Positions 1-64,000 of a stretch of 64,000 nt of DNA are shown piece after piece. How positions within the stretch are numbered: the stretch's first letter is position 1; the number at the start of each line of letters is the position of its first letter. The notes below the pieces were generated by a model. It ran no database searches. It was given only the letters and a program-made list of their open reading frames with translations, and was not told the origin of the DNA. The stretch is from positions 1 to 64,000 of the IMG/VR virus record IMGVR_UViG_3300031111_000002; one strand, 5' to 3'. The position numbers and the translations under genes were made by a program. Origin of the DNA: a virus.

Positions 1-16
1 CACAAAAGGGGTGAGC

Positions 17-292
17 ATGGACAGGGAAGAAGCACACCACTTATTGAGAAATGCGAAGTACACGTTCGCGAAGACGATGCCGAAGAATCCTCATTACTAT
101 TCGGTACGAACCGAATGGGAGGATGAAGCGGTATTTGAGGACTTGGTAAAGTTCATCCGCTTGAACGGGCATCGAGAGAAATATGGTGGTCGGTGGTATA
201 CCTGTTACGTCTTCGACGGTTGGAAGTACTGGACTATGGGGTGGCCGGTACGCGAAACGACGATAATCAACCGCTGTGAGGCACCGGAATGA
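17..292 (+). CDS. conserved small phage protein
   Basis: Encodes 91 aa, rich in Trp and Tyr, with a C-terminal core containing YWTMGWP. From memory, similar short proteins occur in many phages, often beside methylase or ParB-like genes; the function is unknown. ATG at 17 is preferred over the GTG at 11 because AAAGGGG sits at the right distance upstream. The gene overlaps the following methyltransferase-like gene by 4 nt, so the two are translationally coupled. No membrane segment, signal peptide or zinc motif is visible. Confidence 0.7.
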   Translation: MDREEAHHLLRNAKYTFAKTMPKNPHYYSVRTEWEDEAVFEDLVKFIRLNGHREKYGGRWYTCYVFDGWKYWTMGWPVRETTIINRCEAPE

Positions 293-903
293 AATTGCGA
301 GATTTCGAGATCCACAGTGCCTTACACAAAGAGATTGACACCGGGGGCGAAACATGCTCCCGGTTTGAAGTAGGAAACTCGATCGGTTTCGTGTATGACG
401 TAGCGTCTTCATTCAGTCTGCCTCATTACTTCCAAAATTGCGATATCTTCTATGCTGCTCCACCGTGGCAAAAGGGATTTGAACGATTCAACGAACGGGC
501 TGGCGTAGCCGGTGGCGCAAGTTGGCGACGATTTCAAGATGCGGTTATCAGGATGATTGAACTTCGCGGAGACCGGTCTTTCATTCTGTTCTGTGGAGCT
601 CAATGGAAGAAGCGATGCCCGAAGGCGACGTTTGAGGTGAAGACGAATATCACTAAGGTGAGTTATGCGACGGCGCTTGTTTACACGAACAAGAACTACG
701 ACTGGGACAAGGTTGATTATTCTGGATCCGAATCCATCCTGAATGATTTGGCCGCGATGCCCTTCAGGAGAATTGGCGACTTCATGTGCGGATACGGCCA
801 GTCAGGGCTAACATTCCACAAGGCAGGTAAGGAGTTCACGATCAGTGACATAAACAGCAAGTGTATCTGGGTTGCCCGGGAAAGGATAATTGGAAGTGAT
901 TAA
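289..903 (+). CDS. degenerate DNA methyltransferase paralogue
   Basis: 204 aa, paralogous to the next two genes. It has the beta-class order: a motif IV-like segment (DIFYAAPPW) near residue 60 and a motif I-like Gly-rich loop near the C-terminus (FMCGYGQSG, then ISDIN). In the two neighbours motif IV reads SDPPW; here the catalytic Asp is replaced by Ala, and the usual DPCCG of motif I is changed too. It probably cannot methylate alone and may act as a regulatory or DNA-binding partner, or be decaying. It overlaps the next gene by 8 nt. The family call is firm; inactivity is inferred from the missing residue. Confidence 0.7.
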   Translation: MKLRDFEIHSALHKEIDTGGETCSRFEVGNSIGFVYDVASSFSLPHYFQNCDIFYAAPPWQKGFERFNERAGVAGGASWRRFQDAVIRMIELRGDRSFILFCGAQWKKRCPKATFEVKTNITKVSYATALVYTNKNYDWDKVDYSGSESILNDLAAMPFRRIGDFMCGYGQSGLTFHKAGKEFTISDINSKCIWVARERIIGSD

Positions 904-1522
904 AAGTATAGGTCCTCATAGAGTTTCCTGCATGGATCTCATGGATGGATTGGGAGATCTTCTGCAAGGACAGAAAGTGGATATATTCTATAGCGATCCT
1001 CCTTGGGGACAAGGATTGCTGAATTACTTTCAGACGCTGAATACGAAACAAACTGGCGCCGAGCGAAAAATGATCGACAATGATTGCTTCATCCGGACAT
1101 TTTTTGATCTTGCGCGGCGAACAGCCAAAGATCTGATACTGGTGGAGTACGGTGAGAAATGGGCAGATCAGATTCAGACGGTGGCCAGATCGGTTGGTTT
1201 GCAATCTCACGGTATTGCCAAAGGACGATACGGGTCGAAGTCGAAGTGGCATGTGATGGATCTTCACATATTCTCGAAATCTGGCGACGTGGTGTTACCC
1301 AAAGGGTACCTCGAAAGTATGCGTGAGCGTTCATCCTTCGACTTCATAACAACGGCTCTAAAGCCATTTGCGGAGCCGGGGTATGTAATACTCGATCCAT
1401 GCTGTGGGAAGGGCTTGACGGCACGTGCGGCAAGACACTACGGGATGACATTCCTCGGGAATGAGATTAACCTAAAGAGGTTAAGAAACACGATGAAAAT
1501 CTTGGAAAGGGCGCAAGTGTGA
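896..1522 (+). CDS. DNA methyltransferase (DPPW, beta-class order)
   Basis: About 208 aa. Motif IV DIFYSDPPWGQG lies near residue 35 and motif I ILDPCCGKG near 165, followed by GNEIN for cofactor binding. The IV-to-I order is that of beta-class N6-adenine or N4-cytosine methylases, which transfer a methyl group from SAM to DNA. GTG at 896 is chosen because it aligns with the start of the downstream paralogue (IKxIGxH) and AAAGGA lies about 9 nt upstream; a TTG at 890 is possible. No target recognition domain is obvious, so the protein is minimal in size. It overlaps the following paralogue by 4 nt. Confidence 0.85.
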   Translation: MIKSIGPHRVSCMDLMDGLGDLLQGQKVDIFYSDPPWGQGLLNYFQTLNTKQTGAERKMIDNDCFIRTFFDLARRTAKDLILVEYGEKWADQIQTVARSVGLQSHGIAKGRYGSKSKWHVMDLHIFSKSGDVVLPKGYLESMRERSSFDFITTALKPFAEPGYVILDPCCGKGLTARAARHYGMTFLGNEINLKRLRNTMKILERAQV

Positions 1523-2184
1523 TTAAGACAATTGGAGAACACAAGGTGAGATCCGGTTCCATTATGAACGGGATCGGAGATCTCATGTCAGGCAAGAAGG
1601 CAGACATCTTTTTCAGTGATCCACCTTGGGGTCAGGGGAATCTCGGTTATTGGAACACGATGAAGAAGAAACAGACCGGATCTGGCGTCAATGATGTAGA
1701 TAACGAAGATTTCCTAAAGAAGTTCTTCGAGACGGTTCACCGTTATGCGAAGGGGATCGTTCTGGTTTACTACGGAGTGAAATACCGCGAGGACTTCGCA
1801 CGTTTGGCCGTGAAAAGCGGACTCATTAATCGTGGTCTGGTCACTGTCGGGTACAAAGGCGATGGCAAGGTTTACCCGATGGATCTCCATATTTTCAGTA
1901 AGTCGAAGGGTGTCCGGGTCCCGTCCGAGTTCGCCAAGTCGCTTCGCGGCAAGTATTCCGGGGATCTGGCCGAGGCGATTGTCGCTCCGTTTGCTGTGAA
2001 GGATGGCATCCTTCTCGATCCTTGTTGCGGTCAGGGTACGATGGCATATGCCGCTATTCAAAACGGCATGAAGTTCCGTGGAAACGAACTGAACGAGAAA
2101 CGCGCAAAGGATACTTCCGAGCGCATTGAAGGGCTCGTCAAACGAAGCGGAAACAATGACGAGGATAAGGACAAAGAAGAATAA
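1519..2184 (+). CDS. DNA methyltransferase, second intact paralogue
   Basis: 221 aa, closely similar to the preceding gene: DIFFSDPPWGQG near residue 35, LLDPCCGQG near 168 and GNELN after it. GTG start overlapping the upstream TGA. The C-terminus carries an acidic, lysine-rich tail absent from the paralogue. Two intact copies and one degenerate copy in tandem point to local duplication, possibly giving a hetero-oligomeric enzyme. Expected role: self-modification of phage DNA against host restriction, or marking DNA for other phage functions. Base specificity cannot be read from the sequence. Confidence 0.85.
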   Translation: MIKTIGEHKVRSGSIMNGIGDLMSGKKADIFFSDPPWGQGNLGYWNTMKKKQTGSGVNDVDNEDFLKKFFETVHRYAKGIVLVYYGVKYREDFARLAVKSGLINRGLVTVGYKGDGKVYPMDLHIFSKSKGVRVPSEFAKSLRGKYSGDLAEAIVAPFAVKDGILLDPCCGQGTMAYAAIQNGMKFRGNELNEKRAKDTSERIEGLVKRSGNNDEDKDKEE

Positions 2185-2233
2185 ACTATAAGTCGATTAA
2201 AATATAGTTATCAATCTGTGGAGGGTTGTTTTC

Positions 2234-3460
2234 ATGGCGCGTAAAAAGCGTAAAAGCACTGCTGTATACAAGAAAAAGGACGATGGATTAAGGATATACC
2301 TAAACAAAACTGTATTTGATGCAGCCCTTGATAGAATCCGGTATCTGTTTTCTGAGTTTGAAAATATCGTTGTCGGCTTCAGTGGAGGTAAAGATTCTAC
2401 CGTTTGCTTCAACCTGACTATGATGGTTGCCCGGGAAATGGGGCGACTGCCGTTGAAGGTCATGTTCATAGATCAGGAAGCCGAATGGGAAGGCACGATC
2501 AAAACGGTCGAGCGGGTAATGACTCACAAAGACGTTGAACCATACTGGCTTCAGGTTCCTATGGTCATTACGAATAACGCTTCCAGCTTTGATCGCTACA
2601 ATCATTGCTGGGATCCAGATCGCAAGGATGAATGGATACATCCTCAGCACCCTTTGTCGATCAAGGAAAACACCTACGGTACAGAGCGTTTCCACGACTT
2701 ATTCACACGCTTCATTTCTATCCAGTTCGAGGATCAGAAGACGGCGTTGATCGGCGGCGTGAGAACTCAGGAATCTCCAAAACGTTTGGTGGGGCTCACC
2801 CAGCATCCTACCTACAAGTGGGTTACATGGGGAAAACAATTCACAAAAAGGCATTTTGTTTTCTACCCGATCTACGACTGGAAATCTCACGATATCTGGA
2901 AAGCGATCCACGACAACCGCTGGCACTACAATCCTGTGTATGATGGTCTTTACCGTCATGGCGTGACACTGAAGGATATGAGGATTTCCAATCTGCATCA
3001 CGAAACCGCGCTTCAGAATTTATTGTTAATTCAGGAGATTGAACCGCAGACGTGGGACAAAATAGCACATAGGATTGCTGGCGCGAACACGATAAAACAC
3101 TTGCGGTTAAAGAGCTTTTCTAGGCCTGACGTTCTTCCATTTATGTTTGAAAGTTGGGGAGAATACTGTTATTATTTAATCGACAAGATTATTCAGGAAG
3201 AAGACAACAAAATCGCTATGTTGCGCAAGTTGAGATCCTTTGAAAAAAGGTACACTCACGAAGCGATTAGAGAAGACATGTATAAAGTGGCTATAAACAC
3301 TATACTGTCAAGCGATTGGGACTTCACGAAGATGGCGAACTTTTCGTGTCAAGCGCCCGTTTTCGTTTACCTGAAATGGAAAAACAGACCGGACTTCAGG
3401 CCGGGTGGATCTCCATCTCTTCTGAAGTACATCCCCGTGGAGGCGCTGCCAAATGGATAA
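2234..3460 (+). CDS. PAPS reductase-like PP-loop protein (IbrA-like)
   Basis: 408 aa. The N-terminal third is a PP-loop ATP pyrophosphatase domain with SGGKDS at residues 50-55, the signature of PAPS reductases and DndC-like proteins. The central part has many conserved His, Trp and Tyr residues (DWKSHDIWKAI, NPVYDGLY), as in the DUF3440/IbrA branch. That branch is known beside ParB-like IbrB proteins; E. coli IbrA/IbrB affect expression of immunoglobulin-binding proteins, and the biochemical activity is not settled. Start at ATG 2234 after GGAGGG. The last 8 nt overlap the ParB-like gene. Sulfur modification of DNA or tRNA is possible but unproven. Confidence 0.82.
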   Translation: MARKKRKSTAVYKKKDDGLRIYLNKTVFDAALDRIRYLFSEFENIVVGFSGGKDSTVCFNLTMMVAREMGRLPLKVMFIDQEAEWEGTIKTVERVMTHKDVEPYWLQVPMVITNNASSFDRYNHCWDPDRKDEWIHPQHPLSIKENTYGTERFHDLFTRFISIQFEDQKTALIGGVRTQESPKRLVGLTQHPTYKWVTWGKQFTKRHFVFYPIYDWKSHDIWKAIHDNRWHYNPVYDGLYRHGVTLKDMRISNLHHETALQNLLLIQEIEPQTWDKIAHRIAGANTIKHLRLKSFSRPDVLPFMFESWGEYCYYLIDKIIQEEDNKIAMLRKLRSFEKRYTHEAIREDMYKVAINTILSSDWDFTKMANFSCQAPVFVYLKWKNRPDFRPGGSPSLLKYIPVEALPNG

Positions 3461-4106
3461 GAATGAACTTGTGAAAATGTTGCGTGAAGAACTTTTGGGA
3501 TCGACAAACAAACTGGAATTGATAGAGGAAGTGCGCGAAGTTTTGCACGAGATCTGCCCATTGAATGCGCAGCCAATTGACAATGTGCGCTGGGTTCCGA
3601 AGGAAAAGGTCGAGCCGAACGATTACAACCCGAACAGTGTTGCTCAGAAGGAGATGGGGCTTCTTTATCACAGCATCAAACAGGATGGTTACACGCAGCC
3701 GATTGTCACGATCTACGACGAGGCGCGAGATAAATACGTGATCGTAGACGGATTCCACCGGTATTACGTTGGTACGACGTGCGAGGACATCACTCAGGAC
3801 AATAAAGGAATGCTCCCGGTGGTTGTTATCAAGAAGGATATCAACGAGCGCATGGCGGCGACTGTGAGACATAACAGGGCACGTGGTGAGCACAGCATTG
3901 CTGGCATGAGTAATCTGATATTCAACATGCTTGAAAACGGGTGGTCTGATGCCGAGATCTGCAATCACATCGGTCTGGAGCCGGAAGAACTTCTGAAGCT
4001 GAAGCATATCACTGGATTCTCCAAACTGTTTGAGAACGTGGAATATCAGAAGGCTTGGGAGACAAAGCGGATGATCCGTTTGCGAATGGAGCACAAGGAT
4101 GAATGA
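3453..4106 (+). CDS. ParB/Srx-fold protein (IbrB-like)
   Basis: 217 aa. The ParB N-terminal domain fold is shown by DGFHRYY at residues 99-105 and RHNRARGEH at about 139-147, the nucleotide- or phosphate-binding boxes of the ParB/sulfiredoxin superfamily. A helical region after residue 150 (GWSDAEICNHIGLEPEEL) looks like a helix-turn-helix. It overlaps the PAPS-reductase-like gene upstream by 8 nt and the small terminase downstream by 8 nt, so all three are co-translated. Family members can be nucleases, CTPases or regulators; here the pairing with an IbrA-like partner is the best clue. It is unlikely to be a plasmid-type partition protein because no ParA is present. Confidence 0.82.
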   Translation: MDKNELVKMLREELLGSTNKLELIEEVREVLHEICPLNAQPIDNVRWVPKEKVEPNDYNPNSVAQKEMGLLYHSIKQDGYTQPIVTIYDEARDKYVIVDGFHRYYVGTTCEDITQDNKGMLPVVVIKKDINERMAATVRHNRARGEHSIAGMSNLIFNMLENGWSDAEICNHIGLEPEELLKLKHITGFSKLFENVEYQKAWETKRMIRLRMEHKDE

Positions 4107-4698
4107 ATCAGCCGTAATCCCGGTCTTATCGGAAGACGGTGAAAACTTCGCAATGGTAGCAGGTGCCGGGGACGTTATCCGTCGTTTTCTCAACACGACT
4201 GGGTTTGGGATAAACACTATCAAGGATTGCGACGTACCAGCGTTCATCGCTATGTGCGAAGCATGGGGTGAGTACCGTAGGTGCTGCAATCTTCTTGAAG
4301 GTAATCCCGGGGTATACAAAACGACAACTGGCCAATGGAGAACTCACCCTATCGCCGCTGCTCGAGATCGCGCATGGAACCGGTACTACGTTCTTGCGGG
4401 AAACTTCGGATTTCTTCCATCAGCCCGTGGTGAAACGAATGCGAAACAGGAACAACCTGAAGACGATTCAATGGAAACAGTCATTGAAGTCGGTTTGGAA
4501 TTCTTGCCAGAATACATACAACATGAATACGCGGACTTGATCGAAAGCCCAGTTTCCATTACAAAAGGGGTGATACAGGACTGGATACGAAGGGCGTCTT
4601 TTCATTTTAATAAAGATGGAGCGACGAAGGCGATGGTCAAAGCGCGAGGTACCCGGTCTTCCGCAATAGCAAGGGCTATATTGCTTTTCGGGGAATAA
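4099..4698 (+). CDS. terS: terminase small subunit, P27-like
   Basis: 199 aa. The helical middle matches the pattern of P27-family small terminases: a CEAWGEYRRC segment near residue 53, then THPIAAARDRAWNRYY and FGFLPSARG. Small terminases recognise packaging-initiation DNA and regulate the ATPase-nuclease large subunit. The C-terminal 80 residues form a further helical domain. It lies directly before the portal gene, a normal place, but the large terminase is 27 kb away. An alternative small-subunit candidate is the zinc-ribbon gene just before the large terminase. Confidence 0.65.
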   Translation: MNESAVIPVLSEDGENFAMVAGAGDVIRRFLNTTGFGINTIKDCDVPAFIAMCEAWGEYRRCCNLLEGNPGVYKTTTGQWRTHPIAAARDRAWNRYYVLAGNFGFLPSARGETNAKQEQPEDDSMETVIEVGLEFLPEYIQHEYADLIESPVSITKGVIQDWIRRASFHFNKDGATKAMVKARGTRSSAIARAILLFGE

Positions 4699-4720
4699 CG
4701 TTTGACTTACGGAGCAAAAT

Positions 4721-7036
4721 ATGTTAAAAAAAATACTGAATATGGGTTTTTCTTTTTCCTCTCTAGGAAAGGGTCGAGAAGAACCATCGACGCTTGTAGC
4801 TGATCTTGACGAGGCTTTTGCAAACATCTCGCCAGAGGACGCTGCTTTCGTTGTGCAAGAAATAGCCAGAATGCGAGCGAACGCATTGAAGGCCGGAACC
4901 CCGGTGACGGCTACACTCGATTCCATAACAAAACAATATGAACGGGACGATAAACTCACTTTCCCAAAAATCGAGAAAATGATAAATGATGAACAGATAC
5001 ACTCAGCCCGAAGGACAATCGAACTTGGGCTGACTGCTTATCCGTGGGGTTATCTGAATCCAGACCCGGCTATTCAAGAGTTCGTCATGGATGCTTCCAA
5101 CGCTTGTCATGGTGGAAGGGCCGGGTTGATCCGAGAGCTTCTTTACGCATTGGATTACGGGTTCACAGTTTCCGAGCGCGAGATGGCCTACAACACGGTT
5201 CACAAAAAGATCTTCATTCCACGCATAAAAACCTTGCGTCATGCAAATGTAACCTTCAACACGAACGCTAAGGGGACTGATATCGACTGGTTTGGCCAGC
5301 CGGTTCATTATGAACAGCCGGACGGTTCCGAAACTGATGTCGATGCTAATCGCCTGATGATATGGACTTATCAAGCCAAGTATGGAGATCCGTATGGGAT
5401 TCCTGCACTTAAACCGTGCTACCGCGCTTGGTTCATAAAGAAGGCGTTGCTCATGGCTTGGGCTACTTCGTGCGAACGACATGGCGCTCCATGGGTGACT
5501 GCAGAATCTCCGGACGGAAACGAAACCTTCATGCGTCGAGTGTTGAACGCTTTGAGGTCGATCACTACCGACTCCGTTGTGGTTACTCCACCCGGCGTGA
5601 AGACAAACATTACACAGCCGAACTTTTCATCTGAAACGTTCAGTAGTTATGTTGCGTACCTCGATCGTCTGATCTTCCGTGTTTATACCATGCCGTCATT
5701 GGTTCTTGGTGAGGGCGAAGGTAAGGGCTCGTATGCACTTGGCAAAACTCATTTCGATCTGTTCCTTTGGAACCAGCTTGACCTTCGCAACCAGCTTGCG
5801 GAAGTTCTGTTGAAGCAATGGGTCGCACCGCTTGTATTCACGAACTTCGGCGACAAAGCGCCACTTGGAAAAGTGGTTTGGCCGAGGATGAAGGGTGAAT
5901 CTCTTGCCGGTTTGCTCGAGGTTTATGCCCGGTTTGCAAACAAGGGCCTGTTGACTTACCCGGATTTGGAAGTCACGAACCTGTTCAGGGAAGCGTTGGA
6001 TCTTTCACCGATGACCGAGGAACGTTTGCCGGAAGCACTTGAAAAGTATTATGAATATCTACGGTTGCAAGCGGAAGCATCTGCAATTACCAGCGAACCT
6101 AAATCCCGGGCTGAAGAAGCCCGGGAATCTCGCCCAGTTTCGCTTTCAATTGCTGAACCCCTGGAATCGTTTGCAGTTACTCCACAGGAAGTGGAGAAAA
6201 CAATGGACTCCGATACTGATCGGATGTCTGCCAGAATCCGGAAGGTTTACGATTCTGTCGAGTTGAACCGGCCTACCCCTGCACAGATCCGCGACATAAA
6301 ATCGTATGAGAACAATCTGGATCCGGATGAAGCGGCAGTTGAAACACTTGCATACAAGGTTGCCGTCCGTGCATTCCCGGCTAGGCGGTTTGAAGCGTCG
6401 TTCCAAGCCGCTATAGAGGCGCCTATGGGATTTGCGGCGACTCATGGGGTCCGTGATGCGTCGAAGCAAATAACCGATCTCAAACGCAAGAAGAAGGATG
6501 AAAACCAGGATGCTCCGGCGATTGACATTTCTGATATCGACGTTTACCCGGAAGACGCTGTTGAGGCATATACCGTCCAATACGCGGAGTTCAAAACCAA
6601 GCAAGAGATTTACGCCATGTCCAATACAATCAAAAGGTATATTGGAGATCTTGGCACTGGTGAGAAGACATTTGATATAACCAGCTTCATGGAGACGCTG
6701 AACAAATCATTGGATCTCAGCAAATCGAGATCCGAAACCATCGCGCAAACTGAAGTTACCCGGGGTTATAACCTTGGCCGGCTCCATCGCTACAACGATG
6801 ATCCTGACTTCATTAGTGGATACAGGTTCAGTGCAATCCTAGACAAAAGGACTACGCCATACTGCCGTGACATTGACGGCAAACAAATCCAGCGTAGCGA
6901 AATGCGTGAGGAACGACTTCCACCTTTCCACTTTTCTTGCAGAACGATAATCGAACCGGTGACTGAGTTTTCGGAGCGGCAGGACTTTGATGTCGTTCCG
7001 GAACCCCCGGAAGATTTCCGAGGCGAGGTACAATGA
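4721..7036 (+). CDS. portal protein (DUF935) fused to MuF head-morphogenesis domain
   Basis: 771 aa, far longer than a usual portal of about 500. Residues 1 to about 450 match the Mu gp29/DUF935 portal: a YGIPALKPCYRAWF segment, a LGEGEGKGSYA loop and an amphipathic wing. A charged linker of about 200 residues follows. The C-terminal 110 residues match the Mu gpF/SPP1 gp7 minor head domain (QTEVTRGYNLGR near 675, TPYCRDIDGK near 712, HFSCRTIIEP near 737). In Mu these are separate genes. The fusion would tie the ejected or internal minor head protein to the portal vertex. ATG at 4721 follows GGAGC. Confidence 0.88.
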   Translation: MLKKILNMGFSFSSLGKGREEPSTLVADLDEAFANISPEDAAFVVQEIARMRANALKAGTPVTATLDSITKQYERDDKLTFPKIEKMINDEQIHSARRTIELGLTAYPWGYLNPDPAIQEFVMDASNACHGGRAGLIRELLYALDYGFTVSEREMAYNTVHKKIFIPRIKTLRHANVTFNTNAKGTDIDWFGQPVHYEQPDGSETDVDANRLMIWTYQAKYGDPYGIPALKPCYRAWFIKKALLMAWATSCERHGAPWVTAESPDGNETFMRRVLNALRSITTDSVVVTPPGVKTNITQPNFSSETFSSYVAYLDRLIFRVYTMPSLVLGEGEGKGSYALGKTHFDLFLWNQLDLRNQLAEVLLKQWVAPLVFTNFGDKAPLGKVVWPRMKGESLAGLLEVYARFANKGLLTYPDLEVTNLFREALDLSPMTEERLPEALEKYYEYLRLQAEASAITSEPKSRAEEARESRPVSLSIAEPLESFAVTPQEVEKTMDSDTDRMSARIRKVYDSVELNRPTPAQIRDIKSYENNLDPDEAAVETLAYKVAVRAFPARRFEASFQAAIEAPMGFAATHGVRDASKQITDLKRKKKDENQDAPAIDISDIDVYPEDAVEAYTVQYAEFKTKQEIYAMSNTIKRYIGDLGTGEKTFDITSFMETLNKSLDLSKSRSETIAQTEVTRGYNLGRLHRYNDDPDFISGYRFSAILDKRTTPYCRDIDGKQIQRSEMREERLPPFHFSCRTIIEPVTEFSERQDFDVVPEPPEDFRGEVQ

Positions 7037-7096
7037 CGGTGGATCGTATGTAGTGTTGAAAGTATGTGCTGAAAAGTATTATCTTGAATAGATTGA

Positions 7097-7124
7097 TTGA
7101 CAATACTCGGTTTCAAGAAATACT
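7097..7124 (+). promoter_or_regulatory. candidate late promoter before head protease
   Basis: A perfect -35 box TTGACA is separated by 16 nt from AATACT (4 of 6 matches to the -10 consensus). It lies in the 103-nt gap between portal and protease, one of the few gaps in the late module. It could raise expression of scaffold, decoration and capsid genes, which are needed in many copies. No transcript evidence. Confidence 0.4.
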
Positions 7125-7139
7125 GAAAAAGGACGAATT

Positions 7140-8510
7140 ATGACAATGGAAAAAGAAAAAAATAACAAGTTCTCTGTTCTGTCAGATCCGGGTTTTCGTA
7201 AAGATAACAGGATCGTTTTCGATTGCAATTCTCTTGAGAAGAACGGCGACTTACACGACGGTGTAGGTACTTATCTCGAACTTCGCGATTTGATGATATT
7301 CAAAACCGGTAAGCATCGACCTGGCGGACATGAATACACTGTTCAAGATATCGTCAGCATCGTAAGCAATTTCGATGAATACCTCGCAAGGGGCAACTCG
7401 GTTCCGCTTCAGGTTTCCCATTCTTACAACGCTTGGGATACGGTTGGGCACGTGAAGCGGGTTTGTGCTCGTGAAGTGGATGGCGGCGCTGAACTGGTTG
7501 CTGATGTTACGGTCACTGCACCGGAAGCAATTATGAAATACAAGCGCAAAGAGTTTTCCACTATGAGCGTGGGGCTTTTGCTTCTTCCGGACGAAACGCC
7601 GTTCTTGAGCGAGTTGTCTTTCACTCCGTTCCCGGCGGTTGAAGGTGCCGGGAGATCCGCATCCATGAAAGACGTACCGGCGAAGGAAACTGAAGATCTT
7701 TCTTCAGAGGACAATGCGGAACAGGATAATGAAAATCACTCCGAAACCGATGGAGAATTGCATCTGGAAGATGCTTCACATAAAGGCAAAGAAGACAACG
7801 AAACCGATACATCGGATGACATTTACGAAGAAACCAGTAAAATAAATTCTGATGAAAGCTATGTTGAAAAAACAGAAAAGGAGAGCAACATGGGCAAAGA
7901 CGAAAAAGAAGTGTTGACCGACGTTGAGTCAACCGTGGACGAGCACTCCGATATGGAAGTGACTGAAACCACTGAGAATGAAGGAGAAGTTACCGAGAAT
8001 TCTGATAATACTCAGGAAGCCGAATCTGTTGCGGAAAACCATACTGAGGACAATGAAGACCGCACTGAAGAATTTTCTGCGCGGATCACTGAACTCGAAA
8101 AGCAGAACCGCGATCTCATGCAAAGGGCGAAGGATCTGTACCACCGTGAGAGAGAAACCCGCATCGATCGCGTGACTGAGGATGCCCTTACCAATGGCAT
8201 CATCGCTCCGACTGATCGTGAAGCATTCTCCGCGTTCGTTGGTGATCTTGTCGCCAATGACAATGTTGAGAACTACTCTGACGAGAACAACTTCTCGCTT
8301 CTGGACAAGTTCTCCGCGTTGATCGGAAAGCTCAACAAGAAGGTTCCTGTTGGTTCCGAGATCTCGGTTCCGACTGAGAAGATGAGCACCGATGAATACG
8401 ACGAAGTGACCGATGAGTACACTGAGGAATTGAAGCGTAGAAAGCAAGAGAAGAAGAAGGCTCTGAAACTTGCACGGAAGTCCGGCCTCATCGTTGAGGA
8501 CGACGAATAA
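7140..8510 (+). CDS. Mu gpI-like prohead protease with C-terminal scaffold
   Basis: 456 aa. Residues 1-170 form the protease domain: candidate catalytic His94 (QVSHSYNAWD) and Ser143 (STMSVG), followed by LSELSFTPFPAV, typical of gpI-type prohead proteases. Residues 180-310 are highly acidic and low in complexity. Residues 310-456 form a coiled-coil scaffold-like region ending in a basic patch. The layout is that of Mu gpI/gpZ and lambda C/Nu3, where the scaffold is the in-frame C-terminal part of the protease gene. The protease matures the prohead and degrades the scaffold before packaging. Confidence 0.82.
   Translation: MTMEKEKNNKFSVLSDPGFRKDNRIVFDCNSLEKNGDLHDGVGTYLELRDLMIFKTGKHRPGGHEYTVQDIVSIVSNFDEYLARGNSVPLQVSHSYNAWDTVGHVKRVCAREVDGGAELVADVTVTAPEAIMKYKRKEFSTMSVGLLLLPDETPFLSELSFTPFPAVEGAGRSASMKDVPAKETEDLSSEDNAEQDNENHSETDGELHLEDASHKGKEDNETDTSDDIYEETSKINSDESYVEKTEKESNMGKDEKEVLTDVESTVDEHSDMEVTETTENEGEVTENSDNTQEAESVAENHTEDNEDRTEEFSARITELEKQNRDLMQRAKDLYHRERETRIDRVTEDALTNGIIAPTDREAFSAFVGDLVANDNVENYSDENNFSLLDKFSALIGKLNKKVPVGSEISVPTEKMSTDEYDEVTDEYTEELKRRKQEKKKALKLARKSGLIVEDDE
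7890..8510 (+). CDS. nested scaffold protein, internal start of protease gene
   Basis: The in-frame ATG at codon 251 of the protease gene is preceded by AAGGAG with a 6-7 nt spacer, a strong ribosome site inside a coding region. Translation from here gives 206 aa: an acidic segment, a long coiled coil and a basic C-terminus, as expected for a free scaffolding protein. It would be made in excess over the protease-scaffold fusion. Known precedents are Mu gpZ and lambda Nu3. The start itself is visible; the separate product is inferred. Confidence 0.65.
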   Translation: MGKDEKEVLTDVESTVDEHSDMEVTETTENEGEVTENSDNTQEAESVAENHTEDNEDRTEEFSARITELEKQNRDLMQRAKDLYHRERETRIDRVTEDALTNGIIAPTDREAFSAFVGDLVANDNVENYSDENNFSLLDKFSALIGKLNKKVPVGSEISVPTEKMSTDEYDEVTDEYTEELKRRKQEKKKALKLARKSGLIVEDDE

Positions 8511-8537
8511 TCGCAAACTACAACAAAGGAGAAAACC

Positions 8538-8951
8538 ATGTTGATCAAATCTGGAAGTTTCAAAGATGAAGCGCTTGATCCGCGAGTTGAGCGCACCGGC
8601 ACTACTCTCAACGAAGCGCCTATCGCGCAGACCCTCGTTGGTGGGTATGACGATTTCGTGAGTAAGTTGAAGGCGGGTCAAGTTATGGCCAAGCTGGACA
8701 ATGACAAATGGGCTCCCTATGTCACTCCTGACAATGGTCTTACTGTTGCAGACAATGGGGTGTTGTCCGATCAGCAGACTGTTGATGATAATGCTGGCGT
8801 GAACGGAACCAACATGATTGGTTATCTTTCCGCTCTGGCAGACGATGGTCTGACCGGCACCATCATTGTTTCTGGCCTTGTTCACTCAAGCATGATGGTC
8901 GGTTACGACGCTGCTTGTAAGACCAAGTACACGAACCTGCTCTTTGTGTAA
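8538..8951 (+). CDS. head decoration protein (lambda D-like)
   Basis: 137 aa. It lies between the protease-scaffold and major capsid genes, the standard position of the decoration protein. The N-terminus has a disordered DPRVERTGT segment, then AGQVMAKL and a Gly/Ala/Val-rich beta fold with little charge, as in the HK022/lambda gpD-like family. It would trimerise on the outside of the expanded capsid and stabilise it. ATG follows AAAGGAG. The assignment rests mainly on position and composition. Confidence 0.6.
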   Translation: MLIKSGSFKDEALDPRVERTGTTLNEAPIAQTLVGGYDDFVSKLKAGQVMAKLDNDKWAPYVTPDNGLTVADNGVLSDQQTVDDNAGVNGTNMIGYLSALADDGLTGTIIVSGLVHSSMMVGYDAACKTKYTNLLFV

Positions 8952-8981
8952 GAGCGATCAGAAAAGAAATAGGAGGAAAAC

Positions 8982-9881
8982 ATGGGTGGTTCACTGAATA
9001 TGATTAAACATCCTTCCCTGCAGCCCCTTGCGATGCTGGGATATCTGATTAACAAAGCACGAATGGCTGACGATCTTGCAGTCGTTCTGAGTTTCTTGCC
9101 AGAGAAACCTGTTGACGAGATGGGTTTCACTTGGGACGAAGTCCAGCCTACTGCTGGCGGCATGACTCCGAAGGCTAATGGCCTCGGTAGCGCACTGCTC
9201 AACAAGCACACCACTGTCACTCACGTCGGCATGACCGATCCTTACCGCGAACAGGTTGAAATCGACCCTCGCCGCATGGGTGGTAAAGACGTGGCTACCA
9301 TCGTCAGGGAAAAACTGGACATCTTGTTTGACCGACTGACTTGGCGCCAGATCTATGAGGTAATCAATCTCATTCGTACTGCCGCTGCAGCGAACCCTCA
9401 GCTGACTCCGATTGCCCCGTGGTCTAATTATGAGGACTCCAAACCTCTGCGCGACATCAAAGCCGCTAAGAGCGCTGCCAAACAGCTTGGAGTTGTCATT
9501 GACTCGATCCTAATTTCTGACGAGGCCGAGGAACACCTGACTGAGAACAATTCCATTATGAAACTTTTGTCCAATTCCAGGAAAGATCAGCTTCTGGCTA
9601 CTGGCTCCATCGGTCGTCTTGCCGGTTGCGACATCTTCCCTGTGACTGCAGAAGTGATCGGTGCTATGGGTGCTGTTGATCTGATGAACAACTCCATGTA
9701 CGGCTTCAAGCGTGGGTCTTCGTTCGGCGAAACCTTCGTGAGTATGCCTTACAACCCGAAATCCAAACAGGAAGACATGGGTGGCCAGCCAGTTATCGTT
9801 GAAGTCGAGAAGCACTTCAAGTGCAAACTGGTTCGTCCTTGGGGCTTGGTTGAGACTACTGACCTTTACCCTGTGACCTGA
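8982..9881 (+). CDS. major capsid protein
   Basis: 299 aa, following the decoration gene with a strong AGGAGG ribosome site. Position, length and content (mixed alpha/beta, an IDPRRMGGKD loop, a GFKRGSSFGE loop, a beta-rich C-terminus) fit an HK97-fold shell protein. No clear propeptide is seen; the first 30 residues are helical and could be trimmed. The stop overlaps the next start as TGATG. I see no other candidate for the shell subunit. Confidence 0.8.
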   Translation: MGGSLNMIKHPSLQPLAMLGYLINKARMADDLAVVLSFLPEKPVDEMGFTWDEVQPTAGGMTPKANGLGSALLNKHTTVTHVGMTDPYREQVEIDPRRMGGKDVATIVREKLDILFDRLTWRQIYEVINLIRTAAAANPQLTPIAPWSNYEDSKPLRDIKAAKSAAKQLGVVIDSILISDEAEEHLTENNSIMKLLSNSRKDQLLATGSIGRLAGCDIFPVTAEVIGAMGAVDLMNNSMYGFKRGSSFGETFVSMPYNPKSKQEDMGGQPVIVEVEKHFKCKLVRPWGLVETTDLYPVT

Positions 9882-10261
9882 TGCCTTTGATCTCTGTTGG
9901 TAATATAGTCTATCATTTGAACGATGGTTCTTCGGTAGACAAGCGGCGGTTGGACTCGGGGATCCCGGTTCAACCGTCCGCTCCAACGGAGACAATAACG
10001 GTACTTCGCAAGAAGTACTTTTACGTTGAAAAGATAAACGGTAAGCGGATAAGCGCTATATCGTTTTACTGCAACGGAAGGGTATTTACGCTTTCAGGAA
10101 GACAGTACAAAAACGATCTTGGGTTCTTCTTCGGAACGTTGCCTTGTAAAAACATCATAAACTATCAGATTCTCGGGTTAGTGACAGAAGGGATCGCTAT
10201 ACTGAAACAAGTGTCCCTATCGGATTATTCCGAAACAACTCGCGTGGTCAGGAGACATTAA
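9881..10261 (+). CDS. hypothetical virion-module protein
   Basis: 126 aa, not recognised. The first 40 residues are Pro/Ser-rich and probably flexible; the rest is beta-rich with many aromatic residues. It starts inside the capsid stop codon and runs directly into the next gene, so it is translated with the capsid. Possible roles include a minor head protein or an adaptor to the fibre genes that follow. Confidence 0.6.
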   Translation: MPLISVGNIVYHLNDGSSVDKRRLDSGIPVQPSAPTETITVLRKKYFYVEKINGKRISAISFYCNGRVFTLSGRQYKNDLGFFFGTLPCKNIINYQILGLVTEGIAILKQVSLSDYSETTRVVRRH

Positions 10262-10747
10262 ATGAATACGTCATATAGAACGCAACAAGTATTGAACAAG
10301 GTTCTCAACCTAACCGAGACCGCTCTTAGGATTGAGGGTGTCCCTGACCCCGAGATAATCGAAAAACTCAATCAGATTATCGCTCTTATGGGCGGTTCCG
10401 AAAGCGAATCACACTACTTCCAGCATGAGTTGATGGATGAAGACCTTAACCTTCTTATCGAACCTCTCGAGAAGTGGTATCCGAAATTCCTTACAATAAA
10501 TTTTGCTTCGGCAGAAACGAGGACGGTAAACGTCTACCTGAGAGAGAAAAACTCCGGTACTGATTTCTTGATCCGTTCATTCGTTGAAACCCCGGAACAG
10601 CAAACAGCACTCAACATCTGGTTCGCTGATTTCAATATCGCTCCATTCATTGCGGATGATTTTGCTCTTTACATCACCGCATCTCAGACTGCAGCATCTT
10701 GTGAAATCGACGGTCTTATCGTTTGGGACGAGATAGAGGGAGCGTAA
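10262..10747 (+). CDS. hypothetical structural protein
   Basis: 161 aa, not recognised. The N-terminal 45 residues are helical (NKVLNLTETALRI) and the rest is a predicted beta sandwich with LREKNSGTDFLIRSF. It begins 1 nt after the upstream stop and is followed at once by the propeller-like protein, suggesting part of a capsid- or neck-attached appendage. The stop codon is TAA. Confidence 0.6.
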   Translation: MNTSYRTQQVLNKVLNLTETALRIEGVPDPEIIEKLNQIIALMGGSESESHYFQHELMDEDLNLLIEPLEKWYPKFLTINFASAETRTVNVYLREKNSGTDFLIRSFVETPEQQTALNIWFADFNIAPFIADDFALYITASQTAASCEIDGLIVWDEIEGA

Positions 10748-10748
10748 T

Positions 10749-12182
10749 ATGTCAACGTTCATTAATGGACTACCGACAGACACTGCTCCGGTAAAATCTG
10801 TAAACAATCTAAAAGGCGCGGTTGTAATTGATTCTTCAAATACCGAGAACACTTCATCTGTTCCCGGGATTAACGTTGAAGACGCGCTTAACGCGCTTCT
10901 TGTCACGGCACAAGCGGCATTCAATAAACAAGATCTTCTAGATCGATACTGGATCCCTGAAGGAAAATACGGTGCGCCTGAAAAGATCCTCCCTTTGTCA
11001 GCCAATCGTGCTTACTACACGTATGTGATTCAAAACGATTCCCCGGTGTTTAGCCCGGACGGGATTAATTTCTACAAATATCTGTCGACTTACGGAGATG
11101 GTTCTTCCGGTTCGATGGCATTCTCAAACGACGGGATCAACTGGGAAAACGAAGTGGCAATGACTGGCCTTACTGGTTCTGGCTATCATGCCGTTCTTTT
11201 GTATGATGGGGTCAATGTTCATATCTGGTACTGGACTGGTACTATGAACTACGTCATGGGGAATTTGCATCACGCAATATCGCCCCCTTCGGCTGCGCAT
11301 CAGTTTTCCGGGGATCAACAGCTTCAGGAAGTTACCCCGGGTCAGGTGTTGACCGGAACCGGCGGGACTGGTTACAGACGCGGAAGTTACGGGCCTTCAC
11401 AGATGTTCTACAATCAATCAGCATCGAACGTCGGTACAGATCCACGGGATTACACGTTCTATGGCGTTCTGGGTACAACCTCGGGCTCGACAGAGTCTTC
11501 TGTGTTCGTATATTCGGCGGATGGAATTTCGTTCACTCGATGGGATGCTAATGGTGACGTTCCTATTATCGTTCCTGTATCGGATACTTTCTATTCTTAT
11601 TCCGCTCACCAAGTCGTTTTTCATTACGACGAAGAATGGAAAATCTGGGTTTGTTACTTCACCGGAAGCCCGTCGAGTCCGAACAACCAGAATGTAGGTG
11701 TAGGTTTCGGAGTCAATCTTCTTGACGTTCCGGTAGTGATGGATTATCCGCTTTATTCAAAGGGTGATGATTACCCCAAATACGAGAGCAGATGCTATTG
11801 CCCTGCATTCGGCAAGTCGGCTGATGGAGAGTTCATTCTTTACAAAACCGGACGATCCTCCGAAGGCGATTATGCGACGTTTGCTTGCATGGCATCATTC
11901 TCAAGAAAAAGCGCACAAGCTCAAATCGAGATCTTCACTCCGAATTACACTCCAGCTACGGCTGTGACTCAAACCATGATTGACGACAAAGAACTTCCGC
12001 TATCTCATACTGCAATCGAATCGTATCCGATCTCGTTGTACGTGGACGGGTCAGGTTATTTGCTTCGCGGCATAAGTTGGCAAATGGTTGGCGGAAAGAT
12101 CAGCTGGTCAACATTCCCAAACAGCGTTCTCAATCAGCTTGAAGTCGGCGACTATTACGAGGCGCATTACTTTACGGCGTAA
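10749..12182 (+). CDS. large beta-propeller-like appendage protein
   Basis: 477 aa. Recurrent segments of the form SPDGINFYKY, SNDGINWENE and SADGISFTRW resemble the Asp-box-like blade turns of sialidase or GH43-type beta propellers. The first 60 residues are a separate stalk-like part (FINGLPTDTAPVKSVNNLKG), as on phage fibres. It lies between head and fibre genes, so it may bind or cleave host glycans from a capsid or neck fibre. Catalytic residues cannot be assigned. The blades, Gly/Ser/Tyr richness and size are visible; the sugar-related role is inference. Confidence 0.55.
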   Translation: MSTFINGLPTDTAPVKSVNNLKGAVVIDSSNTENTSSVPGINVEDALNALLVTAQAAFNKQDLLDRYWIPEGKYGAPEKILPLSANRAYYTYVIQNDSPVFSPDGINFYKYLSTYGDGSSGSMAFSNDGINWENEVAMTGLTGSGYHAVLLYDGVNVHIWYWTGTMNYVMGNLHHAISPPSAAHQFSGDQQLQEVTPGQVLTGTGGTGYRRGSYGPSQMFYNQSASNVGTDPRDYTFYGVLGTTSGSTESSVFVYSADGISFTRWDANGDVPIIVPVSDTFYSYSAHQVVFHYDEEWKIWVCYFTGSPSSPNNQNVGVGFGVNLLDVPVVMDYPLYSKGDDYPKYESRCYCPAFGKSADGEFILYKTGRSSEGDYATFACMASFSRKSAQAQIEIFTPNYTPATAVTQTMIDDKELPLSHTAIESYPISLYVDGSGYLLRGISWQMVGGKISWSTFPNSVLNQLEVGDYYEAHYFTA

Positions 12183-12218
12183 GGAGGTACGATTGTAGGA
12201 TATGAAAAGGGCAAACAC

Positions 12219-12410
12219 TTGGTAGCATCATTCCCTACCATAACTGGTACTGGTAAGAAAATAAGTTCAATGTTGACGGTTAAACTATCTAGGACTGGAG
12301 GCGTTTCTGGCGACGATTATCCTGAAGACGCATTTCTCAGAGAGTTTGACATTCATTACAAAGTAGATTCGTTCGGGTCAGCACAAGAAACAGTTAAAGG
12401 CCCGGAATAA
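12219..12410 (+). CDS. small hypothetical protein with uncertain start
   Basis: 63 aa from TTG 12219 with AAAGG 8 nt upstream. The frame is open further back, and a much stronger AAGGAGGT at 12181-12188 lies just before an ATT codon at 12192, which would give 72 aa. No ATG or GTG exists in this frame. Beta-rich, hydrophilic, not recognised; it sits between two appendage genes. Confidence 0.5.
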   Translation: MVASFPTITGTGKKISSMLTVKLSRTGGVSGDDYPEDAFLREFDIHYKVDSFGSAQETVKGPE

Positions 12411-12434
12411 CAAACACAGAAAGGACGCATAACA

Positions 12435-14111
12435 ATGGCCGGCTACATTAAAGGGAAATTTCTCAAACAGGGTGACGTGAACGGCGATCGCCTTACCGAC
12501 ACTACCGTCGCAGACGGGAAAATGATTGAAACGTATCTCAAGCAGAGCGAGGTTGACGATACTTCTCTTGAATTCACTACCGATCTTCATATCAAAGACG
12601 GTGGCGTTACTTCTGCAAAGATCGCAGAAAACGCGGTTGGTGCAACCGAACTGAATGAGGCAGGCAACTACAACATTACCGGTACCCTACAGTACAATGG
12701 TAAGGAAGTTGCAACGGCCGATCAAATCAACGGTCTCCGTGGTAAGCAGAGCGTTATCTGCATCAGTGATTCGGACATCGCTCTGAGCGGCGTCCCGGCA
12801 AACGTTGACGGCGTTACCGACCTCGCTGATGGCAACCGGATCCTCCTAATCGACCAAACCGATGGTACCGAGAATGGTATCTGGGAAGTCAGGACCGGTT
12901 CGTGGACTCGTCCCGCAGACTTCCCGACCGGAGGCGATGCTGCTGCTGCATACTGTTGGGTGCAGCGTGGTGACACTTATGTTGAGCAGGGGTGGCGTTG
13001 TACTGATGATACCGGTTCCGCAATTATTGATACTGATGCATTGACCTTCACCCAGTGGAACGGCGCTGGTGGCCTGACTGGTGGTTCCTGTATCAACATT
13101 ACCGGGAACAAGATCTCTGCTGATCTGACTGTAGATGGCGGTCTTGAGGCTTCCGATGGTACCGACAACGCCACCATTCAGGTAAAGGCTAGTGCTACTA
13201 CCGGTGGTCTGACCAAGGATTCAACCGGTGTCCGCGTAAAAGGTACCGCGAGCGTATCCATGCCTACCGGCGGCGGAGATCTTCTCAAGATCCATCAAAC
13301 TAACACTGATGAAGCTACCGGTCAGCGTATAGGTCTTAGAGTTCAGACCGATGGTTCCAGCAACAAAAACGACATCGCAATTCTTGGTATCTGCACCGAC
13401 GAAGATGCAGCCGCTGCTGTTGTTGGTTATAACAGCGCCCTGGAAGCCTGGGGTAATCTGGCGGATAAGAACGGAGTAGGTGGCACGTTTGGTCGTGCTG
13501 GTGTTGGTCTTGTAGACATCGTAGATTCGAGCAAACTTATTACCGCTAAGAACTCTGACGACTACGTTGTCATGGATCTTGGTAACGGTACTATGACTCT
13601 GCGCGATGCGACATCTGGCGAGAACGTCACGATTGAGCTCGACGGACCCAACGGTAACCTCAAGCTCGGTGGCGAGATCACCAATCTTGCTGGTAGCGGT
13701 GAAGCTGCGATTAAGTTTGTGCCCGGAGATTCCGGCCTGACTTCCGACGATACCAACGATGCGATCCGCGAAGTCAAGGGTCTGGTAGATAATGCTGTTG
13801 GTGAGATTCTTGATGGCGTGTTGATCGACGGCACTGCTTACAGCAACGGGTATGTTGATCTTGGTTTCACCAATGATCCTTCCAGCCCGAGAGTTGTGCG
13901 TGTCAATCCTGATGGCGGTGTACCTCTCAACAACCATGCTCGCATCGGTTCCACTGGCGCTAACTACCACTTCCGTATGGGAGACACGAACAAGAAACGC
14001 CTGTACTTCCGCAACGTGAGCGGCGTTGGCGGCGACTTCGCTGGCGGGGCTTCCGGTGTTACCGAGGTTCTTTCCACGAACGACGTTATCTTCGCTGAAG
14101 TACTTGCATAG
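12435..14111 (+). CDS. fibre-like structural protein
   Basis: 558 aa. The N-terminal 90 residues form an anchor-type region (GDVNGDRLTD, VTSAKIAENAV). A typical phage-fibre block follows (NGIWEVRTGSWTRPADFPTG, near 135-155), known from many tail fibres. After that come Gly/Asp/Thr-rich shaft sequence and a C-terminal head ending in NDVIFAEVLA. ATG follows AAAGGACG. Its location between capsid and neck genes, rather than after the tail genes, leaves open whether it decorates the head, neck or tail. It probably takes part in host binding. Confidence 0.65.
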   Translation: MAGYIKGKFLKQGDVNGDRLTDTTVADGKMIETYLKQSEVDDTSLEFTTDLHIKDGGVTSAKIAENAVGATELNEAGNYNITGTLQYNGKEVATADQINGLRGKQSVICISDSDIALSGVPANVDGVTDLADGNRILLIDQTDGTENGIWEVRTGSWTRPADFPTGGDAAAAYCWVQRGDTYVEQGWRCTDDTGSAIIDTDALTFTQWNGAGGLTGGSCINITGNKISADLTVDGGLEASDGTDNATIQVKASATTGGLTKDSTGVRVKGTASVSMPTGGGDLLKIHQTNTDEATGQRIGLRVQTDGSSNKNDIAILGICTDEDAAAAVVGYNSALEAWGNLADKNGVGGTFGRAGVGLVDIVDSSKLITAKNSDDYVVMDLGNGTMTLRDATSGENVTIELDGPNGNLKLGGEITNLAGSGEAAIKFVPGDSGLTSDDTNDAIREVKGLVDNAVGEILDGVLIDGTAYSNGYVDLGFTNDPSSPRVVRVNPDGGVPLNNHARIGSTGANYHFRMGDTNKKRLYFRNVSGVGGDFAGGASGVTEVLSTNDVIFAEVLA

Positions 14112-14124
14112 TCAAAGTTTGTAA

Positions 14125-14148
14125 GCCGGGGGGCTTCGGCCTCCCGGC
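14125..14148 (+). terminator. GC-rich stem-loop with TTCG tetraloop after fibre gene
   Basis: A 10-bp stem of G and C (one G-T pair) closes a TTCG tetraloop 13 nt after the fibre stop codon. There is no T-run after it, so as an intrinsic terminator it would be weak. It may instead protect the 3' end of capsid and fibre mRNA or attenuate reading into the neck genes. Confidence 0.55.
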
Positions 14149-14205
14149 AACCCCAAGAAACGTGTTCTGAAGGACATTATGTAAGAAGACGCAAAGGGAA
14201 CGACA

Positions 14206-14580
14206 ATGAATAAGTGCGACGAGCACGGAGAAATGATAAGGGAATTAGCGAAAGCTGGCGCTCACATTGAAATGATTAAAGAACAAGTTTCTGAAGCGGC
14301 AACGAAGGTCACTGGTCTTGCCGAAAAAGTTGAGCGTCTGGTTGGACGCCTTGAACCTGCATTGATCGGCATTGACAACCTCGTCGCTCACCAAAGGAAT
14401 ACCAGCGAAACGGTTTCGAAAATCAAACTTGAAACGAAAACCGTGCAAGAAGATTTGCAGACCTACAAAGACGAACACAAGAACACTCATAACGTTCTTC
14501 GGTGGGCTGTTACTGCTGTAAGCGGAGGTGTGTTGCTCACGATGGTTATGATCTTCGCTAAAGCGTTTGGATTGCTTTGA
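14206..14580 (+). CDS. XhlA-like coiled-coil protein with C-terminal membrane anchor
   Basis: 124 aa. Residues 10-95 form a long amphipathic helix with heptad-like spacing (AATKVTGLAEKVERLVGRL), then one membrane segment at about 98-120 (VTAVSGGVLLTMVMIFAKAF). This is the layout of haemolysin XhlA-type proteins, which assist holins, and also of some tail-associated membrane proteins. No second membrane segment, so not a classical holin. It overlaps nothing and follows the stem-loop region. The lysis role is uncertain because the amidase lies in the leftward module. Confidence 0.6.
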   Translation: MNKCDEHGEMIRELAKAGAHIEMIKEQVSEAATKVTGLAEKVERLVGRLEPALIGIDNLVAHQRNTSETVSKIKLETKTVQEDLQTYKDEHKNTHNVLRWAVTAVSGGVLLTMVMIFAKAFGLL

Positions 14581-14581
14581 T

Positions 14582-15070
14582 ATGCCATATACCGACAAAG
14601 AAAAAGTTTTGCTGTTCTTGAACCGTTTGAAGGCTCTTACGGTGGACGAAGAACTAGAACCGCTGCCTTATCTTGATATTGATGGTCTGATCGGGCAGGC
14701 GACTAATATCGTAAACCAGTCCGTAGGACAGCGGTACAAATTACCGCTTCCGGAAACCTTGCCTTCAGAACTCGGGATAATCGAAACGATCACTACCATT
14801 ATCGCTGCGAAGTTCACGTGGGAAAGCTGGTATGCGGAACGACAGAAAGCCCAAACACCAAAACCGTTGAGCGAATACTGGAAATGGGCTACGGCGACTC
14901 TCGAGAAGATCGCCAAAGGCGTTAAGGGATACGAACTCATTTCCCCGGACATCGAACTCAAGGACGAAACGCCCGGGATGGCAGCAATCCTAAACAACAC
15001 GACCGAAGCGGATCTCAATCTTTCGAGATCTGCATTCGCAAGTGATCCTGTATTGGAAGGTGACTTTTGA
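14582..15070 (+). CDS. DUF1320 / Mu gp36-like neck protein
   Basis: 162 aa from ATG 14582; a TTG at 14567 would add five residues and overlap the upstream gene. It shows the DUF1320 pattern: an N-terminal DIDGLIGQATNIVNQSVGQR helix, KLPLPETLP, then an IIETITTIIAAKF helix. In Mu-like phages this protein follows the head genes and is thought to join head and tail. The stop overlaps the next start. Position and pattern agree. Confidence 0.7.
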   Translation: MPYTDKEKVLLFLNRLKALTVDEELEPLPYLDIDGLIGQATNIVNQSVGQRYKLPLPETLPSELGIIETITTIIAAKFTWESWYAERQKAQTPKPLSEYWKWATATLEKIAKGVKGYELISPDIELKDETPGMAAILNNTTEADLNLSRSAFASDPVLEGDF

Positions 15071-15579
15071 AAATTACCCTGATTGGAATGGATCGAACCA
15101 GAGAGAATATCGGGCGCAGAGCACCGAGACACTTTCGAGATTTGACCGTTCCGCTTAAAAGGGTTGAAGCATATATGATCGGCGAGTCGATAAGTAAAAA
15201 TTTCAGGGAGGGCGGTCGTCCAAAACGGTGGGCGGCTTTGTCAGGTGCGACGGCAACGATCAACCCAAGGCGGCAAGGGGGGAAACCTCTACAGGATACT
15301 GGCGCTCACATCAAGAATCGTATTACTGGCAAAATTGAGGGTGGCTACCGTCTCGTAATAGGTGCTGGTGGAAAGATCCCTACCATTCAACAAAAGGGCG
15401 CGAAGATCAGGGTTACGCCAGCTATGAGAAAGTTTCTTGCGGCAAAGGGGATATATCTGAGCGCGACGACAAAGGAAATCAAGATCCCTGGTCGCCAGTT
15501 CATTCTCTTTCAGCCTGAGGATATCGGCGCAATAAACAAGATATTCCGCGATTGGTCAAGAAATTACAAGGGTGTGTGA
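15067..15579 (+). CDS. Mu gpG-like virion morphogenesis / tail completion protein
   Basis: 170 aa from TTG 15067, overlapping the upstream TGA as TTGA. It shows the phage virion morphogenesis pattern: a basic helical N-terminus, WAALSGATATI, LQDTGAHIKNRI and a C-terminal IPGRQFILFQPEDI box. Such proteins are needed to finish heads or tails before joining. The order DUF1320, gpG-like, then a terminator-like protein and the tail tube is what Mu-like siphophages show. Confidence 0.75.
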   Translation: MKITLIGMDRTRENIGRRAPRHFRDLTVPLKRVEAYMIGESISKNFREGGRPKRWAALSGATATINPRRQGGKPLQDTGAHIKNRITGKIEGGYRLVIGAGGKIPTIQQKGAKIRVTPAMRKFLAAKGIYLSATTKEIKIPGRQFILFQPEDIGAINKIFRDWSRNYKGV

Positions 15580-15580
15580 C

Positions 15581-16042
15581 ATGATTGAACCTGTTGTTAT
15601 ACGTGAAGCGATAGAGAACTATTTGAAGAACCATCCCCGTTTACAATCAAACGGTGAAATTGAATATAAGGGGAAAACCGTTGAGGCGATGGAAGTCAAG
15701 AAGTTCGAGGGATTCCCTTTTTCCGAATGGCTTGTAGGCATGGTTCCATCATTGCACGTGTATTACGACACTGAAACGCTTGGTAGGTTTTCAACCCAAC
15801 GTAGGCAAACTGGGCTTGACCTTTACGTTTCAGCAGTCACCGCCTGTTCAACAAGACAAAAGTCGATGGACAAAACTGCGGCGTTAGCAAAAATCGTACA
15901 GCGTTGCCTTGAAGAAGAAAGTTGCCCATACCGACCTGAAGTAGTTAGAATAAAATACGATGCAGCAAGAACGGATGACAGGTTTCTGATAGTCGGGGAC
16001 GTGTCGATAAAAATCCTTTACTTTGAAACGCGAGACAAATAG
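15581..16042 (+). CDS. tail terminator-like protein (Mu gp37 position)
   Basis: 153 aa from ATG 15581, which has AAGGGTG upstream; the GTG at 15572 is less likely. Predicted alpha/beta fold with an N-terminal helix (IREAIENYL) and a middle beta sheet. It lies between the gpG-like protein and the tail tube, where tail terminator or neck proteins sit in siphophages. No motif decides the function. Confidence 0.55.
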   Translation: MIEPVVIREAIENYLKNHPRLQSNGEIEYKGKTVEAMEVKKFEGFPFSEWLVGMVPSLHVYYDTETLGRFSTQRRQTGLDLYVSAVTACSTRQKSMDKTAALAKIVQRCLEEESCPYRPEVVRIKYDAARTDDRFLIVGDVSIKILYFETRDK

Positions 16043-16050
16043 GAGGCCAA

Positions 16051-17562
16051 ATGAGTTTTTTCGGTTCTGAAGGACGAGTTGCAATGAGAAAAGAGGCGAG
16101 TTACCCGACGAAGGATTCTATCTTTCCGACAACCGGTTTTAAGCCGGTGGAGCTCACCGCTGAAAATGTAGGTATCGAACAGGGATTTGTATCCCTCCAG
16201 ACTTTGCGAGGAACGAACGTCCCTTCGGACGAAGTTCCCACGATTCTCCGCGCGGAAGGCGATAGCCTTGGCGTGGTCTATGCCCCTGAAAACGGCATCG
16301 GTAAAATCCTCGAGGGCGCGTTCGGTAAGCATACGGCTTATGAGGGCGTTTACGTTCCCAAGGAAAACCTTGGATGGTCGGATGGAGCTACCACTGAATT
16401 CACCGCGTCCAATGCTCCAGCTACCACAGCCGCTCCGGAACGTCTTTACGTTGACGGTGTTCTGGTAGACGCTGGCGATTACGCATGGGACGAAGTGCTT
16501 GCCAAGGTCACTTTCAACACGGCTCCTGCAGTCACCGAACTGATGGCCGCTGCAACCCCGGCTGCAAACATGTCTCTCGACACTCAGCCGGCTGGTAAAT
16601 CGTGGCTCCAGTTTGTTGTCACCGCTGGCGCGGTTGATGTCGATGGTATCGTCACTGTTACTGGTAAGCGAAACGGCGTTCGTAACATTTCTGAAAACAT
16701 TGACGTTTCTGTCCTTGCAGGTCAGACCAAGACGTATGAATTGACTGGCAAGTTCAGTGAAGTGAACGCGAACGGGATCGACGCTTCTGACATCATCGCT
16801 GGCGACACAGAAACCATTTCCGTGAATAAGGTTCTGAAGATCGAACTCCAGTACTTCCGATACGTGAGCGGCCTGTATTCGCATGTCTTTGAAGAGGCGC
16901 AGCCGGGTGAGAGTCTTCCGTCTTACGCAATGACTGAAGACCGCGTGGTGCATGGTGGCGTGTTTGGCTGGAACGGTGTCATGGTCAACGAACTCAGCAT
17001 GACTATCAACACTGATGGCTTCATCGTTGGAGATGCTGCTATCATTGGTATGCGCGAGTTCACCAATACCGAGGATGACATTGAATATCCTACCGGGTTG
17101 ACTTATAGCGATCTCAAACCATTCCTGTTCAGAGGAACCAATCTCTACCTCAACGACGAACTGAACGTCGATATGGAGAGTTTGGAATGGAGCATGAACA
17201 ACAACCTTGAAGGTCGTCCTACGATTTCTCGGACGAACTACATCACGAAGATTCGTCGCGGCTCCCGCGAGATCGAAGTGAATCTCAGCAGACTGTTTGA
17301 AAACATGGAGCTCTACATGGCTTTCAAAACTGCAGAGAATGTCTCCATCATCACTGACACCCTTGGTGAAGAAGTTGTGTCCATCCCGGGCGAGTACTAT
17401 CACCTGATCGTTGAGATGCCGAAACTCCGACTGACGGAAAACACTCCGGGTCTTGACGCTTCTTCTGAAGCCGTTGAGGAACCGACTGCGAAAGCACTTC
17501 CGGATCCAGTTGAGAATTACGCCATCCGCGTTGTTGTGGTGAACACTGAAAGCGGCATTTGA
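16051..17562 (+). CDS. major tail tube protein
   Basis: 503 aa with a perfect AGGAGG ribosome site. The C-terminal half has the tube-protein signature seen in long-tailed siphophages (NLYLNDELNVDMESLEWSMN, then IRRGSREIEVNLSRLFEN). A beta-sandwich, Ig-like insertion spans about residues 165-255. It is paralogous to the protein at 18392-19825, including the insertion. No sheath gene is present, so the tail is non-contractile. The insertion probably decorates the tail surface. The stop overlaps the next gene as TGATG. Confidence 0.75.
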   Translation: MSFFGSEGRVAMRKEASYPTKDSIFPTTGFKPVELTAENVGIEQGFVSLQTLRGTNVPSDEVPTILRAEGDSLGVVYAPENGIGKILEGAFGKHTAYEGVYVPKENLGWSDGATTEFTASNAPATTAAPERLYVDGVLVDAGDYAWDEVLAKVTFNTAPAVTELMAAATPAANMSLDTQPAGKSWLQFVVTAGAVDVDGIVTVTGKRNGVRNISENIDVSVLAGQTKTYELTGKFSEVNANGIDASDIIAGDTETISVNKVLKIELQYFRYVSGLYSHVFEEAQPGESLPSYAMTEDRVVHGGVFGWNGVMVNELSMTINTDGFIVGDAAIIGMREFTNTEDDIEYPTGLTYSDLKPFLFRGTNLYLNDELNVDMESLEWSMNNNLEGRPTISRTNYITKIRRGSREIEVNLSRLFENMELYMAFKTAENVSIITDTLGEEVVSIPGEYYHLIVEMPKLRLTENTPGLDASSEAVEEPTAKALPDPVENYAIRVVVVNTESGI

Positions 17563-18032
17563 TGGCAGATCCAGTCCTGACAATATGGGACGAAGACGGG
17601 GCGGCTCAGGTCTATTCCATTACCTACGGGCAAGTGGAAGAAGGATTTGAGTCTTCCCCTTTGGGTCTTCGCGTCTATAACAACAAAGACGGTGATCCAG
17701 ATATCGCAGATGCCGAGAACGTGCGACTTTGCGCTGTAGACGACCATACTGTTCAACCTGTGACGTATGATAATACGATGGTTAAGGATGGCTGGATGGA
17801 AGCCATGTTCCTTGACTACGACGGTAATCAATTCTTTGATACCTTCGGCAAGTTGGGCGGAGCGTTGGGATTGTTGAAAAAGTGGTTTGACTACAACAAC
17901 TCGGTTATCGAAGGATCTTCCGGAACGACGGAAACCCATTATGCTTCGTTTCAAATCAAGGTTGTAGTTCCAGCGGAAACACCAAGGGGGACGTATCTTG
18001 GATCGCCAGTTGTCGAATACACAGTTTCGTAG
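17562..18032 (+). CDS. hypothetical minor tail protein
   Basis: 156 aa starting at ATG 17562. All-beta pattern with VLTIWDEDGAAQVYSITYG at the start and QIKVVVPAETPRGTYLG near the end, a fold typical of tail decoration or collar proteins. It sits between the two tail tube paralogues and is coupled to both sides by overlaps (35 nt with the next gene). Not recognised as a named family. Confidence 0.6.
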   Translation: MADPVLTIWDEDGAAQVYSITYGQVEEGFESSPLGLRVYNNKDGDPDIADAENVRLCAVDDHTVQPVTYDNTMVKDGWMEAMFLDYDGNQFFDTFGKLGGALGLLKKWFDYNNSVIEGSSGTTETHYASFQIKVVVPAETPRGTYLGSPVVEYTVS

Positions 18033-18405
18033 ATTGCTTTCTGGATCAAAATGGGAAATCCATTTCGATTCTGGTGAAGTGGTTTTGGAGGATCTTCCGG
18101 GTCACTGGAAATCTCTTTCAGACAAAGACGTTGTTTGTGGAGAAACGATCTGGCTAGTCAAGAATCCCTGTAATCGAGTTGTTGTAAAGAGTGGTGAAAT
18201 GGTTGTTGCCGAGGTCAAGTGCGAGAGTTCATCTGAAAGACCTTTCTTCAGACGTGTTTTTTCTCACATTCCGGCCTTCGGCAAAACCATTCTCAATTGC
18301 ATAGAAATTGGAACCGTGAACGAAGAATCTCGGATGATCTCTATCACTACGATAGACCAGATGATGAGAATATCGAATAGGAGTTTTAGCTTTGCTCGGG
18401 AGTGA
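17998..18405 (+). CDS. hypothetical tail-module protein
   Basis: 135 aa from TTG 17998 with AAGGGGG 7 nt upstream; the start lies within the end of the previous gene. A beta-rich core (WEIHFDSGEVVLEDLPG, IWLVKNP) is followed by a basic middle. It overlaps the second tube paralogue by 14 nt. Not recognised; perhaps an adaptor between the two tube-like proteins. Confidence 0.6.
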   Translation: MDRQLSNTQFRRLLSGSKWEIHFDSGEVVLEDLPGHWKSLSDKDVVCGETIWLVKNPCNRVVVKSGEMVVAEVKCESSSERPFFRRVFSHIPAFGKTILNCIEIGTVNEESRMISITTIDQMMRISNRSFSFARE

Positions 18406-19825
18406 ATCAAGGGCTGCAATTTGCATCGAACCTGAAAACGATCCACTATTCGGACTGGCTCCACTGACTGACTTGGTGGAGTTTCTGTCTGTCGATCCTC
18501 AAGAAACGAACAATGATTCCTTCCCGTATCCAATCGGTGGATTCCAAGGTATGCGTGAAGATTTCAGAGGGTCTACCGATATCTCCTTAGGTTCGTCCTG
18601 TCCGTTCATTCCTTACAACGGAGTCGATGTTCTGTTGGCCGGCTTCATGGGATCTGGACAAGTGATCGCCGGTAAGACAGTATTTATGGAATTGCTCGGG
18701 ACTGGTACTGGATTACAAACTTCGTTCCCATTACTTCAGGCGCCTTCGGTTGATGTCGTTGACGTTACGGTAGACGGTGAACTTGAAAACCGTTATTCGG
18801 TACCTTTGCTAGATCGAGCATATTGCATGAATGAATTATCTCTTGCAACCCAGCCCGAAGGCATCCCGGGCTATTTGTCTGTCGTGGTTGAAGCCGGATC
18901 TGAACCAGTTAACTCCAGCTTTTCATTGACCGGGATAGACGAAGAAGGTGAGGAAATTTCGGATGTTCTAAATTTCAACTTGGCCTCGTTGGAAACCGGT
19001 ATCCAAAACACGTCCAAGCGATTCGCTTCGGTGGACGCGAAAGGTATCAGTTGCGGAGGCGCAAATGATTGTAGAATATCTGTTTATCAAAAACCAAAGT
19101 ATACGGTCGATACCTACTCTATTTCATTCTCATTCCCTCCACCGGACGGATCGAAAATCAGATCGAGTTATGTTGTCAGCGATCCTGACCTGTATACTCA
19201 CGTTCTATTTCCTTCTCAGAATGGCAAGACGATATCTGTAGCGGCGGAAGAAACTGGCCGGGTTGTTCGGTACAACCGATGCCACTACGAAGGCTTCAGC
19301 GTCAACCTCGAGCCTGATAGTGCTTTGACTGCAGATGTTTCGTTCCAAGCCAAAACCAAAACCTATGAAACTTCATTGCCGACATTACCGGCTCTTGAAG
19401 AATTGAAAGGTCTTTCCATTTCATCCGCCTACATAGTCATGGGATCAGAAGAATATCCTGACATGGAAACGCTTCAGGTCAATATGCTTAGAGGTATCAA
19501 TCGGGTTCCGGACGTATCTGATCAGCCGATATTGAACTACACTACGTTTTCGGTTGACGCAGAATGCACTCAAACGCTTGACAGCACTGACATATCTGGA
19601 CTTTATGAAAACCGTGAGAAGTTCTTCTTTGCCTTGGTCGTTGATTTGTCAGACGGTCGATCTGTGATGTTCCAGTTCCCAAGAACATACGTGCAAATAT
19701 ATGCTTCACCGATTGATGGAAGTTCTCACGTTGAACTCACCTATACTTTAAGCATGTTGTATAACGGCGCTTTTGCGGATAAAATGAAAGTACTAATGGT
19801 TTCAAAGAAACTAAATATACTCTAG
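18392..19825 (+). CDS. second tail tube-like protein (paralogue)
   Basis: 477 aa from TTG 18392 after TAGGAG. It aligns by eye with the major tube protein in three places: SLATQPEG...VVVEAG against SLDTQPAG...VVTAG, FASVDAKGI against FSEVNANGI, and DMETLQVNM against DMESLEWSM. It therefore carries the same inserted beta domain (about residues 148-230). Divergence is high, so the copies are old. It may form the distal tube, a tail-tip ring or a mixed tube. It directly precedes the tail assembly chaperone. Confidence 0.7.
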   Translation: MLGSESRAAICIEPENDPLFGLAPLTDLVEFLSVDPQETNNDSFPYPIGGFQGMREDFRGSTDISLGSSCPFIPYNGVDVLLAGFMGSGQVIAGKTVFMELLGTGTGLQTSFPLLQAPSVDVVDVTVDGELENRYSVPLLDRAYCMNELSLATQPEGIPGYLSVVVEAGSEPVNSSFSLTGIDEEGEEISDVLNFNLASLETGIQNTSKRFASVDAKGISCGGANDCRISVYQKPKYTVDTYSISFSFPPPDGSKIRSSYVVSDPDLYTHVLFPSQNGKTISVAAEETGRVVRYNRCHYEGFSVNLEPDSALTADVSFQAKTKTYETSLPTLPALEELKGLSISSAYIVMGSEEYPDMETLQVNMLRGINRVPDVSDQPILNYTTFSVDAECTQTLDSTDISGLYENREKFFFALVVDLSDGRSVMFQFPRTYVQIYASPIDGSSHVELTYTLSMLYNGAFADKMKVLMVSKKLNIL

Positions 19826-19834
19826 GAGGGCTAC

Positions 19835-20185
19835 ATGAAGTACAAAAACAAACTGATGGCAAGCAGCAAACCGAGGATCGAAGTCGAATACGAAGGCGAG
19901 AAGTTTTGGCTCAAGCCGATGTCTTTTGGCGCAGCGTGTAATGCGTTGTCCAATGCACTGAAGACTGACGAGAATGGTGAGAAGCCAAGGTTCGACGCTG
20001 GTGAAAACAACCGGGCGAAAATCAACGACTCGCTTCTGGACTGGACTCTGAAGGACGAAGAAACCGGTAAGAAGATCCCGATTTGTCCGGAAACCATCGC
20101 GGATCTCGACGAGGATTGCGCTTCCGAATTGGTCAAACGATTGGCCAAGAAAGAGAAGAAGAACGAAGAAGAACTGGGAAACTGA
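19835..20185 (+). CDS. tail assembly chaperone (G-type, unshifted)
   Basis: 116 aa with AGGAGG upstream. Short charged alpha/beta protein between tube and tape measure genes, the position of lambda gpG. It ends with a lysine/glutamate-rich tail and the codons GGA AAC TGA. The final seven bases before TGA form a slippery heptamer, so a share of ribosomes extend it into the next frame. The chaperone coats the tape measure before the tube polymerises and is absent from the finished tail. Confidence 0.85.
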   Translation: MKYKNKLMASSKPRIEVEYEGEKFWLKPMSFGAACNALSNALKTDENGEKPRFDAGENNRAKINDSLLDWTLKDEETGKKIPICPETIADLDEDCASELVKRLAKKEKKNEEELGN

Positions 20186-20454
20186 GACGAGAGGCGGCTG
20201 ACTCATACTCGGCCATGCTTGCCGGTAGGCGTCTCCCGAAGTTGTCGAAAAAAACCGGGTACCACTTCAAAATGTATGAACTTATGAAAAGTTTTCCCGG
20301 CATTCCTCCGTCTGTTTGGATGCAAGAAGAAAACATGGAAGTACAAGCACTTCTTGTGATCGAAGATGAAGTGAAGAAGTATACAGAACAAAAGGCCAAA
20401 CTAGACGAAAAGGAAATTAAAAAGAAGACCAAAAAGGGGCGCAAACGTGGCTGA
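19835..20454 (+). CDS. tail assembly chaperone fusion (GT-type) made by -1 frameshift
   Basis: After the shift at 20176-20182 translation continues in the -1 frame to TGA at 20452-20454, giving about 206 aa. The extension (KLRREAADSYSAM onward) has a helical middle and a very lysine-rich C-terminus, like the T domain of lambda gpGT that recruits the tube protein. The extension has no good start codon of its own near its beginning, which supports frameshifting. Its end overlaps the tape measure GTG start. Confidence 0.85.
20176..20182 (+). promoter_or_regulatory. programmed -1 ribosomal frameshift site GGGAAAC
   Basis: The heptamer reads G GGA AAC in the zero frame, an ideal X XXY YYZ slippery site close to lambda GGGAAAG. 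The zero-frame stop TGA follows with no gap. Slipping back by one base opens the 90-codon T extension. Confidence 0.9.
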
Positions 20455-23400
20455 AGATATTCAAATAGTTGTATCGGCAAGGGATGAAGCCTCTCAAACC
20501 CTAAAAAGAATAGACCAAGATGGATTACAGAGCATGGCAACCTCGGCAACCCAAGCCGGGGTTGCCCTTTCTGCTTTTGCAGCCGGTGGTGCTTTGGCGA
20601 TCAGAAGCGCTGCAGATAGTTTCATTTCGTTTGAAACCGGTCTTAATGAAGTCAACACTCTGTTGAGCGAAGGTTCCAAACCGATTTCCGAGTTCAAGAA
20701 CGAATTGCTTGACCTTTCGACCCGCGTTCCGGATTCTCTCAAGAATCTTACAGGCGGTTTGTACGATATCATTTCAGCTTCTGTCGATAGTGCTGAAGCA
20801 ATGGGCGCACTTGAACTTGCATCCAAAGCGGCAGTCGCTGGCATATCAGATACGAAAACTGCAGCCGATCTTGGAACCACTGTAATGAACGCCTACGGCA
20901 AAGAAGTTGGGGAACTAGAAAATATCTTCGACATTGTTTTCACGACGATTAAAAAAGGTAAGACTACATTCCCTGAACTTGCACAGTCTATGGGTAGGAT
21001 ACTGCCGTTCGCAACCGCTACTGGAACAAGTTTTGAGGAAGTATCGGCGGCTCTTGCTACGCTTACGAGAAGTGGTATACAAACCCCTATTGCCGCAACC
21101 GCTATCGGAAGTGCTCTCGGAGGTCTACTTAAACCGACAAAGGGCGTTCAAGATGCCATGAAAGCACTTGATGTAAATCTTAAAGACACAAGTGGAAACT
21201 TCATCGGACTTGTTGAGTTGGTAAAACAATTCAAAGAAAAAAATCTTACTCAAGAAGATATTGCAAAACTGTTCCCAAACAAAAGGGCTCTTACTGGCAT
21301 ATTGACTTTGATGAAGCAATATGACGGTTTCTTAGTTGACGTTGCTGCGGCACAAAATGCAACCGGCGCTACTGCTACTGCATTCGACAAAGTAATGGCT
21401 GGTTTAGGTCCTACGTTTGATCTTTTGAAAAACAATCTAAAGGTTCTTACCCTGACCTTTTTTGAAGATCTTGTTCCAGCTTTTCAAAAGTCAGCGGTTG
21501 TGATTACGAGCGCTACCAAAGTGCTTCAAAGTATACCGGCTCCAATACGAAAGATTATAACAATCGGCGCCTCACTTTCAGTCATTCTTGCCGGTGTTAG
21601 TGGAGCATTCCTTCTTCTTGTTGGTCGTATCCCGATGATCGTTTCCGGTATGAAGTTGCTTGCGTCCGCTTTTGCATTTATTCCTACTCTTGCTAGTATT
21701 CTCACTACGGCAATCGCTCCGATAAGTCTTGCGTTGCTTGGACTGATCCCGGTTGCCCTTGCTGTTTATGGTGCTTTCAAGAACTGGGATGCAATCAAAA
21801 ACGTATTCAAGAATCTGGTATCCCAAGCCGGTAGTGCAATACAATACCTCGAGCAAGCATTCTGGGCATGGATCGACGAAATACGAAACATGTCTTTCAC
21901 GTTGGGTTCGATTTTTACTACTGCCTTTGTTCAGGTTAAGGATGTTGTTGAAGCTGGTATGGCGGTTATCACAGCCGCTATGGGTGGTAACTGGGAACTA
22001 GCTTTATTCCACCTTCGCGATTTCTGGGAAAAATTCAAACGCCTCATGAGTACGTCGTGGGCTGCAATCAAAGAAATACTTTCAGATCCTGAACTTCTTT
22101 CCAAATTCGTTGCCGCGTTGAAAATCGGTTTCCAAAAGGCGACTCCCGTAATCCAAAAACTTCTTAGTGAAGGTTTTAAGAAGGCTATGAAAGCGGCGTC
22201 TACAATACTCAAAGCGTCTGGCGGGACGATACTTGATGTCATGGAATCCGTACTTAAAGCCCTTCCCGGGATCATAAAAGACGGCGGCTCACTGGTCATT
22301 GCTGCATTCAAAACGTTATGGTCGATTGTAACTGGAACACAGATTGATTCAGGTCCTTTGTCGTCAACGATTTCTGAGTTGTTTACTCGGTTTAAGGCGA
22401 TCATTGCTGAGAATGCACCGCCTATTAAACAAGCCATAAAGGATCTCATTGTGGAAGCGTTTGGGGAAGACGCTCTCATAAATATCACGATATTCAAAGA
22501 CACTGTCTACGGGACGTTGACTGACATAAAAAATTTTTTCACAAGCGATGCCGGTGGTTTTGCGATTTTCAAGGAAACCGTTACTACAACGCTGGCGGAT
22601 TTGAGGATCGAACTTGAAGCGTTGAAAATCTTTTTCACTCCATTGAAGGACGCAATTGTCACCACTTTCAATGAGATTGACGACTTCTTGACAAAACAGG
22701 ATGGTATTGAGATTCTTCGTGAAACCTGGAACGAAACTATTGAAGATATCAAGACAGGTCTTGAAGTTATCGGCGGGCTTGTTACCGGAGGCTTGATAAC
22801 TAAGGGTGCTTTGGCTTTAGGAACTTCTTTAGCAACTATAGGCGCTACTGCAACAGCCAGTACTGCCACCGTTGCAGCTACAGGTGCAGCCGCTACAACC
22901 GCATTGACTACTGCTGGCGCTGCAGGCGCAACCGCTGCGACTGGAATTGCCGCTACTGGAACTGCAGCCACAGGAGTCCTATCTACCCTCGGACCTGCTG
23001 CCGCTTTAGTTGGTGCTGGTTTTGCTGGTTGGAAAGCCGGTGAAGCGTTGAACGAAGTTCAAATCGGATCTCGCAAAGCGAAGGATTATATCACAGATTT
23101 CTTTACGGCAATTGGAGCAGGCGGAACCTACGCTACCGTTTCTTTGAGGGATACGTCCGCCGCTGTGCAGCAACAGGGCGAAGCGGTTAAAGAGGTCGCG
23201 GAGAATGCTAAACAAGTTGAAACCGCGTTGAGAACCGCAGATCTCACATTGCCTCCGCCGGATTTCACTTCCATCGACGCTGGGCTCGCACAGCTCAATA
23301 CGTCTGCACAAGCGGCGTTTGAAAAAACGAAAGCAACCGTCCGGACATCCATCGCTGAAATAAACCAAGCGATAAGGACTGGTCTTTCTGGCGGTAATCC

Positions 23401-24667
23401 ATTCGCTGAACTTCCGAACCAAGCATCCACTGCTATGCAGGAAGTCACTACATCCATTTCTACCAGTCTTGAAACGATCAAGACAACGGTTGCCGACATT
23501 GCTGTTCAGATCGGAGAATCGTTTACTGTTGACTTCACTACGATTGATTTCGTTGCTCCATTTTCTGAGAAGATCTCCACCTTATCAACCGTGGTAACAA
23601 CCGCTATGGTTGGAGTTCAAGAAGCATTTGGAACAACCTTCGATAGCATCGTTTTGATTGTCACCGAAAAGGTAACACTGATCTCAACAAGCATTGTTGA
23701 ACTTCTCAGCGGATTGCCAGAACAATTGGCTGTTGCTTTTGAAGGATTAACCGTTTCCATTGGGACAACTCTCGAAGCGATTTCCTCGACGTTCCAAACC
23801 GGTTTCACTACCATGTTTGAGATTATCAATGAGGTAGTCGTTTCCAATATGGAGAACGTTGGCGCGTTGATACAGGAAGGGTTGCTGTCCACGTTTGAAC
23901 GTGTAACCGAGATCCTTCTTACACTTCCAGAGGTTTTCAGTGAAGCGTTTGCCGGTGTATCCGATGCGATCACTGGGCCACTTGACGCGATCAAACTTGC
24001 CATGACAGAACTTGCTGCTCAGATCGTTGGCGCGGTTCCTGAAATACAGTCGGCAGTTTCGTCTATCAATGCTGAACTTGCAAAACTTGGGGACGTGCAA
24101 GCATCTACCGAATCTGCAAGCCAGCTTATCCATCTTATCGAGGGAATCCTTAAAGAAGCGCAAAACGTTATTGAAGCATACGTTCCTCAGTTCCAGACAT
24201 ACGGCGAAGCGATCATGAACTCGTTTGCAGCCGGCATGGAAAAAGCTGGTGCTAGAATAATCAAGGCGGCGGCGGCGGCAGTATCGCAAGCCAAGCGAAT
24301 CCTTGAATCGAACAGCCCACCTAAAGAGGGCCCTTTGCGTAATATCGACAAGTGGGGCTACAACGTCATGGATTCCTTTGCTGAAGGTATGGCAAATGCG
24401 GCTCCACGGGTCTTGGACATGGTAGAAGCATCCATACCAAATGGAAATTATCTTCAGATCGCTCCTGTTCCTCTTGAAGCCACTTCGTCATATGCTCCGA
24501 CACCCCCTTCCGACACGAGCGGTTCTGGGGCAACTGAGGTGCATCACAACGAGTTTAATATCACGTTGCCGGGTCTTGTTGTAAGAAGCGAAGACGATGC
24601 CGCTATGGTCAAGGCGATTGTCGCACAGGCAATTGATGAAGCAATGAGGCGTGGAGCTCGGGTATGA
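20447..24667 (+). CDS. tape measure protein
   Basis: 1406 aa, the longest gene here, directly after the frameshifted chaperone. GTG start overlapping the chaperone stop. Mostly alpha-helical with long stretches of regular Ala/Thr/Ile heptads. Two hydrophobic regions (about residues 365-440 and an Ala/Gly/Thr-rich one about 780-865) could form the membrane pore during DNA entry. No lysozyme or peptidase domain is evident. If each residue spans about 1.5 angstrom, a tail of roughly 200 nm is expected (inference from the family rule). Confidence 0.92.
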   Translation: MAEDIQIVVSARDEASQTLKRIDQDGLQSMATSATQAGVALSAFAAGGALAIRSAADSFISFETGLNEVNTLLSEGSKPISEFKNELLDLSTRVPDSLKNLTGGLYDIISASVDSAEAMGALELASKAAVAGISDTKTAADLGTTVMNAYGKEVGELENIFDIVFTTIKKGKTTFPELAQSMGRILPFATATGTSFEEVSAALATLTRSGIQTPIAATAIGSALGGLLKPTKGVQDAMKALDVNLKDTSGNFIGLVELVKQFKEKNLTQEDIAKLFPNKRALTGILTLMKQYDGFLVDVAAAQNATGATATAFDKVMAGLGPTFDLLKNNLKVLTLTFFEDLVPAFQKSAVVITSATKVLQSIPAPIRKIITIGASLSVILAGVSGAFLLLVGRIPMIVSGMKLLASAFAFIPTLASILTTAIAPISLALLGLIPVALAVYGAFKNWDAIKNVFKNLVSQAGSAIQYLEQAFWAWIDEIRNMSFTLGSIFTTAFVQVKDVVEAGMAVITAAMGGNWELALFHLRDFWEKFKRLMSTSWAAIKEILSDPELLSKFVAALKIGFQKATPVIQKLLSEGFKKAMKAASTILKASGGTILDVMESVLKALPGIIKDGGSLVIAAFKTLWSIVTGTQIDSGPLSSTISELFTRFKAIIAENAPPIKQAIKDLIVEAFGEDALINITIFKDTVYGTLTDIKNFFTSDAGGFAIFKETVTTTLADLRIELEALKIFFTPLKDAIVTTFNEIDDFLTKQDGIEILRETWNETIEDIKTGLEVIGGLVTGGLITKGALALGTSLATIGATATASTATVAATGAAATTALTTAGAAGATAATGIAATGTAATGVLSTLGPAAALVGAGFAGWKAGEALNEVQIGSRKAKDYITDFFTAIGAGGTYATVSLRDTSAAVQQQGEAVKEVAENAKQVETALRTADLTLPPPDFTSIDAGLAQLNTSAQAAFEKTKATVRTSIAEINQAIRTGLSGGNPFAELPNQASTAMQEVTTSISTSLETIKTTVADIAVQIGESFTVDFTTIDFVAPFSEKISTLSTVVTTAMVGVQEAFGTTFDSIVLIVTEKVTLISTSIVELLSGLPEQLAVAFEGLTVSIGTTLEAISSTFQTGFTTMFEIINEVVVSNMENVGALIQEGLLSTFERVTEILLTLPEVFSEAFAGVSDAITGPLDAIKLAMTELAAQIVGAVPEIQSAVSSINAELAKLGDVQASTESASQLIHLIEGILKEAQNVIEAYVPQFQTYGEAIMNSFAAGMEKAGARIIKAAAAAVSQAKRILESNSPPKEGPLRNIDKWGYNVMDSFAEGMANAAPRVLDMVEASIPNGNYLQIAPVPLEATSSYAPTPPSDTSGSGATEVHHNEFNITLPGLVVRSEDDAAMVKAIVAQAIDEAMRRGARV

Positions 24668-27042
24668 AGTACGAACATTGGAAACAATATGCGTCTTTAA
24701 ACATCTTTGAAGAAATTATCGAAGCAAGAATCTTCGGAGGTAAATACGCGATCATAGTTTCTGGAGAATTGTCTACCTTCCCTGAGTCTTTGTATCGGGT
24801 CACGATTATCGAGCTCAAATTATATGGGAATCCTAAAGTATTGGCAGAACTTGAACTTCAGGATACATCAGCTATGTTGTATGGATGGCACGGTCCTGGA
24901 AGTCAGTACAGCGATGCCAATGGGAAGCCCTATGTAAGTACAGCTTTCAACCTTTGCAATATCATTGAAACAAGAAACAACGTATTCTGGATCACCGGAA
25001 GGGGAAGGTATATAACGGTAATTGATTTCAGAAATTACTTCAATTATCCTGACAACTACGATATTGAAGAAAACTATACTACCATTACCATTCCAGACAT
25101 CGTTGATGAACAAGTTGAGATACAAGGTCAGAATTACACTACTTATTGGTCACGTCCTGTGGCCGCTATAGAAGCCGATGGTTATGTTGCTTTAATGAGC
25201 CATCTTGGAACTCGGTTTTGTAATTCTTCTGGAAACTTTATGACCAATTCTTCGACCGGCAATAGTCTTCATAGGTGGACTGTACCTCTTGATTTCGATC
25301 CACTTGTGCCAGAAGAATACTTTTTCCCGTGTTATAACGTTTGTAAGATCGGTCTTATTTTCTATGGGAAACTTGGATACATAGGTATTGGAATAGCAAC
25401 CTCTTTCAAACCTGGATCTGACATTATTATTCGCGGGAAGATCTTCGAAAACGGGCCAAGCGAAAGGTACTATAGAAAGTTCTTAGGGCCTATGTTCATA
25501 CCTGATCCGGAAACACAAGAGTTCAGATATTTTGAACTACCAACTGGATCCGGCGCTTACATGACTCCTGATTCAACAAGACCTTTTCAAAGGGTTGCAA
25601 ACACCAATTATTTGTTGGGATATAGAGATACTTCTGGTTTTGAATATCTGGTCAATACAAATCAGATACGACCCGGAAATGTTCTTTTGGATGTTGGTTC
25701 TGGGGCAATTGGCAAGGGTGAAGTTATCGCTGGCATAATGTTTCCTGAAAAGTCACAGTATCAAAGTTTTGGTGTTAGTGTAGGCCTTGATAGCCATCCT
25801 GACAATTATTCGATTGGAGTTGGAAGCGCTGTTTGTATAAACCTTTTCGGTCTTCCTTATGAATCCATGCCGGGTTGGGCTTGGAAAGAAGATCCACCTG
25901 GAAGTGGTAACTGGTATCCAGAAAACGACGTTACTGTTGAGGTTAATACATATGGCGGACACTTTGTTTCTACGTTTACCGGAGCAAAAGAAGTCAAGGT
26001 TGGTTCTGTTGCTGTTGGAACTGCATTGCTTTGTTCTGACAATTTGCCAGGTCGCATTGAAATCTACAATGCAGTAACCTTAAGGAGAACCTACCCCGGA
26101 TCTGAACCACCTAAACCAGACGACATTCAGTATTACTATCTTTTCAGACCGGGTGATTACTTGAGCGCTGCCAATCATGCTAATATTTACACTACGTTTA
26201 CACCACAAAGATTGGTTGACCTAAAAGGATTCAAGGTTGGCGAATTGATCGGCGATGGCAACTACCCTAAAGTTACATACGGGACTCCTGTCCAAAAGTT
26301 CTCTACAGACGGGTGGTTTATTTGTACTGAATTGGCTGCAATTGACCGAGGTTATGCTTGGGGCAATTTGCACTATTTTCCCGACATGATTAACTGTACT
26401 CAGGAAAAGACGGGAACAAGCGTTTCTATAACCAATGGACATAGAATTGCTCCCGGTACGCAAGTGCTTGATGCGAAGATTATCGGCGCTGCCCAAACAT
26501 CTATTTCAGTTGACAGACCTACTTTTTTTTCTGTCGGTTTTCACTACGTCAAATCAAGGGCTTTGTCAGATTCCGGAAAGAAGATATCTGCCAAGGTTCC
26601 CACCGGAGTGACGTTTACTAGAATAGAGTCAAACGGACTTGCTTCTCTTGAGGGCGTTGTGTTTTCTAAAAGGGTTTCATACAAACTCGATAACACTACA
26701 CCGCTTGGAGTATTTCCATACAAAGCTGGAGTCTGTACTGTAATTGATGAATCTATTACAATTGGAGAAGAATACCCCGGCTACAAGATCTTCGTTTCTG
26801 GGTATTACATGATTCGTTTCGGTGCAAATCTATCAGAAGATCCGAATGGCGTTATGATATACCGAAATGTAAACATAGGTGAGCCGGCTGTTATCAATGC
26901 TTCGGTGAATGGATCGCGTGTTACTCTTGTTGTGGATAACATTTACGCTGGAGAAGATTACAATCTGAACATTCAAAACGTTTCTGATGCAGAAGGGAAA
27001 CGTACAATATATACTTTCAGCAAGAATTTCAAAGGGGTTTAG
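24664..27042 (+). CDS. large tail protein after the tape measure
   Basis: 792 aa, ATG overlapping the tape measure stop. All-beta with many Tyr, Gly and Asn residues; no catalytic motif recognised. Codon use looks more A/T-rich than in neighbouring genes, possibly a sign of separate origin. In siphophages this slot encodes distal tail or tip proteins, and an unusually large one may carry receptor-binding parts. Function not assigned beyond tail tip. Confidence 0.65.
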   Translation: MKYEHWKQYASLNIFEEIIEARIFGGKYAIIVSGELSTFPESLYRVTIIELKLYGNPKVLAELELQDTSAMLYGWHGPGSQYSDANGKPYVSTAFNLCNIIETRNNVFWITGRGRYITVIDFRNYFNYPDNYDIEENYTTITIPDIVDEQVEIQGQNYTTYWSRPVAAIEADGYVALMSHLGTRFCNSSGNFMTNSSTGNSLHRWTVPLDFDPLVPEEYFFPCYNVCKIGLIFYGKLGYIGIGIATSFKPGSDIIIRGKIFENGPSERYYRKFLGPMFIPDPETQEFRYFELPTGSGAYMTPDSTRPFQRVANTNYLLGYRDTSGFEYLVNTNQIRPGNVLLDVGSGAIGKGEVIAGIMFPEKSQYQSFGVSVGLDSHPDNYSIGVGSAVCINLFGLPYESMPGWAWKEDPPGSGNWYPENDVTVEVNTYGGHFVSTFTGAKEVKVGSVAVGTALLCSDNLPGRIEIYNAVTLRRTYPGSEPPKPDDIQYYYLFRPGDYLSAANHANIYTTFTPQRLVDLKGFKVGELIGDGNYPKVTYGTPVQKFSTDGWFICTELAAIDRGYAWGNLHYFPDMINCTQEKTGTSVSITNGHRIAPGTQVLDAKIIGAAQTSISVDRPTFFSVGFHYVKSRALSDSGKKISAKVPTGVTFTRIESNGLASLEGVVFSKRVSYKLDNTTPLGVFPYKAGVCTVIDESITIGEEYPGYKIFVSGYYMIRFGANLSEDPNGVMIYRNVNIGEPAVINASVNGSRVTLVVDNIYAGEDYNLNIQNVSDAEGKRTIYTFSKNFKGV

Positions 27043-27043
27043 A

Positions 27044-27382
27044 ATGATACAACTCGGAAATTACGTTTTTTCTCAAGCTCCTGCCGCGTTGACTCTTGCC
27101 CCCATCAAGGTAGGTGAACGTAAGACACGTGGTATCCGTGGTGATATGATAAAGTCAGGCGAAGCCAGAGTGAAAATGATCTTCACCATTTCTGGAATAA
27201 TCAAGGATGATTTCGTTCACATTCTCGAGCAATTCGCTTATAGTGGGTTCCTCGTTTTCATACCCGGCGAACTATTGCCTGAAAGTCCGGATGCATCATA
27301 CGTCGTTTCATTTGATACGTTCACCAAAGACAAGACCGGTGCTGAGCCAGCGTTGTACTCGATCGGCTTGGAAGAGAAATGA
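27044..27382 (+). CDS. small tail-tip protein
   Basis: 112 aa from ATG 27044, chosen because AAAGGGG lies 6 nt upstream; the open frame reaches back to 26987. A compact beta protein with basic loops (VGERKTRGIRGDMI). It lies between two large tip proteins and overlaps the hub gene by 4 nt. Position suggests a distal tail or hub adaptor. Confidence 0.65.
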   Translation: MIQLGNYVFSQAPAALTLAPIKVGERKTRGIRGDMIKSGEARVKMIFTISGIIKDDFVHILEQFAYSGFLVFIPGELLPESPDASYVVSFDTFTKDKTGAEPALYSIGLEEK

Positions 27383-29394
27383 TAAACGATTACGGTGGAA
27401 GAGGTCTTTGGGATTCACCTAATACAGCGGTTCCTGAGTATTCTATCCCGCTTATGTTCGACCGGTTGCCACAAACATTCTGGGCAGGCGGAACCTTAGA
27501 ACCATATTCGATCACTTTTACAGGCGATGTGTTCTCTACAGTGATGTTCTATGGATTCAATATGTTGTCATTTGATATTGGAGTAAACGAGCTATACGCC
27601 GAAGAATACTTTGTTGACTCATGGGATGATTTGCTTTCTCAATGGAACGAAGAACTTCACGTTACGGACGGGAAAAAGGGATCTGAAGAAACTACTGCGA
27701 GGTTGTTCCCTTCCCCTGTAAACACTCAGAAACTTCGGTTTAGGATTCCATATGAAGGGCTTGTTTACAATCCAGAACCCGGACAAGGTGCCGTCGCTAT
27801 CAATGAATTGATGGTATGGGGCGACGACCCTGATTACACGTACAGCATTCTTGGCGTTCATTCAAACGTACAAGTCGCTGAAAAGGCCTTTGAAGGAATC
27901 TTCTCTGAAGTCGATACGGTAGAAACCGAGATGATCGGCATCGACAGTTCTGTGAGCATATTGAGCACTGGTCGTCTTGGCCTTCACGCAAGTGTCGAAG
28001 TTCCGAATACATATTCCACGTTGATAGACGGTGTAGACCTTACAGAAACTATTGATGCAGTCCGATGGAGTCGCGGTACTGATTTCGCTTCCGGATCTCT
28101 CGGGCTTACCCTCAATTCCGAATCGTTCTGGTACAATGATTCTCGATTTGAGATCAACACCCCTGTCCAGTTCAGGGCGAACAACCGAACCCTTTTCGAT
28201 GGCGTTATCGAAGACGGGAAAACGTCCAAGAGCTATCAAGGCCCTAATAGCGAAATCACTTGTTATGACAACGCAACGAATCGTTTGAACCAAAATTTCA
28301 GCGGTGTTCTTACCGGTACTACATACCGAGATCTCGTTGTCCAGATCGCTGAATACTGTGGCTTCCAGCAGTCTGAAATAGAATGTCCTGACGGCGACGA
28401 TTACGGAACTTCGATTGATATCAACAACGACAATTGCCTTGAGTTACTATCCGAGATTTGTATAGTTCAGCGGTGGTTCTTCTACATTGCTGACGATGGC
28501 TCGCTGATTGTCCGTTCTTCCACTTTCGATCCGACTCCGGATCACGTTATCCCCATGTCTGAAGTTGAAGTGCAGGAAACCGTTTGCCAGAAAAGCACAA
28601 TCATAAACTTGATCCGGGTTTCGAGTAATCCTGCAGGCGACGGGCAAGAAGTGTTTGGAGCTGACTTCACAAATCTCTATTCACAAGGCAAATATGGACT
28701 CGCGGAAGGACCTACGATTTCCAGTCGTTTCTTCTTGAATGAAGATCAGGTGGAAGCGGTTGGTCTTGAGATTGTGAGCAGCCGTGGTGAACCGGCAAGG
28801 ACATTCAGTTTCAATCTGATTGGCGATTACGCTTTCAGGCATTATCAGGTGATTGACATTGAAATGGAAAACGATACTTACTTGAAGTTTGCCATTATCG
28901 GTGTTGAGTTCACCCTTTCAGAGTCTGAAGAACGGTGGGCAATCAAAGTCGTTCTCATAGCACAGATGCAGAACTCTTTAGGCATCACCTTCCCGTCGTT
29001 CGGATCTGCAATGAGTAGTATTCTTGGTGACTGGGCTGGCAAAGTGAACAACGTCATAACTGGTCGTGTTGAGTCGTCTTCATCGTTTGAAACTGGCGGT
29101 AAACACAATTGTTTCATCTTCAGTACTGGTTCGACTATGACCGATGTCTGGGGCGACACTTTGTATCCCCCGAGCGCTATTGTTACTCTTGCCGATTTGA
29201 ACAACGACGGTACTTATGTAATCATTTCTGGCACGTTTTATGGAGGCGGAAACTGGAACTCCTACAATTACGATCCCTTCACGGTTGACGATGTTCAGAC
29301 ACCGGGTTCGACTACGATCTACGTCGATTTCAGTGACAACGTTGGTGAAGGTGGGGACAATCCAGAAAACTATATTATAACCGGGTTAGCGTAA
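27379..29394 (+). CDS. tail hub / baseplate-like protein
   Basis: 671 aa. The centre (about residues 275-345) has the pattern of hub proteins of the gp27/gpD type: FDGVIEDGK, ITCYDNATNRL, TYRDLVVQIAEYCGF. The first 200 residues form a beta-sandwich that may bind the distal ring; the C-terminus is a beta domain ending in ENYIITGLA. It would cap the tube and hold the tip proteins. ATGA overlap upstream and TAATG overlap downstream. Confidence 0.72.
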   Translation: MINDYGGRGLWDSPNTAVPEYSIPLMFDRLPQTFWAGGTLEPYSITFTGDVFSTVMFYGFNMLSFDIGVNELYAEEYFVDSWDDLLSQWNEELHVTDGKKGSEETTARLFPSPVNTQKLRFRIPYEGLVYNPEPGQGAVAINELMVWGDDPDYTYSILGVHSNVQVAEKAFEGIFSEVDTVETEMIGIDSSVSILSTGRLGLHASVEVPNTYSTLIDGVDLTETIDAVRWSRGTDFASGSLGLTLNSESFWYNDSRFEINTPVQFRANNRTLFDGVIEDGKTSKSYQGPNSEITCYDNATNRLNQNFSGVLTGTTYRDLVVQIAEYCGFQQSEIECPDGDDYGTSIDINNDNCLELLSEICIVQRWFFYIADDGSLIVRSSTFDPTPDHVIPMSEVEVQETVCQKSTIINLIRVSSNPAGDGQEVFGADFTNLYSQGKYGLAEGPTISSRFFLNEDQVEAVGLEIVSSRGEPARTFSFNLIGDYAFRHYQVIDIEMENDTYLKFAIIGVEFTLSESEERWAIKVVLIAQMQNSLGITFPSFGSAMSSILGDWAGKVNNVITGRVESSSSFETGGKHNCFIFSTGSTMTDVWGDTLYPPSAIVTLADLNNDGTYVIISGTFYGGGNWNSYNYDPFTVDDVQTPGSTTIYVDFSDNVGEGGDNPENYIITGLA

Positions 29395-30059
29395 TGGATG
29401 ATTGCAGTGGTTTCGGAATCCTTCACGACGTTTTGCGCGAGTGCAGATTCTGTTCCCGCAAATCAGCTTGTTTCGCTATGGAGAAACAGAACCGACATGA
29501 AGAAGGTCGGATAGAAACTCTCGAGATGCAAGTTGATTTGTTGAAGCGTATCGTTCGTGGTCTTACAGATCAGCTTGCCAGTGCCGGGTTCGTGTTTGCG
29601 AAACGTGTAGCCGAGGAAAACAATATCCATAGGTTGATAAGTCCTACCACTAATGTTCGATGTGCGAACTCCGGAGTTTCTGCAAATGATGTCGATCTTC
29701 GCAAAGATATCCCACGGTACTTCGAAGAATTTATGGAATACGTCGATTCCCTTCCGTCGATAGAGAGATCCGTTACGAACAAACGATTTGAGAAGAACCG
29801 CGTAGAATACTACGGCAGATCCCGCAAACCATTCTTCGCACTCACGTATCGTGGTCACATATCGGTTAAAATAGAGCTCCTTGAATACGTTTCCCCTCCA
29901 TTTGCGTTCTTCAAAACACGCGGCAAAGTGGAAGGTCGTATATTCGATCTTCCAGCCATTCTTTCTGGTGGACCTTTCGAGCTGTATGACCGTGATCTGA
30001 TAGATCAATTCTTCGGCCAGCTTGAATACGTTTCAGCCAAAATTGCGGAGGTCACATGA
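29394..30059 (+). CDS. hypothetical tail-module protein with Cys cluster
   Basis: 221 aa. The N-terminal part has Cys at CRFCSRKSAC (near residues 17-26), a possible metal site, then a coiled coil (EGRIETLEMQVDLLKRIV). The C-terminal half is alpha/beta. Coupled to the hub gene by an overlapping stop-start and to the next gene by 4 nt. Not recognised. Confidence 0.6.
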   Translation: MDDCSGFGILHDVLRECRFCSRKSACFAMEKQNRHEEGRIETLEMQVDLLKRIVRGLTDQLASAGFVFAKRVAEENNIHRLISPTTNVRCANSGVSANDVDLRKDIPRYFEEFMEYVDSLPSIERSVTNKRFEKNRVEYYGRSRKPFFALTYRGHISVKIELLEYVSPPFAFFKTRGKVEGRIFDLPAILSGGPFELYDRDLIDQFFGQLEYVSAKIAEVT

Positions 30060-30325
30060 TTCTTCCATCACATGTTTTGTTTCCGGTTTATCAAGGCGAT
30101 ACCAAACTCATTCTCAAGTACCGGGGCAAATACCCGGGCTGTTCTTTATTCGGCGGATTGTGCTTGATTGGCGAGGACGAGAAAGTTATAATTAAGTTTG
30201 ATGGTTCGATAATTGGGTACTGGGATCCAGCGACAGATCTCTTTACATTTCCACCAGACGAACCTTTCAAGTATAGCGATGCGGAAGCGAAACATAAGAT
30301 ACAATCCGTATTAGGGAGGGCGTAA
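30056..30325 (+). CDS. small hypothetical protein
   Basis: 89 aa, beta-rich (LKYRGKYPGCSLFGGLCLIG, then IIKFDGSIIGYWDP). ATGA overlap with the preceding gene and a 1-nt gap to the next. Not recognised; probably a minor tail part. Confidence 0.6.
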   Translation: MILPSHVLFPVYQGDTKLILKYRGKYPGCSLFGGLCLIGEDEKVIIKFDGSIIGYWDPATDLFTFPPDEPFKYSDAEAKHKIQSVLGRA

Positions 30326-30326
30326 A

Positions 30327-31187
30327 ATGCCGAAACGAAAAACTGCCAAAGACAAAGTTGACGACGCTGCAAAGCGTAAACAGGAAATGATTACTCAGGA
30401 AATCGTGGATGAAGCGACTATCCATCACCACTCCGAATTATTGACCAAGATCAATGAATTGAAGCATGAGCGTGGAGAACTCGTAAGGTTTGTTGATAAG
30501 GTGAATCAAACGAACGAAGAACTTGGTAAGAAGATTGAATCCATCAAGGAATCTTCTTCCGTTCAGAATGTCCCCGGTGGAGCCAATCACCATGAAATGG
30601 TCGAGGAATGCAGACAGGCCGTTGAGATCGAACACAAACGGCTGGAGAATATCAACAACCGTATTGGCGGTCTTGTTGCTCGTCTTGATAGTCTTACCGA
30701 AATCCTGAAGACGCTGAAGACCAAGATCGTGAGTAACACGAAACGCATGAGCCCGATGAAGGATCTCAAGAGGAAGAACCAAGTTCTTGCCGAAACAGAG
30801 AATCTGAAGCAGGAAGCGGCATCCACCAAAGACGAAATGGACGATCTGACAAACCGGATCGACCAACTCAACGAAATGGCTGTTTTCCAGAAAACTGCAA
30901 TCGCCAATGCCGAGCAAGAAGTTGAGAACAGTATCAATCGCAAGAAGCGCAACGAGAAACGTGCATTCATGCAGAAGATTGCTAAGGACAATGGAGAACG
31001 AATCCAATCTCTCGAAAACGAAGTGGCTCACAATATCCAAACAATTGGTTCTTTGGAAACCAGGATCAAGGCCATTGACAACGAACTCGAATCCGTTGAA
31101 GCCAAGCTGAAAGGTATCAATATCGAGGCCGTTGGCGAACGTCTTGAAACAGCGAAGCAAACCAAAGAACCTTCCTTAACGTTCTGA
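30327..31187 (+). CDS. long coiled-coil protein
   Basis: 286 aa, almost entirely a charged helix with heptad character (LTKINELKHERGELVRFVDK; MDDLTNRIDQLNEM), without membrane segment or Cys. It sits between tail genes and the packaging genes and could be a tail fibre rod, a chaperone, or a packaging accessory. The stop overlaps the next start as TGATG. Confidence 0.62.
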   Translation: MPKRKTAKDKVDDAAKRKQEMITQEIVDEATIHHHSELLTKINELKHERGELVRFVDKVNQTNEELGKKIESIKESSSVQNVPGGANHHEMVEECRQAVEIEHKRLENINNRIGGLVARLDSLTEILKTLKTKIVSNTKRMSPMKDLKRKNQVLAETENLKQEAASTKDEMDDLTNRIDQLNEMAVFQKTAIANAEQEVENSINRKKRNEKRAFMQKIAKDNGERIQSLENEVAHNIQTIGSLETRIKAIDNELESVEAKLKGINIEAVGERLETAKQTKEPSLTF

Positions 31188-31837
31188 TGAAAACGGTACT
31201 TGATTTCAACTACCCGGTCGCACTCACCGACGAAGACGACCGAGAATCTTTTCGCATCCAAGACGGATATGGTGGGATGGTTCACGTAACTAAGTGTCGT
31301 CGGTGCGAGAATCCCGCTCAACGAGGTTCAATCTATTGTCCTGACCATGAAACGTCCGTAGCCCATACAATCGGATCTGCCCCTGCTGCAGCAAGCCGTG
31401 AGCCGCTTCAACACGAAACGTTATACGCTTCGGCGTTCACTGATCCGAAAGACCGGGTTTTGTTTGAGACGTTTCTTCAAAGCAAAGGTAACCTTGAAGC
31501 CGAGATCGCGCTTCTAAAGGTTGAAGCCGTGAAGGTTGTCCAAGCCGATTCCGCTGAGTTCAAAGGTACTCGCCAGAGAATACAAGCGCTTACCCAAATC
31601 ATTGAGACAATGCGGCGCCTCATAATGACTCACCACGATCTCTTTGAGAAACTGGAAGTGTCGGTATTGATCGACTTGGAAATGGTAGGACGTATCAGCG
31701 GCAAGCTCTCTGAAGCGATGGATCGAATGAGCAATATCATAGCCGACAACGTTCCGGGCGATAAACGCGACAAGGTTGCTGACGAAATTATGGACGTAAA
31801 GCAATGGCTTGCTGGTGAATTGAGGCGGCTTACATGA
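31187..31837 (+). CDS. zinc-ribbon helical protein beside large terminase
   Basis: 216 aa. Residues about 37-53 hold a Cys4-like zinc site with His (CRRCENPAQRGSIYCPDHE). The C-terminal 140 residues are helical (LETFLQSKGNLEAEIALL and further). It overlaps the large terminase by 4 nt, the usual place of a small terminase, so a DNA-binding role in packaging is plausible. No homology to small terminases can be claimed from the sequence alone. Confidence 0.6.
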   Translation: MKTVLDFNYPVALTDEDDRESFRIQDGYGGMVHVTKCRRCENPAQRGSIYCPDHETSVAHTIGSAPAAASREPLQHETLYASAFTDPKDRVLFETFLQSKGNLEAEIALLKVEAVKVVQADSAEFKGTRQRIQALTQIIETMRRLIMTHHDLFEKLEVSVLIDLEMVGRISGKLSEAMDRMSNIIADNVPGDKRDKVADEIMDVKQWLAGELRRLT

Positions 31838-33588
31838 AACGGGATAAGATCGGAATTCCGTTGGCTCGTCTTCCGGAGTCCAGTTTGAACATGGTATCCA
31901 CCTTGATCGCAGCCAAACTGGACGATCCCATAAACAAGTGGAAGATGGATCCAGTTAAATTCGTTGCCAGCGTTCTTCATTGGAGATTCCCACAGGTTCT
32001 TCTGGCGATCCTTTATCATATTCTTGATTGTGTACGAAACAAGCGCAATATAAGAATAGTTCTTATAGGGCCTCGTGGCGGCGGCAAGACCGTCATTCTT
32101 TCAATTGTCGAATACCTTCTTTCACTTCTATACAATTACGACTTCTTGAACTTGGCCGGCTCGTTAAGCCAAGCGAAGATCATTCATGCATATCAACAGG
32201 AATTTTATAAGAAGACTGATTTCAAGAATGTCAAAAACGACAGCATCTTCCAAACGGTTTTCACTACCGGGGCATGGATTTCTTGCGTAGCAAGTTCAAG
32301 TACTCAGGTTCGTGGTAAACATCCGGGCGGAAGTAATTTGAGAATGGGTAACACGTCCGGCAAGGATTCTAGGTACAAAAACAAAGACGACATCGACTTC
32401 GATCAACTCGTTCCATACTGGGATGATGTTCAGGTTCCAGAGCCCGGTAAGGTTGACGATAGCGGCAGACGCGGCACAAGGGGCGGCGGACTTGTAATCG
32501 ACGAGGAATGCGAAGCCGATCCTGAAGTAGTCCGTGACGCTTTGCCAATGGTCAACTCGGCCTTTCCGTCTGTAATCATAAGGGCATCTACTTTCCACGA
32601 ACTGAACGGTACTTTCCAAGACATCGTAGACCACGCTGAAGAACGAGGATACACTTTGTTCAAGTGGGATATCTTCGATGTTATGATGGCTTGCGATAGA
32701 GATTGTTCAACGTGTTTCGACGAGTTCGCGAAAGATTCTGTCCAAGACGTTGTTGATCCGGACACTGGGCAGGTAGTAACACAAATCTTGAAAAAGGCGT
32801 ATTGCGGTGGCAAGGCCAAGTTCAACGTAAACGGATTCATAAGACCGGAAGAAATCTTCAACCTTTGGATCGAGTGCGGACAGGACAAAGAATGGTTTGA
32901 GGTTGAATTCATGGGTCGCCGTCCGTCTGCCCGGGAAACAAAACTCGCACCGTATGTTGAGTCCATCTTCGTTGATGAAGACATAACGATTGAAAAGGAC
33001 TGCCCAGTTTCAGGCGGGATCGACTGGGGTATGCAAGCCGGCCACAAGATCTACATCGCTGCTCCGACCGGAGTCGGTGGGCCTAAGTACCTTATCGTCA
33101 CTCAAAGTTTAGCCGGTAAACCGTGCGACATCGTTTGTGATGAAGTAGAAAAACAGGATCTCAAACGCTTTGAGAAATGCGTTATTTATACTGACGGTGA
33201 GAACGTATACAACAACGACCGGCTTCACTTGGTTAATCACCCGGACGGATCTCCGTTAAAGGTTTTCCCGACGAACTTCGCTCAGAACAAAAGGGCTTTG
33301 TTGTTCCCGAATCTATTATCCCATGTCCAGAACGAAATGTTCTTGATACCGCGAAGCGTTAATGGAGCTCGATTCCCAGAAAGAACAATCAGGAATCTGA
33401 AACGAAAGATGAAAAAGTATCGGCTTGAACCTCGCGGAATGCGGAAGATGGAAGGCATGGACGAAATTGACGGTATTATGCTTGCCTTGTCTCACTGGGG
33501 AAATGCCAAACGGAAAACTGGAACCTACGGTAAAATGCCAGAGATTCTTACTGGCGGACGTGCAATAACGAACTTCGGAGGACTGTGA
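31834..33588 (+). CDS. terL: terminase large subunit
   Basis: 584 aa. ATPase domain: Walker A GPRGGGKT at 79-86, Walker B with catalytic Glu GLVIDEE at 219-225, and a coupling segment after it (RASTFHELNG). Nuclease domain: an acidic residue in GGIDWGMQAG near 390 and another in IYTDGENVYNN near 450, as in RNase H-like terminase nucleases. It translocates DNA into the prohead and cuts it. Odd position: at the end of the late operon, 27 kb from the P27-like small subunit and the portal. Confidence 0.9.
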   Translation: MKRDKIGIPLARLPESSLNMVSTLIAAKLDDPINKWKMDPVKFVASVLHWRFPQVLLAILYHILDCVRNKRNIRIVLIGPRGGGKTVILSIVEYLLSLLYNYDFLNLAGSLSQAKIIHAYQQEFYKKTDFKNVKNDSIFQTVFTTGAWISCVASSSTQVRGKHPGGSNLRMGNTSGKDSRYKNKDDIDFDQLVPYWDDVQVPEPGKVDDSGRRGTRGGGLVIDEECEADPEVVRDALPMVNSAFPSVIIRASTFHELNGTFQDIVDHAEERGYTLFKWDIFDVMMACDRDCSTCFDEFAKDSVQDVVDPDTGQVVTQILKKAYCGGKAKFNVNGFIRPEEIFNLWIECGQDKEWFEVEFMGRRPSARETKLAPYVESIFVDEDITIEKDCPVSGGIDWGMQAGHKIYIAAPTGVGGPKYLIVTQSLAGKPCDIVCDEVEKQDLKRFEKCVIYTDGENVYNNDRLHLVNHPDGSPLKVFPTNFAQNKRALLFPNLLSHVQNEMFLIPRSVNGARFPERTIRNLKRKMKKYRLEPRGMRKMEGMDEIDGIMLALSHWGNAKRKTGTYGKMPEILTGGRAITNFGGL

Positions 33589-34016
33589 ACGGAACGACCC
33601 TTAGAGAGATTGTGACTCACAAAAAGATTCTTCCATCTCACCCGAAGGTGGAAGAACTTGTTTTACCAGTGGTTTATCTCGACGCCTCAAAACGTTGTAT
33701 AAACGGGCAGCGCTACGACGTGGTGTGTTTACCCGGGTATGATCCTGAAATTGATTCAGGCGCATCCTTGTGGCCTCTCATAAGCATAAATGGCGAGTTG
33801 TTCATGCCCGAAACCAGATATCTGTTTCTCAAAAGATTATTGTTTCTCTCGAGAGGCGGACGTTCGATCTACGATTCATTGGTTAAAATGCAGCCCGAAG
33901 CGGTTGCTGGCATATACGACTGGCCTGATAAAGCCATATTGAAGATGCTTGTTGCACTACCACGCCGGAAGATTGCGAAGATTCTTTATCGCGCTAAAAA
34001 GAAAATAGCCCCATGA
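33585..34016 (+). CDS. hypothetical protein, last gene of late operon
   Basis: 143 aa from GTG 33585, overlapping the terminase stop by 4 nt. Mixed alpha/beta; the C-terminus is strongly basic (ALPRRKIAKILYRAKKK). Its stop codon lies in the loop of the terminator hairpin that ends both converging operons. Not recognised; a packaging accessory role is possible from context. Confidence 0.6.
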   Translation: MNGTTLREIVTHKKILPSHPKVEELVLPVVYLDASKRCINGQRYDVVCLPGYDPEIDSGASLWPLISINGELFMPETRYLFLKRLLFLSRGGRSIYDSLVKMQPEAVAGIYDWPDKAILKMLVALPRRKIAKILYRAKKKIAP

Positions 34017-34026
34017 CAGGGGCTAT
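34005..34026. terminator. bidirectional intrinsic terminator between converging operons
   Basis: An 8-bp stem ATAGCCCC/GGGGCTAT closes a 6-nt loop. Read leftward it is followed by TTTTCTTTTT, a good U-tract, so it ends the early leftward transcript. Read rightward the tail is weaker (GTTCAATTCTT). It separates the late and early modules. Confidence 0.85.
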
Positions 34027-34046
34027 GTTCAATTCTTGTTGATCCG

Positions 34047-34328
34047 TTACGAATCTAGAGCAATGAACTCCCTGTAAGATTCAACGATGTTCCTCGCCGT
34101 TTCCAGATTCATGCTTCCGCCTTCTTTGACCCTTGACAGAATCTTATACATCAAACGGATCGCAATGTATTCAGTTTTGTTAGGCCAGCATATGCTTGCA
34201 AATATGTTCCACTTGTCACGCGGAATCGAATTGAGAATGTTGGCGATGTCGCTTGGTGTAGGGATGTTGAACTCAAGCACGTCTGTCGGTTTCGGATCTT
34301 CCTTGTTTGTTTTTTTGTTCGTGACCAT
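34047..34328 (-). CDS. small hypothetical protein, end of early operon
   Basis: 93 aa with AAGGAGGG upstream. Helical and hydrophilic, N-terminus lysine-rich, core TPSDIANILNSIPRDKWNIF. It is the last gene of the leftward module and may have its own promoter. Not recognised. Confidence 0.65.
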   Translation of the reverse strand: MVTNKKTNKEDPKPTDVLEFNIPTPSDIANILNSIPRDKWNIFASICWPNKTEYIAIRLMYKILSRVKEGGSMNLETARNIVESYREFIALDS

Positions 34329-34345
34329 TTTGCCCTCCTTGAGTA

Positions 34346-34374
34346 ATTGTCGCGTTTTAGATTTCGTTTGTCAA
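34346..34374 (-). promoter_or_regulatory. candidate promoter for the last leftward gene
   Basis: -35 TTGACA, 17-nt spacer, -10 GACAAT (4 of 6). It overlaps the end of the MBL-fold gene and would drive only the 93-aa gene at 34047-34328. Weaker than the other promoters of this group. Confidence 0.4.
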
Positions 34375-35090
34375 GTCAACCTTTTGTATTTCCGGGGACT
34401 TTCCTTAGTGACTATCTGATCTCTTGTGAATCCGGTTTGATCCATCACTTGCTCTATAGCGTCCATTGCATTTAGGTTTTCCTTGCTGCCATGTATTAAA
34501 TAAACCTTCTTCACTGTGGTCTTATCAATCGAATTGAGAAACCGTATGCAGCCCCGTACACTCATATGAGTCGTGAACAAACGCGAGCGATATGGACAGT
34601 CGGTTATCAGATCTTCCCTGTAATTGCATTCGATCATTATGTGAGTAAGACCGTCGAACTTCGCGCGGATCAACGCGGTGTCGCTTGCATACAAGATCCG
34701 GTCGCCTTTCGGAGTGCCAATGAGAAAGCACAGTGGTTGCGTCCCGTCGTGAACAGCATCGAATGGAACGACTGCCCACCGTTTCTTGATTACGACTGTC
34801 TTAGACGGTTCTACATGCACGATACGATGACCTGTCAAACCAGCGTCGTCTGCCGTACCTTTTGACATGTATAGATCGACTCCGCGTTTGGCCAGTTCTT
34901 TAGCGCCTACAATGTGATCTCCATGAGCATGTGAGATTAAAACTCCATCAAGCGATGCTACTCGATGATCCAACGCTTTGTAGATCTGACGGGCGGGAAG
35001 ACCGGCCTCAATTAGAAGCCGACCTTCGCCGTTTGTCAAAAGGTAACAATTACCTTCAGAACCAGTTGAGATGATCCTGATGTCTACCAT
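34371..35090 (-). CDS. MBL-fold metallohydrolase, putative recombination nuclease
   Basis: 239 aa. Metal-binding motif SHAHGDH at 53-59, a further His near 115 (FDAVHDG), Asp in ILYASDTA, and a distal HGSKENL. This is the metallo-beta-lactamase fold of the YycJ/RNase-like branch. Small phage MBL proteins often follow recT and a SMC-like ATPase; here the three genes overlap, so it may supply the 5'-3' resection that RecT needs. The start overlaps the RecT end by 7 nt. The enzyme class is firm; the substrate is inferred. Confidence 0.8.
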   Translation of the reverse strand: MVDIRIISTGSEGNCYLLTNGEGRLLIEAGLPARQIYKALDHRVASLDGVLISHAHGDHIVGAKELAKRGVDLYMSKGTADDAGLTGHRIVHVEPSKTVVIKKRWAVVPFDAVHDGTQPLCFLIGTPKGDRILYASDTALIRAKFDGLTHIMIECNYREDLITDCPYRSRLFTTHMSVRGCIRFLNSIDKTTVKKVYLIHGSKENLNAMDAIEQVMDQTGFTRDQIVTKESPRKYKRLT

Positions 35091-36046
35091 TCAGGTTCGT
35101 CCGGGTATTCGTCGTCGTCCGTTTCCGTCATTGGTTCAGGAGCCGGATCGGGATCGGGATCGGGATCGGGAGCAGGAGCTGGAGCGGGAGCAGGGGCAGG
35201 AGAAGTGTCCGGCTGTTGAGTGTCTTCTGGAACAGGACCAAATTCAGCGTCAACAACTTCGCCCGTTGGTTCGACTCCGTCCGGAAGTCCCGGGTAAGGT
35301 TCTGTTGGTGCGAACCCCGGTGCTTCGATTCCAATGTGAGGCGGTTCTTCCTGCATGTAGTCCTCGTTGAAATCGTCACCTATTCCGCGTTCCATGTTGA
35401 TCGCCATTTCCATTTCAGTGGAGATGACACCGTACTTCTGTATCAGTCGTTTGAGAACGGTCTTCATTCCCATGTCGTTGATATGGCTTTTCCACATAGG
35501 GTTGCGAGGCGCATACTTAGCGCCATGAGCAATCGCTTCGTCGATAGTCATTTTGATTGTTTTCGTGAAGCCGTTGATAAGGACAAAGTGAGCGAAGTAT
35601 CCAGCGACCGCATCACTTTTTCTTTCGCCGTTCATTTCAATTTCTCCGGTAAGCCGGCATTCGTGCGAAAGTTCGCCATCGTAGTACTTGTCCACGTTGA
35701 GATATTTGTAGGCGCCTGTGTTCATCGCCAAACGCCACCAGCCCTTCCAGCCGATGACAAGCGTAGGAACGTTCGCGAACGGGAGAATCGAAGCATGTCC
35801 GAGTGCTTTGCTGATTGTCAATCCCAGCGAAGCGGCTTTAAGTGCTTCTACGACAACCAGTTTCGGGTTGCAATTCCGGAGTTTCGTGTCCCCAGAATAC
35901 AACTCGATCAAGGACGTTTTGAACGATTCAGATTTGTTGACACCGAGCGTGGCCTGTAAGCGTTCTCCGATGACAGGATCGCTTACCGCTTCGGTGATTC
36001 TTTCCATTGGTGATTGTTTTGCTTCCACAAGATCATTGTTTGCCAT
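35084..36046 (-). CDS. recT: RecT-family single-strand annealing recombinase
   Basis: 320 aa from ATG 36046, chosen because GGAGG lies 5 nt upstream; ATG 36058 would add four residues. The RecT core runs from about residue 20 to 220 (LGHASILPFANVPTLVIGWKG, KYAPRNPMWK, LKRLIQKYG). The last 100 residues are an acidic Pro-rich tail with (AP)n and (DP)n repeats, perhaps for contact with SSB or the ATPase. RecT anneals complementary strands during phage recombination and replication. It lies between a SMC-like ATPase and an MBL nuclease. Confidence 0.92.
   Translation of the reverse strand: MANNDLVEAKQSPMERITEAVSDPVIGERLQATLGVNKSESFKTSLIELYSGDTKLRNCNPKLVVVEALKAASLGLTISKALGHASILPFANVPTLVIGWKGWWRLAMNTGAYKYLNVDKYYDGELSHECRLTGEIEMNGERKSDAVAGYFAHFVLINGFTKTIKMTIDEAIAHGAKYAPRNPMWKSHINDMGMKTVLKRLIQKYGVISTEMEMAINMERGIGDDFNEDYMQEEPPHIGIEAPGFAPTEPYPGLPDGVEPTGEVVDAEFGPVPEDTQQPDTSPAPAPAPAPAPDPDPDPDPAPEPMTETDDDEYPDEPEW
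35141..35200 (+). repeat. GGGATC/GGAGC-type hexanucleotide repeat inside recT
   Basis: About four tandem copies of GGGATC followed by GGAGCA/GGAGCG-type hexamers. On the coding strand they encode the Asp-Pro and Ala-Pro repeats of the RecT tail. Length can change by slippage in steps of two residues without breaking the frame. Confidence 0.75.
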
Positions 36047-36057
36047 GTTTGCCTCCA

Positions 36058-37920
36058 TTAGATATATTTCGTTTTGAGTTTCTTCTGCCCCTTCGCAACA
36101 ACCAATTTGATGAATTGAGTGTTTTCGGGGAACTTGATTTCAGTTACGCTTTCCGCATTGTCGATAATGAGAATCGGGTTCATCTTGTAGTATTCCTGAA
36201 GGACTCCGATGATTTCAAGACCGGCGTTCACACGCGCCCCGAGATTGAGACCTGACCCGAAAGGAATACCGTTGAAGGATGCTTCACAAATTTCCTCTAC
36301 GCCTCCGTTCATTTGAGTCCTGAACAATGCGAAGTTGATGTTTTCAAACTTGCGGTTCAAAGACGCCTCGATAAGTTCGGATTGATTGGTCTGATACGTT
36401 TCGCAAAGTGCGAGTTTCTTTTCGACCTTTTCAAATTCAGTTCCAAGACGGATTTCTTCTTCTTTGAGTTCTTCCACCCGTTTTTCAGCATCGGCACTTG
36501 CCTCAATCCTCGCCCATTCAGTTTTGAGTTTGTCAAGTTGCCGTTCCGCTTGCTGAAGTTCTGCCTTCTTTTCAGAAATGGCTTTCGACGAATCTGGATC
36601 CGTGGAAAGTGCTCCAGTCGCCTTTCGATTCTGTTCGATCAATACTTCCAGTTCTTCGTCGAGTTTGGACGTGTCGGGAGCGGTGAGTTTGTTCAGGGCT
36701 TTACCATGTTTGCTGACTTCTGCAGTCAGTCCATCGGTTTTGGACATAAGTTCTTGTCGTTCCGACTGAAGCCTCTGCATACGAGCTTTCGCCGCTTTTC
36801 CGTTCCTTGTTATGTTTTCGAGTGTCGCGGTTCTCGATGCCCGGAATCTAGCTTCTGGGATCGGCTGTCCGCACGAAGGGCAGTTCCCGGGTTGAACCCT
36901 TGCTGCTTTGCGATATTCATCTTTCAAGGCGTCCACTTTCGTTACCGCTTCGGCAACCAGTTCGCCGTGTCGTTCAACCTTCCTGTGATGATCCGATAAC
37001 ACGTGCCGCGCTTCATTGTATGCAGTCCTAGCGGCATCTACAGCGGCGTAGTGTTCTTTCCAGATCCGATCCTTCTCAATTTGTACTTCTTTGATTGCTT
37101 CGCCGATTTTGAAAATGAATGCCTTGTTTTCGGAGTTGTCCGGAACAGGAACCGATACCAGTTCTTCTCTCAGCCGTTCGACCGTTTGCTTCGCGGTTTC
37201 AAGTTCCTGTTTCACCCTGTCCACATTTTCAGGCGGGTAGATCCGCTTCATTTGCTCGTCGATCCGTGGGGAGATTTCTGTGATTTGCCGGTTGATGTCG
37301 GTGCGTTCCTGACGTTTTGCCTCCCAATAAGATTCGACCGTAGCACCGTCAAGGTCGTCCTCCAGAGGTTTCAAATCCGGGTTATGGGTAAACACCTCTT
37401 TAGGCCCTACAAAATCGCAGAAGTTACACAGGATCTCACGTCGTTTCTTCCAATGGAGTTCAGACGAAAAGAACATTGGATCAGTGAGAATCCTGAAAGT
37501 TTCAGAATCGCCGAAGAATCTTTCGATTTCAGCGTCCCAAACTTTCGTTTTGACTGAGCCGTTCCCGATGAAGTAGCCGATAGTATGTGAAGTCAATTCC
37601 TTCACCGAAGATCCCCTACGTCTAGTCCATTTCTCATTGTAGGTTTTCTTGAAGGTGATGAGATGTCCTTCATGTTCGATCTTCATTCCAACCGAGGTTT
37701 CGAGCCCGTGCTGTTCGGTTCCGTTTTCATTCAGCGGCTTGATTGAAAACTTCGCGGATCCAGCCGTATCTTTTCCGGTTACGAGCCACGAGATGGCATC
37801 GCCAACTGTTGTCTTCCCAGTTCCGTTGTCGCCTGTAATTTCAACAGACTTACCATCGGTGTTAAGGATCAGCTCTTTGATCCCCTTGAAATTTACGATC
37901 CTGATTTCTGTGACCTTCAT
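36058..37920 (-). CDS. SMC/Rad50-like AAA ATPase (SbcC-type)
   Basis: 620 aa. Walker A GDNGTGKT at 30-37, long coiled coils either side of a CPSC zinc-hook motif near 345, and a C-terminal Walker B LIIDNAES near 580. The arrangement is that of small Rad50/SbcC-like proteins found in phages next to recT. It probably handles DNA ends for the recombinase and the MBL nuclease. It starts within an ATGA overlap after a 41-aa gene, and its stop overlaps the region of the recT start. Confidence 0.88.
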   Translation of the reverse strand: MKVTEIRIVNFKGIKELILNTDGKSVEITGDNGTGKTTVGDAISWLVTGKDTAGSAKFSIKPLNENGTEQHGLETSVGMKIEHEGHLITFKKTYNEKWTRRRGSSVKELTSHTIGYFIGNGSVKTKVWDAEIERFFGDSETFRILTDPMFFSSELHWKKRREILCNFCDFVGPKEVFTHNPDLKPLEDDLDGATVESYWEAKRQERTDINRQITEISPRIDEQMKRIYPPENVDRVKQELETAKQTVERLREELVSVPVPDNSENKAFIFKIGEAIKEVQIEKDRIWKEHYAAVDAARTAYNEARHVLSDHHRKVERHGELVAEAVTKVDALKDEYRKAARVQPGNCPSCGQPIPEARFRASRTATLENITRNGKAAKARMQRLQSERQELMSKTDGLTAEVSKHGKALNKLTAPDTSKLDEELEVLIEQNRKATGALSTDPDSSKAISEKKAELQQAERQLDKLKTEWARIEASADAEKRVEELKEEEIRLGTEFEKVEKKLALCETYQTNQSELIEASLNRKFENINFALFRTQMNGGVEEICEASFNGIPFGSGLNLGARVNAGLEIIGVLQEYYKMNPILIIDNAESVTEIKFPENTQFIKLVVAKGQKKLKTKYI

Positions 37921-38042
37921 TCGCCCTCCGGGGTTTTCAGTTTGTAAATAGCCATTTGAAGAGCAGTTATCGCCTTGGCGGTTTCGCCTTCGTCGTAGTA
38001 TTGATCTGCCTTCTTTAGAAGTTCTTTGTACGTTGTAGCCAT
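37917..38042 (-). CDS. 41-aa protein upstream of the SMC-like ATPase
   Basis: Reads MATTYKELLKKADQYYDEGE at the start, then one amphipathic helix (TAKAITALQMAIYKL). The pattern resembles a single TPR-like hairpin. Its start overlaps the stop of the DUF2958 gene (TGATG) and its stop overlaps the ATPase start (ATGA), so translation is coupled on both sides, which supports it as a real gene despite its size. Confidence 0.7.
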   Translation of the reverse strand: MATTYKELLKKADQYYDEGETAKAITALQMAIYKLKTPEGE

Positions 38043-38341
38043 CAGTGAACCTGCAATTCCGAGATCTTCTTCGGAGTGAAGTATATATCTCTCTCGATTT
38101 TCAGACCTGCAGGGCCAGTAACGGATTGCAACTGCTCGAGAGTGAAATAACCAAACTCCCTTTCGAGTCCATCGACCAATCCAAAGAACATTCCAGTTTC
38201 TGGATCGTATTCAGTGGCGTACCACGTCCAGTTTGACCAAGGTGTGAAGAACTTGACGTGAACTACAGCGTCCTTGCCGAGATCTTCTTGAGCGTAAAGT
38301 TTTGGAATCCGTTTAAGGATTTCCTTTGTCATGAGTTTCAT
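38042..38341 (-). CDS. DUF2958 protein
   Basis: 99 aa from ATG 38341, chosen because GGAGGG lies 4-5 nt upstream; an upstream ATG would place that site inside the gene. Matches the DUF2958 pattern: KLYAQEDLG, VHVKFFTPWSNWTWYATEYD, FFGLVDGLEREFGYF, ERDIYF. The family is common on plasmids and phages; its role is not known. It is preceded by a good promoter. Confidence 0.82.
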   Translation of the reverse strand: MKLMTKEILKRIPKLYAQEDLGKDAVVHVKFFTPWSNWTWYATEYDPETGMFFGLVDGLEREFGYFTLEQLQSVTGPAGLKIERDIYFTPKKISELQVH

Positions 38342-38360
38342 AGTGCCCTCCATTTGATTA

Positions 38361-38389
38361 ATGATATATTGCCATGTCTATTGTGTCAA
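38361..38389 (-). promoter_or_regulatory. early promoter before the recombination cassette
   Basis: -35 TTGACA, 17-nt spacer, -10 TATCAT (5 of 6). Upstream of the -35 is AAAAAATTC, as in the promoter at 39377-39405. It should drive DUF2958, the 41-aa gene, the ATPase, recT and the MBL gene. Confidence 0.75.
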
Positions 38390-38397
38390 GAATTTTT

Positions 38398-38697
38398 TTA
38401 TACCTTTGAGCGCCTTGCCTGTTTGCCAAACGACGGTTTTCGAGGTCCTGTTTTCTTCATAGCGTTTCTGTAGACAATCATGCCTACCCGGATTCCGGCT
38501 TCGACCGCGCCAGCCCATTTCCAGAACCTTGCCTTTTTGCTCCTGAAAAACTTGGCGATAAGTGGTACGTTTTCCGGATTGGCGATTTGAATAATCGCTA
38601 TGTTACCGTTTGAGAGGGCCTTCGTGATCCTGACCGGTTTCATTTCTCTTATCAGTTTGCCAAGTTGATTTGCGTCAGTCAGTGCGATGTCTTTCAT
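38398..38697 (-). CDS. basic hypothetical protein
   Basis: 99 aa with AAAGGAGG upstream. N-terminal alpha/beta part, C-terminal third very basic (AMKKTGPRKPSFGKQARRSK), suggesting nucleic acid contact. Last gene of the small operon started at 39377. Not recognised. Confidence 0.65.
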   Translation of the reverse strand: MKDIALTDANQLGKLIREMKPVRITKALSNGNIAIIQIANPENVPLIAKFFRSKKARFWKWAGAVEAGIRVGMIVYRNAMKKTGPRKPSFGKQARRSKV

Positions 38698-38709
38698 ATT
38701 GATCCTCCT

Positions 38710-38871
38710 TTAGATTGAACAACGATGAACGATCTCGTCGTCGATTTTGACAACCAGATCCCTGTGTTCAAAGTCACCGCAAAACTGAATGTCAAGTTCA
38801 AATTCGATCTCGTCCGATTCAAAGAGATCGACGAGTGCTTCTTTAACGAGAGATTTGAAGGTCTTATCCAT
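38710..38871 (-). CDS. 53-aa acidic hypothetical protein
   Basis: Starts MDKTFKSLVKEALVDLFESD and continues with IEFELDIQF and LVVKIDDEIVH. AAAGGA lies 7 nt before the ATG. It fits between its neighbours with tiny gaps. A short helix-plus-beta acidic protein, the kind often made early to inhibit host enzymes; no specific function can be given. Confidence 0.7.
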   Translation of the reverse strand: MDKTFKSLVKEALVDLFESDEIEFELDIQFCGDFEHRDLVVKIDDEIVHRCSI

Positions 38872-38872
38872 G

Positions 38873-38995
38873 TCAATTTCCTTTCATAATTTCAGCGTCA
38901 ACAACAGATTGTGCATCAGAGGTAGACATTCCTTCTGATTCAAGTTCAAGTACCCGTGCGTTATATTTTTTCCAGTCGATGTTTGCGAAGTTCAT
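38873..38995 (-). CDS. 40-aa hypothetical protein
   Basis: Starts MNFANIDWKKYNARVLELES; helical and polar. AAAGGGG precedes the ATG with a CTGAC context shared by several small genes of this phage. Its stop codon is one base away from the next start. Supported by ribosome site and tight packing only. Confidence 0.65.
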   Translation of the reverse strand: MNFANIDWKKYNARVLELESEGMSTSDAQSVVDAEIMKGN

Positions 38996-39014
38996 GTCAG
39001 TCCCCTTTCACACG

Positions 39015-39332
39015 TTATGAAACCATTTCGTTCAAGGCGCAAATGTCAATTTCAGCAATCGTAGTAACGTTTTTCTCACCGTCGCGGACGAAGTCAATTC
39101 TTACCACAAGGTGATTCCGGTATTCAGAAATGATTTCAGTGATTTCAATCGGGTATACCCGGCCAGTTTCAGATGAGATTGTGAGTTCAGATCCGGGGAA
39201 CATTTCGTCAGCGTATTCAGTCTTGCCGTCGATGCGTCCAGATTTCTTCCAGCCAATCGGTTTGATCGGGCAGTCGTACCAGATCAAGTCAAAGGTGTTC
39301 AGTTTGGTCCCGTTGTTGAGTGTGTAGTTCAT
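39015..39332 (-). CDS. hypothetical beta-rich protein
   Basis: 105 aa, first gene after the 39.4-kb promoter with GGAGGG upstream. All-beta pattern with FPGSELTISSETGRVYPIEI, resembling a small barrel. Not recognised. Conserved Trp/Tyr residues at the start (LIWYDCPIKPIGW). Confidence 0.68.
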   Translation of the reverse strand: MNYTLNNGTKLNTFDLIWYDCPIKPIGWKKSGRIDGKTEYADEMFPGSELTISSETGRVYPIEITEIISEYRNHLVVRIDFVRDGEKNVTTIAEIDICALNEMVS

Positions 39333-39376
39333 ATTCAGCCCTCCGGTTTTGTTTTGTTTTTTCGTTCGTTAATTTA

Positions 39377-39405
39377 ACTATAGCATCAAATGGAAAAAAG
39401 GTCAA
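39377..39405 (-). promoter_or_regulatory. strong early promoter
   Basis: -35 TTGACC (5 of 6), exact 17-nt spacer, -10 TATAGT (5 of 6), with AATTC just upstream of the -35. It lies between the terminator of the amidase unit and the gene at 39015-39332. Confidence 0.85.
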
Positions 39406-39445
39406 GAATTTTTTTCTACTTTTTTTTCAAGAGGTACCGGCCACT

Positions 39446-39472
39446 AAAAAAAGACCCGGGATAAACCCGGGC
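39446..39472 (-). terminator. intrinsic terminator after the amidase gene
   Basis: Leftward transcript: GCCCGGG, five-base loop, CCCGGGTC, then seven T. It ends the amidase transcript and insulates the following promoter. Confidence 0.9.
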
Positions 39473-39506
39473 CTGTAAAGGGATTGAAAGCGTGGAGGGC
39501 TTAGGT

Positions 39507-40058
39507 TCAATCCCCGCTCGACAAAAACCTTTTCATTTCTTCGGAGGCTTTTTTCACTGATTCCATTCTCTTGCCAGAATCGAATAACTCGTCGTGATCC
39601 TCGTCAACGAATCCGAACTCGATCAGAACAGCCGTCATGCGCGTCTTACGAAGCACCTTGTACTTCTTTGGCTTCGCTCCACGGTTATTGATACCAAGCG
39701 CGGAAGATATTGCTTTAGAAAGCCGTTCCGCAAGTTCGATTCCTTTTTCATTCCCCGGGTAGTGGTATACTTCAGTACCAGTAACACCCCCGTCAGCACC
39801 GTGCGATAGATCGTTGAGATGAACAGAAACGAACAGATCTGCCATACATTGGTTCGCGAGTTCGGCACGTTCGTCAAGTGTCAAGTATTCGTCTTCATAC
39901 CTTGTCAGGATCACGTCGATTGATCCAACCAAGGACAATTCCCTTTCGAGTTCTTTGGCCAGCGTGAGTGTCATTTGCTTTTCAATGCAAGTCCCGTCGT
40001 ATGAAACCGCACCCGAGTCCTTGCCGCCATGACCGGCGTCAATAACTACAGTCTTCAT
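39507..40058 (-). CDS. N-acetylmuramoyl-L-alanine amidase (endolysin)
   Basis: 183 aa from ATG 40058, chosen for AGGAGGG just upstream; the open frame continues 19 codons back. Amidase_3 fold with zinc ligands His10 (VIDAGHGG), Glu25 and a His in SVHLND near 80, and catalytic Glu in IEFGF near 148. It cleaves the bond between muramic acid and the peptide stem. No signal peptide or cell-wall-binding domain, so it needs a holin. Bounded by terminators on both sides. Confidence 0.92.
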   Translation of the reverse strand: MKTVVIDAGHGGKDSGAVSYDGTCIEKQMTLTLAKELERELSLVGSIDVILTRYEDEYLTLDERAELANQCMADLFVSVHLNDLSHGADGGVTGTEVYHYPGNEKGIELAERLSKAISSALGINNRGAKPKKYKVLRKTRMTAVLIEFGFVDEDHDELFDSGKRMESVKKASEEMKRFLSSGD

Positions 40059-40114
40059 AAGCCCTCCTGAGTTTTGATTTCCAATAATGATACATGAAAA
40101 AGCGATTACTTGCA

Positions 40115-40144
40115 TAAAAAAAAGACCCCCCTATATGGAGGGTC
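40115..40144 (-). terminator. intrinsic terminator before the amidase gene
   Basis: Leftward transcript: GACCCTCC, loop ATATA, GGGGGGTC, then eight T. It ends the ssb unit. No convincing -35 is seen between it and the amidase, so the lysin may depend on read-through or on a phage-specific promoter. Confidence 0.9.
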
Positions 40145-40158
40145 TGGGGTATGGTTTG

Positions 40159-40407
40159 TTATTGAAGTGAGTCAGCCCAATCTACTACCGCCAATTTCCA
40201 TCCGGAAATAAGTGACCGGAGTTCTTTTTCGTTTATGTATTTCTTCTTCAGTTCCTTCTCAATTGCCTGTTCCATCATATCCATTTCTTCCGGACGGTTC
40301 GCTACCGCGACGGACGACAACGGAGGTTCAGGCAATCTGCCGTTCCAGTATTCGGATGCAGATGCAACCGTATCTAGGATCAGCTTTTCGGCTGCCGGTT
40401 GATTCAT
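40159..40407 (-). CDS. hypothetical protein downstream of ssb
   Basis: 82 aa, ATG overlapping the ssb stop. Helical, with Pro-rich middle and basic EKELKKKYINEKELRSL. Probably made with SSB from the same promoter. Not recognised. Confidence 0.65.
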   Translation of the reverse strand: MNQPAAEKLILDTVASASEYWNGRLPEPPLSSVAVANRPEEMDMMEQAIEKELKKKYINEKELRSLISGWKLAVVDWADSLQ

Positions 40408-40778
40408 CAGAACGGATCTTCTTCAGTGGAATTTCCAGATCCGGAATCTGCCTCTTTAGGAATGAACGCGAGTTTGTCGATGCTGAAGGCATTGATCTTT
40501 ACAGATTCGCGTTTGTTTCCTTCTTTGTCTTCCCACTTCTCCACTTTGATCTCGCCGTTGATGATAACCATATCACCCTTGCTGAGATTCATTGCGGCCT
40601 GTGCAGCGAACTTGAAGGCAACTACTTTGTGCCAGGTCGTGATACTTTTCCATTCGCCGTCTTTCTTGAAGTTCTTGTTCGTTGCCAGCGAGAAGTTTGC
40701 AACGGGATCACCGGATGGTAGATACCTGATGTCCGGATCTTGCCCGAGCCTTCCTTTCAAATAGACCTTGTTGTTCAT
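40407..40778 (-). CDS. ssb: single-stranded DNA-binding protein
   Basis: 123 aa from ATG 40778 after GGAGGG. OB fold with KVYLKGRLGQDPDIRYLPSG, NFSLATNK and WHKVVAF, and the acidic C-terminal tip EEDPF that recruits partner enzymes. It protects single strands at phage forks and works with RecT and the primase-helicase. It has its own strong promoter. Confidence 0.93.
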   Translation of the reverse strand: MNNKVYLKGRLGQDPDIRYLPSGDPVANFSLATNKNFKKDGEWKSITTWHKVVAFKFAAQAAMNLSKGDMVIINGEIKVEKWEDKEGNKRESVKINAFSIDKLAFIPKEADSGSGNSTEEDPF

Positions 40779-40800
40779 AAACCCTCCATTCATTTTTCTT

Positions 40801-40829
40801 ATTGTATCCTTTGTACCCTTTAGAGTCAA
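40801..40829 (-). promoter_or_regulatory. strong promoter for ssb
   Basis: -35 TTGACT (5 of 6), 17-nt spacer, -10 TACAAT (5 of 6), with TTTC upstream of the -35 as in the other early promoters. Confidence 0.85.
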
Positions 40830-40844
40830 GAAAAAAAGTTTACT

Positions 40845-41348
40845 TTATTGTTCCAGCCTTTTCCAGCCATCTTGAATTTCCATGTATTCCCATCGGCTGC
40901 ACGAGCACAAACCGTCCTCGATAAAGGATTCACAGTAATTGCAAAACCCTTCAGAGAAATTCTGTTCATAGTTCGACAGTTTACCCGCATAGATCTCGCG
41001 ATCCATCCTCGCGATTCCTTCTTGCCCAATCTTGGTTACGAGTTTCTTGGCTTTCATAACCGACTCAATGCTTCGATTCGTTTCCTTGGCGATGGCAAAC
41101 ACGTCAACGCCTTCATGCAAACGATCCCATAAATGCTGATAAGAAGCTGGAGTCCATTCCCTCTTGGAGATTTTTTCCGATTTCTTTGAGTGTCGTTGTC
41201 CAGCGTCGATCTTTTGCCATAGTCGATAGCATTTCATTGAGCAGAACATTTGCTTCTTGAAATCCTTTATCAACCCGCAGATTGGGCAGAACTCTGGATA
41301 GCCTTGGCTTTCAACAATAACCCTGATTTGAAGTTCTGTTATATTCAT
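40845..41348 (-). CDS. zinc-finger protein with helix-turn-helix
   Basis: 167 aa from ATG 41348, overlapping the upstream stop by 4 nt. Two zinc sites: CPICG with CSMKC near the N-terminus and CNYCE with CSC near the C-terminus. Between them is a helix-turn-helix-like stretch (DVFAIAKETNRSIESVMKAK). A DNA-binding regulator or nuclease accessory is likely. The start has a weak ribosome site and relies on coupling. Confidence 0.65.
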   Translation of the reverse strand: MNITELQIRVIVESQGYPEFCPICGLIKDFKKQMFCSMKCYRLWQKIDAGQRHSKKSEKISKREWTPASYQHLWDRLHEGVDVFAIAKETNRSIESVMKAKKLVTKIGQEGIARMDREIYAGKLSNYEQNFSEGFCNYCESFIEDGLCSCSRWEYMEIQDGWKRLEQ

Positions 41349-42259
41349 AGTTTGAACATGACCCCATAAATAGGTTTCTTGGAAGGGTAGTTTCCTCCAA
41401 GCAGTATTCCTGCATTTCCGAAAACAGGTATTCTCAAACCCAAACCGAACGACGTTTCGTGAGCAAATACAATAGGCCTCAGAGAGTTCAATTCGATTCC
41501 CGCACCGATTCCCCATCCAAACTCGTGAGAATGGAACACAGACAAACTGAACAGCTCTCCGTAGCGTTTTCGGCTTCGCCTATGTACGGCATTGATATCC
41601 ATCGTCCCGTTAAGGTTGTATTTCAATGTAGATATCTCCATTGATCCACGGAAATCCGGCCTGGAATAGACGCGACCTTCTGAGTCATACAGAACGGTTA
41701 TTGGAGATAGTGTAAGCACTGGTTTCGCTTCTTCAATGTCGGCAAGTATCTCGAGCCGCCGGATCATTTCGTCGAAGTCGGTTTTCTTCAGGGTGATGTT
41801 TTCTGCATTGGCAGTAAGTGAAATCAAAATGAAAAGCGGGAACCATACCTTAGCACTAGCTTTGATCCGGTCAATGAAATCCCGAGTACTTTCGTTCCCG
41901 CTGTTGTGGTCTTCATGTTTTTCTGCTTCAATCTCTGGTTTCAGTTCTACTTTTGTTTCAATCGTTTTGCCGTCAACGCCTTCAGGTATACCATTCGCTT
42001 TAACGTCACCAACTGGATTGTGAGGTTGGATCCATCCCTTGTCGTCCTTCTCACCTATTTCTACGTCGCGCCCGTCCACAACGGTGTTTGAGTTGTCTTC
42101 TGGATTCGTGCGCCGTTTTAGGATGGTCAGGAAAGCGATTGATGCCAAAGCACCGGCGAAGATCTTGACTGCGTTTACCGGGGAAAGTTTACGGGTGTAA
42201 AGCATGTACGCTAAACACCCGATCACTAAAGACAAAATTGCGAGTTCAGTCCAACTCAT
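41345..42259 (-). CDS. membrane protein with beta-rich C-terminal domain
   Basis: 304 aa. Two membrane helices at about 5-21 and 30-48, an acidic 80-residue linker, then an internal signal-like segment at about 134-154 with a basic flank and an ANA end. The last 140 residues are beta-rich (GWGIGAGIELNS, FGLGLRIPVFGNAGILLGG), reminiscent of an outer membrane barrel. It overlaps the holin-like gene by 14 nt, so a spanin-like or envelope role is possible, but there is no proper lipoprotein signal. Function unknown. Confidence 0.6.
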   Translation of the reverse strand: MSWTELAILSLVIGCLAYMLYTRKLSPVNAVKIFAGALASIAFLTILKRRTNPEDNSNTVVDGRDVEIGEKDDKGWIQPHNPVGDVKANGIPEGVDGKTIETKVELKPEIEAEKHEDHNSGNESTRDFIDRIKASAKVWFPLFILISLTANAENITLKKTDFDEMIRRLEILADIEEAKPVLTLSPITVLYDSEGRVYSRPDFRGSMEISTLKYNLNGTMDINAVHRRSRKRYGELFSLSVFHSHEFGWGIGAGIELNSLRPIVFAHETSFGLGLRIPVFGNAGILLGGNYPSKKPIYGVMFKL

Positions 42260-42497
42260 TCGCGAGTCCCTTTTTGATCTTCTTGTTGATCCCGCGATAT
42301 CCGAGGAAGATACCGAACCCGATTGAAATTACAAGCCCCCAAGTGTCGCTGTCGATTCTTTCAATGTAGCAAAGCCACGTTGACGTGAAGAACACGATCA
42401 GGAAACCCCATATACTTACCGAAGCGAAACTTTCCAAGATCTTCGTTGCCAGCCATAAGTAGAATGCCTTTTGGTTGGCCATCAGCTTTTTAGCCAT
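42246..42497 (-). CDS. holin-like small membrane protein
   Basis: 83 aa from ATG 42497 after AAAGGAGA. Two membrane segments (about 15-37 and 50-66) with a short loop, and a lysine-rich C-terminus (RGINKKIKKGL), fitting a class II holin. Lysin and this gene lie about 2 kb apart in the same direction. The lysis role is inferred from topology. Confidence 0.58.
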   Translation of the reverse strand: MAKKLMANQKAFYLWLATKILESFASVSIWGFLIVFFTSTWLCYIERIDSDTWGLVISIGFGIFLGYRGINKKIKKGLANELD

Positions 42498-42498
42498 A

Positions 42499-42834
42499 TT
42501 ACCATCTCCTTTCATTTTCTATTATTTGCATGGCGTCTTCTAAGCAATCTGCCCACCCGGACAAACCTCCGCAAACCTTGATTAAACGAAGAAACTCCAT
42601 TTGATCTGGCCTCGGTTTGTCGCCCGGTTTCTTTACCTCGATCGCTACATATACGCCGATCTTCTTTCCCACCATGTCTGGTGTTATCTCCACAGGGTAA
42701 CAGCCGATTATGTCCGATATCGCTGACACCCCTGCCAGAGATTCCCTCATTTTCAGCCATATCCCTCCCTTCTTCCGAATCTTCTTCAGTATCGAAGTTT
42801 GGATTGCGTATTCACTGGATCCTTTTCTTTTCAT
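42499..42834 (-). CDS. VRR-NUC nuclease
   Basis: 111 aa, ATG overlapping the helicase stop (ATGA). It shows the VRR-NUC pattern: SEYAIQTSILKKI with the first acidic residue, SDIIGCYPVEI, then VYVAIEVKKPGDKPRPDQ, where E and K form the catalytic core of the PD-(D/E)XK fold. Phages often carry it next to a SNF2-type helicase; it may cut branched DNA. Complete, no truncation. Confidence 0.88.
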   Translation of the reverse strand: MKRKGSSEYAIQTSILKKIRKKGGIWLKMRESLAGVSAISDIIGCYPVEITPDMVGKKIGVYVAIEVKKPGDKPRPDQMEFLRLIKVCGGLSGWADCLEDAMQIIENERRW

Positions 42835-44600
42835 AATTTCCCTGCCGCAAGATCTCGTATTGATATGATGCACTTGGCAAGGTTTTTCTTACGCTTCAGC
42901 GCGGTCAACACGGCTTCATCTATAGTTCCCTTGGCAACGATGTCAACAATGGTAAGATCGTTCTTTAGACCAGTCCTGTGAGGCCTGTCTTCCGATTGTT
43001 GTCGATGTTCCAAGTCATACGAGTTGCTGAAGTATACAGCATAACTGGCTGCAGTTAAAGAGATTGACCGTCCAGCGGCTTGTACGGTTGCGACGAATAC
43101 CCTGCACTTGTCGTCGTTTTGAAACTTCGATACAGCCGCCCGTCTATCATCGACGCTCATTCCCCCCACGATCTTCGCCGGATCTTCGCCCATGTAAAGG
43201 AACATATCGTAGACGCGGTTGCAATCAGGAACAAAGCACGTCCAGACAATCATTTTCTGATTAGGTTTCAGGTTGTGAAAGAAATTCTTTAGCGCATCGA
43301 GCTTCGGCTGTGCATCGAAATAGTTTTCGCTGGTTTGCCCTGTCACCTCGTCGTTGTGGAAAAAGAATCCGGACGTTATCTGGCGCAGTTTCATAACCCG
43401 GGTAATGGCCGTCTTCGTCAACAGAACCTTGTCACCGATTTCGGCCACGTTCTTTTTGACCAGATCTTTGTAGAACTTCATTTGTTTCTTTGGAAGTTCG
43501 ATATACAATTTTGCGTAAAGTTTCTCCGGCAAGTCCATGCACTCGTCCTTGGTATATTGAACTGAAATAGTATTGATCTTGTTCCGGATCTTTTTTTCAG
43601 ATCCGTCTTTCAATACCCAACTTGGCCAGTCAACTTTCCCGCCAGTTATCGCATTCAACTCAACGTTTTCATCGTAGAAGTATCTGTTCCTGAAAGCGGT
43701 TGCATCCGTGCCGAAGGTTGCCCCGTCGTCCAATAACAAAATCTGGGAGAACACGTCTTCCACAGAATTCAGGATCGCGGTTCCAGAAAGTATGATTCTG
43801 AACTCCGAAGGTTTGATTACATCCAGTATTGCTTGGGTACGTTTCGCCTTGATTGATTTCAACAAGTGCGATTCGTCAATGATAGCGACCTTGGGCTTCA
43901 GTTCTTCAAACTTCGATTTGGCTACACGTATGCTGTCGAAGTTCGCTACAACGAATACCGGTTTCGTTTTGGATTCAAAGTAAACTTCCTCGATCCTATC
44001 GAGCCGTTTCTTCGGTGTCAATCCCCCGGGTACGATCATAACCTTCATGCCCGGTGCATATTCTTGATATTGTTCTTCCCAAACGAATATGGATTCGGTA
44101 GGCCCAGTGCAAAGGTAAACCCCGTTTCCAAGCAATCTCATCCAATGCAGCAATGCTTGTATCGAGGCCTTTGTCTTACCCGCTCCCATCTCAACGAAGA
44201 ACGCGATTCTACCAAGACATATAGCACTTGCGGTCATAACCCTTTGATGATCGAAACTTGGTATATGTTCTTTCACGCAAGGTTGGTAAGATTCAGGGAT
44301 ATCCCCAGTCAATCTCATGTGATGAAGTATCTCGGTTCGTTCCCTGATATGTTTCCTCATGCGCTTTACAGCATTGACCCGGTTCCTGAACGCATCGTCA
44401 AACGATATTCTGTAATGCTTTCTGAAGTGCTCAAAGACACGCATTGACTCAGGGGTGATCGGAACTGTCCAAGATTTGTTGCCCGGGATGAAGCGTCTTC
44501 CGTCGATGGTCTTGACGAGCTCTATCACACGTTCATTGTAATCGAACGAGATCCCGACCTTCCCCTTTGAGTCGTTGTATGTAAGACGGATGTTCACCAC
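42831..44600 (-). CDS. SNF2-family helicase
   Basis: 589 aa, GTG start at 44600 or 44597. Residues 1-60 resemble a HARP-like module (NKSWTVPITPESM). Helicase core: Walker A GAGKT at 139-143, DESH box in IIDESHLLKS, SGTAILN motif III, and motif VI QSEDRPHRTG near 555. This family translocates on double-stranded DNA and remodels forks. The overlap with the primase upstream and VRR-NUC downstream places it in the replication unit. Confidence 0.92.
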   Translation of the reverse strand: MVNIRLTYNDSKGKVGISFDYNERVIELVKTIDGRRFIPGNKSWTVPITPESMRVFEHFRKHYRISFDDAFRNRVNAVKRMRKHIRERTEILHHMRLTGDIPESYQPCVKEHIPSFDHQRVMTASAICLGRIAFFVEMGAGKTKASIQALLHWMRLLGNGVYLCTGPTESIFVWEEQYQEYAPGMKVMIVPGGLTPKKRLDRIEEVYFESKTKPVFVVANFDSIRVAKSKFEELKPKVAIIDESHLLKSIKAKRTQAILDVIKPSEFRIILSGTAILNSVEDVFSQILLLDDGATFGTDATAFRNRYFYDENVELNAITGGKVDWPSWVLKDGSEKKIRNKINTISVQYTKDECMDLPEKLYAKLYIELPKKQMKFYKDLVKKNVAEIGDKVLLTKTAITRVMKLRQITSGFFFHNDEVTGQTSENYFDAQPKLDALKNFFHNLKPNQKMIVWTCFVPDCNRVYDMFLYMGEDPAKIVGGMSVDDRRAAVSKFQNDDKCRVFVATVQAAGRSISLTAASYAVYFSNSYDLEHRQQSEDRPHRTGLKNDLTIVDIVAKGTIDEAVLTALKRKKNLAKCIISIRDLAAGKL

Positions 44601-47383
44601 GGCATCCTTCTTTGCTGTTCGTGTTTATGCGACGTTTCTTCAAAGGCCTTGTTGATATAACGGTCAGCCGGCTCAGAAGTCTTCAGCGTGATTCCTTGAT
44701 ACGTTCTCACACCTGAGGTTCCTCGTCCGCGTTTGAATCCGTATGAAAGCAACGATTCGCCGAAAGCGCGTTTACTCATGCATCGTTCGCCTTCGTCCTC
44801 GCACCATTCCCGGTATTCAGAATAAACTTCCGATATGCTGGCCTTCAAACTTTCGTTATTCTTGTCAACGATACATTTCGCCTCAATGAATTGAATGATA
44901 CCATCGGACGTATCACGATAGTCTTCAGCGGCTTTTATCGAGGCCTCAGGAGGTTTCAATCCTTCGCGCTGGTATTTGATGCACCCCTGAACAATGAAGT
45001 TCAATATGCCTTCATATTCGGCTTCCAGCTTTTCACGCAGATAGATGTCTTGCCTTTCAGGTGGAATGATTACTTCAAATGGGATCAGACGTATTCTTCT
45101 CCAGATCGAATGAGTGTTGTCGATTATCACTGGCCTGTGATTACAGGCAAACCAAAGTTTGTGAGTGGGATCGAACTCAAAGAAGTCGCGGAACATTCTA
45201 CGCGCCTTGATCCGGTCTGATGAAACGATTTGTTTCAGAGTGTTTTCCGCAAGACGTCGCCCTTGTTCACTTTCTTGAGCCACCGCGAACCGACGTCCAT
45301 AAAGATCTGCCTGTTCAGTCGGATGTTTCGGAGCGCCGTTCTTGGATTGCAACAAAAGATCCGGAGCTGTCTGAACACCATAGTCGCCCATTACCGACAA
45401 CAAAGCGTAAAGCAATTCGCCCTTACCGTTGCTTCCCTGTCCGTGACAGAAAAAACATATCTGTTCTGAAACGGATCCAGTTATCGAGTACCCTATCGCC
45501 TTCTGGATGAAGTCAATCATATCCTCGTCGTTGGACAAGATCTCGGTTAAAAATGTATTCCATCGAGGGGATTCTGCTGCAGGGTTGTAGTTGACCGGAG
45601 ACAATTGAGATATCAGATCTTCCTGATTGTGAGGATACAATACGCCTGTTTTGAGGTTGATCGTTCCGTTCATGCAATTGAACTTCCAAGGATTACGATT
45701 CATTTCGTTAGCGTTTTTCAAGTACACTTCCGGCATTGTCGATGCAAGGTTGATGGAGTTCTTTATGTTTGAATTGCTTTCAGATCGTTTTCCCCACTTG
45801 ATGATCTTCTCCGCCGTCTTTCTATCGTCGGCTTCAATTGCTTCAGCTGCCTCTTTGTATATGGCCGGGATCACCGTCTTCGTATAAAGTTCAAAGACCT
45901 TGGCATCGTCTTCCAGCCATCGTCTTCCATCCCAGACGAACCAGCCGATGCTTTTGATGTATTTCAGTTTGTCTCCGCACAGTTCTACAAATCGTTCTGC
46001 GTTCGAAAACTCGGTATCGCCAATGTAGTTATATGCTTTACGAGCGTCTTGATCTTCTTCCAGTTTGCACGTATCTCCCATTACATCGAACGTATCCCGG
46101 ACGGCAGACATAGACACGTCAAGCCGATCTCTGATCTTCTTGAGATACATTTCCTTGCTCATTGACGTTTGATCCTTGAGCAGTTCGGTTATCTCATTGA
46201 AAGATTCTTCGTGACCTTCCTCACTTGGCATTGGCATAACGTCGATCTTGATATCGAGCAAAGTTTGTGATTCCCGAATTATCCTTTCGAGATCAGCAAC
46301 CGATCCGCCCTTCTTGAAGAAGTCACAAACGTCGATTTTTTCACCCGGGATCTTCGGTATTAGCTTCCCGATCTTCGCCGTTATCCCGAGTCGTTCAAGA
46401 TTCTTTGCAGTTCTTTCGGCCCCCTTACGTCCGCCTTCATCCGAATCGTTTATGATTACGACTTCTTTGTTAGCCAATTTCCGTGAGATCGGTTTGAACG
46501 TGCTGTTCTTCGGCGACGTAGTTACCGGGCTTATAGACGGTATGCCACGAAGCATGAGTGTTATGCAGTCCGCTATCCCCTCAGTAATAATGACCCGCTT
46601 GGCCGTAATAATTGAAGTTTCATTAAAGAGCAGGTCATTTCTGATATGAGGTGATACATATGGATGTTTCGGAGAGTGAGTCAGCAACTTCTTGTACTTG
46701 CCGTCTTCGTATTTGTTATCCGGTGTCCAAGGCGTTTTTCTTCCTATGGCATACCGGCACTGTCCGCGAACCATATACGGGAAGACCACTCGACCTTGGA
46801 AGAATGGAAGCATACGTTTTTTCTCAGGTAGTCCAATATATGCACCTACCGAAAGCGAATGAGGGTTCAGCCGTTTGAGCCCTACATTTTCCCTCGCGTA
46901 TCCGATTTTCGCTTCTTTGATCTGCTCGAGGTCGAACCCCCATTGTTCGCCTATCCAGTCGATCACGTCTTGGCGTTTGAGTAATTCTTCATGCCAGTAA
47001 TCAGACAATTGAGTAAGCATCGTGAAGACCTTGTCGGCTTCTTCACGTCGTTGGTGTTCTTCTTCAGATATGCTTTCGAGTTCGACCCCGGATAATTGCG
47101 CCAGTTCTGCAAGTGCTTCCCACCGGGATTCCTTGTCGAGATCCTTCCCGACTTTGCCGAACCGAATGAATTCCATCATAGTGATGACATCCCCGCCTAC
47201 GTTACAAGCCCTGCAGAAGAACAATTGCTTGCCTGGGTGGACGTGGAAGGATTTGCCAGATTGCGATTCGTGTTGAGGACAATTAAAAGTGACCTGCTCA
47301 CCAGCCATCCCCGTTGCTTCGCCGATCACTTGTGTTGCTATCGATACTATCTCAGCCCTGTCTTTAAGATCCTCAAAGTTCAT
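44594..47383 (-). CDS. primase-helicase (CHC2 zinc, Toprim, D5/P4-type SF3)
   Basis: 929 aa. N-terminal zinc domain with C35, H38, C57 and C60; Toprim domain with ITEGIAD near 270 and NDSDEGG near 320; a D5_N-like middle; SF3 helicase with Walker A GQGSNGKGE near 650, an arginine-finger region after WFACNHRPV, and a helical C-terminus (RAFGESLLSYGF) that may bind origin DNA as in P4 alpha. One protein would thus prime, unwind and recognise the origin. It is the only replicative helicase visible; no DNA polymerase is seen, so host polymerase is likely used. Confidence 0.92.
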   Translation of the reverse strand: MNFEDLKDRAEIVSIATQVIGEATGMAGEQVTFNCPQHESQSGKSFHVHPGKQLFFCRACNVGGDVITMMEFIRFGKVGKDLDKESRWEALAELAQLSGVELESISEEEHQRREEADKVFTMLTQLSDYWHEELLKRQDVIDWIGEQWGFDLEQIKEAKIGYARENVGLKRLNPHSLSVGAYIGLPEKKRMLPFFQGRVVFPYMVRGQCRYAIGRKTPWTPDNKYEDGKYKKLLTHSPKHPYVSPHIRNDLLFNETSIITAKRVIITEGIADCITLMLRGIPSISPVTTSPKNSTFKPISRKLANKEVVIINDSDEGGRKGAERTAKNLERLGITAKIGKLIPKIPGEKIDVCDFFKKGGSVADLERIIRESQTLLDIKIDVMPMPSEEGHEESFNEITELLKDQTSMSKEMYLKKIRDRLDVSMSAVRDTFDVMGDTCKLEEDQDARKAYNYIGDTEFSNAERFVELCGDKLKYIKSIGWFVWDGRRWLEDDAKVFELYTKTVIPAIYKEAAEAIEADDRKTAEKIIKWGKRSESNSNIKNSINLASTMPEVYLKNANEMNRNPWKFNCMNGTINLKTGVLYPHNQEDLISQLSPVNYNPAAESPRWNTFLTEILSNDEDMIDFIQKAIGYSITGSVSEQICFFCHGQGSNGKGELLYALLSVMGDYGVQTAPDLLLQSKNGAPKHPTEQADLYGRRFAVAQESEQGRRLAENTLKQIVSSDRIKARRMFRDFFEFDPTHKLWFACNHRPVIIDNTHSIWRRIRLIPFEVIIPPERQDIYLREKLEAEYEGILNFIVQGCIKYQREGLKPPEASIKAAEDYRDTSDGIIQFIEAKCIVDKNNESLKASISEVYSEYREWCEDEGERCMSKRAFGESLLSYGFKRGRGTSGVRTYQGITLKTSEPADRYINKAFEETSHKHEQQRRMPW

Positions 47384-47568
47384 TCATCCCCCTTGGGGCA
47401 ACAGGGCGCTTTATGTTTCAACGTTTCAAACACTTCGTCCTTGTTGAAACGGTATTGGTTTCCGACTCTTATGTGAGGAATTTTATCCTGTTCGGCAAGT
47501 CTAGTGATTGTCCGGGCACTTACGTTGAAGTGTGATGCAACTTCTTGAGCCGACTCGGTATAAACCAT
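47380..47568 (-). CDS. excisionase-type helix-turn-helix protein
   Basis: 62 aa with AAAGGGGGA upstream. MerR/Xis-type fold: ESAQEVASHFNVSARTITRL for the helix-turn-helix, then IPHIRVGNQYRFNKDEV for the wing. The ATGA overlap couples it to the primase-helicase. It may be an origin-binding or regulatory factor rather than an excisionase, since no integrase is present in this window. Confidence 0.82.
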   Translation of the reverse strand: MVYTESAQEVASHFNVSARTITRLAEQDKIPHIRVGNQYRFNKDEVFETLKHKAPCCPKGDE

Positions 47569-47686
47569 TGATCCCCCTTTCTTCCGTTTGTATTGTTATG
47601 ATACGGAGATATTCTATCATTACCCTTGGAGTGCTTTGCTATCCCCGGTTGATTTCGATTCATTATATCGTCAACCGCTTATGGGT

Positions 47687-47995
47687 TCACCCGCGTCCGG
47701 TGTCCTTATTGTCCGCAATGTCAAACCGAGCCGGGTTTTTGGCTCTCAAGGTTTTTTCTTTGGTGACACGTTTCTCCACCATGTCTTTGAGCCGGCTCTT
47801 GCGTTTCGGTTTGCCCTTCTTGCGCTGTTTACGCAAGAAAGTCCTGCGTTCCTTGCGGTTGCAGTTCCGTTCTTTAGTTTCCGGTTTCTTTTCAGGTTCC
47901 GGTATCTCGATCGTTGCAGGTGCTTCGTCAATAACGATCTCCGCGTCTCCCCAGTTCCCCGGGCAAGTCGCAGGATTGATTTTCTTTTCAGTCAT
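47687..47995 (-). CDS. basic hypothetical protein
   Basis: 102 aa after AGGAGG. The first 40 residues are acidic and Pro-rich, the rest very basic (KERRTFLRKQRKKGKPKRKS). Start overlaps the nucleotidyltransferase stop. A nucleic-acid-binding or inhibitory role is possible. The 118-nt gap to the next gene shows no clear promoter. Confidence 0.65.
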   Translation of the reverse strand: MTEKKINPATCPGNWGDAEIVIDEAPATIEIPEPEKKPETKERNCNRKERRTFLRKQRKKGKPKRKSRLKDMVEKRVTKEKTLRAKNPARFDIADNKDTGRG

Positions 47996-48900
47996 TAATC
48001 CTCCTCTTCAAAGATTCTGTTTATGATTTCGATCACGTATCTGCTGTTGATTCTCTCAGGTGGCACGTTCTCAAGAGCATGAATAAGCGAATGTAGATAA
48101 GCCATGTCAACCCCTGTTAGTTGCTCACGGATCACGTTGATATCCTTCATGTCAAGTTCAGAGATCTGCCACATGATTTTCAGTTGTTCGCCAGCTGTGA
48201 TTCTCCATCCTCTGGTGATAAACTTCTTCATCCGGAAGATGCTTGCTATTGGATACAGTGACCCGCTGTAATGCAAGTTCCTGCAAAGCATTGATTCCAA
48301 TGCTTCCGGTTGCAGAACGAGTTTACGTTCACGGTGCATCCAGTAACACTTCGCGTGAACAAAGTCATAGTTGTCATGGATCTGGTCAGGCGAACCAAAG
48401 AAACGGATCACCAATTGAACCTTGCGGCTCAGCGTGATAGCGTTCTGTGACAAGAAGACCGGGCGATACTTATCGTCGTCCGAAGAATCCGATACATCTC
48501 TTTCAGGTTGATTCTCGTTCGCCTCGACCACTTCTTCAGCAACACCTGTCGACTTTACATAGATCGTCACCCGATCTTCATCGACCCCACGAGCATTCTT
48601 GATGGTTTCTTCGCGAACCTCCGGTTGAGATCCTGTCTTCAGTTTGTCCGAAGAATTGAACTTGTCAACATAGTATTGAGCAATGGCGAGCGTCGTTTCT
48701 TTGGTCAGGAAATAGATATCGAAATCGTTGATTTTCTCACCCAAAAGCATAGACGCGATAGAGCCACCTGTGACAATCGTATCGCGCCTTGCAAGATCGG
48801 CAACCCGTTTGTCTGTAATCGAGCCGATCCAGTCATTCACTTTTTCGGTGAGTTCCTTCTTGATTCCTTTTCTCTTGCGTCCGTACCTGATTCCGTCCAT
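47995..48900 (-). CDS. nucleotidyltransferase-fold protein
   Basis: 301 aa from ATG 48900 with GGAGGTGAG upstream. Pol-beta-type signature: TGGSIASMLL at 44-53 and DFDIY with Asp59 and Asp61. A charged loop follows (DVSDSSDDDKYR), then VQLVIRFFGSPDQIHDNYDF, seen in a phage-specific family as I recall it. The substrate is unknown; it could modify tRNA, a nucleotide or a protein. It is driven by its own promoter and lies close to the primase. Confidence 0.78.
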   Translation of the reverse strand: MDGIRYGRKRKGIKKELTEKVNDWIGSITDKRVADLARRDTIVTGGSIASMLLGEKINDFDIYFLTKETTLAIAQYYVDKFNSSDKLKTGSQPEVREETIKNARGVDEDRVTIYVKSTGVAEEVVEANENQPERDVSDSSDDDKYRPVFLSQNAITLSRKVQLVIRFFGSPDQIHDNYDFVHAKCYWMHRERKLVLQPEALESMLCRNLHYSGSLYPIASIFRMKKFITRGWRITAGEQLKIMWQISELDMKDINVIREQLTGVDMAYLHSLIHALENVPPERINSRYVIEIINRIFEEED

Positions 48901-48955
48901 TCTCACCTCCGTTTAGATTACCCTCCCCAAAGGGTGTTCGTGGTACAACATCCAC

Positions 48956-48984
48956 AGTATATCTGAATGTATAAAAACAGTCAA
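48956..48984 (-). promoter_or_regulatory. strong early promoter before the nucleotidyltransferase
   Basis: -35 TTGACT, 17-nt spacer, -10 TATACT (5 of 6), with TTTTC upstream. It lies just after the end of the broken MazG-like gene. Confidence 0.85.
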
Positions 48985-48997
48985 GAAAAAATATCCA

Positions 48998-49384
48998 CTA
49001 GAATTTCTTACCGTGTTTGTAAGGGCGACTCTTGTTGAAATATGCCTTGCATTTCAATGCACCGGCTATGTCGTATCCTCGTTGTGCTGAAAAGTCCATG
49101 ATCCTAATGATTACGTCCGCAAGTTCGGCTTAAACCGTAGTGAACTGAGGTATTTTGTCGTCCGGAGGATTTCCCTTACGCATACCCTCCAAGGCCTCAG
49201 AGAGCTCAGAATGGATCAATGCAATTACTTCCCCGTCGTTTCTTTCCGAGTCCCACCAGCCCTTCGATATAGCCGTCTTGTTGATTTGATCCGCGCACCG
49301 ATCATATGCTGACTTGAACAGCGTGAAATCGTCACAAGGTTTCGGCTCTCTAAGTACAAGGTTCATTGGATCAATATCGTTCAT
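48998..49384 (-). pseudogene. MazG-like pyrophosphohydrolase interrupted by in-frame TAA
   Basis: From ATG 49384 (AAAGGGG upstream) 84 codons run to TAA at 49130-49132, then the same frame continues 43 codons to TAG. The first part has VIALIHSELSEALEGMRKG, the first metal-binding EXXXE-type helix; the part after the TAA has AELADVIIRIMDF, the second ExxD helix, and ends NKSRPYKHGKKF, as in full MazG-like proteins. The stop stands where Glu (GAA) is expected. So a single-base nonsense change, readthrough, or a sequencing error. The short product should lack activity. Confidence 0.85.
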
Positions 49385-49764
49385 TGTTTCCCCTTTCGCG
49401 GTCGTCCGCCGCATCGTTTTCTGTCATTCAAGCAAGTGTCGCAAGGACAGCACCCGGGCTTCAAGAGTTTGTTCAAAAGTTCTGCCGGGTTCATCTCACA
49501 TCGAGGCGTGAACCCACGGTCTTCCTGAGGCGATAGTTCGTCCACCGGTTCTGGATCCACTTTGATCGGAATAGGTTGAAACATATTGTCCTGACATGTC
49601 TGACATAATCCAGAAATTTTGTACTCCCTTAGACTGCATTCGTCCCGGAAGGTTTCGCCTTCCATGTCCTTCGTGCAGATTGGGCATTGTCCTTTATCTC
49701 TTAGCGCTACCATCCGTTTGATTTCGGGATCTTGTATGAGGTCAACTGGTCTTTTCATATTCAT
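49381..49764 (-). CDS. double zinc-ribbon protein
   Basis: 127 aa. Zinc pair one: CPICTKDM with CQTCQD; pair two: CCPCDTC with C near the C-terminus. The segment FRDECSLREYKISGLCQ recurs in many phages as a small conserved family in my recollection. It overlaps the MazG-like start by 4 nt. Function unknown; probably nucleic acid binding. Confidence 0.7.
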   Translation of the reverse strand: MNMKRPVDLIQDPEIKRMVALRDKGQCPICTKDMEGETFRDECSLREYKISGLCQTCQDNMFQPIPIKVDPEPVDELSPQEDRGFTPRCEMNPAELLNKLLKPGCCPCDTCLNDRKRCGGRPRKGKQ

Positions 49765-50099
49765 ACCCTAACCGGATCGAGAAACTTCATCATATAAGGT
49801 TCGACGTATGACACGTCCCCGCCTTCAGATTCCACAACGGCTTGAAGCTTAGTGTGAATCCCGATCTCGCTTTTGTGTTCCGCATGAGTCCAACCGTGAA
49901 ACGTCCCTTTGAAGTGGATGTTATGCCCTGTTATTTCTACACGCCTCATTTTGTTTTCCTTTGATTCTTCTTCAAGTTTTATTGATCTAAGCGAATTGCA
50001 GATCTTGGCTGCATCGGTATTGCTCCACGAATGAGTACAATACACCAGCGTTTTCTCCATGAAAAGAATCGCTTTGTTTACTTTATCGCGATCACTCAT
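49761..50099 (-). CDS. hypothetical protein
   Basis: 112 aa. Helical first half, beta-rich second half beginning at MRRVEITGHNIHFKG, where AAAGGA precedes an internal ATG and could give a 62-aa product. Four-base overlap with the next gene. Not recognised. Confidence 0.6.
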   Translation of the reverse strand: MSDRDKVNKAILFMEKTLVYCTHSWSNTDAAKICNSLRSIKLEEESKENKMRRVEITGHNIHFKGTFHGWTHAEHKSEIGIHTKLQAVVESEGGDVSYVEPYMMKFLDPVRV

Positions 50100-50283
50100 T
50101 GAACCACCCCATCACCATCAAGCCCAGAGCGAAGAATATAACAGCACCGCCAACTTGCCACCAATTGAATAGGCCATTCCTGACCCCTATCCTCAAGAGC
50201 CAGTTGACTACCGATGCCACTCCCCAGCCGATCAAGAACATGGCATAGAAAGACATCACAACCGCGTCACCTAAGTCATTCAT
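50092..50283 (-). CDS. small membrane protein
   Basis: 63 aa from ATG 50283 with GGGGGTGGA upstream. Two hydrophobic segments (VVMSFYAMFLIGWGVASVV and WWQVGGAVIFFALGLMVMG). Overlaps the coiled-coil gene upstream by 8 nt. Function unknown; one of several tiny membrane proteins in this early stretch. Confidence 0.62.
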   Translation of the reverse strand: MNDLGDAVVMSFYAMFLIGWGVASVVNWLLRIGVRNGLFNWWQVGGAVIFFALGLMVMGWFNE

Positions 50284-50824
50284 CGTCCACCCCCGCTTCC
50301 GCGATATCGGTATCACTCGCTATACAAACCTCTGTTACCGTAGTTGGGTCCATGCGTTTTACGGCTTCGTCCTGCCACTTTCGCAGCCGCTCGTTTTCTT
50401 GCTTCAAGTATGCGTTTTCGTTGTTGCTGTCTACAGCTTCGGACCAAGTCCGGCCGTAATCCTTCTCGATGGTTTCTAACTCACGCCGCAGCCTCTTGTT
50501 CTCGGCTTCCTCATCAGCCAATGCAACATCCATCCCAAGCAGCAACTGGTACTTGTCAGAGATGTCACGCATCTCCTTCCGCAGCCGCTCGTTCTCGGCT
50601 TTGAGTTCGCCGTTCTCCTTTGACAGGGCTGCAACACGATCAATTAACCTTTCGTTTTCGGCTTCCAGTTCGTTGATACGTTCTTTCCTAGCGTTGGCCA
50701 ATTTGATAGCTGTATTTCTTCCGTATACCTTCTCCCGCTCCGCAGCCAGCTCGGCTTCCAGGGCGGCAATGCGGCCGTTCGCCCATTTTAGTTCAAGCAT
50801 GTCATCCTCCCATTGTTCAGCCAT
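50276..50824 (-). CDS. long coiled-coil protein
   Basis: 182 aa from ATG 50824 after GGGAGGG. Nearly all heptad repeats (AALEAELAAEREK, ELKAENERLRKEM, LKQENERLRKW), with an acidic C-terminus. It resembles leucine-zipper style phage proteins whose role is unknown. Strong ribosome site suggests good expression. Confidence 0.68.
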   Translation of the reverse strand: MAEQWEDDMLELKWANGRIAALEAELAAEREKVYGRNTAIKLANARKERINELEAENERLIDRVAALSKENGELKAENERLRKEMRDISDKYQLLLGMDVALADEEAENKRLRRELETIEKDYGRTWSEAVDSNNENAYLKQENERLRKWQDEAVKRMDPTTVTEVCIASDTDIAEAGVDDE

Positions 50825-50964
50825 TGGTTCCCTCCCAATCGCTGCACCAGCAGAACCCGTCCTTCTGTCCATTCGTAATCGCAGTCCAGACACAAGCATA
50901 GTTTTTCTAGGTCGTCTGAATACATCCAGTCGATATTATCCGACCCGCATTTAGTACAAAGCAT
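50788..50964 (-). CDS. 58-aa zinc-ribbon protein
   Basis: Starts at ATG 50964, overlapping the previous stop. MLCTKCGSDNIDWMYSDD then CLCLDCDYEW form a four-Cys zinc ribbon. It overlaps the coiled-coil gene by 37 nt. Typical small early protein; function unknown. Confidence 0.62.
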   Translation of the reverse strand: MLCTKCGSDNIDWMYSDDLEKLCLCLDCDYEWTEGRVLLVQRLGGNQWLNNGRMTCLN

Positions 50965-51398
50965 CACACCGCATCCTCTACAGGGTATTTGCAACCGTTC
51001 TCACATCGTTCGATCACGTTGCCGTTGCTTGCCAGTTCTCTCGAGATCCCTTTGCCTCCGCAGACCGGGCAGCGGCTTATAACCGAAGTATCCGAAAGAA
51101 ACTTTTTGCAAGGATGGTTTTCGTCTTGCTGGTCGAGTGCCATTTGTTTCAGGTAACTCAACATCTGGTTCGCGCAAACCTTCCATCCGAACCGAGCCAT
51201 GAGTCCGCTTATGCGAGTCCGTAGTTTTTCATCCTGAACTTCATTGACATATTCTTCTTCAGTCATTGTGAAAACCGATTCCGGATACGGATTATCAGGG
51301 AACCATTCAGGGAAACCGTCTTCAGGTAATTCCAATTCGATCACGACCTTCAAGGTCTTCTTCCTGCATTTTGCTTCAATGTTTACGTCTTCAGTCAT
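50964..51398 (-). CDS. hypothetical protein with C-terminal zinc site
   Basis: 144 aa from ATG 51398 after AGGAGG. Acidic N-terminal half (LPEDGFPEWFPDNPYPES), helical middle and C-terminal zinc pair CPVCGGKG with CENGC. Overlaps the next gene. Not recognised. Confidence 0.62.
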   Translation of the reverse strand: MTEDVNIEAKCRKKTLKVVIELELPEDGFPEWFPDNPYPESVFTMTEEEYVNEVQDEKLRTRISGLMARFGWKVCANQMLSYLKQMALDQQDENHPCKKFLSDTSVISRCPVCGGKGISRELASNGNVIERCENGCKYPVEDAV

Positions 51399-51406
51399 TA
51401 GTCCTC

Positions 51407-51547
51407 CTAGTTTGCGTAGTTTGCTGCGAGTATCAACAATGCCAAGACAGAGCAAAGAGACACTGCAACAAAGAATCCGTGCCAATAATGCATGGAGTTA
51501 ACAGCATCCATCATTTTCTTTGCTTCGTCGTCAAGTTCAATCTTCAT
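51407..51547 (-). CDS. 46-aa membrane protein
   Basis: Starts MKIELDDEAKKMMDAVNSMH and carries one membrane segment (FFVAVSLCSVLALLILAA). GGAGGA lies upstream of the ATG. The start overlaps the stop of the next gene upstream (TAATG). Its ribosome site and membrane segment support it as real. Confidence 0.66.
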   Translation of the reverse strand: MKIELDDEAKKMMDAVNSMHYWHGFFVAVSLCSVLALLILAANYAN

Positions 51548-51753
51548 TAATCCTCCATCATTTTCTTCGACTGGTTATACAATTCATTCATAAAGCATCC
51601 TTCAGTGCAGCAGTCTTCAGGTTCATTTGCCCAGCCGCACGTATATTGACAAACGTAAGTTTTCATTTCCTCGATACATTTGTTGAGCAAGATTTTCAAA
51701 CTTGCGATTTTGAAAGCCATCGTCGAGGTCTGCATTGCGTGAATAAGCATCAT
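51547..51753 (-). CDS. small Cys-rich protein
   Basis: 68 aa at most; ATG 51753 or 51720 (57 aa) are both possible, and neither has a strong ribosome site. Cys residues at VCQYTC and DCCTEGC suggest a metal site or disulfides. Not recognised. It follows the stop of a very short frame, so coupling may provide initiation. Confidence 0.5.
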   Translation of the reverse strand: MMLIHAMQTSTMAFKIASLKILLNKCIEEMKTYVCQYTCGWANEPEDCCTEGCFMNELYNQSKKMMED

Positions 51754-51770
51754 TTACGTCTTGGTGATTT

Positions 51771-51908
51771 TCATGCTCGGACATTCGCCGGCTTTGATCC
51801 AAGCCAGTCAGACGCTTTCACGTTGAACGTTATCTTCAACATTGCAGGTTTGCCCTTTGCGAATTCGTCCTCGTATGGAACTACTTCCTGAATGTCAATA
51901 TGCTTCAT
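51771..51908 (-). CDS. 45-aa hypothetical protein
   Basis: Starts MKHIDIQEVVPYEDEFAKGK, then a short beta-hairpin (AMLKITFNV). GAGGA precedes the start, which overlaps the upstream stop (ATGATGA). Supported by packing and ribosome site; function unknown. Confidence 0.58.
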   Translation of the reverse strand: MKHIDIQEVVPYEDEFAKGKPAMLKITFNVKASDWLGSKPANVRA

Positions 51909-52546
51909 CATTCCTCGCCATCAAAGCGATGCTTGTGACATGCCACCTTGCATTTACCCCGGCTGTGAGTTGTAGGACTGTATCCGCAGATGCAATCAGG
52001 TTCTTTCGTTTTGCTGAACCGGTCTGGCGCCTCGTCGGAGAATCTACAATTGTCGCAAGTTCGTTTCAGTTTCATAGTTTTGATATTCAATCCAGTGTCG
52101 ATGCCAGCACCTACACTTATGTTTTTCAAATTGAAGTTATGGATGTCGTTCACCGCGATCCGTTTGAGACGGTCAGCCAAGTTGGAAATCTCAAAGTAGA
52201 TTGGTTCCAGACGGGATTCGATTTCGGAAATACTAATTTGACTTTCATTAGTAGTTTCTTCAGGTTTGTCCGGAGCCATGTACGGCAGTTTACAGAATGC
52301 ACAGTGCTTATCGGATCCAGTTTGAACAAAGCATCCGCAATTAGGACAGCAATGAGTATCCTTGAATTGAGTCCAAGGTTGCGGTTCAGAAATTGCGAAC
52401 GGGACGAAATCCACTCCCGAGAATCCCCCAGACGTTGTTCCACAGTTGTCACAAGAAACTTCCTGGAGTATCCCGTTGTTTTTTACTTCCACAGATCTTC
52501 GTATACCGGTTGAGTCACAGTATTCACACTTGGTTATTGATTGCAT
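51908..52546 (-). CDS. multi-zinc-ribbon protein
   Basis: 212 aa with at least three zinc sites: CEYCD with CDNCG, CCPNCG with CAFCK, and CDNCRF with CICG near the C-terminus. A helical linker (ISISEIESRLEPIYFEISNL) separates them. Such proteins often bind RNA polymerase or nucleic acid; no specific family is recognised. It overlaps the upstream gene by 13 nt. Confidence 0.68.
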   Translation of the reverse strand: MQSITKCEYCDSTGIRRSVEVKNNGILQEVSCDNCGTTSGGFSGVDFVPFAISEPQPWTQFKDTHCCPNCGCFVQTGSDKHCAFCKLPYMAPDKPEETTNESQISISEIESRLEPIYFEISNLADRLKRIAVNDIHNFNLKNISVGAGIDTGLNIKTMKLKRTCDNCRFSDEAPDRFSKTKEPDCICGYSPTTHSRGKCKVACHKHRFDGEE

Positions 52547-52737
52547 TTCTCACCTCGATTCATTACGTGAGCATATTGCTCGATCCAGTTCACGTCCTTC
52601 ATATGCGGTCTTGCCTTCTTGACAAGTTCCTCGAGGTAGTGCAACCGTTCCTTCATATTGCAGAGCTCGATATGCGCTTCGTGCATTAGATCAGAGCCTT
52701 CTAGCAGACGTTCATGGATGTTTTTCTTCTTTGGCAT
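52534..52737 (-). CDS. small helical protein
   Basis: 67 aa with AAGGGGG upstream. Two helices (LLEGSDLMHEAHIELCNM and LHYLEELVKKA). It follows the structured 118-nt gap. Not recognised. Confidence 0.65.
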   Translation of the reverse strand: MPKKKNIHERLLEGSDLMHEAHIELCNMKERLHYLEELVKKARPHMKDVNWIEQYAHVMNRGEKCNQ

Positions 52738-52783
52738 AATTCCCCCTTGCGTTTAGTTAGATATTGTTTTATAATGGGGATCT

Positions 52784-52850
52784 GGAACGCCCCATAGCAC
52801 GTCGAATGAACTCACCTCCATTCAGATGCTATCCCCAAGGGGCGTTTTCC
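52784..52850 (-). ncRNA. candidate structured RNA with anti-SD-complementary apical loop
   Basis: In the leftward transcript three stems nest: GGAAAACGCCCC with GGGGCGUUCC (two bulged bases), then AUAGCA with UGCUAU, then GAAUG with CAUUC. A six-base bulge UUGGGG lies between stems one and two. The top loop region reads GGAGGUGA, the exact complement of the 3' end of 16S rRNA. It lies between the dNMP kinase and a 67-aa gene. A 22-codon frame (52753-52821) starts inside, so it could also be a leader peptide. Not a class I recognise. Confidence 0.5.
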
Positions 52851-52855
52851 GTTTG

Positions 52856-53356
52856 TTATGTTCCTTTGAATAGTCCACGATCCTCAATGAAATTATCTAT
52901 CTTGGAATGCAGTTCATGAATAGATCCGTCGTTGGTGAACACAGCGTCGAAGCATTTGAACTGATCCATCGAGTTTTCTGATCGGTGTCCATCCTCAAGA
53001 CCTGTATTTCGTTCGATCTTGATTACGAAGCCGCCCATGTCTTTGATATTTACCACCTCGTTTGGATACCTCACGTCGCAGATAACCAGATTGTCATGGC
53101 CTTCATTGTAGAATAAAGCGTTTACCCATGACTCGTCGTCGATGTCACGAACGATATCCCCAAGCGCCTGAAGGTAGATTCGCTTCCGTTCCTTTTCGGC
53201 TGGATCCATTGTTGAGAAGTCAATACGCCAGATCATAAACGCGATCTTCTTCAGTAAATCCGCGAACGCCACCTTCTTCAGACCATACTTCTGAGCAACG
53301 TACAAGCCGGCCGTATCCTTCCCTACCAGTTTCTTTCCGGCAAATCCGATAATCAT
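52856..53356 (-). CDS. deoxynucleoside monophosphate kinase
   Basis: 166 aa. P-loop GFAGKKLVGKDTAG at 4-17, then helical lid and VICDVRYPNEV near 92, as in T4 gp1-type dNMP kinases, which phosphorylate dNMPs for DNA synthesis. A GGAGGG site precedes the start. It is of normal length and intact. It lies just downstream of a tRNA in the early operon. Confidence 0.85.
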   Translation of the reverse strand: MIIGFAGKKLVGKDTAGLYVAQKYGLKKVAFADLLKKIAFMIWRIDFSTMDPAEKERKRIYLQALGDIVRDIDDESWVNALFYNEGHDNLVICDVRYPNEVVNIKDMGGFVIKIERNTGLEDGHRSENSMDQFKCFDAVFTNDGSIHELHSKIDNFIEDRGLFKGT

Positions 53357-53379
53357 ATACCCTCCATCTTTAGTTATTC

Positions 53380-53456
53380 TGGTGGGCCTTGTCAGGATTG
53401 AACTGACGACCGCCCGGTTATGAGCCGGGTGCTCTGACCAGCTGAGCTAAAGGCCC
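53380..53456 (-). tRNA. tRNA with CAU anticodon (Met or Ile2)
   Basis: 77 nt with encoded CCA. Acceptor GGGCCTT/AAGGCCC, D-arm AGCTCAGCTGGTCAGAGC, anticodon stem CCCGG/CCGGG with loop CTCATAA, T-arm GTCAG TTCAATC CTGAC. All stems pair. CAU may read AUG, or AUA if C34 is changed to lysidine; the sequence alone does not decide. It lies among early genes and is probably processed from the operon transcript. Confidence 0.93.
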
Positions 53457-53462
53457 TTTTAT

Positions 53463-53561
53463 TCATTCGTCTTTTTTCCTTGTGTCTGCTGAAGCCCATG
53501 CTGCCACCGCAATTAACGCGACTACTGTCAAAGCTGCTGTGGAATAGATCTTCAATATCAT
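53463..53561 (-). CDS. 32-aa membrane peptide
   Basis: Starts MILKIYSTAALTVVALIAVA and ends ADTRKKDE: a single membrane helix or signal-like segment with a charged tail. The ribosome site is weak. It fits exactly between the tRNA and the next gene. Real or not is uncertain. Confidence 0.42.
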   Translation of the reverse strand: MILKIYSTAALTVVALIAVAAWASADTRKKDE

Positions 53562-53568
53562 TAAAACT

Positions 53569-53769
53569 TCAGCAATCACTTGATAATTCCTTGATTTTCT
53601 TCCAGTTGATCTTCTTGCCGCATGAAGGGCAGTAGTTGAAGTGATGCATCATGTTCCGTCGTCGATCCAGTACCCGTGCAGGAAGATCCTTGACATCCGC
53701 AACGTCTACAAGTTTGTCACCTGAGAAAGCGTATACCAGACCAACTATGCAAAGGTGGTTCTCATCCAT
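53569..53769 (-). CDS. small protein with zinc-knuckle end
   Basis: 66 aa; the C-terminus carries YCPSCGKKINWKK, half a zinc ribbon. Start overlaps the end of the next gene by 8 nt; ribosome site weak, so it probably depends on coupling. Not recognised. Confidence 0.52.
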   Translation of the reverse strand: MDENHLCIVGLVYAFSGDKLVDVADVKDLPARVLDRRRNMMHHFNYCPSCGKKINWKKIKELSSDC

Positions 53770-53875
53770 GTTCGCGAGCCCCGCAGCAAGCCCTATAATC
53801 GTCCTTCACCCGTATCCAAATCCATAAGCAATAGATAGCTATTGCCAACCCTGTTAAAAGCAGTCCTCGTTTCAT
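53762..53875 (-). CDS. 37-aa membrane peptide
   Basis: Starts MKRGLLLTGLAIAIYCLWIW, one membrane segment with a positive N-terminus, then a charged tail with two Cys. AGGGGGT precedes the ATG at good distance. Overlaps genes on both sides. Function unknown. Confidence 0.6.
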   Translation of the reverse strand: MKRGLLLTGLAIAIYCLWIWIRVKDDYRACCGAREHG

Positions 53876-54027
53876 TTGCACCCCCTGTGTTTGTCTGTAA
53901 AGTCTTCAGCCCACTTGCACCAGTCCTCCACCGCCATCGGTAGTTCAAGTGGTTTCTCGGCCTTGCACCGTTCGCACCTGATTGATTGCGTCTTGGCATC
54001 GCATACCACCCAATCACATTCCTTCAT
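53872..54027 (-). CDS. 51-aa zinc-binding protein
   Basis: From ATG 54027 after GGAGGA. MKECDWVVCDAKTQSIRCER then CKAEK gives four or more Cys of a zinc ribbon; the C-terminus (WAEDFTDKHRGC) is helical. Overlaps both neighbours. Confidence 0.6.
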   Translation of the reverse strand: MKECDWVVCDAKTQSIRCERCKAEKPLELPMAVEDWCKWAEDFTDKHRGCK

Positions 54028-54472
54028 TATTCCTCCATTTTGCATAGAGTTCACATACCGTAGATTTCCCGTAGACGTTTTCGGTGGAGAAGACAACGCC
54101 TTTGCAGAACGCTTCCCCGTTTTCCATAATCGTGAACGGGTGTGAGGGCACGTTTACATGAACAGTCCAGCATGGCTCACCGTTGCCCGGAGTGTCGTTC
54201 CAGTTCGCAGAAACGCAGATCACGTTGCCGAATGTTCGACCGCATTCAGGACAAACTGCTGCAGAAACGATCTTACCTTCACTGATGTAAACGGTTGCCC
54301 CGTTGAAAGCACCAACCTCGTCGGAGATCGCGCCTTCAAATTCCAACAGATCGTCAGACATCCCATAAGCAACGACTACACCCTTGGGTAGATCCAGTTC
54401 GCGGATTCCACGTGCAGGGTATTCAATCCCGTCGATCTTATGAGCGATTGCTTTCAAGATATCGTCAGTCAT
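54014..54472 (-). CDS. hypothetical protein with zinc pair
   Basis: 152 aa. The first 80 residues are alpha/beta (LKAIAHKIDGIEYPA, VVVAYGMSDDLLEFEG), then CPECGRTFG. Overlaps the next gene by 4 nt. The first segment looks familiar from other phages but no function is known to me. Confidence 0.65.
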   Translation of the reverse strand: MTDDILKAIAHKIDGIEYPARGIRELDLPKGVVVAYGMSDDLLEFEGAISDEVGAFNGATVYISEGKIVSAAVCPECGRTFGNVICVSANWNDTPGNGEPCWTVHVNVPSHPFTIMENGEAFCKGVVFSTENVYGKSTVCELYAKWRNNEGM

Positions 54473-54675
54473 TCTTCCCCCCAGTTATTGATGTTCAACT
54501 TGACCTTGATATAATCAAACCGTTCGTTGGTCGAGATCTCGGTTACGCTCAACCGTTCCTGAAGAAGAATGATCTGGTGGAGTTGGAACCCAGTCGCAAA
54601 CATAAGGATCAACAGCGTGACGATGATTGCTTTGATAGCCTTCTCGAGAGATTCGATCTTGTTTATCATATTCAT
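54469..54675 (-). CDS. membrane protein with short coiled coil
   Basis: 68 aa: a membrane segment (IKAIIVTLLILMFATGF) near residue 15-31 and a following coiled coil (LLQERLSVTEISTNERFDY). Four-base overlaps on both sides. Not recognised. Confidence 0.62.
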   Translation of the reverse strand: MNMINKIESLEKAIKAIIVTLLILMFATGFQLHQIILLQERLSVTEISTNERFDYIKVKLNINNWGEE

Positions 54676-55148
54676 TGAGCGGGTTCCTTCTCAGTTTCTT
54701 CAGACGTCTGTTTCGCGACCGCTTCACGAACCCCGGCTACCATCATTCGCATTTGATCGGCGATCTTCGGGAAAACCTTACAGATTTGATCCAGATATTC
54801 GTCGCTGATGTTCGCGAGGTTTTCATTCGTGACAAGTTCTTCGTAGTCCTTCTTCCATTTCTCCGGAACGTTGAAGACCATTGTCATGTAGGTATTGTCA
54901 AACAGTTCATCGCTGTCCTCGACGTACTCAGGCATCTCCCGGAGCTCTGCCAGTTCGTTCACGTATTCCAAACGGTTCATTCCGCCAGTACGCATGAGAA
55001 CTTGAATCTTGTTGTTTCTGTCCGGGTGTTCCTCGTCATGCGTGAAGCAATCGCGGAACCTTGGATAGCAATCCGGATGCAACCCGAGCATAGGAAGGAT
55101 CCAGAACGTTGCTTGACCGACTCCATTTGCAGCGTGGTACAAACTCAT
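54672..55148 (-). CDS. conserved phage hypothetical protein
   Basis: 158 aa: Trp/Pro-rich start (ATFWILPMLGLHPDCYPRF), acidic middle (EYVEDSDELFDN), helical Glu-rich end. AAGGAGAAA precedes the ATG. Overlaps both neighbours by 4 nt. No known domain recognised. Confidence 0.66.
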   Translation of the reverse strand: MSLYHAANGVGQATFWILPMLGLHPDCYPRFRDCFTHDEEHPDRNNKIQVLMRTGGMNRLEYVNELAELREMPEYVEDSDELFDNTYMTMVFNVPEKWKKDYEELVTNENLANISDEYLDQICKVFPKIADQMRMMVAGVREAVAKQTSEETEKEPAQ

Positions 55149-55375
55149 GAATTTCTCCTTAGCGTTCTCAAATACGCCTCAACAACGTCCTTGGCGAACA
55201 TCTGGAACACGTACAGGACGTACACGACGCCGCTGAATAAAGCCAGAATTACTGATCCGGTAAGTTCCATCACCGTCCATACGATGAACGTCGCGTAGGC
55301 CATTCTTAAAGTGCAGACAGAGCACTTTAAAAGTGCTTCGATGAATACTGCCAGCGTTTCTTTCAATTCGTTCAT
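55145..55375 (-). CDS. small membrane protein
   Basis: 76 aa with hydrophobic stretches (MAYATFIVWTVMELTGSVIL and SGVVYVLYVFQMF), likely two membrane helices, and a basic C-terminus. Ribosome site GGAGG. Overlaps neighbours by 4 nt. Confidence 0.63.
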   Translation of the reverse strand: MNELKETLAVFIEALLKCSVCTLRMAYATFIVWTVMELTGSVILALFSGVVYVLYVFQMFAKDVVEAYLRTLRRNS

Positions 55376-55557
55376 CGTTTCCTCCTTACGATCCCGTAGC
55401 GGCCTACGGTGTTTCCGTTCACGTCGCGGATCTTTCCATCGAAGGAACCGGCCTTTACCCGCTCGGTAATGTCGTTCAAGATCCTCGGGATTTCGACATA
55501 AGGCGAGTCGAATGCTGAGTTGTTCATTTCAAACTCGATTTCAAAACTTTTCGACAT
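55372..55557 (-). CDS. small conserved hypothetical protein
   Basis: 61 aa with AGGGGGA upstream. FEIEFEMNNSAF then a helix and GKIRDVNGNTVGRYGI. Looks like a compact alpha/beta early protein. The start lies within the end of the upstream gene (17 nt overlap). Confidence 0.65.
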   Translation of the reverse strand: MSKSFEIEFEMNNSAFDSPYVEIPRILNDITERVKAGSFDGKIRDVNGNTVGRYGIVRRKR

Positions 55558-55753
55558 TATCTCCCCCTTGCACGAAGTTCAACGGTTTGCCCTTCTCGAT
55601 GTTGTCCAAGGCCATAACGACCTTATCCTTTGCTTCTTCCATGGAGGTTGTCCGGTGATCGACCATTACAGTAACCTCGTTGCCACCTCGCTTACCTTCC
55701 ATCTTCAGCATTCCTGTTTTCATGTCATGTGATACAGTGAATTTAGTATCCAT
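55541..55753 (-). CDS. small hypothetical protein
   Basis: 70 aa after GAGGTGG. Beta hairpin (FTVSHDMKTGMLKMEG) followed by a helix (TTSMEEAKDKVVMALD). Not recognised. Confidence 0.64.
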   Translation of the reverse strand: MDTKFTVSHDMKTGMLKMEGKRGGNEVTVMVDHRTTSMEEAKDKVVMALDNIEKGKPLNFVQGGDNVEKF

Positions 55754-55764
55754 TTTCCACCTCT

Positions 55765-56070
55765 CTAGTATCCTGAGATTTGTTTTATTCCCTGAACCGC
55801 GTTTTCCTCGAAACGATATCGAAGCGCTTCAGTGATTTGTATTCTTTCTGTTCTGTTGAACGGATATTCGATCCCGTTCACTTCAATGCGATAGTCGTAG
55901 GCCTTGACGTGTATCTCTTTGGTTGAGGCGTTTTTCAGACGAACCTTACCGCGAAGTGTCGATGCCACTTGCCAAGGGCTTTGAGTTTGCCTGAGTGTTC
56001 TGCATATCCATTCGGCAAACGGGCGCACGTCTTCTTTGAACATGTCAGCAAAGTCCTTAAACGGATTCAT
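55765..56070 (-). CDS. hypothetical protein
   Basis: 101 aa. Helical N-terminus (FKDFADMFKEDVRPFAEW), then beta-rich with YDYRIEVNGIEYPFNRTE. Overlaps the next gene by 4 nt. Not recognised. Confidence 0.64.
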   Translation of the reverse strand: MNPFKDFADMFKEDVRPFAEWICRTLRQTQSPWQVASTLRGKVRLKNASTKEIHVKAYDYRIEVNGIEYPFNRTERIQITEALRYRFEENAVQGIKQISGY

Positions 56071-56345
56071 TGCATTTCCCCCATGTCGTAAACGTGCCAG
56101 ACCAGCTGACCGATTTTCGTAGGCACCTGAAGCGTTCCGAGATACGTCCCGCAGATTTCAGTGTGCTGATGCCCGGTTCCATATACCCGCAGACATCTTG
56201 CGACTATTGGAACGTCCACGTCGCATTCAAACCAGATCGTAGGATATTCCCCTTGGTATTGAACCGAGATGATCTTCGACCCCTTCGGTATGTCAACTTG
56301 TACGTCGTCAGTGATTGAGAATTGCTGTTTCCAGATTGCCTTCAT
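56067..56345 (-). CDS. hypothetical beta-rich protein
   Basis: 92 aa; strongly beta with WKQQFSITDDVQVDIPKGSK, IWFECDVD and VYGTGHQH. As I recall, small proteins of this shape recur in phage early regions; no function known. Coupled to both neighbours. Confidence 0.66.
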   Translation of the reverse strand: MKAIWKQQFSITDDVQVDIPKGSKIISVQYQGEYPTIWFECDVDVPIVARCLRVYGTGHQHTEICGTYLGTLQVPTKIGQLVWHVYDMGEMQ

Positions 56346-56656
56346 TTACCCTCCCCGAACAATGTTACCTGACCCCTTGCGTCAGCGTGTTTCTTCCGTT
56401 TGATGTTTCGTTTATCCTTGAATTCAGTGCAGATCGTTCTCCCGTCGCGGTATCGCCGCCACTGGTCAACCCGCTCACCGCACAGCACTTGCCCCAAGAT
56501 CTTGCAAGGACGTTTGTAGAACATGTCCTTCGTGCAGTTCCGGCAGTACTCATATTCAAACCCGAGCCCGTCGTCACTGTTCGATGGAAGCCACCTGTAA
56601 TAACCTTCCTCGTTATAACGATCCGATTCAGATACAGATTTCTTCTTTATGTTCAA
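56342..56656 (-). CDS. basic Cys-containing protein
   Basis: 104 aa. FEYEYCRNCTKDMFYKRPC and a later Cys form a possible zinc site; the C-terminus is basic (DKRNIKRKKHADARGQVTL). No strong ribosome site is seen at ATG 56656. Not recognised. Confidence 0.58.
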   Translation of the reverse strand: MNIKKKSVSESDRYNEEGYYRWLPSNSDDGLGFEYEYCRNCTKDMFYKRPCKILGQVLCGERVDQWRRYRDGRTICTEFKDKRNIKRKKHADARGQVTLFGEGK

Positions 56657-56676
56657 TCAGTCCTTGATTTCGACCA

Positions 56677-56952
56677 TTAATCGTCAGATCCCTTCGCAGT
56701 TGCTGATGCAGATACAATCGGGCAGCATACGCTTTTGATGATCCCCAAGCACAGGAACAGCCATGCAGTATCCCAGAATCCAATGACTTGCCATTTCTCC
56801 GGAAGGAAATCGAAGTAAAAGGTTCCGATCCCCATGACATTCCATCCGAAGTAAAAAGGGATAGCCATCGAGACATTCACGAAAGCGCTGATTGCCCAGC
56901 CGATGAAAGGTAGTGCGTTGATGTTCATTTGTCCCGTTTCCTCATTTGACAT
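56677..56952 (-). CDS. small membrane protein
   Basis: 91 aa from ATG 56952, or 83 aa from ATG 56928, which has a better AGGAAACGGG upstream. Two or three membrane segments (FIGWAISAFVNVSMAIPFYF; WDTAWLFLCLGIIKSVCC). Not recognised. Confidence 0.58.
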   Translation of the reverse strand: MSNEETGQMNINALPFIGWAISAFVNVSMAIPFYFGWNVMGIGTFYFDFLPEKWQVIGFWDTAWLFLCLGIIKSVCCPIVSASATAKGSDD

Positions 56953-56975
56953 TCGCCGACCATTTCGGCCACGAG

Positions 56976-57047
56976 TTACCAGCCGGCTCGTAGATAGACG
57001 TTTTTGAATTGAGATTTCACTACCGCGTATGTGTAGGATTCACTCAT
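56976..57047 (-). CDS. 23-aa peptide with open frame beyond its TAA
   Basis: Starts MSESYTYAVVKSQFKN with ATGA overlap to the P-loop gene and ends at TAA. The same frame continues 16 more codons to TGA. Whether it is a real gene, a shortened one or chance cannot be decided. Confidence 0.3.
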   Translation of the reverse strand: MSESYTYAVVKSQFKNVYLRAGW

Positions 57048-57535
57048 GAGATTGACCCTTTCATAAGTTTGATCCCGTCCGGATTCGTCATGAGATCCAT
57101 CAGGGTAGTATTGCCAGTAAGCATGACCCTTCCGAAGCGTTCGTCGTTTTCGATTTCTCCGATCCAGTTCGACCAGTTGTTGTTCACCAAGTCGATGAAG
57201 TCCTGACCCGATCCACGTTGCGCGTACCGCTTCATGTAGACGCCGCGTGAAGCAATTTCTGGATACACAACACAGAATGATATCCCGTCTGCAATCAAGG
57301 CCTCACGAACGATCTTATGAGTCGATACGAAGACGATATCGGCCACTTCAATCATGTCCTTGATATGCTCGATGTAGTTCTTTGGGAAGAATGGATGTTT
57401 ACTCCCGTTTTCTGTTTTCGAGAATCGACTACTGTCCGAGTCGACAGTTTTCAGCGGCATGTTCTGGTGAGCAAACGTTTTGCCTACACCCGGGAACCCC
57501 GCTATTACCAGCCCTTTCTGTTTGTTCATTATCAT
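57044..57535 (-). CDS. P-loop NTPase, kinase-like
   Basis: 163 aa after GAGGTG. Walker A GFPGVGKT at 13-20, then TVDSDSSRF (a second Asp motif as in adenylate kinase-like proteins) and ADIVFVSTH. Resembles small phage kinases that act on nucleotides or RNA ends; the substrate is unclear. Full length for such proteins. Confidence 0.72.
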   Translation of the reverse strand: MIMNKQKGLVIAGFPGVGKTFAHQNMPLKTVDSDSSRFSKTENGSKHPFFPKNYIEHIKDMIEVADIVFVSTHKIVREALIADGISFCVVYPEIASRGVYMKRYAQRGSGQDFIDLVNNNWSNWIGEIENDERFGRVMLTGNTTLMDLMTNPDGIKLMKGSIS

Positions 57536-57543
57536 GTTTCACC

Positions 57544-57777
57544 TCAGTCCGTGTTGATGAAGACGAACTTCTGCAGAAATTCCTCTTTGTCTCGGCAAAA
57601 CAATTGGTGTTTACCGGGTGAAGATCTTCGGTAGATCACCATTTCCTTGCCGTCGTCCTTGTTCGTTGCGTTGATCGCATCTTCATACAGAACGGTATAC
57701 AAGCGCCCAGTTTTGATATGCACCGCTTGTCTCGAGATTGGCTTTTCATTCAGTGTAATCCGTCTTTCTTTTGTCAT
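57544..57777 (-). CDS. DUF1653-like small protein
   Basis: 77 aa. AVHIKTGRLYTVLYEDAI, then EMVIYRRS and LFCRDKEEFLQKF follow the pattern of DUF1653-like proteins common in phages and bacteria. Overlaps the next gene by 4 nt. Function unknown. Confidence 0.68.
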   Translation of the reverse strand: MTKERRITLNEKPISRQAVHIKTGRLYTVLYEDAINATNKDDGKEMVIYRRSSPGKHQLFCRDKEEFLQKFVFINTD

Positions 57778-58079
57778 TCTTTCACCTCGATCGACTTGAC
57801 GAGTTTCGCGTATCGAAGCACGTCTTCACGAAGATCAGGAATTGATATCGTGTTTGCGAGTGACGTGAAGTATCGAGCCGCTTCATCCCGCTTCTGCTCA
57901 TTCGTCAGATTGTCATATCCTTCCGGAGCGGATCCAGATCCACCTTCAAGATGGATTAGTGCAGCCAAATGATTGGTTGAAATTTTAACCGTATCGACCA
58001 AGTGCTGATGGTTGAGTTGCATCGCTTTTTCCGTCAGGCCGATCCTGTCAAGAATCAGGTTGAGTGCTTCAGCGTTCAT
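57774..58079 (-). CDS. hypothetical helical protein
   Basis: 101 aa from ATG 58079. Helices around ALNLILDRIGLTEKAM and KRDEAARYFTSLANTI. It starts inside the upstream gene by 11 nt. Not recognised. Confidence 0.6.
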   Translation of the reverse strand: MNAEALNLILDRIGLTEKAMQLNHQHLVDTVKISTNHLAALIHLEGGSGSAPEGYDNLTNEQKRDEAARYFTSLANTISIPDLREDVLRYAKLVKSIEVKE

Positions 58080-58425
58080 TGTTCGTTTCCAGTTCGTCAG
58101 CAAACGCGAAGAAGTGTGAAGTATTGCCGTCCGGAAAGGTCACTTCCACAGGGTTGAAGCGGAACAATCCACCGCCAGCGTAATTGCAGGGCCCTTTCCC
58201 GGTAGAACCAATCGTTTGTGTTGATCCCGTCAGCCGTCCAACGCAGGAGAAAGCAACCATGCCGTTTGCCTCTTCACCGCCAGCGTCGATCCAATCCTGT
58301 ACTTTGGCCACATGTTCACACGAAGGGCATTTGAACTTCCATTGACGCCTGTCGTCCCCGTACAACTTCGTGCCCAGTTCATGCCATTCAGCTTCAGTCA
58401 GTTTCAGTTTGTTTTCAGCGCTCAT
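58069..58425 (-). CDS. conserved phage protein with zinc pair
   Basis: 118 aa from ATG 58425 after GGAGGCG. KCPSCEHVAKVQDWIDAGGE, then VAFSCVGR and GPCNYAGGGLFRFNPVEV form a pattern I recall from many large and small phages, with three to four Cys likely binding zinc. Function unknown. Confidence 0.7.
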   Translation of the reverse strand: MSAENKLKLTEAEWHELGTKLYGDDRRQWKFKCPSCEHVAKVQDWIDAGGEEANGMVAFSCVGRLTGSTQTIGSTGKGPCNYAGGGLFRFNPVEVTFPDGNTSHFFAFADELETNNER

Positions 58426-58768
58426 GTTTCGCCTCCGGCATTTTGAACCACAGAGAAAACAGATATGCCACACCTGCAGTTTTGTGTTCGTGCTTTGGTT
58501 CAAACGAAACAAGGCAAGCCTTTATGTGAGCAAGAGCCATGCCCTTGTCAATCCCGTCCTTCGGTTCCGGGATATCTTTTTTAGACAAACCTTCAAAGAA
58601 CGCCTTTGTCGTCAGATCTGCCCAGTATCCCCTCATTCGTCTGAAGTTTTCCGGAAGTTCATTGTATGGAGGTAAAAGTTCCCGCATGTTTCCACCAAAG
58701 GCGATTTCTGCTCCGGTGACTTCTTTTGGCTTGGCAAAGATTGATTCCAGTTTCAAAGTATTTTCCAT
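58415..58768 (-). CDS. hypothetical protein
   Basis: 117 aa with AGAGGTGAG upstream. FRRMRGYWADLTTKAFFEGL then KACLVSFEPKHEHKTAGVAY suggests a mixed helical fold. The last 11 nt overlap the next gene. Not recognised. Confidence 0.65.
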   Translation of the reverse strand: MENTLKLESIFAKPKEVTGAEIAFGGNMRELLPPYNELPENFRRMRGYWADLTTKAFFEGLSKKDIPEPKDGIDKGMALAHIKACLVSFEPKHEHKTAGVAYLFSLWFKMPEAKHER

Positions 58769-58798
58769 GTCTCACCTCTTTCAGATTTCAGTTTGTGT

Positions 58799-59026
58799 TC
58801 AGTCAGATTTGCTTTTCGACAACGATGCTTTGAAGATGCTTGCGAAGATTCCGAATTTCGTCGCTTGCCACCAAGTGATTGATGCCGGGATCAGGCCCTT
58901 CGCGACCAGTGCAGCAAACACGTCCGGAATGACGAGCCACCAACAGAACTTGATCCACAGCCCGAATGCAACAGCCCATAGTGCAGAAATCAGTACCACT
59001 CCGCCAATAATTGCAAATGCGTTCAT
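58799..59026 (-). CDS. small membrane protein
   Basis: 75 aa. Two membrane helices (AIIGGVVLISALWAVAFGLW and WWLVIPDVFAALVAKGL) and a Ser/Lys-rich tail. Ribosome site GAAAGGGG. Function unknown. Confidence 0.63.
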   Translation of the reverse strand: MNAFAIIGGVVLISALWAVAFGLWIKFCWWLVIPDVFAALVAKGLIPASITWWQATKFGIFASIFKASLSKSKSD

Positions 59027-59045
59027 GCTATTCCCCTTTCAGTTT

Positions 59046-59741
59046 TCAGATATGACAGTCAACCAGAACTACAACGTCGTCTGGATTCATATCGTCGATC
59101 ACAGCGTTGTAGCCGTCATCCCACGCCTCAGCGTCCTCTGGCCGTTCGTCAGACATCCCAAACCAGCCCATATTGCCCTTTGTCATCCAGTTACCGTTAT
59201 GAAGAACCGCAAACGTTCTTATTCGAATTTTGCCTTCTCCACACCTCTCGAGATCCTTCACCAGACAGATGTCCTTTTCCCCGTCCGGAGATTCGATCAT
59301 TCCACTCCAGTGGCCTCCGATTTCGTACCAGTCCCATTTTGCGATAGGGTTCTTGAACGTTCCTCTTTCCAGCAGATTCTCCGGATTGACATCGAGGTTT
59401 CCAGTCCAGCTCGTGATGATACCTTCATAGTCGCTGGCGCCGTATCGTTCGGTATATTTATCCAGCAAGCCTTGAGTATGCGAGATTCGTTTCTCTTTGT
59501 GATAGAGATCTTCCTGCACCGTCATGTCGTCGATCCGTGTTTGAAGACCGTCAATGATTTTCTTCGCGATTTCTTGAGCCGTGCCGGTGTAACGAGGAAC
59601 GAACTTAGCCCGAGGATCATTCGCCAATTCTTCACCAACCAAGTCGAGTTCCCAGAACGGATACAAAACCCGTGCTACAATCGCTTCGATAGGTTCGCGT
59701 GTTCTTTTACCAATGTTGACCAATACAGTGAAGTGGCTCAT
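59046..59741 (-). CDS. conserved phage protein, MSHFTVLV family
   Basis: 231 aa from ATG 59741 after AAAGGGGGA. MSHFTVLVNIGKR at the start and KWDWYEIGGHWSGMI near 150 are hallmarks of a family found in many phages and some bacteria; its function is not known to me. The end (DDVVVLVDCHI) is hydrophobic beta. The reading frame extends upstream but without a ribosome site. Confidence 0.75.
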   Translation of the reverse strand: MSHFTVLVNIGKRTREPIEAIVARVLYPFWELDLVGEELANDPRAKFVPRYTGTAQEIAKKIIDGLQTRIDDMTVQEDLYHKEKRISHTQGLLDKYTERYGASDYEGIITSWTGNLDVNPENLLERGTFKNPIAKWDWYEIGGHWSGMIESPDGEKDICLVKDLERCGEGKIRIRTFAVLHNGNWMTKGNMGWFGMSDERPEDAEAWDDGYNAVIDDMNPDDVVVLVDCHI

Positions 59742-60211
59742 TATTCCCCCTTTTCCTTGATTACAGTGTTTATGATATCCGCTATCCGTTTTTTCCACGC
59801 AACCGCAGCATCCTTTTTCCCTGTGTATGGAGTTTTGCAATCGTACGGGTAGTTATCCGATTGAGGCATCAGGACTTGGCATTCCCGAGGCCGCTTGTTG
59901 AACGGAAGACGACATCCATCCTGTTTGCTGTGGAACGTGCAAGGTCCTCCCCATGAGTAATCGAACAGTTTTCCTTCATTCCCTTTCGTTGCGGGTCGGA
60001 TAAAGAACGTTCGCTTGATTTCCGGATCCAGTCCTTCAGCGTCACCTTCCCATGAGTCGATAGCGAAATCTCCGGACAACAATCCTTCAATCGCTTCCGT
60101 ATTGGTCAGATCTTCGGGGAAGAAACTGCCCGGGAACGTTTGGCAGCAATTCCCTCCGCAGCGTTTACATACGTCGTAGTTGGTGTGATCGGATTCGATC
60201 AGATTGAGCAT
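59741..60211 (-). CDS. YkgJ-like Cys-cluster protein
   Basis: 156 aa from ATG 60211 after AGGAGG. Cys-rich signature CKRCGGNCCQ near residue 15, GGPCTFHSKQDGCRL in the middle and RPRECQVL after it: the YkgJ/CxxCxxCC zinc- or iron-chelating fold. Its role in phages is unknown. Complete. Confidence 0.75.
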   Translation of the reverse strand: MLNLIESDHTNYDVCKRCGGNCCQTFPGSFFPEDLTNTEAIEGLLSGDFAIDSWEGDAEGLDPEIKRTFFIRPATKGNEGKLFDYSWGGPCTFHSKQDGCRLPFNKRPRECQVLMPQSDNYPYDCKTPYTGKKDAAVAWKKRIADIINTVIKEKGE

Positions 60212-60233
60212 ATGGCCTCCTATATATATCTCT

Positions 60234-60488
60234 TTAGTGATGATGCACGAACACGAAGTAAATGACGTATATCCAACCGAGGAATCCATGAATGATGCAC
60301 CAGAATATAGAATGGTTGGTGTGATAAGACAGGATCATAGCAAGTATCTTAAACATGGACATTGATCCGATCCATTCGCCAATGATCCTAGTATTTTCAG
60401 ATGACTTGGTTTCGGTATGTACAGTCGGTTTCGATTCGTGCCTGGGAGGCCTGTTGTCAGAATGATTGGTAGCAGATTGGGTAGACAT
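60234..60488 (-). CDS. membrane protein conserved in phages
   Basis: 84 aa after GGAGGG. The first 35 residues are polar; the rest holds two membrane helices with HTNHSIFWCIIHGFLGWIYV, a pattern I recall from other phages. His-rich end. Function unknown. Confidence 0.65.
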   Translation of the reverse strand: MSTQSATNHSDNRPPRHESKPTVHTETKSSENTRIIGEWIGSMSMFKILAMILSYHTNHSIFWCIIHGFLGWIYVIYFVFVHHH

Positions 60489-60532
60489 ATCAGCCCTCCA
60501 CGGCTTCTCAGGGATCTTGCGTCCCTTCGGTG

Positions 60533-60709
60533 TTATTGGTTGTCGTCGGTTTCAGATTTGTTGCGGACAGGCCTGATTTCGTCGTCCTCAGTCACCGTAT
60601 GACCGGGAACAAAACACAAGGCCTTACCATTCCGGCTGTACGTTTCCACCAGCACGCCAGCGCCAGTGTCGTAGACCGAAGTAGTTTCATTCAGTTTGTT
60701 CCACTTCAT
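60533..60709 (-). CDS. 58-aa hypothetical protein
   Basis: From ATG 60709 (GGAGAAC about 9 nt upstream), overlapping the stop of the first early gene. MKWNKLNETTSVYDTGAG and VLVETYSRNGKAL form a beta sheet; the end is charged (TEDDEIRPVRNKSE). Not recognised. Confidence 0.6.
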   Translation of the reverse strand: MKWNKLNETTSVYDTGAGVLVETYSRNGKALCFVPGHTVTEDDEIRPVRNKSETDDNQ

Positions 60710-60957
60710 TGTGGAGTGTTCTCCGGAGCCAGAGCCGGATTGGTCTGCCCGGGCATCGGAACAACGTTGTCGCCCTGTGGCGGAGCCGGCTGGGTTGCGG
60801 GATGATCGACCTGTTCCTGTTCCTTCTGGACGGGGAAACAACCGATAAGCAGGTTATGCCCCACGGCCTGCAGGATGCAATGCAGATCTCCAAGGGTAAT
60901 CTTCGGGTCGAGTTTCGAGGTGTCAATGGGCGTTACGTGGATGTTGTTCTGTTCCAT
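60706..60957 (-). CDS. first gene of the leftward early operon
   Basis: 83 aa from ATG 60957 with a near-perfect AAAGGAGGG. The folded part is LGDLHCILQAVGHNLLIGCF; the last 35 residues are Pro/Gln-rich and flexible. Being first after a strong promoter it should be made early and abundantly. Not recognised; host takeover is a guess. Confidence 0.68.
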   Translation of the reverse strand: MEQNNIHVTPIDTSKLDPKITLGDLHCILQAVGHNLLIGCFPVQKEQEQVDHPATQPAPPQGDNVVPMPGQTNPALAPENTPQ

Positions 60958-60996
60958 AGCGCCCTCCTTTCGAATGATTTTTTTGTCACAACCATT

Positions 60997-61025
60997 TTTA
61001 TACCCCGCCTTGTCCATGTTGTCAA
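60997..61025 (-). promoter_or_regulatory. main leftward early promoter
   Basis: -35 TTGACA (6 of 6), exact 17-nt spacer, -10 TATAAA (5 of 6). The strongest promoter in the window by consensus. It lies between the iteron field and the first early gene, so proteins binding the iterons could control it. Confidence 0.92.
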
Positions 61026-61074
61026 CAATGTCGTTAAACTTTTTTTCATAGACCACAGACCTGGAAGGATGAAT

Positions 61075-61486
61075 AGTGACGCAAGTGACATTAGTGACGC
61101 AAATTCCAAATCCTGTTTGACCTTTTTTGATTAGTGACGTTAGTGACGCAAGTGACACAAATTTCAGATCCTTATATGGTTTTTGTAAAACGTCAAAATC
61201 GACACTACGTCACCTATGTCACCTATGTCACTCGCTATGTCACTCTGAAAAACCCTGCCAATAAAACCTTTTGACTGTTTAGTGACGTTAGTGACATAAA
61301 TCCCCCATTAAAGCTACATGAACAATTTTATTGAGTGATATGGTATACATATTGTTACTTTTACGTGTAAGGTGGTAATTAATAGGAAACTTACGTCACT
61401 TGTGTCACTCGACCCTTTGATTTCCTTGTTATAGTTGATTTTTTGTTAGTGACGTGTCGATTTTGTCTATGTCACCCTACGTCACT
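61075..61486. repeat. iteron field: 17 GTGAC motifs in both orientations, mostly 9 nt apart
   Basis: Forward GTGAC starts at 61076, 61085, 61094, 61134, 61143, 61152, 61282, 61291 and 61449. Reverse GTCAC starts at 61209, 61218, 61227, 61239, 61395, 61404, 61471 and 61481. Within clusters most spacings are exactly 9 nt, often as AGTGACGTT or AGTGACGCA. An A/T-rich stretch (61320-61390) lies in the middle. No gene runs through it. It looks like a replication origin or a cooperative operator array. Confidence 0.85.
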
Positions 61487-61576
61487 GTCTCGTTTTGAGA
61501 CATATTGCCCTTGAATCCAGTTTTATCATTATTGCCGTCGCTGGACTTCTTTTCAATTGCCGGATATCATTCTTGC

Positions 61577-61879
61577 ATGGATAACAACACGGAAGACAAA
61601 AAACATCTATGCAGATATGCGAAAGAAAAAACCCCGGCGGATCACCAATCCTTCGACCTATTCGAAATGCAAGAATCTGTCGATACCCAGATCCGCTTTA
61701 ATCTGTACTTCGGTGGTCAACGTCCCAAGATCTCCATTCGACGATTCTTCTACTCCAGGAAGTATGACAAGTGGATTCCGAAAAAGGGACAAGGCATCAC
61801 TATCGCGATCTATACCTTTGGTGATTTTCTCAAGGGCTGCATCATTGCTCGTCGGAAGGCCAAAGAAATCGCGGAATAA
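61577..61879 (+). CDS. PC4-like single-strand-binding protein
   Basis: 100 aa from ATG 61577. The core FGGQRPKISIRRFFYSRKYD, KWIPKKGQGITIAIYTFGDF, LKGCI matches the pattern of p15/PC4-type domains: curved beta sheet with basic residues, then a helix. These bind single-stranded or melted DNA. It has no clear ribosome site and borders the iteron field, so it may bind the opened origin or act as a transcription factor. The fold assignment is by eye. Confidence 0.55.
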   Translation: MDNNTEDKKHLCRYAKEKTPADHQSFDLFEMQESVDTQIRFNLYFGGQRPKISIRRFFYSRKYDKWIPKKGQGITIAIYTFGDFLKGCIIARRKAKEIAE

Positions 61880-62413
61880 CAGACGTCCTGACACATAAGG
61901 TTGAGATCTGCCGGTCGATCTTTGGCCACAACGGGCATACTTATATGTTATCCTATATCTGCTATCCTGCCTTGCTTTAGACGGGTAGGGCGGGACGCAA
62001 TTTCAATTATTCTGGCCGAAAAACGGCGGGCGGTTTTCCGGCTTCCAACCAGAATCGACGTTTTCCCGGGCTGATCCAGCCCAATATCTGGCAAATTGCG
62101 CCTAGACCCGGAAGGAATCCCGAGATCTGGACATTCTTCATCCCAGATTTCGCCAGTTCTACCTGATCCTGCCCGTTCTATCCGCGTTCTACATTTGATA
62201 TTTGCCGATAAAAGACAATTCCGCTGCATTCTTTTCAGACAGTGCTTCATCTTGCGGGTTCTACCTGCATTCTTTCCCGGTCTACCCGGCCAGTCCTTCA
62301 TATATATGGGTATGATTCCATTAAATTTGTGGTTGAAACGGGTGAACCGGTACGCATCAAAGCCAGTGAAAAGCCGTGCCAGTGCAGAACAATAAAAAAG
62401 TATAAAAAAAGTC
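61880..62413. other. 534-nt stretch without a gene, with hairpins and repeats
   Basis: No frame here has a ribosome site or recognisable protein. It holds a 10-bp hairpin at 62015-62042 (one mismatch), a perfect 6-bp hairpin GGGCTG/CAGCCC at 62068-62082, and four copies of GTTCTA (62156, 62175, 62186, 62258), plus GGTCTACC near 62279. It could hold an RNA, a binding-site array or part of the origin region. Nothing firmer is visible. Confidence 0.5.
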
Positions 62414-62442
62414 TTGACCATTCGGGCATTATGGGCGATAAT
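62414..62442 (+). promoter_or_regulatory. promoter of the right-hand operon
   Basis: -35 TTGACC (5 of 6), 17-nt spacer, -10 GATAAT (5 of 6), preceded by AAAAAAAGTC. It drives the genes from 62488 onward. Same style as the leftward promoters. Confidence 0.85.
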
Positions 62443-62487
62443 GTAGATATGAACGGAAAAACAAAACAAAACAAACCGGAGGAAACT

Positions 62488-62745
62488 ATGACTACCGATC
62501 ACATCAACGAACTGAACAACATCGAACGCTCACTGACTGAAATTGCTGACATGCTCAACGGAATTTACGTGACTGACGGCGTGTCTGAACATTCTGACTT
62601 CATCGCCGAGGTTCATGTCGTGGCTATCACTTCCGACTGTGAACTCCATGATCTTTACTTCAACGTTCACAAAAGCGGACTGTCCACTTTCATGGACGCG
62701 ATCGACAACAGTGACGACATCCACTTCGCCTGTGAACTGGTCTAA
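62488..62745 (+). CDS. hypothetical early protein
   Basis: 85 aa from ATG 62488 after GGAGGAAA; an ATG at 62449 lies at the expected transcript start and could give a longer leaderless product. Helix (IERSLTEIADMLNGIYV) then beta strands with VHVVAITSDCELHDLYF. Acidic. Not recognised. Confidence 0.66.
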   Translation: MTTDHINELNNIERSLTEIADMLNGIYVTDGVSEHSDFIAEVHVVAITSDCELHDLYFNVHKSGLSTFMDAIDNSDDIHFACELV

Positions 62746-62756
62746 GGATGACTGAC

Positions 62757-62996
62757 ATGACTACCAACTTCTACGATCCGTTTGCCAAAGCTCGTCTGAA
62801 CAATGACAGGGTCTGCGCCCTGTTTTCCGGGAAGACAATCAAGATTCGTGGCCGATCTGTCAATATGAAAGACAACGGCAACGGCTGGGATATCTTCGTT
62901 GACGGCTTTCTGGAAAAGTCCATCCCATATCTCGACTCTACTGGCGAGGCTACTGACTTCGTTCGCAACATGACTTCTGCCCAACTGGAGGACTGA
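62757..62996 (+). CDS. hypothetical early protein
   Basis: 79 aa from ATG 62757, placed after AAGGA and the CTGAC context also found before the next genes; ATG 62748 would add three residues. Beta-rich with GKTIKIRGRSVNMKDNG and WDIFVDGFLEKS. Not recognised. Confidence 0.62.
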   Translation: MTTNFYDPFAKARLNNDRVCALFSGKTIKIRGRSVNMKDNGNGWDIFVDGFLEKSIPYLDSTGEATDFVRNMTSAQLED

Positions 62997-62997
62997 C

Positions 62998-63585
62998 ATG
63001 AAACTCACCAAGAAATCGCTGAAACAACACCAGACCAGAATCGCTGCAATACGAACGGCAAGGGGTGTCTACCGAATCGAAACTTGCTTCAACCGGTATA
63101 TGGGCAAGAACTTCTACACGCCTTACCTGAAACGCGGCAAGCGGCACGTGCAACTCGGCCTCACGGCTGAATACACGCTCGACACTCTCGAGAAGGCCGG
63201 CCAGCGGATCAAGGAACATATGAAACAGAATCCTCCCGAGTCCTACCTGCCGAAAGTTGGGATGGGCGCTACGCTGCACCTGTGGTCTGACAAAGAACCA
63301 TTCTTCATCGTGGAGGTTTCTTCCAATCTCAAACGGATCAAGGTTCAATCTGCGAAAGCCGAACTGGTAAAGGGCCCGGGCGATTGCATCCTCGGCGGAT
63401 TCTCTGCCATCTTCACAAACCAATCTCAACAGGAATGGAAAGTGACTCCTGATCCGGAAGGCAGGATCGCTGAATACTCGCTGAGGAAGTCTGGACGTTG
63501 GATCCGGACTGGATGCCAAGACACTGGCGGCGCTTGTTTCCTGACCATCGGCTATGCCTACAAGTTCTACGACTACAATTTCTAA
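62998..63585 (+). CDS. conserved phage protein
   Basis: 195 aa, starting 1 nt after the previous stop with GGA upstream. Basic N-terminus, then GATLHLWSDKEPFFIVEVS, and a C-terminal beta region with YSLRKSGRWIRTG. I recall similar proteins in several large phage genomes, usually in early regions; the function is unknown. Confidence 0.7.
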   Translation: MKLTKKSLKQHQTRIAAIRTARGVYRIETCFNRYMGKNFYTPYLKRGKRHVQLGLTAEYTLDTLEKAGQRIKEHMKQNPPESYLPKVGMGATLHLWSDKEPFFIVEVSSNLKRIKVQSAKAELVKGPGDCILGGFSAIFTNQSQQEWKVTPDPEGRIAEYSLRKSGRWIRTGCQDTGGACFLTIGYAYKFYDYNF

Positions 63586-63595
63586 GGGGTCTGAC

Positions 63596-63853
63596 ATGTA
63601 TATCTTTCAAACGCTGAATGATGGAACCGAGGACAGGTCTTCTAAGGACGCTGCCGCGATTATCGGCCGCTACGACGAGGGCTTCGTACACAGGTTCACT
63701 GACCACCAGATTGCCATAAGCCATCTGGAAACAGTCCTTCGCCGAGCGGATTGCTTGGCCTATTCGGATCGCGTCCGGCTTGAAGCCGCTTTGGACAAAC
63801 TCAACAAGATCGTCGTCGCGGAAAACTTCCGTAAGACCTGCAGGAGAATCTGA
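63596..63853 (+). CDS. hypothetical early protein
   Basis: 85 aa from ATG 63596 after AAGGGG and the CTGAC context. Short beta start (MYIFQTLNDG), then helices (HLETVLRRADCLAYSDRVRL). Not recognised. Confidence 0.62.
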   Translation: MYIFQTLNDGTEDRSSKDAAAIIGRYDEGFVHRFTDHQIAISHLETVLRRADCLAYSDRVRLEAALDKLNKIVVAENFRKTCRRI

Positions 63854-63854
63854 C

Positions 63855-64000
63855 ATGAACTTCCTCGCCAAACCTACCTGCCATTCCATCAAACGGTTCC
63901 ACCGATACTCGTCGCTCGTTGACAAGGGTCTGTCACCTGCGAACGCAATGCGGTTGGCATTGGGGTTCGGCATGCTCCATTGGTCGCTGTGTATGCTTGA
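63855..64000 (+). CDS. partial early gene cut by the window end
   Basis: Begins MNFLAKPTCHSIKRFHRYSS one base after the previous stop, again in the CTGACATG context, and is still open at the last base (48 codons seen). Basic and helical so far (LSPANAMRLALGFGMLHW). Not recognised. Confidence 0.6.
   Translation, partial: MNFLAKPTCHSIKRFHRYSSLVDKGLSPANAMRLALGFGMLHWSLCML

Follow-up and report, generated by a model that had tools for sequence, protein, structure and literature searches.

IbrA/IbrB as the probable core of a DNA-hypermodification cassette beside the small terminase gene of a complete phage genome

The PP-loop protein IbrA and the ParB-fold protein IbrB, encoded by overlapping genes between three methylase genes and the small terminase gene of the phage analysed here, probably lie at the core of a DNA-hypermodification pathway in phages, and the operon that carries them is accordingly best read as a likely hypermodification cassette. 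This reading, made by sequence comparison, was adopted because group transferases are linked to IbrA and because the hypermodification families Mom, TET/JBP and TAGT replace the cassette at the same slot in terminase-matched phages. The same two lines of evidence give good support to the proposal of an earlier sequence-only reading that the region is an undescribed DNA-modification island. Usually filed under 'sulfur metabolism', the IbrA/IbrB family probably constitutes a system for modifying DNA.

The stretch of DNA under analysis (the window) comprises nucleotides 1-64,000 of an IMG/VR virus record with a total length of 67,534 nt. The two ends of the record are identical over 127 nt (window 1-127 and record 67408-67534); when it is closed on this exact terminal repeat, the genome measures 67,407 nt, and it is complete and circular or circularly permuted. 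After closure the gene order is ParB2-orfA-MT1-MT2-MT3-IbrA-IbrB-TerS, with successive gaps from ParB2 to TerS of -4, -4, -14, -4, +49, -8 and -8 nt. The genes discussed are listed below with the principal match or model for each.

Record 66774-67421, ending at window position 14, plus strand: ParB2, a second ParB-like protein (phrog_620, 2.3e-47).
11-292, plus strand: orfA, a conserved protein of 93 aa (family alignment; AF2 pLDDT 95.5).
289-903, plus strand: MT1, a SAM-dependent methyltransferase-like protein with an altered catalytic motif (MTS, 1.1e-4).
890-1522, plus strand: MT2, a predicted DPPW N6/N4-type DNA methyltransferase (PF01555, 2.4e-5).
1519-2184, plus strand: MT3, a predicted DPPW N6/N4-type DNA methyltransferase and paralogue of MT2 (PF01555, 1.2e-4; phrog_67, 7.6e-12).
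2234-3460, plus strand: IbrA, a predicted IbrA-type PP-loop ATP-pyrophosphatase of 408 aa, PAPS_reduct plus DUF3440 (Pfam, PHROG, family alignment, AF2).
3453-4106, plus strand: IbrB, an IbrB-type ParB/Srx-fold protein of 217 aa (phrog_2159, 1.6e-71; family alignment; PDB relatives).
4099-4698, plus strand: TerS, the small terminase subunit, P27 type (PF05119 Terminase_4, 3.8e-12; phrog_83).
31834-33588, plus strand: TerL, the large terminase (phrog_2, 3.6e-7).

The coordinates of the SGGKDS PP-loop and ParB-fold reading frames, and the 8-nt overlap between them, were confirmed as the sequence-only reading had given them; IbrB and TerS likewise overlap by 8 nt. Its account of the operon was right for the pair, the methylases and TerS, and left out orfA and the ParB2 gene beyond the circular junction; it also overlooked that TerL in this phage lies 27 kb downstream of TerS, so that the cassette adjoins TerS only. 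TerS itself is a downstream neighbour outside the modification core and is directly followed by a portal-MuF fusion (4721-7036; Portal_Mu and Phage_Mu_F). Elsewhere in the window, on the minus strand, RecT stands beside a 620-aa RecF/SMC-like AAA_23 protein (35087-37920), and a SNF2 helicase stands beside a DnaG-zinc-finger/Toprim/D5 primase-helicase fusion (42834-47383).

IbrA was matched by PF01507 (E 1.1e-15; 58.6 bits, cut-off 22.5), by DUF3440 (28.3 bits, cut-off 25) and by phrog_2302 (1.2e-87). Its SGGKDS PP-loop is intact, and in an alignment of 27 diverse IbrAs this motif, a DxE pair, GxRxxES..R, PxxDW and YD..G..R were invariant or nearly so. The AF2 model (pLDDT 89) was closest in fold to FAD synthase (Z 16.4), the ATP sulfurylase CysD (15.4) and APS reductase (15.2), followed by GMP synthetase, TilS and tRNA thiolases at Z about 11-12, with the NcsA/TtuA thiolases at about 11; sequence profiles agreed with this ranking (CysD 2e-10, FAD synthase 9e-9). 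FAD synthase, CysD, GMP synthetase and TilS share with IbrA the PP-loop as well as the fold, and transfer AMP from ATP with release of PPi; they differ in having known small-molecule or tRNA substrates and no ParB partner.

Database labels point elsewhere, since PF01507 and phrog_2302 ('phosphoadenosine phosphosulfate reductase', category auxiliary metabolic gene) would make IbrA a true PAPS reductase, a cysH auxiliary metabolic gene feeding host sulfate assimilation, and APS/PAPS reductases are among its structural neighbours. However, the NCBIfam cysH models scored only 16-21 bits against cut-offs of 154-165, the redox cysteine motif (C-terminal, ECGLH-type) is missing, the intact PP-loop matches that of relatives that transfer AMP, and IbrA is nearly always paired with IbrB amid enzymes of DNA-modification type, all of which makes a role in sulfate assimilation extremely unlikely. 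A DndC/SspD-like sulfurtransferase, with the island yielding phosphorothioate or thiolated DNA, a direction in which the sequence-only reading had pointed, is also very improbable. In its favour are the shared PP-loop family, a PADLOC DndC match of 8.7e-13 over part of the protein, the RxxES..R motif and the NcsA/TtuA thiolases among the structural matches. Against it, TIGR03183 DndC scored 34 bits where the cut-off is 290; no cysteine of IbrA was conserved above 63%, and neither CxxC nor C-x-L-H (C-x-L/I-H) occurred in any of 35 IbrAs; the IbrB family alignment likewise held no conserved cysteine; the closest folds were FAD synthase and ATP sulfurylase; the PF00266 desulfurase was absent from the record, although a host enzyme could serve; and no other Dnd/Ssp partner was present among the seven operon proteins scanned. 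DndC, SspD and BrxP share the PP-loop PAPS-reductase-like fold, and Dnd includes a ParB-like partner (DndB), but these proteins carry cysteines or Fe-S elements and act with a desulfurase or DndD-E, none of which was found here. Both phosphorothioation and sulfate assimilation were therefore rejected, the grounds being the motifs, the model scores and the lack of partner proteins. Because conserved cysteines and a desulfurase are lacking, a sulfur product of the cassette is unlikely, with the reservation that a host sulfur donor could serve.

In IbrB, ParB_N scored 24.5 bits, slightly below its cut-off of 26.3, and the motifs NPN, DGFHR and T-R-x-NRARGxH were invariant, in places nearly so, across the family alignment. 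The nearest solved relatives were Noc/ParB and, weakly, free serine kinase.

The remaining genes of the operon were characterised in the same manner. The GTG start of orfA overlaps the ParB2 stop by 4 nt across the circular junction. Its family alignment shows the motifs FAKTMPxxPHxY and YWTM...INR, with A20, K21, P27, H28, Y73, W74 and N87 invariant, and some relatives carry the domain as a fusion with a GNAT-like domain or a SAM-dependent methyltransferase. No Pfam family matched orfA, tblastn gave no match in cultured phages, and the AF2 model had no match in the PDB (best Foldseek E 0.39; VIA Z at most 4.4), which is no proof of a new fold. The three methylases named in the sequence-only reading are present, though their Pfam matches are weak and DPPW is kept in MT2 and MT3 and not in MT1. 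DPP was found in 42/42 aligned rows of the MT2/MT3 family. The MT1 family mostly has EPP[WYF] (E in 19/22 sequences), the glutamate standing where DNA amino-methyltransferases carry D, N or S in (D/N/S)PP(Y/W/F), and MT1 of this phage has APPW, a sequence suggesting that its activity is possibly altered or lost. ParB2 was considered as a member of the cassette core and rejected, as it is also common beside the same terminases in IbrA-minus loci; it marks the slot generally and not the IbrA cassette specifically.

IbrA and IbrB are a near-obligate pair. Among cultured phages IbrA matched 215 records and IbrB 219, two nearly coincident sets with identical leading host counts. Viral neighbourhoods were compared in 73 loci, collected in three IMG/VR searches, dereplicated at 80% identity and kept only if they had the required flanks. 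IbrB lay at most 300 nt from IbrA in 62/73 of these dereplicated loci and a group transferase at most 4.5 kb from IbrA in 64/73, with orfA upstream of IbrA in 38 and TerL downstream in 43. The transferases, which are interchangeable, were DPPW/EPPW methyltransferases, glucosyltransferases of family phrog_854, GNAT acetyltransferases and a small-molecule-type methyltransferase. A cultured example is Microbacterium phage Rasputia, with the order GT-GT-GT-acetyltransferase-methyltransferase-IbrA-(record ends)-IbrB-ParB-ParB-HTH-terminase, and smaller versions of the cassette occur in Arthrobacter phage Laroye and in the Mycobacterium Athena type. MT1 and GNAT were never seen together upstream (0 against 2.8 expected, p 0.03), and MT3 and GT were seen together 4 times against 5.8 expected; strict slot exclusivity among the transferases is not claimed, because MT3 and GT co-occur. 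In Fusobacterium phage phiFN37 (L087, 5998-12918), about 3 kb separates IbrA/IbrB from a ParB, a homologue of queuine tRNA-ribosyltransferase and a transporter for a queuosine precursor, and the queuine/queuosine genes are possibly a second (7-deazaguanine) modification set.

Control phages were selected by three large-terminase types found beside the cassette, with one IbrA+ and one IbrA- locus added from a fourth. Cassette transferases were present in 21/25 IbrA+ and 2/32 IbrA- terminase-matched loci (Fisher 1.2e-9), and orfA in 15/25 and 0/32, respectively (Fisher 1.5e-7), a contrast biased upward by the training of the transferase HMMs on IbrA neighbours. Because the transferase HMMs were derived in this way, the slot was also scanned against all of Pfam. 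Among the named families that led the results in 16 IbrA- loci were Mom (three proteins, best 3.5e-52), TAGT (three proteins, 9.4e-37) and Tet_JBP (4e-21). In a search at record level, at least one of Mom, TET/JBP or TAGT was found in 13/32 IbrA- terminase-matched records (7/16 in the first two sets and 6/16 in the third, where only Mom and TAGT were searched) and in 0/73 distinct IbrA+ records, this genome included and the third set again searched for Mom and TAGT only. The Mom domain PF25680 had no match in this genome. The difference between 13/32 and 0/73 gave a Fisher value of 2.5e-8, and p 5e-4 when stratified by terminase type; these p-values are descriptive, because the families, although external, were chosen after the Pfam scan. 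Taken singly, the first terminase type gave 0.0017 and the other two sets were not significant. Most matches lay between ParB2 and TerL, and every one was just upstream of TerL apart from a TET in L210, at a distance of about 9 kb. The slot of the IbrA cassette is a locus used by established hypermodification systems.

Mom of phage Mu (PF25680), found in the same ParB2-TerS slot of terminase-matched phages, differs from the IbrA cassette in being a single enzyme, unrelated in sequence, and never occurred with IbrA in any record tested. Systems of TET/JBP oxygenase and TAGT glycosyltransferase occupy the same slot and share the logic of a core enzyme with a decorating transferase, but their core is a 2OG-Fe oxygenase, whereas that of the IbrA cassette would be a PP-loop ATPase. 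Read by eye, the ParB2-TerS slot holds a set of ABC-ATPase, GNAT and formyltransferase-like proteins in one further locus (L301:4830-6674) and a set of 2OG-oxygenase-like, class-II amidotransferase-like and GNAT proteins in another (L322:3380-6167); both are candidates for further DNA-modification cassettes.

The position beside TerS, together with the fact that PP-loop relatives modify tRNA and small molecules, could instead indicate an anti-defence or packaging-mark system acting on a target other than DNA, such as the terminase, tRNA or a nucleotide signal. This is quite unlikely, given that TerL is so distant in this phage, that DPPW DNA methylases are present and that the cassette alternates in its slot with established modifiers of DNA bases. 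Since terminase adjacency is common to other modification systems, it may be a mere marker of the modification locus.

The neighbourhood survey proposed in the sequence-only reading, which looked for a preferred link of the pair to methylases or terminases, gave a positive result for the viral lineage of the window and a negative one for most chromosomal pairs. At bacterial and archaeal chromosomal IbrB loci IbrA was present in 80/80, a cassette-type transferase in only 11/80 and TerL in 3/80, and 68/80 pairs stood alone; a universal link was rejected on these counts, and the Streptococcus phage type of IbrA/IbrB also has no transferase nearby. Solo pairs with neither transferase nor terminase are widespread in prokaryotes, including Heimdallarchaeota (L369, L370) and Alphaproteobacteria, Lachnospiraceae and others (L367-L441). 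A tree built from 105 IbrAs required 10 changes of the cassette label, against 29 in shuffles. One clade (support 0.993) consisted mostly of solo pairs (24/30) and included the Streptococcus, Fusobacterium and Gaia phage types, and IbrA of the window fell in a cassette-dominated group. The methylase/terminase link is a feature of one lineage. For the window's lineage the modification reading is well supported by these sequence comparisons; for the solo pairs it is only suggestive.

The one phenotype on record for IbrA/IbrB, as cited, comes from E. coli, where the proteins co-activate eib genes of prophages (Sandt et al. 2002) and take their name from this activity. IbrA/IbrB of E. coli ECOR-9 and YbdN/YbdM of K-12, compared here by description, likewise place a PAPS-reductase/DUF3440 protein beside a ParB-like protein and are described as prophage-gene co-activators or as an uncharacterised operon; the pair in the window differs in sharing its operon with orfA, methylases and TerS. 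A role as transcriptional co-activators of late or packaging genes, with the methylases as independent anti-restriction genes in a common hot spot, would suit this phenotype, the resemblance of IbrB to DNA-binding ParB/Noc and the many chromosomal pairs without transferases. It is nevertheless improbable, as the catalytic PP-loop residues are invariant in the IbrA alignment, the transferases and orfA follow IbrA and not the terminase type, and the cassette is replaced by Mom, TET or TAGT. Phage annotations name the pair IbrA/IbrB co-activators, PAPS reductase or cysH. In the open-licence PMC literature, no earlier proposal of DNA modification by IbrA/IbrB was found. In phage eta, guanine was once believed to be hypermodified and there is no hypermodification (PMC3918226).

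For the hypermodification cassette, the steps beyond the modification of DNA are offered as hypotheses. IbrA would spend ATP via its intact PP-loop, adenylylating a group that sits either on a base of already replicated phage DNA or on a nucleotide precursor, while IbrB, as a nucleotide-binding protein of ParB/Srx fold, would bring the DNA or supply a phosphotransfer partner. The activated position would then be substituted, the linked transferase or transferases (methylases in this phage) would cap the product, and the modified phage DNA would escape host nucleases. By analogy with GMP synthetase or TilS, a tentative first guess is that IbrA activates a base carbonyl. IbrA/IbrB may also represent a further class of hypermodification, an idea we hold as speculative, in which a PP-loop enzyme, acting directly on phage DNA as TilS acts on tRNA, adenylylates a base, and the methyl, glycosyl or acyl caps are interchangeable. 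If such a direct-adenylylation class exists, the viral signal labelled 'cysH auxiliary metabolic gene' would in large part reflect DNA modification and not sulfur cycling. The proposed pathway gives a testable function to a large and puzzling gene pair and to the unnamed orfA family, and singles out cultured phages as places to look for an unknown DNA base.
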